In this document: positions 1-28,503 of the stretch, piece after piece
Position numbering within the stretch: position 1 is the first letter of the stretch
How the letters are laid out: each line of letters starts with the position of its first letter
Translations under genes and position numbers: made by a program
The notes under the pieces: generated by a model
Databases searched by the model: none
Told to the model about the DNA's origin: nothing
The model's input: only the letters and a program-made list of their open reading frames with translations
DNA from: a virus
DNA: 28,503 bases
Direction: 5' to 3' (one strand)
IMG/VR virus record: IMGVR_UViG_3300044644_000265
Coordinates: 1 to 28,503 of that record

Positions 1-2
1 CA

Positions 3-233
3 ACGCACAACATTGCAACGATCCCGTATGAACCCATCCAGCGACTCCGATACCTCCACGAAGAAGAGGGAATCGGATATCGACGCCTCTCAAGAATGTT
101 CAATATCAGGCGCGATACAGTTGTCAAAATCTGCCGATACGAGCGACGGGGACAGGTTCCCCACGCCTGGAAGAGGGTCAAAGAGAGTGGGAAGGCCAGC
201 GGGCAAGATGCCCGTGCCGCAGATGGAGGCTGA
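3..233 (+). CDS. Helix-turn-helix DNA-binding protein, C-terminal part (5' end outside window)
   Basis: Frame 3 is open from the left edge to a TGA at 231-233 and gives about 76 residues. The stretch RLRYLHEEEGIGYRRLSRMF followed by NIRRDTVVKICRYERR reads as a typical helix-turn-helix: helix, turn after the glycine, then a recognition helix beginning RRDTV. Small HTH proteins of this kind often sit just upstream of terS in tailed phages. Its last 47 bases overlap the likely terS start in another frame. The protein-like character of this frame argues that the frame-1 reading upstream of base 187 is not used. No start codon is visible, so the gene is partial. It could regulate late genes or be a terminase accessory factor; I cannot tell which. 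Confidence 0.55.
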   Translation, partial: THNIATIPYEPIQRLRYLHEEEGIGYRRLSRMFNIRRDTVVKICRYERRGQVPHAWKRVKESGKASGQDARAADGG

Positions 234-582
234 ATCTCTCATCAGGTGGATATCCGAAGGCCGGCCCCTGCGCGAGTGGTGCAGGATCAAAGGAAACCCG
301 GAATGGCGCACCATCTACGATTGGATGGATAAGGACGCGGATTTCTCCGCACGCATCGCCCGCGCACGCGAGGACGGCTACGACGTGATTGCGGACGAAT
401 GCCAGCGTCTAGCCGACCTTGAGCCGATGGATCAGGTACAGGTCCAATGGCGGCGACTACAAATTGAGACACGCCTCAAGCTCCTTGCCAAGTGGAATCC
501 GAAGAAGTACGGCGACAGGGCGCAGTTGGACCACGGCGGCGGAATCGTTCTGAACGTCGTTACAAATGTCCCACGCGACTAA
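187..582 (+). CDS. terS: Terminase small subunit
   Basis: Predicted 131 residues. It should recognise phage DNA and present it to the large terminase. The N-terminus VGRPAGK matches the GRPxK-type opening common in small terminases. It is followed by a winged-helix/HTH-like part (SEGRPLREWCRIKG..WRTIYDWMDKD), an ARAREDGYDVIADE helix, and the C-terminal VQWRRLQIETRLKLLAKWNPKKYGDR helix that typically ends the oligomerisation core. I chose the GTG at 187 because GGAAGAGGG at 169-177 lies 9 bases upstream and because the protein begins at the family's usual position. The frame is open further upstream (TTG 13, ATG 28), but that part reads as low-complexity S/T/D and overlaps the HTH gene. The 3' end overlaps terL by 17 bases, suggesting coupling. 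Confidence 0.8.
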   Translation: MGRPAGKMPVPQMEAESLIRWISEGRPLREWCRIKGNPEWRTIYDWMDKDADFSARIARAREDGYDVIADECQRLADLEPMDQVQVQWRRLQIETRLKLLAKWNPKKYGDRAQLDHGGGIVLNVVTNVPRD

Positions 583-1900
583 ACTCAACGTTGAGTTCCC
601 ATACGCGCCAAGACCGTGGCAGAAGGATTGCCACAGGACCAAGGCCAGGTTCAAGGTGCTGGCTCTGCATCGCCGCGCCGGCAAGACGGAATTGGCACTG
701 ATGGAACTGTTGGATCATGCCGTCAAGTGCAGGCTGGACCTGGGTTTCTATGTGTATTTGGCCCCGTTCCTCAAGCAGGCGAAAGCCATCGCGTGGGCTA
801 GGTTGAAGCAGAAACTTGATCCGTTCTTGAGGGCCGGCGCTATTGACGTGAACGAGGCTGACCTGGCTGTGACATTCAAGCACAACAAGGCCACGATCCG
901 CCTTTTCGGTGGAGACAACCCCGACGCCTTGCGTGGCGTTCGCCTAGATGGCGTGGTCATTGACGAGGTTGCCAACATCAGGCCAGAGGTTTGGAACGAC
1001 ATCATCCAGCCGGCACTGTCAGACCGTAAGGGCTGGGCGTTATTTATCGGAACTCCGGCAGGAATCAACCTGTTCAGCGAGTTGTTCTACCGGGCCAGCA
1101 GCCTGCCTGACTGGTACGCGACGCGCTACACGGTGCATGACACAGACGCGCTAGACCCGGTCGAGGTGTCACGCCTTGAACGCGACATGCCAGAAACGGC
1201 GTTCGCACGCGAGTATTTGTGTGACTTCAGCGCGGCAGGAAGCGATCAGCTCATTAGCATGTCGGACGTGGAGGCGGCGTCCAAACTGGTTTACCAAGAC
1301 GGCGATGTGATTGAATTTCCGCTCGTCGTCGGCGTCGATCCTGCCCGGTTTGGTGATGACCGTAGCGTGATTGTGGTTCGACAGGGCTTACGCATGGAAA
1401 AACCGATGATTCACCACGGTGTTGACAACATGCAACTGGCCGGACTGGTGGCGCAGGTCATTGATGACCGCGACCCGGACGCCGTGTTTATCGACGTGGG
1501 TGGCGGTGCCGGCGTCATCGACCGCCTTCGCCAGTTAGATTACTACATTGTGGAGGTGCCATTCGGTGGCAAGGCGAACCAGCCGAACCTGTTCGTAAAC
1601 CGCCGTGCCGAGATGTGGTGGCAGGTCAAGGAGTGGCTCGGCAATGGCGGCAGTATCCCCAATGACACGGCACTGAAGGCGGAACTGTCCACGCCAACCT
1701 ATTGGTTTGACGCCGTTGGCAAACGATGCCTGGAGTCAAAGGATGAAATCAAGAAGCGGTTGCAGGGCGGCGGCAGCCCAGACATCGCAGATGCGCTGGC
1801 CCTGACGTTCGCGTACCCGGTGGCAAAGCAGTTGCCGCGAGAGGTGCGCGAGAAGATCGACACCAGTCCCAAGGATTACGATCCATACGAGTCAATGTAG
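566..1900 (+). CDS. terL: Terminase large subunit (packaging ATPase/nuclease)
   Basis: The 444-residue motor pumps DNA into the prohead and cuts the concatemer. The N-terminal ATPase has a Walker A motif HRRAGKT at residues 35-41 and a Walker B motif VVIDE with D133/E134. The C-terminal RNase H-like nuclease shows the expected acidic residues: GVDPARFGDDRS (D258), FIDVGGG (D310) and SPDIADALAL (D406/D409). Length is typical for a large terminase. The ATG at 566 lies inside the end of terS with no strong Shine-Dalgarno, which fits translational coupling. The TAG stop at 1898-1900 abuts the first GGTGCCCGTA element. Confidence 0.96.
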   Translation: MSHATKLNVEFPYAPRPWQKDCHRTKARFKVLALHRRAGKTELALMELLDHAVKCRLDLGFYVYLAPFLKQAKAIAWARLKQKLDPFLRAGAIDVNEADLAVTFKHNKATIRLFGGDNPDALRGVRLDGVVIDEVANIRPEVWNDIIQPALSDRKGWALFIGTPAGINLFSELFYRASSLPDWYATRYTVHDTDALDPVEVSRLERDMPETAFAREYLCDFSAAGSDQLISMSDVEAASKLVYQDGDVIEFPLVVGVDPARFGDDRSVIVVRQGLRMEKPMIHHGVDNMQLAGLVAQVIDDRDPDAVFIDVGGGAGVIDRLRQLDYYIVEVPFGGKANQPNLFVNRRAEMWWQVKEWLGNGGSIPNDTALKAELSTPTYWFDAVGKRCLESKDEIKKRLQGGGSPDIADALALTFAYPVAKQLPREVREKIDTSPKDYDPYESM

Positions 1901-1933
1901 GTGCCCGTAATGACTGAAAAAATCAATACCGTT
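1900..1933 (+). promoter_or_regulatory. Intergenic element copy 1: GGTGCCCGTA, 12 bases, then ATCAATA
   Basis: The 10-mer GGTGCCCGTA (1900-1909) begins on the last base of the terL stop. After 12 unrelated bases comes ATCAATA (1922-1928), then two bases and GTT. The same ungapped layout occurs at 4765 and 22385. It lies 48 bases upstream of the acetyltransferase gene. A 16-codon frame (GTG 1901 to TGA 1951, MPVMTEKINTVRRRFL) runs through it and ends in an ATGA overlap with the next gene. Function is unknown: phage promoter, RNA processing site, leader peptide or module-boundary sequence are all possible. Confidence 0.45.
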
Positions 1934-1947
1934 CGCCGCAGGTTTCT

Positions 1948-2397
1948 ATGATTCGTGATGCAACAGAAGCGGACCATGATGCCATTGTGGTTATGTATCG
2001 CCAATTCATGGCGTTCACACCCTACGCGGACGTGCTAACGGCTACCGATGAAGAGATCAGCGCCACAATCCGGCACTTCATCGCGCACGCCAAGGTGTTC
2101 GTCGCAGACACCGACTGCACAATCTCCGGCCTGTTGGTCGCCGTGCTGTCGCCAGCTTGGTACGCCCCAAGGCACACAATTGCAACGGAACTGGCATGGT
2201 GGGTGGCGCCGGAACACCGCAAAGGAACGGCAGCAATCAGGCTCATTCAAGCATTTGAGCAATGGGCGAAAGACAGTGGAGCCAGCATGATTAGCATGAC
2301 AAATCTGCAAATCAATGATGGCGGTTCGGTTGAAAAAATGTTGCTTCGAATGGGCTACGCAATGACGGAACAGGCACACACGAAAGGACTTATCTAA
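1948..2397 (+). CDS. GNAT-family N-acetyltransferase
   Basis: 149 residues with the GNAT fold signature: an N-terminal MIRDATEADHDAIVVMYRQF helix-strand, the central strand ELAWWVAPEHR and the acetyl-CoA pyrophosphate loop EHRKGTAA followed by helix IRLIQAFEQWAKDSGA. It ends with a GSVEKMLLRMGYAMTE motif typical of GNAT C-termini. It should transfer an acetyl group from acetyl-CoA to an amine; the substrate cannot be predicted. It sits between terL and the portal gene cluster, preceded by the repeated intergenic element and joined to the next gene by a TAATG overlap. GNATs occur as accessory genes in podovirus structural clusters, so it may modify a virion or host protein. The start has only a weak GCAGG upstream. 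Confidence 0.85.
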   Translation: MIRDATEADHDAIVVMYRQFMAFTPYADVLTATDEEISATIRHFIAHAKVFVADTDCTISGLLVAVLSPAWYAPRHTIATELAWWVAPEHRKGTAAIRLIQAFEQWAKDSGASMISMTNLQINDGGSVEKMLLRMGYAMTEQAHTKGLI

Positions 2398-2753
2398 TGG
2401 CAATTGGAACGACAGCAGCAATCGTCGCCGCATTGGCCGCGTCCGCAGCAGCAGCGGCGGCAGGAACCGGCTACGCCGTTTATGCTGGCGAGCAGGGCAA
2501 GAAGGCGCAGAAGGAAGCCATGAAGCGGCAAGGCGCGATGCAGGCTCAGGCTACGCAGCAGGCGCAGCAACAGGCAACGGAATCGCAAGCTGCCATTCGT
2601 CGCAGCCAGCAGCAATCACCAGATGTTGCAAGCATCATGGCTGCGGCACAAGAAACTGGCACCGGCGGTCCTGCCTCCACAATGCTGACTGGTCCGACTG
2701 GAGTTGATCCGTCGCAGTTGACGCTCGGACGAAACACGCTTCTCGGAGGTTGA
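2397..2753 (+). CDS. Small Ala/Gln-rich virion-associated protein upstream of portal
   Basis: 118 residues of unknown function. Residues 6-30 are an Ala-rich hydrophobic stretch that could be a membrane or amphipathic segment. Residues 33-70 are rich in Q, A and K and likely form a helix or coiled coil. The tail contains GPTGVDPSQLTLGRNTLLGG. The ATG overlaps the preceding stop (TAATG) and has AAAGGA upstream at 2384-2389. Small proteins of this composition commonly sit directly before portal genes in podoviruses. The position suggests a head or ejection component, but no catalytic motif is visible. Confidence 0.72.
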   Translation: MAIGTTAAIVAALAASAAAAAAGTGYAVYAGEQGKKAQKEAMKRQGAMQAQATQQAQQQATESQAAIRRSQQQSPDVASIMAAAQETGTGGPASTMLTGPTGVDPSQLTLGRNTLLGG

Positions 2754-2755
2754 GA

Positions 2756-4474
2756 TTGAGCGAATACCCAGGCAATAACAGGTCGTACAACAACGCGCCA
2801 CAGCGCGACAGGCTGTTTACGCGCTGGGGTCAACTCAAGAGCGAGCGTGCCTCGTGGTTCGCGCATTGGCAGGAAATCACGTCATACCTCCTGCCACGAA
2901 ACGGTCGCTACTTCCGCCAGGATCGCGACAAGGGATGGCGACGACACAACAACATCTACGACAACACAGGAACCCGTGCGCTCCGAACACTCGGTGCCGG
3001 CATGATGGCTGGTGCCACGTCTCCGGCGCGGCAGTGGTTCAGACTCGCAACGCCGGATCCTGAACTGAACTCATACCAGCCCGTCAAGATGTGGCTGGAT
3101 GATGTGACCAAGCGAATGCAGTTGGTGTTCCAGAAGTCGAACACATACCGCAGTCTGCACATGATGTACGAGGAGTTGGGCGCATTCGGAACCGCCGCCA
3201 GCATCGTGCTTCCAAACTTCAACAACGTCATCCACCATTACCCTCTGACCTGTGGCGAATACTGCATTTCAACAGATGCGCAGGGCCGAGTCTGCACGCT
3301 CTACCGAGAGTTTGAGATGACGGTCAGTCAGATGGTCAAGGAATTTGGTTACGACAACTGTTCTACTAGCGTGCAGAACATGTACGACACAGGCACGCTT
3401 GATACGTGGGTTCCTGTGATCCACGCTATTGAGCCGCGCATGGACCGAGACATGACCAAGCGCGATAGCAAGAACATGCCGTTCGGATCGTGGTACTTTG
3501 AGGTTGGAGGCGAGGATGGCGTGTTCCTGCGTGAGAGCGGGTTCACGTACTTCCCTGCGCTTGTGCCGCGTTGGGCTACTGCCGGCGGCGACATCTACGG
3601 AAACAGCCCAGGCATGGAGGCTCTCGGCGATGTCAAGCAGCTCCAGCATGAGCAACTTCGCAAGGCGCAGGCCATCGACTACCAGACGAAGCCGCCACTT
3701 CAGGTTCCGACAAGCATGAAGAACCGGGACGTGGAAACGCTGCCCGGTGGCATTTCGTTCGTGGATGGTGCCAGCATGGGAATCAAGACCGCGTTTGAGG
3801 TGAACCTCAACCTGAACTACCTGCTGGCCGATATCCAAGATGTGCGCGAGCGCGTCCGTGGATCGTTCTACGCAGATCTGTTCCTCATGCTCGCGAATGC
3901 ACCCTACACCCGCATGACCGCAACCGAGGTCGCAGAGCGACATGAGGAAAAACTCCTGATGCTGGGGCCAGTCCTTGAGCGTCTGCACAATGAACTGCTG
4001 GACCCGCTGGTTGAAATTACCTTCACGCAAATGATCCAGTCCGGAGCGGTTCCACCACCTCCGGAAGAGTTGCAGGGCATGGACCTGAACGTGGAGTTTG
4101 TTTCGATGCTGGCCCAGGCACAGCGCGCCATCGGCACCAACGCTGTGGATCGGTTCGTTGGCAACCTTGGCGCAATCGCGCAGATGAAGCCGGACATCCT
4201 CGACAAGTTCGACAGCGATCAGTGGGCCGACATTTACGCAGACATGCTTGGCGTTGATCCGTCGCTAATCATTGCAGATAAGGATGTTGCAATGGTTCGC
4301 GGTGCCCGCAACCAAGCGATGGCCGCCAAGGAACAGATGGCGGTTATGAATCAGCAGTCGCAGACGGCCAAGAACTTGGCGCAGTCTCCGACGGGACCGG
4401 GCCAGCAGAACGGCCTGACCGATGTGATGAACATGTTCTCTGGGTACGGTTCACCATCTGCATTGGAGCTTTGA
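2756..4474 (+). CDS. Portal (head-to-tail connector) protein
   Basis: About 572 residues of the T7-type bacteriophage head-to-tail connecting protein family. The portal is a dodecameric ring at one capsid vertex that passes DNA and joins the tail. Recognisable segments are RWGQLKSERASWFAHWQEIT..LLPRNGRY near the N-terminus, DNTGTRALRTLGAGMMAGATSPARQWFRL, VPRWATAGGDIYGNSPGMEALGDVKQLQ, and RMTATEVAERHEEKLLMLGPVLERL. The C-terminal 50 residues are Q/A/M-rich. Two TTG codons are possible starts: 2750 overlaps the previous stop, while 2756 lies six bases after GGAGG (2745-2749), so I prefer 2756. Either way it uses a non-ATG start. Confidence 0.95.
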   Translation: MSEYPGNNRSYNNAPQRDRLFTRWGQLKSERASWFAHWQEITSYLLPRNGRYFRQDRDKGWRRHNNIYDNTGTRALRTLGAGMMAGATSPARQWFRLATPDPELNSYQPVKMWLDDVTKRMQLVFQKSNTYRSLHMMYEELGAFGTAASIVLPNFNNVIHHYPLTCGEYCISTDAQGRVCTLYREFEMTVSQMVKEFGYDNCSTSVQNMYDTGTLDTWVPVIHAIEPRMDRDMTKRDSKNMPFGSWYFEVGGEDGVFLRESGFTYFPALVPRWATAGGDIYGNSPGMEALGDVKQLQHEQLRKAQAIDYQTKPPLQVPTSMKNRDVETLPGGISFVDGASMGIKTAFEVNLNLNYLLADIQDVRERVRGSFYADLFLMLANAPYTRMTATEVAERHEEKLLMLGPVLERLHNELLDPLVEITFTQMIQSGAVPPPPEELQGMDLNVEFVSMLAQAQRAIGTNAVDRFVGNLGAIAQMKPDILDKFDSDQWADIYADMLGVDPSLIIADKDVAMVRGARNQAMAAKEQMAVMNQQSQTAKNLAQSPTGPGQQNGLTDVMNMFSGYGSPSALEL

Positions 4475-4475
4475 A

Positions 4476-4763
4476 ATGGCAATGATCAACATGAAACTTG
4501 AGAAGAACGGCGAATCCGAAGAACTGTATCCAGAGGATCTCGTCATTGAACTTGGCATTGAGCAACTCAAGAAACTGGGCTTGACGGCAGGAATGCGACT
4601 CGGTTCGACCGTTACGATTACTGCACGCGCTTATGTGGCCGAAACCAGTACGACGATGGTCGAGGGCGGCATGGAGCCAAGCGTTGAATTGCAGATCACA
4701 GATCTTGAGATTGGACAGGCCGGAACAATGGATGCTGCGGCAACCATGCTCTACGGCGGATGA
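4476..4763 (+). CDS. Capsid staple-like small head protein
   Basis: 95 residues. The pattern MAMINMKLEK...LVIELGIEQLKKLGLTAGMRLGSTVTITARAYV...SVELQITDLEIG resembles a small protein family found between portal and capsid genes of BPP-1/epsilon15-like podoviruses and often labelled capsid staple. From memory, such proteins clamp capsomers from outside. The predicted fold is mostly beta with one short LGIEQLKKLGL helix, which suits a small decoration protein. A GGAG at 4465-4468 precedes the ATG. The staple label is the uncertain part; membership of the head module is well supported by position. Confidence 0.7.
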   Translation: MAMINMKLEKNGESEELYPEDLVIELGIEQLKKLGLTAGMRLGSTVTITARAYVAETSTTMVEGGMEPSVELQITDLEIGQAGTMDAAATMLYGG

Positions 4764-4764
4764 C

Positions 4765-4798
4765 GGTGCCCGTAGGAAATCAGTAACTCCATAAAGTT
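4765..4798 (+). promoter_or_regulatory. Intergenic element copy 2: GGTGCCCGTA, 12 bases, then CTCCATA
   Basis: GGTGCCCGTA at 4765-4774 starts one base after the stop codon at 4761-4763. Twelve bases later CTCCATA (4787-4793), two bases and GTT match the layout of the copies at 1900 and 22385, though less perfectly than those two match each other. A very short frame (GTG 4766 to TAA 4786, MPVGNQ) runs through it. The next gene starts at 4804. CTACGG (4751-4756) can pair with CCGTAG (4770-4775), but that pairing is not conserved in the other copies. Confidence 0.42.
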
Positions 4799-4803
4799 CC
4801 GCC

Positions 4804-5151
4804 GTGAGCAATTATGATCCGCTTGACCTGCGCAGCCAGGAACGCAGCAAAGCAGAACGCGAACTGCGCGAACGGCTGGCTCGGGAGAATGAAGAAGCGG
4901 ATATCAAGTGGCTCATGGGCAACAAGCGAGGCCGTCGCATCATTTGGCGGCTTCTGGATCATGCAGGAGTGTTCCGTTCGTCGTTCAACACCAACGCAAT
5001 GGCAATGTCATTCGCCGAAGGTCACAGGAACTACGGACTTCGCATTCTGTCCATGATCCATTCGCAGTGCCCCGAACTGTATCCAACCATGATGAAGGAG
5101 CAGACAGCAGATGAACGAATCAACGATGATGGAAGCCGCAACTCCAACTAA
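4804..5151 (+). CDS. Bbp19-like phage structural protein
   Basis: 115 residues with a GTG start. The core DIKWLMGNKRGRRIIWRLLDHAGVFRSSF followed by MSFAEGHRNYGLRILSMIHSQCPELYPTMMKE is close to what I recall of Bbp19 of Bordetella phage BPP-1, a short conserved virion-module protein. The first 35 residues are highly charged (RSQERSKAERELRERLARE) and probably helical. Its molecular role is not established. It lies between the staple-like gene and the scaffold gene, and its 3' end overlaps the scaffold start by 41 bases. Upstream ribosome-binding sequence is weak, so the GTG start is the best candidate rather than certain. Confidence 0.78.
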   Translation: MSNYDPLDLRSQERSKAERELRERLARENEEADIKWLMGNKRGRRIIWRLLDHAGVFRSSFNTNAMAMSFAEGHRNYGLRILSMIHSQCPELYPTMMKEQTADERINDDGSRNSN

Positions 5152-5785
5152 CGGCTCCCAGGCATCTTCGGCACCTGAAAGCACCACTGCGACGGCAGAG
5201 GCGCTGTATGGTGATGGGCAGAAGGCAACTGCGTCGAAGGACTCTCCAGCCGCCGCGCCGGCCACGGAGAACAAGGCTACGGATAACAAGACGGAACCCA
5301 AGGCCGAAGCGCCGAAGGCTCCTGAACAGTACGAATTCAAGGCGCCTGAAGGCCGCGAATTCGACTCGGAGGTAGTGAAGAACTTCTCCGAGGTTGCCCG
5401 TGAATTGAACCTGACGCAGGATGCCGCGCAGAAGATTCTTGATCGGATGGGGCCAACGCTGGCCAGCCGTCAAGAATCTCAGGTCAAGGCCATTCGTGGC
5501 GAGTGGGTTGCATCGGCTAGGTCCGATCAGGAGTTCGGCGGCGACAAGCTTGCCGAGAACCTGTCCACAGCCAAGAAGGCTCTTGACACGTTCGGATCGT
5601 CCGAACTTCGCACGCTGCTCAACACGTCTGGCCTGGGCGATCACCCGGAAGTAATCCGGTTCATGTACCGCGCAGGCAAGGCAATCAGTGAGGATCGGAT
5701 CGTCACCGGAAGCGTCGGACAGGCCAAGAACGGCCCGAAGACATTCGGTGATCTAGCCGATGCTCTGTATCCAACCAACACCTAA
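5111..5785 (+). CDS. Capsid scaffolding protein (probable)
   Basis: 224 residues directly upstream of the major capsid gene. Residues 1-75 are low-complexity A/T/S/K/P/E, as is usual for scaffold N-termini. The rest is helical, with YEFKAPEGREFDSEVVKNFSEVARELNLTQDAAQKI and then FGGDKLAENLSTAKKAL..FGSSELRTLLNTSGLGDHPEVIRFMYRAGKAISED. This pattern is shared by scaffold-like proteins in many podoviruses. It should template prohead assembly and leave before or during packaging. AAGGAG at 5094-5099 precedes the ATG, and it overlaps the previous gene. ATGs at 5126 and 5129 are alternative starts. Confidence 0.8.
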   Translation: MNESTMMEAATPTNGSQASSAPESTTATAEALYGDGQKATASKDSPAAAPATENKATDNKTEPKAEAPKAPEQYEFKAPEGREFDSEVVKNFSEVARELNLTQDAAQKILDRMGPTLASRQESQVKAIRGEWVASARSDQEFGGDKLAENLSTAKKALDTFGSSELRTLLNTSGLGDHPEVIRFMYRAGKAISEDRIVTGSVGQAKNGPKTFGDLADALYPTNT

Positions 5786-5806
5786 TTCCACGAAAGGGAA
5801 TTTCCA

Positions 5807-6829
5807 ATGGCAGTGCTTACTTCCAACAACCTCACGCTGGCCGATTGGGCCAAGCGCACCGATCCCGAGGGCCGCGTTCCGGTCATCGCGGAACTGCTGT
5901 CCCAGAGCAATGAGATCCTTGAGGACTGCGTGTTCAAGGAGGGCAACCTGCCCACCGGCGAGCGCGTCGTGATCCGCACTGGTCTGCCCGCCGTCTACTG
6001 GCGTGCGCTGAACCAGGGCATTCCGAACAGCCGTTCGACCACCGCACAGGTGGACGAGGCTTGCGGAATCCTTGAGGCTCGCAGCGAAGTGGACAAGGAC
6101 CTGGCAATGCTGAACGGCAACACCGCTCAGTTCCGTCTGTCCGAAGACGTTGCCTTCCTTGAGGCCATGAATCAGACTCAGGCCACGACCATGTTCTATG
6201 GCAACCCCGCCATTGAGCCGAAGTCGTTCCTCGGTCTGGCTGCTCGTTACTCGGCGGCCCCAGGCTCGTCGGGCATCGGTCAGAACATCATCGAAGGCGG
6301 CGGCACCGGCAGCGACAACACCTCGGTGTACCTCGTTATTTGGGGCGACAACACCGTTTACTGCCCGTTCCCGAAGGGCAGCACGGCTGGCCTCATGCAT
6401 GAGGATCTCGGCGAGCAGACCGTGTATGACGGCAACAACCGTCTTCAGGCGTTTGCGACCCGTTACCAGTGGAAGAACGGTCTGGTCGTGAAGGACTGGC
6501 GCTACGTCGTTCGCATTGCGAACATCGACGCGAGCGACATGTCCAACGCGAGCGGAACGCAGCTGTCCACTGCGGCCACGCAGCTCATCAAGCTGATGAC
6601 CCGCGCTCTGTACCGGATCCCGAACATGGCAATGGGCCGTGCGGCTTTCTATATGAACCGCACCGTCCACGGCGGCCTGTCCATCCAGGCGATGGATCGC
6701 GCTCAGAACGTGCTGTCCGTGCAGCAGGGTCTGTCGCAGTTCGGTACCCCCTATTCGTGGCTGTCGTTCCTCGGCGTTCCGTGCCGCCGTGTCGATGCCC
6801 TCATCAACGCAGAAGCCCGCCTTACCTAA
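5807..6829 (+). CDS. Major capsid protein (epsilon15 gp7 / BPP-1 Bbp17 type)
   Basis: 340 residues, a usual length for this HK97-fold capsid group. It opens with MAVLTSNNLTLADWAKRTDP and continues with VPVIAELLSQSNEILEDCVF, TGERVVIRTGLPAVYWRALNQGI, LEARSEVDKDLAMLNG and FLGLAARYSA. These segments are characteristic of gp7/Bbp17-like capsid proteins as I remember them. AAAGGGA (5794-5799 region) gives a good ribosome site, and codons are GC-rich and regular, as expected for the most abundant virion protein. Upstream lies the scaffold gene, downstream the cement gene. A perfect 9-bp inverted repeat straddles its stop codon. Confidence 0.93.
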   Translation: MAVLTSNNLTLADWAKRTDPEGRVPVIAELLSQSNEILEDCVFKEGNLPTGERVVIRTGLPAVYWRALNQGIPNSRSTTAQVDEACGILEARSEVDKDLAMLNGNTAQFRLSEDVAFLEAMNQTQATTMFYGNPAIEPKSFLGLAARYSAAPGSSGIGQNIIEGGGTGSDNTSVYLVIWGDNTVYCPFPKGSTAGLMHEDLGEQTVYDGNNRLQAFATRYQWKNGLVVKDWRYVVRIANIDASDMSNASGTQLSTAATQLIKLMTRALYRIPNMAMGRAAFYMNRTVHGGLSIQAMDRAQNVLSVQQGLSQFGTPYSWLSFLGVPCRRVDALINAEARLT

Positions 6830-6839
6830 TAGGTAAGGC
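6819..6839 (+). other. Perfect 9-bp hairpin across the capsid gene stop codon
   Basis: GCCTTACCT (6819-6827), a 3-base AAT loop and AGGTAAGGC (6831-6839) form a perfect stem. It covers the last capsid codons and the TAA stop. No T-tract follows, so it is not a standard rho-independent terminator on either strand. Placement directly after the major capsid gene recalls the transcription/processing signals after T7 gene 10, and it could set the 3' end or stability of capsid mRNA. That role is inference. Confidence 0.5.
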
Positions 6840-6853
6840 AGAAAGGACACACA

Positions 6854-7372
6854 ATGATTCTTGATCAGAACCTTCGCCTCGGTAATACCGGAGCGATCAC
6901 TTCCGCCGCCACGTATATCACTGGTACCTCTGGTACCCCGGATGTCGTTGACCTTCAGAGCAACACCGCTTACACCGCCACGGTGAGCGGCTCGCTCTAC
7001 ACGGTCGGCCAGGGCACCCAGAACCGAGACCTTGGTGCTGGCAATGACCTGAATGTCATCTTCACCGTCACGACCGCGCTTGCTGGCGGTACGAACGCGA
7101 CGTTCCAGGTGGTTGCTTCCTCGTCCGCCACGCTTGCCTCCGGCAATATTGTGGTCGGCGAAGTCGCCCCCATCGTGCTTGCGGACCTTACTCTCGGCCG
7201 TCAGGTCGTTGTCAAGATCAGCCCCCAGCAGATCGCGGCAACCAAGCTTCGGTATCTTGGCGCGCAGGTCGTGACCACTGGTACACACACTGCTGGCGTC
7301 ATCAGCGCTGACATTGTGCTGGACATCCAGGATGGTCGTACGGCGTACGCGTCAGGCTTCACGGTCGCTTGA
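6854..7372 (+). CDS. Capsid cement/decoration protein (Bbp16-like)
   Basis: 172 residues directly after the capsid gene. The sequence is beta-rich and almost free of long helices. Segments RDLGAGNDLNVIFTVTTAL, APIVLADLTLGRQVVVKI, ATKLRYLGAQVVTTGTHTAGVI and SADIVLDIQDGRTAYASGF match my memory of the Bbp16-type cement protein of BPP-1-like phages. Such proteins bind the outside of the expanded capsid and stabilise it against internal DNA pressure. AAAGGA precedes the ATG, and codon use is like that of the capsid gene, suggesting high expression. Confidence 0.8.
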   Translation: MILDQNLRLGNTGAITSAATYITGTSGTPDVVDLQSNTAYTATVSGSLYTVGQGTQNRDLGAGNDLNVIFTVTTALAGGTNATFQVVASSSATLASGNIVVGEVAPIVLADLTLGRQVVVKISPQQIAATKLRYLGAQVVTTGTHTAGVISADIVLDIQDGRTAYASGFTVA

Positions 7373-7384
7373 TAGGAGTAATCC

Positions 7385-7591
7385 ATGCCCAAGTATCGCG
7401 CAAAGGTCAAGTGCTTCGTGGACAATGGACTGCGGGAAGTTGGCGATGTGTTTGAGTACAACGGCCCACAGAACAAAAATCTTGAGCGCGTCGGGTTTGA
7501 ACCCGAACCTGTTGAGCATGAGGATTCGGTACCGGCGCTGCGCCGGCCCGGTCGGCCTCGCAAGACGGCGATTACTGAACGCATGGACTGA
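7385..7591 (+). CDS. Small basic head-module protein, unknown function
   Basis: 68 residues starting with an excellent AGGAG site six bases before the ATG. The N-terminal half (MPKYRAKVKCFVDNGLREVGDVFEYNGP) looks like a small beta domain. The C-terminus carries RRPGRPRKTAITERMD, which includes a GRPRK sequence resembling an AT-hook. It could contact DNA or simply be a charged tail. Small proteins with this opening are frequent between capsid and tail-tube genes in podoviruses, but no function is assigned that I know of. Confidence 0.7.
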   Translation: MPKYRAKVKCFVDNGLREVGDVFEYNGPQNKNLERVGFEPEPVEHEDSVPALRRPGRPRKTAITERMD

Positions 7592-7613
7592 CGGTTACTG
7601 AACTGGTGTACAA

Positions 7614-7643
7614 GGAGGGTGGTCGGGCAACCGGCCACCCTCC
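7614..7643 (+). other. Strong 13-bp hairpin with GCAA tetraloop
   Basis: GGAGGGTGGTCGG (7614-7626) pairs with CCGGCCACCCTCC (7631-7643), with one T-G wobble, around a GCAA loop of the stable GNRA class. It fills the 69-base gap between the head-module genes and the tail tube A gene. The following bases (ATCACTAGG) contain no T-tract, so simple intrinsic termination is unlikely. The next gene's AGGAGG site begins about ten bases after the stem. It may be an mRNA processing, stabilising or attenuating structure separating head from tail genes. Confidence 0.55.
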
Positions 7644-7660
7644 ATCACTAGGAGGCAGGT

Positions 7661-8341
7661 ATGGCATCAGAAGTCGAAATCTGCAATTTGGCACTCGCGC
7701 ACCTTGGCGATGAGGCAACAGTCGCCAGCATTGATCCGCCAGAAGGATCGGCGCAAGCAGAGCATTGCGCCCGCTTCTATCCGATTGCCCGCGACGGGCT
7801 GCTCCAAATGCATCCGTGGAACTTCGCGTCCCGCCGCGTGTCGCTGGCATCGGTCACGATGCCATACACGATGTGGCAGTACGCATACGCATGTCCTGGC
7901 GACATGATGGTTGCCGTGTCCGTGCTGCCGCCAGAGGCAGAGAACGATTACGCGGTGCGTGCGTATCCCGCCGACCGACACGGTTTCGGAGCTACGAATC
8001 CGCCCATCACTAACGCTGGTGTCTATGTGCCGCAGGAATACGTGATTGAGACGGACACGCTCGGCAACAAGGTCATCTACACGAACCAAGAGAATGCGCT
8101 GCTTCGATATCAGGCGCTCGTGACGGACCCGACCAAGTTCGATCCGCTGTTTGTTATGTCCTTGTCATGGCACCTTGCCGGCATGCTGGCAGGTCCGGTC
8201 ATCAAGGGCGGAGAAGGAGCGGCAGAAGGCAAGCGTTGCGCGCAAATGATGCTTGCGTACTTGCAGCAGGCCCGTGCATCCGACGCCAACCAGCGCAACG
8301 TACGTCCCGAACACATCACGACCTGGATGAGCGGACGGTAA
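7661..8341 (+). CDS. Tail tubular protein A (T7 gp11-like adaptor)
   Basis: 226 residues. The opening MASEVEICNLALAHLGDEATVASIDPPEGSAQAEHCARFYPIARDGLLQMHPWNFA is a clear signature of tail tubular protein A, the adaptor ring between portal and nozzle. The central VIETDTLGNKVIYTNQENALLRYQALVTDPTKFDPLFVMSLSWHLAGMLAGPV is also typical. It is slightly longer than T7 gp11 (196 residues). AGGAGG precedes the ATG, and tail tube B follows after three bases. It acts in the assembled virion, completing the head and docking the nozzle. Confidence 0.93.
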   Translation: MASEVEICNLALAHLGDEATVASIDPPEGSAQAEHCARFYPIARDGLLQMHPWNFASRRVSLASVTMPYTMWQYAYACPGDMMVAVSVLPPEAENDYAVRAYPADRHGFGATNPPITNAGVYVPQEYVIETDTLGNKVIYTNQENALLRYQALVTDPTKFDPLFVMSLSWHLAGMLAGPVIKGGEGAAEGKRCAQMMLAYLQQARASDANQRNVRPEHITTWMSGR

Positions 8342-8344
8342 ATC

Positions 8345-11300
8345 ATGGCTTCCACGCGTATCTACTTCCGTTCGTTTGCGGGCGGCGAGATGTCGCCAGA
8401 GATGTTTGGTCGTGTCGATGACGTGAAGTACCAAACTGGTGCAGCGCGCATGCGGAACTTCATTGCCATGCCGCAGGGTCCGGCAGAGAACCGCCCTGGC
8501 ACCAAGTTTGTGCGCGAGGTGAAGGATTCAACCAAGCGCACCAGGCTGATACCGTTCACATACAGCACAACGCAGACGATGGCGATTGAGTTGGGCGCTG
8601 GCTACACGCGATTCCATACACAGGGAGCAACGCTAACGCCAGGTTCTCCATCTGCATATGTTGCCGGCGGAACGACAGTCACGGTAACGCAATCGGCACA
8701 GGCAGCCGTAACGATGCTGCAATCGAAGTCGGCAACCGTAACGATCACAATTGCATCTCCTGCGCAGATCAATTGGACGGGACACGGATTGTCAAACGGC
8801 ACAATTGTGACGTTTACAACTACTGACGCGCTGCCAAACGGAATTGACGTTGGAACAGAGTATTTTGTCGTTAGTGCGGCCGCCAACCACTTCAATGTGT
8901 CGCTAACAAGCGGCGGTACTGCAGTCGATACAACTGGCTCGCAATCGGGAACGCATAGGGCAAGCACGGGAACGCAGGTTACTTGGACTTCACACGGTTT
9001 ATCAGATGGACAAGAAGTGCTGTTCAGCAGTTCCGGAAGTCTGCCGTCTGGTCTGACGCAAAACACTTCGTACTATGTCCGAAACGCTGCTACGAATACG
9101 TTTCTGATTGCGACCATTCCTAATGGTCCTTTGGTTTTGACCACAACTGGAGGCAGTGGAGTTCAGACGGCAAGTACGCCAGCACTTATCAACTGGACAT
9201 CGCACGGACTTGCAAATGGAACTGCAATCGGATTCACGACAACCGGCACGCTCCCAACAGGAATGCTGCCTGACACCGTGTACTACGTGAAGAACGCCGC
9301 CACGAATACGTTCCAAATTTCTCTTTCAAGTGGCGGAACACCAGTAATCACAACCACTGCTGGCAGCGGAACGCATACGGCATCAATCCCATACAACGTA
9401 GGATCGCTCGTTTCGCAGGGCGGAACAAATTACTACTGCATTGCCACGGCAATCAACAAAACGCCTCCGAATGCGACGTATTGGTATCCGTTGCCATCTG
9501 GCGTCTATGAAATCCCGAACCCGTATTCCGAGGCGGACCTGTTCGACATCCATTATGTGCAGAGTGCCGATGTCCTCACGCTAGTACATCCAAATTACGC
9601 TCCACGTGAACTGCGAAGAAATGGCGCGACAACGTGGGTTCTGTCAACGATCAACTTCGCCGCACCGCTATCGCCACCGAGCGGACTGACGGCAATCAAG
9701 ACTGGAACCGGAACCGGATATGTTTATCAGTATGTGGTCACGGCTGTTGATTCTGACCTGATTAGTGAATCGGCGCAAAGTTCATCTGTCAGTGTCAACC
9801 TAGATTTTGGAACCGCTGGAAGTTACGTGACGATCCAATGGACAGCCGTTCCTGGAGCTTCTAGGTATCGCGTTTACAAGTTGCAGGGTGGCTTGTATGG
9901 GTTCATCGGAGAAACCGATGGCACATCCATCATCGACAATAACATTGGGCCAGACATGGGCGTTACGCCGCCCATCTATGACACCGTGTTCAACAGCGCG
10001 AACAACTACCCGGGCGCGGTCAGTTATTTCGAACAGCGTCGAATCTTCGCAGGCACGAACAATGCTCCGCAGACGATGTTGATGACGCGCAGCGGAACGG
10101 AATCGGACATGTCGTATTCGATTCCGACCGAGGAAACGGATCGAATCAAGTTCCGTGTGGCTGCGCGAGAGGCAAACACCATTCGCCACATCGTTCCGCT
10201 TACGCAGCTCTTGGCGCTTACCAGTGCCGCGGAGTGGAGAATCAGCCCGGTCAACAGCGATGTCATTACGCCGACAACGATTTCGGTGCGTCCGCAGTCA
10301 TATATCGGCGCAAACAATGTGCAGCCGTCGATTGTGAACAACACGGTGATCTATTGTGCGGCGCGTGGCGGTCATGTCCGCGAACTTGGCTATTCGTGGC
10401 AGGCAAGCGGCTTCGTTACTGGAGATTTGTCACTCCGTGCAGCACACCTGTTCGACAGCCGTGACATCACTGACATGTGCTACAGCAAGTCTCCGCAGCC
10501 ACTCCTGTGGTTCGTATCGAACAATGGGTATCTGCTGGGCCTGACGTATGTGCCGGAGCAGCAGGTCGCTGCCTGGCATTGGCACGATACGGATGGCACC
10601 TACGAATCCTGCACGGCAATCGCTGAGGGTAACGAGGACGCGCTATACGTCATTGTGAAGCGCACGATCAACTCGGTCACGAAGCGATATGTCGAGAGGT
10701 TTGAAACCCGACAAATTACGGACCTTGAGGACTGTTTCTTTGTGGACTGTGGTCTGTCTTATGATGGCACGAACACAACGGCAACAACAGTCACGGTGAC
10801 TGGCGGATCAACTTGGGGGCCGGCAGACACGCTGACGGTGACTGCATCCAGCGGCATCTTCGTGTTCCCAGGCACGAGCGATGTGGACGATGCCATCGTG
10901 CTTACTGGCAGCGATGGAGTGCAATATCGACTCACGATCTTGTCTACTACCAGTAGCACCGTGGCTACGGCGCGAGTGGACAAGGTGATACCAGCTGCGC
11001 TTCGTAGCGTGGCTACCGCAGTTTGGGCGTTCGCACGCAACAGCGTCAGTGGTCTGTCACACCTGGAAGGCAAGACGGTCAGCATTCTGGCAGACGGGGC
11101 GGTACAGCCGCAGGAAACGGTTGTGTCTGGCAGCGTCTCGTTGGATCGTGCGTTCACCGTGATTCATGTCGGATTGCCATACGAGAGTGACCTGCAAACT
11201 TTGCCATTGACCATCAACATTGACGGCGCTGGACAGGGGCGGCGCAAGAACATCAACAAGGCGACGCTTCGCGTGTTCCAGTCGAGTGGCATCTTTGTTG

Positions 11301-11500
11301 GCCCGGATGCCGACAATTTGGTGGAAGCCAAGCAGCGCAGCACGGAACCGTATGGCAGCCCACCCGCGCTCAAGAGCGATGAGGTTGATGTGGACTTGAT
11401 GCCGAAGTGGGCAAATAGCGGTCAGGTATTTATTCGTCAGCTTGATCCACTGCCGTTGAGTGTGGTCGGTTTGACTCTTGAGGTTGTGATCGGAGGCTAA
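8345..11500 (+). CDS. Tail tubular protein B / nozzle (T7 gp12-like), enlarged by repeat insertion
   Basis: 1051 residues, against 794 in T7 gp12. The N-terminus (SFAGGEMSPEMFGRVDDVKYQTGAARMRNFIAMPQGPAENRPGTKFV) and the region from about residue 555 (NNYPGAVSYFEQRRIFAGTNNAP, LLALTSAAEWRI, YVPEQQVAAWHWHDTDG) are standard nozzle sequence. Inserted are three 70-residue repeats (residues 142-351), a short NYYCIATAINKTPP-type segment, and a fibronectin-III-like domain (WTAVPGASRYRVYKLQGG). The insert region has lower GC than the N-terminal coding part. The nozzle forms the distal tail tube, so the inserts probably project from it and could contact the cell surface or tailspikes. Confidence 0.93.
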   Translation: MASTRIYFRSFAGGEMSPEMFGRVDDVKYQTGAARMRNFIAMPQGPAENRPGTKFVREVKDSTKRTRLIPFTYSTTQTMAIELGAGYTRFHTQGATLTPGSPSAYVAGGTTVTVTQSAQAAVTMLQSKSATVTITIASPAQINWTGHGLSNGTIVTFTTTDALPNGIDVGTEYFVVSAAANHFNVSLTSGGTAVDTTGSQSGTHRASTGTQVTWTSHGLSDGQEVLFSSSGSLPSGLTQNTSYYVRNAATNTFLIATIPNGPLVLTTTGGSGVQTASTPALINWTSHGLANGTAIGFTTTGTLPTGMLPDTVYYVKNAATNTFQISLSSGGTPVITTTAGSGTHTASIPYNVGSLVSQGGTNYYCIATAINKTPPNATYWYPLPSGVYEIPNPYSEADLFDIHYVQSADVLTLVHPNYAPRELRRNGATTWVLSTINFAAPLSPPSGLTAIKTGTGTGYVYQYVVTAVDSDLISESAQSSSVSVNLDFGTAGSYVTIQWTAVPGASRYRVYKLQGGLYGFIGETDGTSIIDNNIGPDMGVTPPIYDTVFNSANNYPGAVSYFEQRRIFAGTNNAPQTMLMTRSGTESDMSYSIPTEETDRIKFRVAAREANTIRHIVPLTQLLALTSAAEWRISPVNSDVITPTTISVRPQSYIGANNVQPSIVNNTVIYCAARGGHVRELGYSWQASGFVTGDLSLRAAHLFDSRDITDMCYSKSPQPLLWFVSNNGYLLGLTYVPEQQVAAWHWHDTDGTYESCTAIAEGNEDALYVIVKRTINSVTKRYVERFETRQITDLEDCFFVDCGLSYDGTNTTATTVTVTGGSTWGPADTLTVTASSGIFVFPGTSDVDDAIVLTGSDGVQYRLTILSTTSSTVATARVDKVIPAALRSVATAVWAFARNSVSGLSHLEGKTVSILADGAVQPQETVVSGSVSLDRAFTVIHVGLPYESDLQTLPLTINIDGAGQGRRKNINKATLRVFQSSGIFVGPDADNLVEAKQRSTEPYGSPPALKSDEVDVDLMPKWANSGQVFIRQLDPLPLSVVGLTLEVVIGG
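8768..9397 (+). repeat. Three tandem 210-bp units encoding 70-residue repeats in the nozzle protein
   Basis: Units begin at 8768, 8978 and 9188 (residues 142, 212 and 282), an exact 70-residue spacing. The consensus is roughly xNWTxHGLxNGTxxxFTTTG, then xLPxG, YYVxNAATNTFxIS, a GG step and GTHTAS at the end. DNA identity between units is modest, so the repeats are old and kept at protein level. The HGLxNG...TYxVxNxxxNTF pattern resembles the beta-barrel FCCH-type modules often predicted in phage tail proteins. Units 2 and 3 look more alike than unit 1. Confidence 0.85.
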
Positions 11501-11501
11501 T

Positions 11502-12260
11502 ATGGGATTCGTCGTAACAACGCCTGGGAAGGGATTCAGTTATCCGGGATTGGATAACACGCTATTGACCCAATCGAAAATCCCAGAAATCGCGTCCATG
11601 CAAAACGAGGCGGCGTTGACCGCAGCGCAGAGCGGTGGTGCTGGGACCGGATTCAATATGGGTCAGTTTGCGGAGGCCATGACGGTTGCTGGCCCGATCA
11701 TGGCGATTCTTGGCGCTGCCAACAGTGCCATCGGCTCGTATTACACGGCGCAGAGCCAGCAGAACCAACTCAAGATGCAGGCGCAGAATCAGGCGTTCGC
11801 AGCCGAGATGGCGCGTGTCAATCAGGGCATGGCGCGGTTTGCTGCCGGCGGAATCATGCGCGAGGGGCAGGAGCGCGTCGGTCGCTACACAATGCAGGCG
11901 GGGCAGGCCCGTGCGTCTGCCAAGGCTGCGCTTGCGGCTCGTGGAGGCGTGTTGAGCGAAGGCGCGCCGGCAGAGATTCTCGGCAGCATGGATTTGGTCA
12001 AGGAGATCGACAAGCTTTCCATGAGCGCGGCCAATGTCAGGGCAGCTGAGGCGGCCAAGTTGCAGGCATTCAACATCGGTGTCGGTGCAACGATGGCTGA
12101 CATCTCTGCGCAGAACCTTCAGGCAACTGCCAGCACGATCTATCCTGGGCTGTCGCTCAGTACAAGTCTGCTCGGCAGCGCAACCGACATTGCTGGATCG
12201 TGGGCGCGCAATAGGCGCATTGAGGAACTTCTGGCTGGCGTTTCTACGCAGAGGATGTAA
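11502..12260 (+). CDS. Internal virion protein (T7 gp14-like ejection protein)
   Basis: 252 residues. In T7-like virions gp14 is ejected first and forms an outer-membrane pore for DNA entry. The sequence has a hydrophobic segment around FAEAMTVAGPIMAILGAANSAIGSYYTA, followed by long helices rich in Q and A. It contains the typical block RYTMQAGQARASAKAALAARGG, then VLSEGAPAEILGSMDLVKEID and NVRAAEAAKLQAFNIGVGATMADI. CGGAGG lies just before the ATG, two bases after the nozzle stop. Position before a gp15-like and a giant protein completes the expected ejection trio. Confidence 0.87.
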   Translation: MGFVVTTPGKGFSYPGLDNTLLTQSKIPEIASMQNEAALTAAQSGGAGTGFNMGQFAEAMTVAGPIMAILGAANSAIGSYYTAQSQQNQLKMQAQNQAFAAEMARVNQGMARFAAGGIMREGQERVGRYTMQAGQARASAKAALAARGGVLSEGAPAEILGSMDLVKEIDKLSMSAANVRAAEAAKLQAFNIGVGATMADISAQNLQATASTIYPGLSLSTSLLGSATDIAGSWARNRRIEELLAGVSTQRM

Positions 12261-12262
12261 GC

Positions 12263-14008
12263 ATGCCGACCGTACCTACATCGTTCGTACCGCAGGTTGC
12301 TCCGCAGAGCGGTGGTGACATCGGACAGTTCCAAGCACCACAGGTGGCGGTAACAGAGAACCTTGCCGCTCCTCAGCAGGTGCGGTTCGGTGCAGCCATG
12401 ACGGGTGCTGGAAATCAGGTGTTCCGTCTTGGTAGTGCTATTCAGGACGGTATCGACGATGCGAAGACCAAGGAAGCCGACGTAGCGGCCGGCAGGGGCA
12501 TGCAGGCGGTGGCCGATAAGTATTCGTCCATGATCGGCAAGGATGCCGAGGTGAACTACGACGCCATGCAGGCCGAACTGTCCCAGGTGGGGCAGTCGGC
12601 GATGGGCATGCTCGACAACGACGTGCAGCGTCGGATGCTCTCCCCGATCCTTGCGCGGAACATGGGGATCTTTGAGAGCCGCATGCGCCAGCACCGCGAC
12701 AACCAAGTGAAGGTCTTCGCGGCAAATGAATCTCGCGCTCGTGCGGATTACTACGCAGCTCTTTCGATTCAGGACTTTGAAAATCGCGGCGAACTGTTGA
12801 GTGGTTACGAGATCAATCGTGGCGTGGCCCTAAACGAACTCAAGCAGGCCGCATCGCTTTCCGGCATTCCAGAGGGTTCGGCGCAGTTCACGGCAATCCA
12901 GCAGCAACTTGATACGCAACTGACGACAGGGGTGGTCAATCGACTGATGCTGGACAACCGCTACGACGAGGCTTACAAGTGGGTCGATGCCCAGCGCAAA
13001 GCTGGTAATTTGGAGCGCAGGGCGGGTGACAGCCTGATGGCATCAATTGATGCAAACCGGGATCGCTTCATGATTGATGAATATGCAACGACCATCAAGG
13101 GATATGGGCGCGTTGGAAGCCCAAATGATGAGGCCAACGACCCGCAGGAGGCTCCAGGATCGCTCAGGGACGCTTTGGACATTGCTGACGGGATCAAAGA
13201 CCCGGAGATCCGCAAAGGCGTCCAGGCGGCTCTGCGGACCCAATACGGGCAGGAGGAGGCATTGGCTCGGCAGGAATACAACTTCCTGATCGACCGAACA
13301 GAGCAGTTCCTTGCCATGCCTGGCAATGACGTGAACAAGATTCCTCCTTCCGCCTGGGGCCGGCTAAAGCCGACCGATCAGGCGCGATTCCTAAAGTCCC
13401 AGCGCGAGGTAGACGAGCTTGGAGTCATGGAAGAATTGGCACGCAATCCTTCGGTACTGACTCGCGAGTACTTGGAAGAAAACCGTGGTCGCATGACGCG
13501 GCAGACTTACACCAAGTTGCTCGGAGACATGAACGCTCCAGACAAGGTGATCGCGGCCACGCTTGACGCAGATCAGGTTGAGGCCACGTTCTTGGCAAAT
13601 GGAATGACCAGCTTGACGAACCCGAGAACGGACTCGGAAAAGAACGAATCGCTCACGCTCCGCAACATGTTCAAGGCGCAGATTGATGACATGCAGAGTG
13701 CGATGAAGCGACCGCTGAATCGAACTGAGAAGCAACGCGTACTGGATCAGGTCATCCTGCAATACAACGAAAAGGGATACGAGCCTGATTGGTATTTTGA
13801 CAACGAGATGCGACTTGGTGCCATGACCGCAGAGCAGCGTCAAACCGCGTACGTCATGGTTGGGAAAAATCGCGTTACGTTGTCGAGTGTTCCGCAATCG
13901 TTTGTGTCTAACGTGGCGTTGCCGGAGTTCCGCAAGGCGGGCGTCACAAATCCAACCATGCAGCAGATCGCCGACTATTGGCTTCGAAAGGGCAGGCCGT
14001 CCGAATGA
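12263..14008 (+). CDS. Internal virion protein (T7 gp15-like ejection protein)
   Basis: 581 residues, mostly alpha-helical and charged. The N-terminus is a flexible P/Q/V-rich arm (MPTVPTSFVPQVAPQSGGD). Segments such as DYYAALSIQDFENRGELLSGYEINRGVALNELKQAASLSGIPEGS and NRLMLDNRYDEAYKWVDAQRKAG resemble repeat-helical gp15-like proteins that form the periplasmic ejection tube. I infer the role mainly from helical character, length and place between the gp14-like and giant proteins. AGAGGA precedes the ATG, and the stop overlaps the next start as ATGA. Confidence 0.75.
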   Translation: MPTVPTSFVPQVAPQSGGDIGQFQAPQVAVTENLAAPQQVRFGAAMTGAGNQVFRLGSAIQDGIDDAKTKEADVAAGRGMQAVADKYSSMIGKDAEVNYDAMQAELSQVGQSAMGMLDNDVQRRMLSPILARNMGIFESRMRQHRDNQVKVFAANESRARADYYAALSIQDFENRGELLSGYEINRGVALNELKQAASLSGIPEGSAQFTAIQQQLDTQLTTGVVNRLMLDNRYDEAYKWVDAQRKAGNLERRAGDSLMASIDANRDRFMIDEYATTIKGYGRVGSPNDEANDPQEAPGSLRDALDIADGIKDPEIRKGVQAALRTQYGQEEALARQEYNFLIDRTEQFLAMPGNDVNKIPPSAWGRLKPTDQARFLKSQREVDELGVMEELARNPSVLTREYLEENRGRMTRQTYTKLLGDMNAPDKVIAATLDADQVEATFLANGMTSLTNPRTDSEKNESLTLRNMFKAQIDDMQSAMKRPLNRTEKQRVLDQVILQYNEKGYEPDWYFDNEMRLGAMTAEQRQTAYVMVGKNRVTLSSVPQSFVSNVALPEFRKAGVTNPTMQQIADYWLRKGRPSE

Positions 14009-17000
14009 TTCCGTTTACGCCAGACGACCGTCGAGCGCAGTTCGCACCTTCGCAGAATGTCGGCGGTGCCGTGGACCGCGACGTGCTAGACATCATCGGC
14101 GCACAACCGCAGCAGACGATGGCAGCGCAAGTCGATTACGAAGTGCCAGACATCAAGCCAGTCGATCCGGATGTTGTGGCAATCGTGAACCAGAATCAGG
14201 GTCCGCTTATGGCGTCTCTGATGGGCGCATCGCAGGTGAATCCGGATCAGGCGGCGGAAGCAAAGCGCATTGGTTCACAGATTGGTATTGGACAGGACAT
14301 CGCTTTGCGGAATATGGATGACGTGCGGCAGCGCGCATTCATGGCCGATGTACAGCGCCGCGACATTGCGCGTGCGAACCCGGTGCTTGCGGGCTTCTTG
14401 ACCGACAGAACATTTGCGAACGAGGCGAGTGACGATATTGGAACACTCGACCGTGTTGGTTCATTCTTTGCAGACATTGGCCGTGCAGCTGCCGGTAGGC
14501 CAATGTATTACACGGCTGGCGAATTGGCTCGCGGATACATGCGCGGCCAACTTGTCGCAGAGCGTGGAGAAATTGGTACGAGGGCAATCTTGGGGGAGGC
14601 AGAGGAAACAAACTTTGCTCGCGCCAAGCAAATTCAGGCCGAGATGCGTGACCTTGCCGGCGGTGGCATTCTCGCATCAACTGCCGAAGTCGTGGCGCAA
14701 AATGTGGCTCAGGCGCGAGAGGTGGTCGGCGCTGGTTTGGTTGGCGGCGCAGCAGGATCAGTGATCCCAGGCATTGGCACAATGACTGGATTTGCTGGCG
14801 GTTTGGGAACGGGCATTGTTTTGACAACGGCAAAAATGGAAGCCGGAAACCTGTACTTGGACCTTCAGGAACAGGGTATTAGCGATGACACGGCAGTTCC
14901 AATTGCTGTCGGCGCTGGCTTGCTGAACGGCGTAGTTGAAGCCGTTGGCATGAAGGTTGCCGCAGCTCCGTTTCGACAATTGGCAGTGCGCGTGATGCGC
15001 GAGCAAATTGCAGAAGCAATACAGAAGCCGACGATGCGCGCCGCGCTGGCGGCAGCCGGCAAGGCTTATGTTGTCCAGGTCGGATCAGAGGCGACAGAGG
15101 AAGGTTTGCAGGAGATTGTGAACATTGCCGGCGAGGAACTTGCCAAGGGCATGGAGGGCATCGACAGCGAAACGACCATGCGCGATGCGGCCAAGCGAGT
15201 GCTGGATTCGTTTGTGCAGGGAGCAATGGGCGGGTCCATTCTTGGCGGTATCGGCCCAGGCGCGAACCTGTATGTTGATTTGCGGCGGGCTAACAAGGCC
15301 ACGAAGCAGACGCGGTTCTTCGATGATCTTTCAAAGAACGCCACCGAGTCAAAGCTCAAGGCGCGAGATGCTGGAGCATACGAACGGTTTGTGGCAGCAA
15401 CGGCTGACGGAACCGGCGCGGACACGGTGTTTGTTGATGGCGCAACCATTCGCGACGTGCTGACGCAGGCCGGAGTGACTGACACGCAACTGGACGCCAT
15501 CATTCCTGGCATGGCGCAGCAGGTGCGTCAGGCCGTCGAACTTGGCAACGACGTGACGCTGCCAACCTCGCAGTTTGCGGCGCGTTTAGCCGGCACGAAG
15601 TTGGGAGACGCACTAATGCCGCATATGCGCCTGTCGCCAGATGCGATGAGCGCAATGGAGGCGCAGCAGTTTGAACAGAGCCGCGAGGCGTTGGTTGAGG
15701 AGGCTCGTGCCCTGCTTGATGCCAAGACCGAGGCAGAGAGTGCATTTGTTCAGGAAGCGGATCAAATCGCATCCAGCATGCGCGACAGATTGGTGGCTGC
15801 TGGTCGTGATCCTGCAATGGCTGAAGTTGAAGCACTTGTGCATCAGGCATTCGTGGTGACGCAGGCTGCACGTCGCGGGATGACGCCGTCCCAGTTTGAG
15901 GCCGAGAGCGGACTTCGCGAGATTGTTGGTGTTCCACAGGTTGGCGCTCCGATGGAGCAGGCGGCCATACCAAAGCCATCGGCGCGAGTCGTTGAACTTC
16001 TGCCTACGTCACAGGTATTGGATGAGCGAGGTTTCGGACCTATTACGCATCCTGTTGATGGCGACGAGGTTGCAGCTGGTCGGGCCATGCGCACGGTTCT
16101 TGGCGGCATTGATGTGCCACGCAAGTATCTAAAAACTCAAGAGGCGTTCGATTATCTGCTGGGTGCTATCAATCAGGTATTGCTGAACAAGAGCAAGGAT
16201 TCGGCAGACTATGACCGGGCTGCTGCGTCAATGGGCCGCGCACTTCGTACTGATCTTGCGACCGTGGATGACATCGTCATCTCGGCGAAAAAGCTCGGCT
16301 ATGCCGGCATCGACCAGGATTTTCGGATTGAGACAGAGGACACGCTGACGAAGACCGATGTGATGGAGGTGCTGGATCAGATTCCGATTGCACCAGAGAT
16401 GTTCGACCAAGCCGCCCGCATCGACGCTGACTACCTCGCGGCCGTTGAGCGCGGCGACATGGAAGCGGCGCAGCGCATGGTGGACGAGGCGGCAAAGGCA
16501 AGTGGACTAACGGAAATTGTTTGGCGTGGAGATCGTAACGCAGCACAAATCACGGAATATCGGCGAGGCGCACGACGAGAACCTGGAATCTTCACGACTA
16601 CAAATCAGTATGTCGCTGACAAATACGCTGGCAAAGAAGGTGGTGCCAGACGCTTCTATGTTGGCGGACGAACGCTTGACTTGACAAATCAAACACCAAA
16701 AGTCATTGCATGGATTCGTAAATGGTCTGAAGATGGGAATTGGGATTTTGTTGATCGTGCTTCTGGAGAATCCGTTACTCCTGAAGACGCTGTTATGAGC
16801 GGTCGCCTTTATAACTGGGAAGGAACATGGAGCGGACAAAGGTGGAAAGATATTCAGGCAACCGCTGCGGAAGATGGATACGACATTGTCAAGTTGATTG
16901 ATGAGGACAAGGATGCGGTAGATGGAACATTTATTTCTACCGTTGTCTTGAACGAGAACAAGATCAAACTCGCAGACCCCGTCACCTACGACGAGCAGGG

Positions 17001-20000
17001 CAACATCGTCCCGCTGTCGCGCCGGTTCGACATCACCAGCCCCAAGGTGTTTGAGCAGGCGGCTGCCGGCCCGCGTTTGATGGCCGTTCACAATCTGTCC
17101 GCTGACAACCTTGCGTTTGCCGAACGCATGGGTGGCCTCGCTGTACCGTCGATTGGCGTTGTCACTGAGCAAGCCGGCGGCGTTGAGGGATTTGGTGAAA
17201 TTACGCTGCTCGGTACACGCGAGATGGCCGAGCCTCGTACAACGCCAGTATTTGAGGCCGACGCATATTCGGCTAGGTTCCCACGCCCGGAATGGCCGAA
17301 AGTTTCGACTGCAAAAGCAGATGCCGTTGTCGCATCCATTCGTGATCTACAAACCGAGTTTGATGACGTAGGACTGGTTGATAGCACATTCAATTTTCTC
17401 GTCAACGAACCAGATGCCAACAAGTTAGCGGAGCGTTGGTTGCGTTCGCCAGCAATCATGGCGATGTACTTGCGAGAGCGTGGAATTGAAATCGCTCCGA
17501 TACTTGAAACACGACCAACCCTGTCGCGCCTGACATGGGAGGCAATTGATCGCCTGACTCCAATTTATTTGGCAGTCGATCAACAGCAAGCGTATGACGT
17601 TATGGAGGCCAGTCCTGAATACGCGGCCCTCAAAGTTGCATATGCGGATGAAGTTCGTAGTCAATATCAGGGCGTTGCAGAAGAACTGCCAGAAGGACGT
17701 GTTGAGGAGTGGGCAACGCAATTCACTCCCACGACGCTGCAACGATTGAGCAGAGATGTTCGAGAAACGAATCGCCAGCGCGTAGCAAGAGAAGCAACAG
17801 CCGATGCGATCACGGAAAAGTTGGAGCCGCTGTACGCGGAATACAAGACCTGGGTCGATCAGAAAACGCGAGAACAATTTGGTGCGCCATTCCTTCGTGA
17901 TGGCAAGCTAAAGCGTCCATATACGCTTGGAAATATCGTTGACTTTATGGCTTCTGCCAAGGTCAAGGGTGAGGAAAAGGGATTGACATTTGGAGCTGGT
18001 GCGGCTCGGGCGAAGCGTGCGCGAGCGTTCCCTGATCTTGAGGAAATGCGCGAGGCAGCAAAGACAGCCATCGTCAATCCAGACGAATACAGCAAGGCAC
18101 GAAAGGAATCGGAAAAAACTCTTGAGGCGTACCGCCTTGCGGTTGTGGACTACACGCGGCTGACGGATTACCGTGGCAAGCAAGACACATGGGCCGCAAT
18201 GGACGGGTCTATGAAGGCGCTGGCTCGGTACGGTAAGCGCAAGAAGCGAAACGCAAAGGCAATGCGCGAAGCATTGAGCCGTGAGCAATTTGCTATTGGC
18301 AGCATGCCAGCGGAAACTATCGAACAGGCCATTGATGCCGCTGATGCTCTGTTCAATGCGCCAGTCCCATACTTTGAGGCCAAGCCACAGCGTGCGGTGC
18401 GACTAAATGAGTTTGCTGGCGCAGTAATCCCGACAGATGCATCACAGCAAACCCGCGACATTCTTGAGCGCAGTGGCATCCCATACATGTCGTATATGGC
18501 TGGAAATGAACAGGATCGACAAATGGCGGTGCGCCAGATGGCGGTTTCTCCAGAGGCGCGTGGTGAGGTGTTGTTTCAAGCAGCTCCCGGCCCAGCCCGA
18601 GGTGGATATGACCCTGCGCGGCTGAAGATTCTGTTCGGTCCGGGCGCTGACTTTACGACCGGAGCGCACGAACTCACACATTTCTACGTCGATTACTACA
18701 CCAGGCAGGCGATGGCCGGCACGGCTACGCCGCAGATGCTTGCGGATTTGGATGCCATGTTCAAGTTCATGGGCGTTGCTGGAGATACCCCAGAGGCACG
18801 AATGGCGGCGTTCAACGCAATGCCGTTTGAAACCTCTAGGCCGTTGATTGAAACGATCACCTACAACGCGGAGATCTATCTGTTTGAGGGCAAGGCTCCG
18901 AGTCTTGAACTGGCCGGCGTGTTTGACCGCATGCTGGCGTTCTTCCGCAGGGCGTACAAGAGCATTGCCGACTTCATCACGCAGCAGCAGGCCATCTACC
19001 GCCGAGAGTTTGGCCGCGAACTTCCTGTCCTAAATGACGAACTGCGGGCGGTCTTTGACCGGATGCTGGCAGACGAGCAGCAGATCAAGCAGGCCCAGGC
19101 CGTGGCACAAATGCGCGGCCAGTTCACCGTCAAGCCCGAGGGCATGGACGATGCTGAGTGGGCGGCATATCAGGAGATGGCTGGCGAAGCCACGAATGCG
19201 GCCATTGCGGATATGACCAAGGCCAGTCTGCGGCAGATGGAATGGCTGTCGCGGGCGCGTAGCCGGATCATCAAGGACATGCAGGAGCGGCACACCGCCC
19301 AGCGCAAGGAGGTCCGAGAGCGTGTCCAGCGCGAGGTGCAGCAGGATCCTTTGTACCTGGCAATGGCATTCCTGAAGCGGGCGCAGATCGTGGCCCCGGA
19401 CGGTGCCACTACGAAGGCCGAGGGAGTACACAGGATTGACAGGGTGCTGGCGGCAGAGTTTGCCCCAACCGTAGACCTGGCGCGCCTTGGCGGTCGTTTT
19501 GGCGTCCTACAGGACGATGGGCTGCATCCTGATGTCGTGGCCGAGATGTTTGGCTATCCGGCTGGCGCAAGCCTCCTACAGGCTTTGGCTGACGCTAAAC
19601 CGATGCGGGAGGTTGTGGAGGACCGGACTGACGCGGAGATGTTGCGCGTGTACGGGGAGATGAACACGCCGGAGGCCCGTGAGCAGGAGATCCAAAAGGC
19701 GCTCCACAACGAGGCTAGGGCGCGGCTGGTGGGTGTTGAGTTGCGTTTCATGGGCAAGATTCGGCAGCCAGTACGGGTGCTGATGGAAGCCGCTCGCCAG
19801 GCAGCCCAACAGGTCATCGACCGCAAGCGCGTGGGAGAACTGCGTCCAAGCGAGTTCATCGCGGCAGAGGCGAAGGCATCCCGTGAAGCCACGGCTGCGA
19901 TGCAGGACAACAAGCCTGATATGGCGGTACGCGCCAAGCGGGCGCAGCTCCTGAACAACCAACTGGCAAAGACTGCGCTTGAGGTTCGCGACGAAATCGA

Positions 20001-22383
20001 CGATGGAGTTCGGTATCTGCGCAGGGTGTTGCGTGATAGCAATCGCCAGCGTATGGGCGCGGACGTTGCAGACCAAATCGCTGGTCTGCTGGATCGTTTC
20101 AACATTGCGCCGATGACGGCAGATGAGGCCAACCGAGTCCGAACGCTATCAGAGTTCTTGGCATCGCTTGAGGATCGTGGCCTGGTCCCAGACATTGCCG
20201 AAGCCATAGGAATGCGTGACACGCGCATCCCGTACAAGAACATGAACATCGCGGACTTCCGCGATCTTGTCGATGCAATCAAACAACTTGAATACATCGG
20301 AAAGAACGAACGCAAGATTCTGTTGGCAAAGGAAAAGGCAGAGTTTCAGGCGGTTCGGGATGAGATCGTAAAGAGCGTTGTAGATAACGCTGGCGACCGC
20401 AAGGCCAACGCCAGGACGGCGACTACCAACATCGGCAGGGCCGTCACGGCCATGAAGGGATTCGCGGCGGCGCACCTGAAGGCCGCATCAATTGTCCGCA
20501 TCATGGATGGTGGTAAGGATGGCGGGCCGTTGTGGAACTATCTGATCCGGTCTGCAAACGAAGCCGGAGATACAGAAACCACCATGAGGGCAGAAGCAAC
20601 CGCTGACCTGACCAAGATCCTTGAACCAGTATTCCGCGCTGGAAAGCTGGGTGGAAAGGGCATTTTCTTCCCGACGATCAACCGAGCCATGAATCGCGAG
20701 GCACGCCTAGTCGTGGCCCTAAACATGGGCAACGCTGGCAACATGCAGCGCCTACTGGATGGCGAGGGTTGGAGCATTGAATCCGTCCTTCCTGTTCTGC
20801 AATCTCTGACCGAGGACGAACTAAATACGGTCCAGCAGATTTGGGACTACTTTGAGAAGTACCGCCCAATGATTGGACAGAAGGAACGCCGCCTGTACGG
20901 CAAGGAGCCGGCATGGGTTGAGCCTCAGCCGCTTGTGGTTCAGTCTGCGGACGGAAAGACCGTCACGCTTCGTGGTGGCTATTACCCGATCAAGTACGAT
21001 CCTCGCGCATCACAACGGGCCGAAACGATGTCTGAGGCCGATGAGGCCAAGCGCGATTTAGCGGGTTCATACACAACCGCAACGACGCGACGCAGTTTCG
21101 TGAAATCGCGTGTTCGCAAGGTTGAAGATCAGCCGCTGCTGTACACACTGGCTGGCATGTATAGCGGAATCAATGATGTGATCCACGATCTGACGTGGCA
21201 CGAATGGCTGATCCAGGCGAACCGTCTGATGCGATCCAAGTCGTTCGATGAGGCTGTGCGAAACCGATACGGACCAGAATATGTGGCGCAGCTCAAGAAC
21301 TGGATCAAGGATGTCGCTGCCGGCGAGCGTGGCGTGCAGAACGAAGCCGAGATGGCGCTGAACTTCCTGCGGCAGGGCATTAGTTCTGCTGGCCTAGGTT
21401 TCAACATCGTGAGTGCGGCCATGCAGATCACTGGTTTCAACCAGTCCATTGTGCGCGTCGGAGCAAGGTGGATTGGTCGCGGCATTGCATATGTCGCGCA
21501 GAATCCGATGATTGCAATGCGAGAGGTAAATGAAAAGTCAGAGTTTATGCGGAACAGAAGCCGCACCCAATTCCGAGAACTAAACGAGATCCGGAACATG
21601 GTGCAAGGCCAAAGTGTCGCCATGCGCCGCGTGCAGATGGGCACCTACTTCCTGATGATGCGGATGCAGCGCATGGTCGATGTACCGACGTGGCATGGTG
21701 CATATGAGAAGGCCATGTACGAAGGACGCGATGAGGAGACTGCTATTGCGCTTGCGGACCAGGCGGTTATTGACTCACAGGGCGGAGGCATGGTCAAGGA
21801 TCTTGCTCGCGTTGAGCGTGGCGGTCCTGCGGTCAAGTTGTTCACGGTGTTTTATGGGTACATGAACACGGTCTACAACATGGCTGCTGTTCAGACGATG
21901 ACGAACAAGAACAAGGGCCGTTTGGCAGCCGATTACGTTATGTTGTTCGTGGTTCCAGTTGTTCTGACCTACATGCTGAAGCAGGCGCTTATCCCACGAA
22001 AGGGAGGCGAGGACGAGGAGTGGGATATGAGCAAGATTGCACGAGAGCTTGCCGCAGAGCAGTTGTCGTACCTGATGGGAACGATGGTCATTGCTCGTGA
22101 GTTTGGCGAGGTTGGAAAGATGATCTTTGGAGTCGAAGGACCGCGCATGGGCTATGGCGGTCCAGCCGGATTGAGAGCAGTCGGTGAGACATACCAGTTT
22201 GCAACACAGGCATCGCAGGGTGAATTTGATACCGCGTTCCGCAAGTCGGCAGTCAACATGATCGGCGCGTTTACTGGTCTTCCAAGCGCCCAGGTGAACC
22301 GCACGCTTGATGGCCTTGAGGCGCTGTATGAGGGTGAAACGAAGAATGTTTTGGCACCACTAACTGGAGCAAAGAAGCGATGA
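14005..22383 (+). CDS. Giant polyvalent ejection protein with ADP-ribosyltransferase-like and metallopeptidase regions
   Basis: 2792 residues from the ATG at 14005 (ATGA overlap; an upstream TTG at 13978 is less likely). It occupies the T7 gp16 position, so it is probably packaged and ejected. Approximate order: helical N-terminus; Gly/Ala-rich membrane-like region at residues 235-390; an ADP-ribosyltransferase-like region at residues 837-1009 (VWRGD, GIFTTTNQYVADKYAG, closing NIVPLSRRFD, a PLxRF motif); an LPD-type segment (HNLSADNLAFAERMGGLAVPSIGVV); metallopeptidase motif HELTH at 1555-1559 with possible third ligand E1623; long charged helices; a hydrophobic segment near 2643-2660; and a conserved-looking ejection C-terminus. 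No lytic transglycosylase motif was found. Resembles PLxRFG/Bcep22-type giant virion proteins. Enzyme activities are inferred. Confidence 0.88.
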   Translation: MIPFTPDDRRAQFAPSQNVGGAVDRDVLDIIGAQPQQTMAAQVDYEVPDIKPVDPDVVAIVNQNQGPLMASLMGASQVNPDQAAEAKRIGSQIGIGQDIALRNMDDVRQRAFMADVQRRDIARANPVLAGFLTDRTFANEASDDIGTLDRVGSFFADIGRAAAGRPMYYTAGELARGYMRGQLVAERGEIGTRAILGEAEETNFARAKQIQAEMRDLAGGGILASTAEVVAQNVAQAREVVGAGLVGGAAGSVIPGIGTMTGFAGGLGTGIVLTTAKMEAGNLYLDLQEQGISDDTAVPIAVGAGLLNGVVEAVGMKVAAAPFRQLAVRVMREQIAEAIQKPTMRAALAAAGKAYVVQVGSEATEEGLQEIVNIAGEELAKGMEGIDSETTMRDAAKRVLDSFVQGAMGGSILGGIGPGANLYVDLRRANKATKQTRFFDDLSKNATESKLKARDAGAYERFVAATADGTGADTVFVDGATIRDVLTQAGVTDTQLDAIIPGMAQQVRQAVELGNDVTLPTSQFAARLAGTKLGDALMPHMRLSPDAMSAMEAQQFEQSREALVEEARALLDAKTEAESAFVQEADQIASSMRDRLVAAGRDPAMAEVEALVHQAFVVTQAARRGMTPSQFEAESGLREIVGVPQVGAPMEQAAIPKPSARVVELLPTSQVLDERGFGPITHPVDGDEVAAGRAMRTVLGGIDVPRKYLKTQEAFDYLLGAINQVLLNKSKDSADYDRAAASMGRALRTDLATVDDIVISAKKLGYAGIDQDFRIETEDTLTKTDVMEVLDQIPIAPEMFDQAARIDADYLAAVERGDMEAAQRMVDEAAKASGLTEIVWRGDRNAAQITEYRRGARREPGIFTTTNQYVADKYAGKEGGARRFYVGGRTLDLTNQTPKVIAWIRKWSEDGNWDFVDRASGESVTPEDAVMSGRLYNWEGTWSGQRWKDIQATAAEDGYDIVKLIDEDKDAVDGTFISTVVLNENKIKLADPVTYDEQGNIVPLSRRFDITSPKVFEQAAAGPRLMAVHNLSADNLAFAERMGGLAVPSIGVVTEQAGGVEGFGEITLLGTREMAEPRTTPVFEADAYSARFPRPEWPKVSTAKADAVVASIRDLQTEFDDVGLVDSTFNFLVNEPDANKLAERWLRSPAIMAMYLRERGIEIAPILETRPTLSRLTWEAIDRLTPIYLAVDQQQAYDVMEASPEYAALKVAYADEVRSQYQGVAEELPEGRVEEWATQFTPTTLQRLSRDVRETNRQRVAREATADAITEKLEPLYAEYKTWVDQKTREQFGAPFLRDGKLKRPYTLGNIVDFMASAKVKGEEKGLTFGAGAARAKRARAFPDLEEMREAAKTAIVNPDEYSKARKESEKTLEAYRLAVVDYTRLTDYRGKQDTWAAMDGSMKALARYGKRKKRNAKAMREALSREQFAIGSMPAETIEQAIDAADALFNAPVPYFEAKPQRAVRLNEFAGAVIPTDASQQTRDILERSGIPYMSYMAGNEQDRQMAVRQMAVSPEARGEVLFQAAPGPARGGYDPARLKILFGPGADFTTGAHELTHFYVDYYTRQAMAGTATPQMLADLDAMFKFMGVAGDTPEARMAAFNAMPFETSRPLIETITYNAEIYLFEGKAPSLELAGVFDRMLAFFRRAYKSIADFITQQQAIYRREFGRELPVLNDELRAVFDRMLADEQQIKQAQAVAQMRGQFTVKPEGMDDAEWAAYQEMAGEATNAAIADMTKASLRQMEWLSRARSRIIKDMQERHTAQRKEVRERVQREVQQDPLYLAMAFLKRAQIVAPDGATTKAEGVHRIDRVLAAEFAPTVDLARLGGRFGVLQDDGLHPDVVAEMFGYPAGASLLQALADAKPMREVVEDRTDAEMLRVYGEMNTPEAREQEIQKALHNEARARLVGVELRFMGKIRQPVRVLMEAARQAAQQVIDRKRVGELRPSEFIAAEAKASREATAAMQDNKPDMAVRAKRAQLLNNQLAKTALEVRDEIDDGVRYLRRVLRDSNRQRMGADVADQIAGLLDRFNIAPMTADEANRVRTLSEFLASLEDRGLVPDIAEAIGMRDTRIPYKNMNIADFRDLVDAIKQLEYIGKNERKILLAKEKAEFQAVRDEIVKSVVDNAGDRKANARTATTNIGRAVTAMKGFAAAHLKAASIVRIMDGGKDGGPLWNYLIRSANEAGDTETTMRAEATADLTKILEPVFRAGKLGGKGIFFPTINRAMNREARLVVALNMGNAGNMQRLLDGEGWSIESVLPVLQSLTEDELNTVQQIWDYFEKYRPMIGQKERRLYGKEPAWVEPQPLVVQSADGKTVTLRGGYYPIKYDPRASQRAETMSEADEAKRDLAGSYTTATTRRSFVKSRVRKVEDQPLLYTLAGMYSGINDVIHDLTWHEWLIQANRLMRSKSFDEAVRNRYGPEYVAQLKNWIKDVAAGERGVQNEAEMALNFLRQGISSAGLGFNIVSAAMQITGFNQSIVRVGARWIGRGIAYVAQNPMIAMREVNEKSEFMRNRSRTQFRELNEIRNMVQGQSVAMRRVQMGTYFLMMRMQRMVDVPTWHGAYEKAMYEGRDEETAIALADQAVIDSQGGGMVKDLARVERGGPAVKLFTVFYGYMNTVYNMAAVQTMTNKNKGRLAADYVMLFVVPVVLTYMLKQALIPRKGGEDEEWDMSKIARELAAEQLSYLMGTMVIAREFGEVGKMIFGVEGPRMGYGGPAGLRAVGETYQFATQASQGEFDTAFRKSAVNMIGAFTGLPSAQVNRTLDGLEALYEGETKNVLAPLTGAKKR
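16501..16980 (+). other. Low-GC segment encoding the ADP-ribosyltransferase-like domain
   Basis: By hand count this 480-base stretch is about 47% G+C (226 bases), whereas the 120 bases before it and the 60 bases after it are each about 65%. The boundaries coincide with the start of EIVWRGD (residue 837) and a point just before the closing VTYDEQGNIVPLSRRF motif. A domain with its own composition inside one reading frame suggests replacement or insertion by recombination. The flanks carry the polyvalent-protein linker motifs. Confidence 0.6.
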
Positions 22384-22384
22384 T

Positions 22385-22418
22385 GGTGCCCGTATCCGTG
22401 ACCGATATCAATAGGTTT
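22385..22418 (+). promoter_or_regulatory. Intergenic element copy 3: GGTGCCCGTA, 12 bases, then ATCAATA
   Basis: GGTGCCCGTA at 22385-22394 starts one base after the giant gene's TGA. Twelve bases later comes ATCAATA (22407-22413), two bases and TTT. This is the same spacing and same heptamer as the copy at 1900. The tailspike gene begins at 22445. An 18-residue frame (GTG 22386 to TGA 22442, MPVSVTDINRFAPTSQES) runs through it and ends two bases before the tailspike start. GGCACCA at 22353-22359 can pair with TGGTGCC at 22384-22390. Confidence 0.45.
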
Positions 22419-22444
22419 GCACCGACTTCACAGGAGTCCTGACC

Positions 22445-24607
22445 TTGACAATTAGCAGCACAACGCGCATTGCCGGCCCGTTTGTTGGAACTGGATCTGC
22501 CAGCGTCTTTCCATTTACCTTTAAGGTATTCGCAGCGTCTGATTTGGACGTGATCCGCCTGAACAGTTCAACTGGCGTTGAAACGACGCTAGTGCTGACG
22601 ACGGATTACACGGTCACACTGAACGGCAATCAAAACACGAATCCTGGCGGAAGCGTCACGCTGGTCGCTGGCGCGCTCGCCAGCGGATTTACGCTGACGA
22701 TCACTTCCGACATCTCCAACCTTCAGCCGACCGACCTGACGAACCAGGGCGGGTTCTACCCCGAGGTCATTACGGACTCGCTGGACCGGGCAACGATCCA
22801 AATCCAGCAGATGTCTGAGGACATTGGCCGCAGTCTGAAGGGTCCGATTTCGGACGGCAGCCTGAACATGGAGTTGCAAACGGCTTCCATTCGCGCCAAC
22901 AAGTATTTGGTCTTTGATGCCAACGGACTCCCGATCACGTCTGCTGGCAGCGGAGCGGATACCGCGCTTCGGACTGATCTAGCGAATACTGGGGTCACGA
23001 CAGCAGGAGCCGGACTTGTCGGATTCCGAAACGCGGATGCTTCGTCAGTTGCAAGGACAGTGCTTTCCAAGCTCCGCGATGCCGTGAGCGTCAAGGACTT
23101 TGGTGCGGCAGGGGATGGAGCGACGGATGACACGGCAGAAATTCAGGCAGCACTTGACGCAGTTCCGGCCGTTGGCGGATGCGTGTACTTCCCAGCAGGT
23201 ACATATGTCGTGTCAGCGCCACTCGTCGTTGACTCAAACACCGTTTTGGTTGGAGACGGAATGTATGTGTCCAACCTGTCTGCAACTACTGCATTTACGT
23301 CATCTCAGGCAATGGTCTATGCGAATGCCGAGAACAACATCACTATCGAAGATCTTGGGTTCTTCGGCAACACGAACGGAACGCTCGGCGCTGGCACCGG
23401 AATTCACTTGAAGAACGGCACCAGGAACCAAGTTCGAAGTTGTTACGTTGAGAACACCACGCAAGCCGGCATCCGTTACGAGGAGCAGAATAACGGCATC
23501 ATCGATGGATGCACTCTCAACGCATGCGGGCGAACGGGATACACAGACAATCACGGGATCATGCTGTATTCGGCTAGCGGTTCAGCAATCCAGACGTATT
23601 CCTGCAAGGTCACTTCCAACACCGTGACGAATGCTTTTCGCAAGGGAATCACTACGTTCTCCGAACTGCTGTTGTACGACCTTTTGATTTCTGGAAACAC
23701 GGTCACCGGGTCTGGACTTGGAAACATCTATGTTGGTGGCACGGCACCAACAAGCACACATGACAAGATTCGTGTGGTTGGAAATTACGTTGAGGGTGGT
23801 CCAATCAACATTCAAATTGGTTCCACTAGCAACTCTGTCATTGATGGAAACACGTGCGGTGCAAACACGACTGCAAGTGCGAACATCGGATTTGTGGATT
23901 CGACCGATCTCGTCATTTCGAACAATGTTGTTCAGAGTTCGGACCAGGCCGGGATTTCGGCACTCGCAAGTGGAGCATCGCGGAACGAACAAATTTCGAT
24001 TGTCGGAAACATTTTGAGAAACAACAATCGAAGCAATTCCGCAACGGGATTCGGAATTCATGTATTTGACACAGATGTGGCAATCGTTTCCGGAAACATC
24101 GTGATTGATGATGTGGCAACGACACGACAGCGATATGGGATCGTTGACGCAACCGGAAACACAAATGTTGCTATCCGCGATAACGTCGTACTGAATGTTG
24201 TCACCGCACCATACCTGGTGCAGACGGCAACTGGCATGCTGTCATTCGCCGAGTTTGGAACGTCGTTCGTATTTGAAGGCAGCATTCGCACGAAGCAAGC
24301 CACATTCACAGCTGCGAACGGGAACAACAACAATATCGCTATCCCGTCGCAAAGCGGAACAGTCAGAATTACCGGGCCGACAGGCGCCTACTCAATCACT
24401 GGCCTTGCAGGCGGATCTGTGGGGCGCGAAATCACAATCATAAATGACACCGCGCAGACCCTCACTTTGGAAGTCAATGATGTAAACTCCTCAGTCGGGA
24501 ATCGCCTTTTGCCTACAGGAAGCGTTGACATGACTGTGGTTGCATATGGCTCAGCACGATTGCTGTATGCAACCGCTCAGGGCAACAACTTTTGGGTGAC
24601 GCCATGA
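22445..24607 (+). CDS. Tailspike with right-handed beta-helix (pectate-lyase-like) domain
   Basis: 720 residues from a TTG start with CAGGAG upstream. Residues 1-130 form a particle-binding domain (AGPFVGTGSASVFPFTFKVF..., ending ITDSLDRATIQIQQMSEDIGRSLKGP), typical of podovirus fibre/spike N-termini. VKDFGAAGDGATDDTAEIQAALD at residue 216 starts a pectate-lyase-3-type beta-helix with Asn-rich rungs (NNITIEDLGFFGN, ISGNTVTGSGLGN, IVGNILRNNN). The last 100 residues form a beta-rich C-terminal domain (GTVRITGPTGAYSITGLAGGSVGR). It probably binds and may cleave surface polysaccharide; catalytic residues cannot be named. The beta-helix part looks less GC-rich than the head genes. The stop overlaps the next start (ATGA). 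Confidence 0.9.
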   Translation: MTISSTTRIAGPFVGTGSASVFPFTFKVFAASDLDVIRLNSSTGVETTLVLTTDYTVTLNGNQNTNPGGSVTLVAGALASGFTLTITSDISNLQPTDLTNQGGFYPEVITDSLDRATIQIQQMSEDIGRSLKGPISDGSLNMELQTASIRANKYLVFDANGLPITSAGSGADTALRTDLANTGVTTAGAGLVGFRNADASSVARTVLSKLRDAVSVKDFGAAGDGATDDTAEIQAALDAVPAVGGCVYFPAGTYVVSAPLVVDSNTVLVGDGMYVSNLSATTAFTSSQAMVYANAENNITIEDLGFFGNTNGTLGAGTGIHLKNGTRNQVRSCYVENTTQAGIRYEEQNNGIIDGCTLNACGRTGYTDNHGIMLYSASGSAIQTYSCKVTSNTVTNAFRKGITTFSELLLYDLLISGNTVTGSGLGNIYVGGTAPTSTHDKIRVVGNYVEGGPINIQIGSTSNSVIDGNTCGANTTASANIGFVDSTDLVISNNVVQSSDQAGISALASGASRNEQISIVGNILRNNNRSNSATGFGIHVFDTDVAIVSGNIVIDDVATTRQRYGIVDATGNTNVAIRDNVVLNVVTAPYLVQTATGMLSFAEFGTSFVFEGSIRTKQATFTAANGNNNNIAIPSQSGTVRITGPTGAYSITGLAGGSVGREITIINDTAQTLTLEVNDVNSSVGNRLLPTGSVDMTVVAYGSARLLYATAQGNNFWVTP

Positions 24608-24828
24608 CCTCCACCCACAACGAAGAACTGTTCCTCGCCATCGGCCGCCTGGAAGGCAAGGTAGATTCCCTGATTGCCATGCAGAGCCACCAGCAGGATC
24701 AGCTCAAGGAACATGACACACGCATCCGTTCGCTTGAGCATTCGCGGGGCTATATGCTTGGATGGTCAGCGGCCATCGGAGCGAGCATGAGCCTTGTCGC
24801 TAACTACCTCATCCGCGCATTCAACTAA
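24604..24828 (+). CDS. Small coiled-coil protein with C-terminal membrane segment (holin-associated-like)
   Basis: 74 residues starting at the ATG that overlaps the tailspike stop. The N-terminal part EELFLAIGRLEGKVDSLIAMQSHQQDQLKEHDTRIRSLE is an amphipathic coiled coil. The C-terminus SRGYMLGWSAAIGASMSLVANYLIRAF is a single transmembrane helix. This layout is like XhlA-type or other small lysis-associated proteins that sit near holins. It may act in lysis, but it lies 2.2 kb before the other membrane genes, so a role in the virion or as an antiholin cannot be excluded. An in-frame ATG at 24601 would extend it slightly. Confidence 0.7.
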   Translation: MTSTHNEELFLAIGRLEGKVDSLIAMQSHQQDQLKEHDTRIRSLEHSRGYMLGWSAAIGASMSLVANYLIRAFN

Positions 24829-24837
24829 AGGACCAAT

Positions 24838-25380
24838 ATGCCTACCGACATCATCATTGCGACTGACAAGCCAAGTTACTTGACGACTGGCCTCGTCACC
24901 GCCAGCAGCGGCACTTACGATAGCTCTGTCCCGACTGCCACGATCCCGTCTACAACCGGGCAGACGTTCCTGGTTCCTACGAACCTTGGCGACAAGCCGA
25001 GTTTGCTGCGCCTGACGCCGTTCCACAGCGCGAACAATGCGACCACTCCGGGCTTCCGCGTGATCGGTTGGACGACGTACACGCAGACGAACGGCACCCC
25101 GATTTACGTTCCCACAATGCTTGCCGACTGCGCCTGCTCGTACAACGCTACCGCAGGCAGCATCCCGAGCTTGTCGGTGAACAGTACGACGCAGTACTTC
25201 TTCCATGCGATTGTTGTTGGCACTGGGGTTCCGACCGTGAATGTCTACAGCCCAGGCACGGCAGCGGCTGCCGGCACGCCGCCAGCCGGCGTGGTCATCG
25301 ACACCATCGGCCATCAGTACATCACGATCCAGGTTGAGTCTTCGACCGGAACGATGGGTTGCTTCTACGCCTTCATCTGA
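24838..25380 (+). CDS. Beta-rich putative virion protein, unknown function
   Basis: 180 residues after AAAGGA and the ATG. The sequence is Thr/Ser/Gly/Pro-rich and lacks charged helices, with blocks FLVPTNLGDKPSLLRLTPFHSANN, TPGFRVIGWTTYTQT, STTQYFFHAIVVGTGVPTVNVYSPG and QYITIQVESSTGTMGCFYAFI. It looks like a compact beta-sandwich. Codons are GC-rich and similar to the capsid and cement genes, which suggests abundant expression. A decoration or appendage subunit is plausible from composition and place, but I do not recognise the family. Confidence 0.68.
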   Translation: MPTDIIIATDKPSYLTTGLVTASSGTYDSSVPTATIPSTTGQTFLVPTNLGDKPSLLRLTPFHSANNATTPGFRVIGWTTYTQTNGTPIYVPTMLADCACSYNATAGSIPSLSVNSTTQYFFHAIVVGTGVPTVNVYSPGTAAAAGTPPAGVVIDTIGHQYITIQVESSTGTMGCFYAFI

Positions 25381-25392
25381 TCGGAGTAAGCG

Positions 25393-26724
25393 ATGAGAAG
25401 CCTCCTGGGTCGGTTCCACCGTCCGAACGCTCGTTCGCAGACCGAGCGGTTGGTTATGTTGAACAACTTAGGCGATGGCTCCACGCTGTCGCTGGATTTC
25501 ACCGCGATGGGTGACACGCTTGATAGTCGATTCACTTTCACGCGCAGCAGCACCACCAGCACCTACATCAACTCAAGCGGGTTAGTGGCAACCGCTGGAA
25601 CGAATGTCCCACGCTTCGACTACAACCCGACCACGCTGACCGCTCGCGGTTTGCTGATCGAAGGCAGCGCAACGAACTTGATTTATTGGAGCGAGTCGTT
25701 TGACACAACAGGTGCTGCAATCAACTGGAATTGGTCTGCATTGAATGTCACACGAGGAACGGTCACGACTACGGCACCAAACGGAGCAAGCACAACCGTA
25801 GTCAAGATTCAGGAAACAACAGCGACTGGTTTACACGCCCCACTAATTGTTTATTCAAGCCTCACATCTAGCGTGTATACGGTGTCGCTGTTTGCAAAGG
25901 CTGTTGAGCGTCAGTACCTATCACTCTTTGACAACGGTGGAAGTGCTGCAAATGCGATGTTCAATTTGTCTGGAAACGGTACTGTGGTTAGCGAATCATC
26001 ACCAGGCATTGCGACCATCACCCCATACCCAAACGGTTGGTACAGCATCACAATGCGAACTCCAACGCTTACAAACATGAATTTGCAGTTTCGATTGTCC
26101 ACGGACGGTACTACAACTTCATATGCTGGCACTCTGAACAGCGGCGTGTACATTTGGGGCGCACAACTAGAAGCAGGCTCCGGCGCATCCTCGTACATCT
26201 CTACTGGCGCAAGCCAAGTGACGCGAGCGGCTGATACCTGCATCGCAGCCAGCACCGGGTTTTCTTCATGGTTCACTGGCGGCACTACCGGCACCTTCTA
26301 CGCTGATTGGTTTGGCGGTGTGCGAAGCATCACTAGCACGGTTCGCACCGTTCTTTCCACTTCCGATGTAACCGGCCGCCATCTGCACCTCCAGCAAACC
26401 GCTGCCGCTGGAAACCTAAAGGTGGCCGATTTCGGGGCCGCCAATTCGGTGACCACATCCAACAGCATCACAAGCGGAGCGCGCACCAAGGGTGCGTTTT
26501 CGTTCAGCGGAAGCACCGTCAATCTAACCCTGAACGGTGGCACCGTTGCGACATCTTCAAGCATCGCGTTTTCGACCGCGCCCACATACCTGGTGTTGGG
26601 TGGAACTTCCACCAATGGAAGCACGATTACTGATGCCACGGTGCTACTGAATGGATCGATTCGGGCCATCAAGTATTGGCCAAGCGTCCTGCCAACCGCA
26701 ACCCTTCAGAGCCTCACCACATGA
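25393..26724 (+). CDS. Putative virion appendage protein with concanavalin/LamG-like and carbohydrate-binding-like regions
   Basis: 443 residues with CGGAG before the ATG. LDSRFTFTRSSTTSTYINSSG, VPRFDYNPTTLTARGLLIEGSATNLIYWSESFD and YIWGAQLEAGSGASSYISTGAS are hallmarks of a phage structural family with a beta-sandwich core. The C-terminal 200 residues (GTFYADWFGGVRSITSTVRTVLS, KGAFSFSGSTVNLTLNGGTVA, AIKYWPSVLPTATLQSL) read like a concanavalin/LamG-type sandwich. No secretion signal is seen. It is likely a surface component of the virion, perhaps receptor- or glycan-binding alongside the tailspike. The function is inferred from the fold type. Confidence 0.75.
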   Translation: MRSLLGRFHRPNARSQTERLVMLNNLGDGSTLSLDFTAMGDTLDSRFTFTRSSTTSTYINSSGLVATAGTNVPRFDYNPTTLTARGLLIEGSATNLIYWSESFDTTGAAINWNWSALNVTRGTVTTTAPNGASTTVVKIQETTATGLHAPLIVYSSLTSSVYTVSLFAKAVERQYLSLFDNGGSAANAMFNLSGNGTVVSESSPGIATITPYPNGWYSITMRTPTLTNMNLQFRLSTDGTTTSYAGTLNSGVYIWGAQLEAGSGASSYISTGASQVTRAADTCIAASTGFSSWFTGGTTGTFYADWFGGVRSITSTVRTVLSTSDVTGRHLHLQQTAAAGNLKVADFGAANSVTTSNSITSGARTKGAFSFSGSTVNLTLNGGTVATSSSIAFSTAPTYLVLGGTSTNGSTITDATVLLNGSIRAIKYWPSVLPTATLQSLTT

Positions 26725-27014
26725 CCGACTACTACCTTCGCACGAACACGGAAGCGCGGATGGTTGAGGCTTTCGCGGCCATCGGCGTTGATGTCCAGCG
26801 CATTGATGGCGAGTGCCACAGCCTGGACGGGCAGCGCATCGACATTGGATGGATTGGCCCCGTTACATGGATCGATGCAGCCACGGGGCAACCGCAAACT
26901 GATAGCCGCTTCCATGCGAACTTGCGCGTGGCTGGCGAACTGACTCCAGACCAGATTGATACTCTACCAATTCTTGATCCACAACCATCCCACCCCATGC
27001 GGGTTTGGGCCTAA
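26721..27014 (+). CDS. Small conserved phage protein, unknown function
   Basis: 97 residues. The ATG at 26721 overlaps the previous stop (ATGA), so translation is probably coupled. The sequence contains MVEAFAAIGV, DIGWIGPVTWIDAATGQPQTDSRFHANLRVAGELTPDQIDTLPIL and a C-terminal NPVRVxA-like ending (HPMRVWA). I recall similar small proteins with the FHANLR and PVRVWA motifs next to tail and lysis genes of several proteobacterial phages, without assigned function. No membrane segment or catalytic motif is visible. Confidence 0.72.
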   Translation: MTDYYLRTNTEARMVEAFAAIGVDVQRIDGECHSLDGQRIDIGWIGPVTWIDAATGQPQTDSRFHANLRVAGELTPDQIDTLPILDPQPSHPMRVWA

Positions 27015-27027
27015 CGAAAGGAACCAC

Positions 27028-27210
27028 ATGAAGAACAATTGGAAGACCACTTCGGCGGGCATTGCCGCAATCCTCGTCGCCGTCGGCTCGGCCCTGAAGG
27101 CGTTGACGGACAATGACCCCACCACCGTGCCGGATATTGGTGCGTGCATCGCGGCCATCATGGCTGGCGTTGGCCTGATGCTTGCCAAGGACGCTAGCAA
27201 GGCCGACTGA
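27028..27210 (+). CDS. Small two-helix membrane protein, candidate holin
   Basis: 60 residues with GAAAGGA upstream of the ATG at 27028. Two short hydrophobic segments, TTSAGIAAILVAVGSALKAL (residues 7-26) and DIGACIAAIMAGVGLMLAK (36-54), are separated by a polar turn NDPTTVP. Proteins with this KNNWKTT...GIAAI pattern occur in lysis regions of many phages and are often labelled holin-like. A holin would time lysis by opening the inner membrane. The stop overlaps the next start (TGATG). Confidence 0.7.
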   Translation: MKNNWKTTSAGIAAILVAVGSALKALTDNDPTTVPDIGACIAAIMAGVGLMLAKDASKAD

Positions 27211-27380
27211 TGGCGTGGCTGTACGCGCTTATTGCGGCCATTGTGGCTGAGGTGCTAGGCCGCTTCGGCGGCAAGATTGGCAAAACGGAGGCCACAGATG
27301 CAACACAAGACACAAGTCGCCTTGATCGGGCTGGCTCTCGCATTCGCGACTGGATGCGCTCGCGTAACGCTGGTAAGTGA
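27210..27380 (+). CDS. 56-residue membrane-anchored protein overlapping the lipoprotein gene
   Basis: The ATG at 27210 shares its A with the preceding TGA, and the frame runs to TGA 27380. The N-terminus MAWLYALIAAIVAEVLGRFGG is a short hydrophobic anchor. The rest is polar and charged (TDATQDTSRLDRAGSRIRDWMRSRNAGK). Its last 83 bases overlap the lipoprotein gene in another frame, an architecture reminiscent of Rz/Rz1 spanin pairs. It is very short for an inner-membrane spanin, so this role is speculative. Confidence 0.6.
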   Translation: MAWLYALIAAIVAEVLGRFGGKIGKTEATDATQDTSRLDRAGSRIRDWMRSRNAGK

Positions 27381-27531
27381 GGGCAGTCCCGTTCGCATTG
27401 GGCCGGAGTGTCGAGTGAGGGTTTACACCCTTACTAGCGACGGATGGGAGCTTTCACCAAACACCGTCACGATCCCAGAGGGCTGGTACTGCGTGCCACC
27501 CAGTTACGTCGAACAGCAAGACCCTAAATAA
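27298..27531 (+). CDS. Small lipoprotein in lysis region (possible outer-membrane spanin-like partner)
   Basis: 77 residues from the ATG at 27298, with GGAGG (27287-27291) six bases upstream. An in-frame start at 27277 would add seven residues before the signal and has no such site. The signal MQHKTQVALIGLALAFATGC ends in a lipobox-like ATGC, so Cys20 would be lipidated. The mature part (VSEGSPVRIGPECRVRVYTLTSDGWELSPNTVTIPEGWYCVPP) contains two further cysteines and matches small phage lipoproteins I have seen beside holin genes. The out-of-frame overlap with the upstream membrane protein gene suggests joint action in lysis; direct evidence is absent. Confidence 0.75.
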   Translation: MQHKTQVALIGLALAFATGCARVTLVSEGSPVRIGPECRVRVYTLTSDGWELSPNTVTIPEGWYCVPPSYVEQQDPK

Positions 27532-27548
27532 CGCTTTCCCGTGTTTGG

Positions 27549-27833
27549 TCACTTTGCTTGCATTCGACGCAGCAATCTGCCAGCAACCATTGGGTCGAGT
27601 GATGTGCCACGCCTGGCCGGCATGGAGTGTTTGATGTTCAGAATGTTTCTCAACTCATCCGCAAACAGCACATCCCCTGACGCTGTTAGCGTCAGCATTG
27701 TTCGCAGAGCATCATGGACAGCTGCAATGTCTGTTGCAACGAGCGCGTGACCGTGTGCGTTCATGTGGCCCTGCGCGCTCAGTAGAACATCCATCAGGTT
27801 TGTTGGTCTTGTAAGTTTCGGCATCCTTGCCAT
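27549..27833 (-). CDS. Small hypothetical protein on the minus strand
   Basis: About 94 residues (MARMPKLTRP...LLRRMQAK), helical, with HALVATDIAAVHDALRTMLTLTASGD and FADELRNILNIKHSM. I do not recognise it. The start is uncertain: ATG 27833, or ATG 27824 with AAGG directly before it. The frame also runs back to ATGs at 27884 and 27893 behind a GGGGAGG, but that extension would be encoded by the terminator hairpin. Its stop lies only 17 bases from the end of the convergent lipoprotein gene. Confidence 0.6.
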   Translation of the reverse strand: MARMPKLTRPTNLMDVLLSAQGHMNAHGHALVATDIAAVHDALRTMLTLTASGDVLFADELRNILNIKHSMPARRGTSLDPMVAGRLLRRMQAK

Positions 27834-27840
27834 GCGCGGA

Positions 27841-27879
27841 TAATATAAAAACCCCGACCTGACGGAAGCCAGGCCGGGG
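27841..27879 (-). terminator. Rho-independent terminator for the minus-strand genes
   Basis: On the minus strand CCCCGGCCTG pairs fully with CAGGTCGGGG (one G-U wobble) around an 8-base loop and is followed by TTTTTATATTA. On the plus strand the same position would be an A-C mismatch and there is no T-tract, so the signal is polar. It lies 27 bases after the stop of the 27906-28400 gene and would end transcripts entering from the right, before they meet the late operon. Confidence 0.88.
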
Positions 27880-27905
27880 CGCATGGAGAACATACCTCCC
27901 CGAGT

Positions 27906-28400
27906 CTACAGCGAGACAGTGCGGTGGTCGCCAAAGATGTTTTGCACATCCGCGCTAGGCGACCAGCGCGCAACCCATGCTCCATCTGTGGATAGCCACG
28001 TTTCGTTTCCTGAACTATCAATCCGTGCGATGGCGTACATGATTTCGCTGGCTGCTTTGCACCCACGTCCAAGCATGTCCATTTCCAATTCAATGGACTT
28101 TGCGATGATTGGACCCAGCGGAGAATCAGCCGTCACGATGTCCCGGCGCACGGATTCGATGTCTTGCATGGACAGCGTATGGACTGTTCCATAATCGCTC
28201 TCACCTAGCATGATCCATGCGATGTGCGTGGCCTCCCACGGAACCTCTTGGTTATGCCATAAGACCGTGCGAGTTTGGGAAATTGAAAGCGCCTGCGAGC
28301 CTTTTGAAACAACTCGCATCTGTCCTTCTAGCCGGCGATTGAAACGGAACATCAGAATCGCCAATCCAACCAGTAGCGAAATGATTATCCATTCAGTCAT
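27906..28400 (-). CDS. Membrane-anchored protein, unknown function
   Basis: 164 residues from the ATG at 28400. N-terminal residues 3-19 (EWIIISLLVGLAILMFRF) are a transmembrane helix, followed by positively charged RRLEGQMR, suggesting the rest is cytoplasmic. The soluble part (TVLWHNQEVPWEATHIAWIMLGESDYGTVHTLSMQDIESVRRDIV...) matches no family I know. The start is supported by GGGGGTGG upstream and by an 8-base overlap with the preceding gene's end. A frame extending to 28448 exists but would duplicate that gene's coding bases. The terminator follows its stop. Confidence 0.72.
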   Translation of the reverse strand: MTEWIIISLLVGLAILMFRFNRRLEGQMRVVSKGSQALSISQTRTVLWHNQEVPWEATHIAWIMLGESDYGTVHTLSMQDIESVRRDIVTADSPLGPIIAKSIELEMDMLGRGCKAASEIMYAIARIDSSGNETWLSTDGAWVARWSPSADVQNIFGDHRTVSL

Positions 28401-28503
28401 TGTCCACCCCCAACCTGGCGTCCACAGCTGCCAATAGGTCCCTGGCATCCAACAGCATTTGCTCGCTGCGTGGATGTGGGTTTTCGCCTAGAGCTGCATC
28501 CGC
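28393..28503 (-). CDS. C-terminus of an unknown protein (5' end beyond the right edge)
   Basis: The minus strand is open from the right edge to TGA at 28393-28395. It gives 36 residues that include HPRSEQMLLDARDLLAAVDARLG, a regular amphipathic helix that reads as genuine protein. Its stop overlaps the start of the downstream membrane-protein gene by 8 bases, a typical coupled arrangement. Too little is present to name it. Confidence 0.6.
   Translation of the reverse strand, partial: ADAALGENPHPRSEQMLLDARDLLAAVDARLGVDND

Follow-up and report, generated by a model that had tools for sequence, protein, structure and literature searches.

The window, the whole stretch of 28.5 kb that was analyzed (IMG/VR record IMGVR_UViG_3300044644_000265, positions 1-28,503), carries three small genes that we read, with slightly better than even confidence, as a lysis cassette composed of a holin and a divergent two-component spanin, without a peptidoglycan hydrolase of its own. 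In the proposed mechanism the 60-residue protein would be the holin that permeabilises the inner membrane. The 56-residue protein and an outer-membrane lipoprotein would form a divergent spanin of the overlapped two-component type that links both membranes. As infection ends, the pair would disrupt the outer membrane, putatively through contact between the two proteins and membrane fusion. For the pair taken by itself, the assignment as a divergent two-component spanin with putative inner-membrane anchoring is close to an even call. It builds on several observations: the coupled genes are inherited together, the lipoprotein has a lipobox, the genes are exchanged as a unit and they occupy the lysis slot, in which relatives carry a lipoprotein with a transmembrane (TM) helix and a small single-TM open reading frame (ORF). 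No description of such a cassette was recognised in the open-licence literature. If the reading is right, the cassette represents a common spanin variant of uncultivated phages whose inner-membrane part may be without a true TM helix, and two-component and unimolecular layouts replace each other within one lineage.

Cassette layout, selection and distribution

The phage of the window is a BPP-1-like podovirus. Its portal is 65% identical to that of BPP-1 and 76% identical to those of Limnohabitans phage DC33 and podovirus ctEw122. The relative G002 shares DNA that is mostly 91-98% identical and has about 9.5 kb that the window is without. All three genes of the cassette are on the plus strand. 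The holin-like gene (27028..27210) encodes 60 residues with two hydrophobic segments, and its stop is overlapped by 1 nt by the start of the gene for the 56-residue protein (27210..27380). The lipoprotein gene (27298..27531, 77 residues) starts with an ATG at 27298 inside the 56-residue ORF, and its Shine-Dalgarno sequence GGAGG (27287..27291, plus strand) also lies within that ORF, 6 nt before the ATG. The two ORFs overlap out of frame for 83 nt (27298..27380, plus strand). The coordinates of an earlier, sequence-only reading were right, as was its account of successive, overlapping genes. The overlap of membrane protein and lipoprotein ORFs in different frames, which it had described for the window, held in all 74 loci in which a holin-like gene was detected (7 of the 81 loci are without a detected one and were left out of this count). 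In these 74 loci the 56-residue gene, with its start taken as the in-frame ATG, GTG or TTG closest to the holin stop, begins within -8 to +4 nt of that stop.

Among 17 loci of the window's clade, omega was 0.13 for the holin-like gene and, outside the overlap, 0.18 for the 56-residue gene and 0.06 for the lipoprotein gene; the control frames of all three gave at least 1.04. Constraint was weaker inside the overlap, with omega of 0.95 in the 56-residue frame and 0.51 in the lipoprotein frame. Each ORF is under strong purifying selection, and all three are therefore real genes. The very small size of the ORFs and the 0.95 of the 56-residue frame inside the overlap would fit chance or non-coding ORFs, but the values of 0.06-0.18 outside the overlap refute this, and order and frame are kept in dozens of divergent cassettes; the probability left to that explanation is negligible.

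A scan of IMG/VR with the lipoprotein returned 105 relatives, 80 of which were kept, and a scan with the lipoprotein alignment returned 410 stretches encoding a relative, again with 80 kept. Four lipoprotein queries found no relative in 50,697 deposited phage records, and one query found none in plasmids. Two predicted viral proteins in BFVD are 35-39% identical to the lipoprotein (E 0.07 and 0.12). Three contigs of MAGs also gave matches: one of 3.0 kb (Loclat bin), one of 20.5 kb (Candidatus Kuenenia) and one of 6.7 kb (Rhodobacteraceae). They may be stray phage contigs; no host is claimed. By HMM, the lipoprotein and the 56-residue ORF occur together in 141 of 143 loci (149 loci minus six at a contig edge, some of them on the same contig), and in the two loci that the HMM misses, L247 and L249, the 56-residue ORF is visible to the eye. 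Of 94 distinct cassette sequences, 92 have both members of the pair by HMM, and inspection by eye adds the last two. In 90 of these 94 the lipoprotein gene is preceded by the holin-like gene. In L046-L048 and L255 it is swapped for an unrelated family, two-TM by eye, and the pair stays.

Positions ~27016-27500 of the window are 81-86% identical in DNA to five genomes (G001, G004, G005, G006 and G009). The same megablast found nothing else common to the window and these five; at the protein level, some early genes are common to them. G006 has a Mu-type portal, and its virion genes are common to G001, G005 and G009, not to the window. The protein set that includes G010 and G019 gave matches to HK97-type portal and capsid proteins and to SU10-type portal and adaptor proteins, which member gives which match being read from gene lists. 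Judged by these comparisons, the cassette is a mobile block carried by phages whose virion genes show no detectable relationship. End repeats of 87-127 bases, of the kind that circular assemblies show, are present in seven relatives, all of which carry the lipoprotein. By clustering, the holin-like gene is the sole family common to all seven of these genomes; the 56-residue gene was found in six of the seven. On the minus strand, genes of 114 residues (27549-27893) and 180 residues (27906-28448) were observed; the 180-residue protein has a single N-terminal hydrophobic segment. Among 17 records that differ in virion genes, members of their clusters occur in 6 and 7, respectively.

The two hydrophobic segments of the 60-residue protein score 1.72 and 1.93 (KD19). 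Two predicted TM segments and a place in the lysis locus make it a candidate holin, and its charges, judged by eye, suggest an N-in/C-in topology with an acidic periplasmic loop. It resembles two-TM holins, of which Phage_holin_5_2/Hol44 is the nearest in Pfam, in its length of 60 residues, its two hydrophobic segments and its position as the first gene of the cassette. It differs from them in that no curated holin family was matched above cut-off (Phage_holin_5_2 E 0.064, 14 bits against a cut-off of 29.2), and the putative holin role is read from sequence and slot. The match to phrog_5807 is also weak and below cut-off (E 0.031).

The 56-residue protein and the lipoprotein

The signal of the lipoprotein ends in LALAFATG followed by C, and the mature part has 58 residues, with C19 and C46. 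The G-C of the lipobox, behind a hydrophobic stretch, is invariant in 81 of 81 relatives. A strict lipobox pattern fits 27 of the 81 and fails in 54, the window not being among the failures; a published spanin survey also knows lipoboxes that deviate (PMC6139136). Two ORFs in the window pass the lipobox filter, whereas 60 shuffles of two-base blocks gave 0.1 on average. The second of them is antisense inside the giant virion gene, and the cassette ORF is the only credible one in the window. There are 18 invariant columns in 41 lipoprotein sequences, and at least one cysteine beyond the lipid-modified one is present in 40 of the 41 distinct lipoproteins. The model of the lipoprotein is a small beta fold (pLDDT 75), and none of 202 aligned PDB chains reached a Z of 2 or more. 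An SH3-like fold was suspected by eye; the fold search gave no support for it.

The 56-residue protein has an N-terminal hydrophobic or amphipathic helix, followed by a basic stretch with the motif LxRAGxRIRxWM. It had been described as anchored from the sequence alone. For the window the hydrophobic helix stood, but as a borderline case, with a KD19 of 1.68 and an E and an R inside; lambda Rz scores 2.63. Within the window's clade the helix scores 1.54-1.71. The distinct relatives outside this clade score 0.52-1.29 with 2-5 charged or His residues, and the helix is predicted to be amphipathic rather than transmembrane there, without a convincing TM helix. The net charge after the helix is positive in nearly all sequences (+4 in the window, range -1 to +7); by the positive-inside rule this favours C-in, which is the wrong way for an i-spanin. 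The protein is without cysteine, as are 39 of 45 distinct sequences.

The best-supported assignment makes the 56-residue protein the putative inner-membrane component and the lipoprotein the putative outer-membrane component of a spanin-like pair. Three features of two-component spanins, the lipobox, the overlapped genes and a periplasmic cysteine, are present; similarity to a known spanin family was not found for either protein in PHROG, Pfam or NCBIfam. Small size and the lack of a long periplasmic coiled coil had been held against a standard spanin. Given the published pairs this is no argument: in the survey their periplasmic length goes down to 62 residues (range 62-300), and more than 120 i-spanins are without a predicted coiled coil (PMC6139136). 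The periplasmic length of the window pair would be ~94 residues (58 + ~36), if the 56-residue protein is assumed to be N-in/C-out. The survey gives at least one periplasmic cysteine for 507 of 528 pairs and 0+2 cysteines, as in T4, as the commonest combination (PMC6139136). The window pair has this combination, with C19 and C46 of the lipoprotein.

Like lambda Rz/Rz1, and like T4 PseT.3/PseT.2 and the overlapped class in the survey (PMC6139136), the pair consists of small membrane protein and lipoprotein genes that overlap out of frame. It also shares with overlapped two-component spanins the late lysis slot and the cysteine combination; were the inner component N-in/C-out, the periplasmic length would fall within their range. 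It is unlike them in giving no sequence match and in an inner component of only 56 residues, with an unclear TM helix outside the clade. Lambda Rz1 is unstructured and proline-rich, whereas the window lipoprotein is a conserved domain with a predicted small beta fold. The cassette is spanin-like in predicted anatomy and in exchange; its sequence and its putative inner-membrane part set it apart from known families. The divergent spanin system that had been put forward as one possibility for the window is favoured by the inseparable overlapping pair, the cysteine combination and the exchange with a unimolecular-spanin-like gene (see below), but the proposed inner-membrane partner is without a convincing TM helix outside the window's clade. 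BPP-1, BMP-1 and BIP-1 are given in the survey among the phages without an identified spanin (PMC6139136).

Exchange in the lysis slot of related podoviruses

In the block after the fibre genes, DC33 encodes a Peptidase_M15_4 protein (E 9.7e-7) with a neighbour that matches DUF2514 below cut-off (E 3e-5), and ctEw122 encodes a Phage_lysozyme protein (E 1.5e-47). The M15 peptidase ORF38 of DC33 is named as the endolysin in PMC12195039. The cassette of the window is like these lysis blocks in its place after the fibre genes of a collinear genome, and unlike them in that neither an M15 endopeptidase nor a lysozyme was recognised in the window.

Eighty podovirus loci were fetched with the giant virion protein of the window, and in 61 of them the sequence continues for 3 kb or more past the match. 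Among these 80 loci the trio of holin-like, 56-residue and lipoprotein genes was found only in those of G002 and G003. An HMM detected a lipoprotein whose C-terminal half contains a TM helix in 19 of the 80. In the four loci read in place (L126, L127, L128 and L151) this protein has 161-175 residues and is encoded after the fibre genes; in L126, L127 and L128 a single-TM ORF of 37-42 residues follows it. The proteins of the latter three loci (L126:10850-11445, L127:17295-17935 and L128:5906-6567) belong to one lipoprotein+TM family, have a tail of ~50-60 residues past the TM helix and gave no PHROG match. They have an N-terminal lipobox, a TM helix on the C-terminal side and no cysteine after the lipobox, and the survey likewise gives no cysteine after the lipobox for the 58 known u-spanins (PMC6139136). 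As predicted from these features, the set in the slot of the relatives is organised like a unimolecular spanin accompanied by a small holin. Proteins of the layout of unimolecular spanins such as T1 gp11 are found in the same slot in L126, L127, L128 and L151. They differ from the type in the tail behind the TM helix, and the window lipoprotein differs from it in having no TM helix after the signal.

L126 has a virion protein 99% identical to that of the window. Behind it, 96% identity to the window resumes at 27480, inside the lipoprotein gene, and the sequence before this point differs. Of the lipoprotein gene, L126 retains the final 16 codons and the stop (27480..27531, plus strand), by this comparison the scar of an in-place exchange. 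This exchange is the best evidence for a common function of the trio and the lipoprotein+TM set. An origin of u-spanins from o-spanins is called speculative in the survey (PMC6139136).

The exchange bears on two further explanations of the cassette. Small phage lipoproteins can also act in superinfection exclusion, as does Llp of T5. A receptor blocker of this kind, with the neighbouring genes as accessories and no role in lysis, would agree with a small lipoprotein close to the tail-fibre genes and with the strong conservation of its small domain. Such a protein should track the receptor-binding genes, yet the lipoprotein is common to phages without detectably related virion genes and is inseparable from the 56-residue ORF, and in L126 a lipoprotein+TM gene has taken its place with the 3' end of the trio lipoprotein left behind. 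We consider a receptor blocker highly unlikely.

The second explanation concerns a gene upstream of the cassette (24604..24828, wider bound 24592, plus strand), which encodes 74 residues with a coiled coil and a C-terminal hydrophobic helix. Its product, which we take to have an XhlA-like layout, matches phrog_5225 of unknown function (E 4.8e-5). The lipoprotein could be an o-spanin with this TM and coiled-coil protein as its partner, the 56-residue protein then being a cytoplasmic or membrane-surface, antiholin-like regulator of the holin. An ORF with coil and hydrophobic helix is present upstream of the cassette in 61 of 70 loci with enough flank (four loci with short flank were dropped; seven of the nine loci without a match belong to the L058 group, in which at least four, L063, L065, L067 and L075, show a TM + coil frame by eye). 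By layout it fits an i-spanin better, and it is often within ~30 nt of the holin-like gene, with holin length assumed. The amphipathic helix of the 56-residue protein outside the window's clade and its start at the holin stop would also suit a regulator. Against this, the order is reversed, coil then TM, in two of the 61 loci, namely the window and L006, and it is the lipoprotein, not the holin-like gene, that the 56-residue gene accompanies. The coil-TM gene is moreover present in 10 of 11 near-complete podoviruses with the unimolecular-like gene, against 0 of 11 endolysin-bearing ones; it is kept where the unimolecular-like gene is, and therefore does not go with the lipoprotein. This partnership appears unlikely, and the 56-residue protein is preferred as the candidate inner-membrane partner.

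The search for an endolysin

That the window holds no recognisable endolysin had been seen from its ORFs, and the profile searches agree: Pfam and PHROGs name no hydrolase, with one PHROG label aside. Whole-record searches of the window gave no match to PF01510, PF00959, PF01464, PF08291 or PF01551, and Pfam on ten proteins and PHROGs on nineteen named none save the label of phrog_10475. This family, labelled "endolysin", matches part of a 581-residue virion gene (12263-14008) with E 1.4e-8. The gene was rejected as an endolysin, with a profile coverage of 405-636 of 700 aa and no Pfam hydrolase domain. The ctEw122 gene at the place of the 581-residue gene has an M23 peptidase domain, which was found in 0 of 28 other searched records, the window included. 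Five window proteins were searched against PDB sequences and matched no peptidoglycan hydrolase, the best matches being weak and to unrelated proteins; the genes 1948-2394, 2397-2750, 4804-5148 and 24838-25377 were compared with PDB sequences only.

In whole-record searches of cassette carriers, Amidase_2 was found in 0 of 23, SLT in 0 of 41, Peptidase_M15_3 in 0 of 41 and M23 in 0 of 23. A Phage_lysozyme match in G021 (1 of 23 carriers) was rejected; it is below cut-off and antisense inside a gene of 3061 residues. The sequence-only reading had asked for a search beyond the window, and in the scanned proteins of the seven end-repeat relatives no endolysin of a known family was recognised. Here Pfam at E 0.01 found no hydrolase in 155 of 174 cluster representatives (60-750 aa, proteins <60 aa being excluded, and two lists holding the best 25 of 27 and of 31 families) and in six large proteins. 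The 19 representatives left out were RecT, which was scanned separately, and G002 genes beyond base 11000; window homologues of several of the 19 were scanned, those of others are the four window genes compared with PDB sequences only, and the coverage did not extend to G002's own fibre genes. Among the scanned proteins of the additional ~9.5 kb of G002 were RecT, an exonuclease-like protein and DUF1376, and no peptidoglycan hydrolase. The same tools find hydrolases in DC33, ctEw122 and 13 further podovirus records. Profile searches for GH108 and GH19 carry no weight, as no control matched either.

Since the relatives with end repeats are also without a recognised endolysin, a truncated window alone does not explain the absence, which seems, from these searches, to be a property of the phage group rather than of the window edge. 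The three commonest endolysin-containing combinations make up 38.1%, 21.2% and 18.7% of the viruses in PMC12596118. PF00959 or PF13539 was found in 0 of 19 records with the unimolecular-like gene against 15 of 30 others (Fisher p 1e-4; related phages are counted, so that the records are not independent, and many of the 49 are fragments). Loss of an endolysin in exchange for the cassette was rejected, as the unimolecular-like relatives also show none.

An ordinary lysis system with an endolysin encoded elsewhere, of a class that Pfam misses, would be compatible with the spanin reading, and its probability falls only a little short of even. The endolysin of T7, gene 3.5, is encoded in the replication region, so such a location is possible, and many small genes of the relatives are without a family. 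No candidate stood out, however, and this includes a HExxH metallopeptidase of ~105 residues. The latter was rejected as the endolysin and kept as a weak lead. Its gene was found in 10 of the 23 records with the trio and in 10 of 11 near-complete unimolecular-like podoviruses against 0 of 11 endolysin-bearing ones, in which two marginal partial matches were seen (E 6e-4 and 8e-4). The same split is shown by RecT (9 against 0), Gp157 (11 against 0) and metallophosphoesterase (9 against 0), and not by RusA (2 against 2); the two groups are unlike in much of their early module, and the HExxH pattern is therefore not specific. By fold the protein comes closest to IrrE/PprI, SprT and minigluzincins, with a weak Z of 5.5 for PprI. 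In G002 the gene (L108:9431-9760) follows the metallophosphoesterase gene, and in G005 and G006 it lies directly before the TM + coil gene upstream of the cassette.

Trio carriers of at least three virion types and the collinear unimolecular-like podoviruses show no recognised peptidoglycan hydrolase. Lysis without a classical endolysin, in which the wall would be breached by membrane proteins or cut by an undescribed class of enzyme, is a possibility to which we give a low probability. This phage group offers a specific starting point in the search for a new wall-degrading enzyme or for enzyme-free lysis. In the virion region of the window, a gene at 13978-22383 encodes a protein of 2801 residues with PBECR5 nuclease-like and LPD22 domains.
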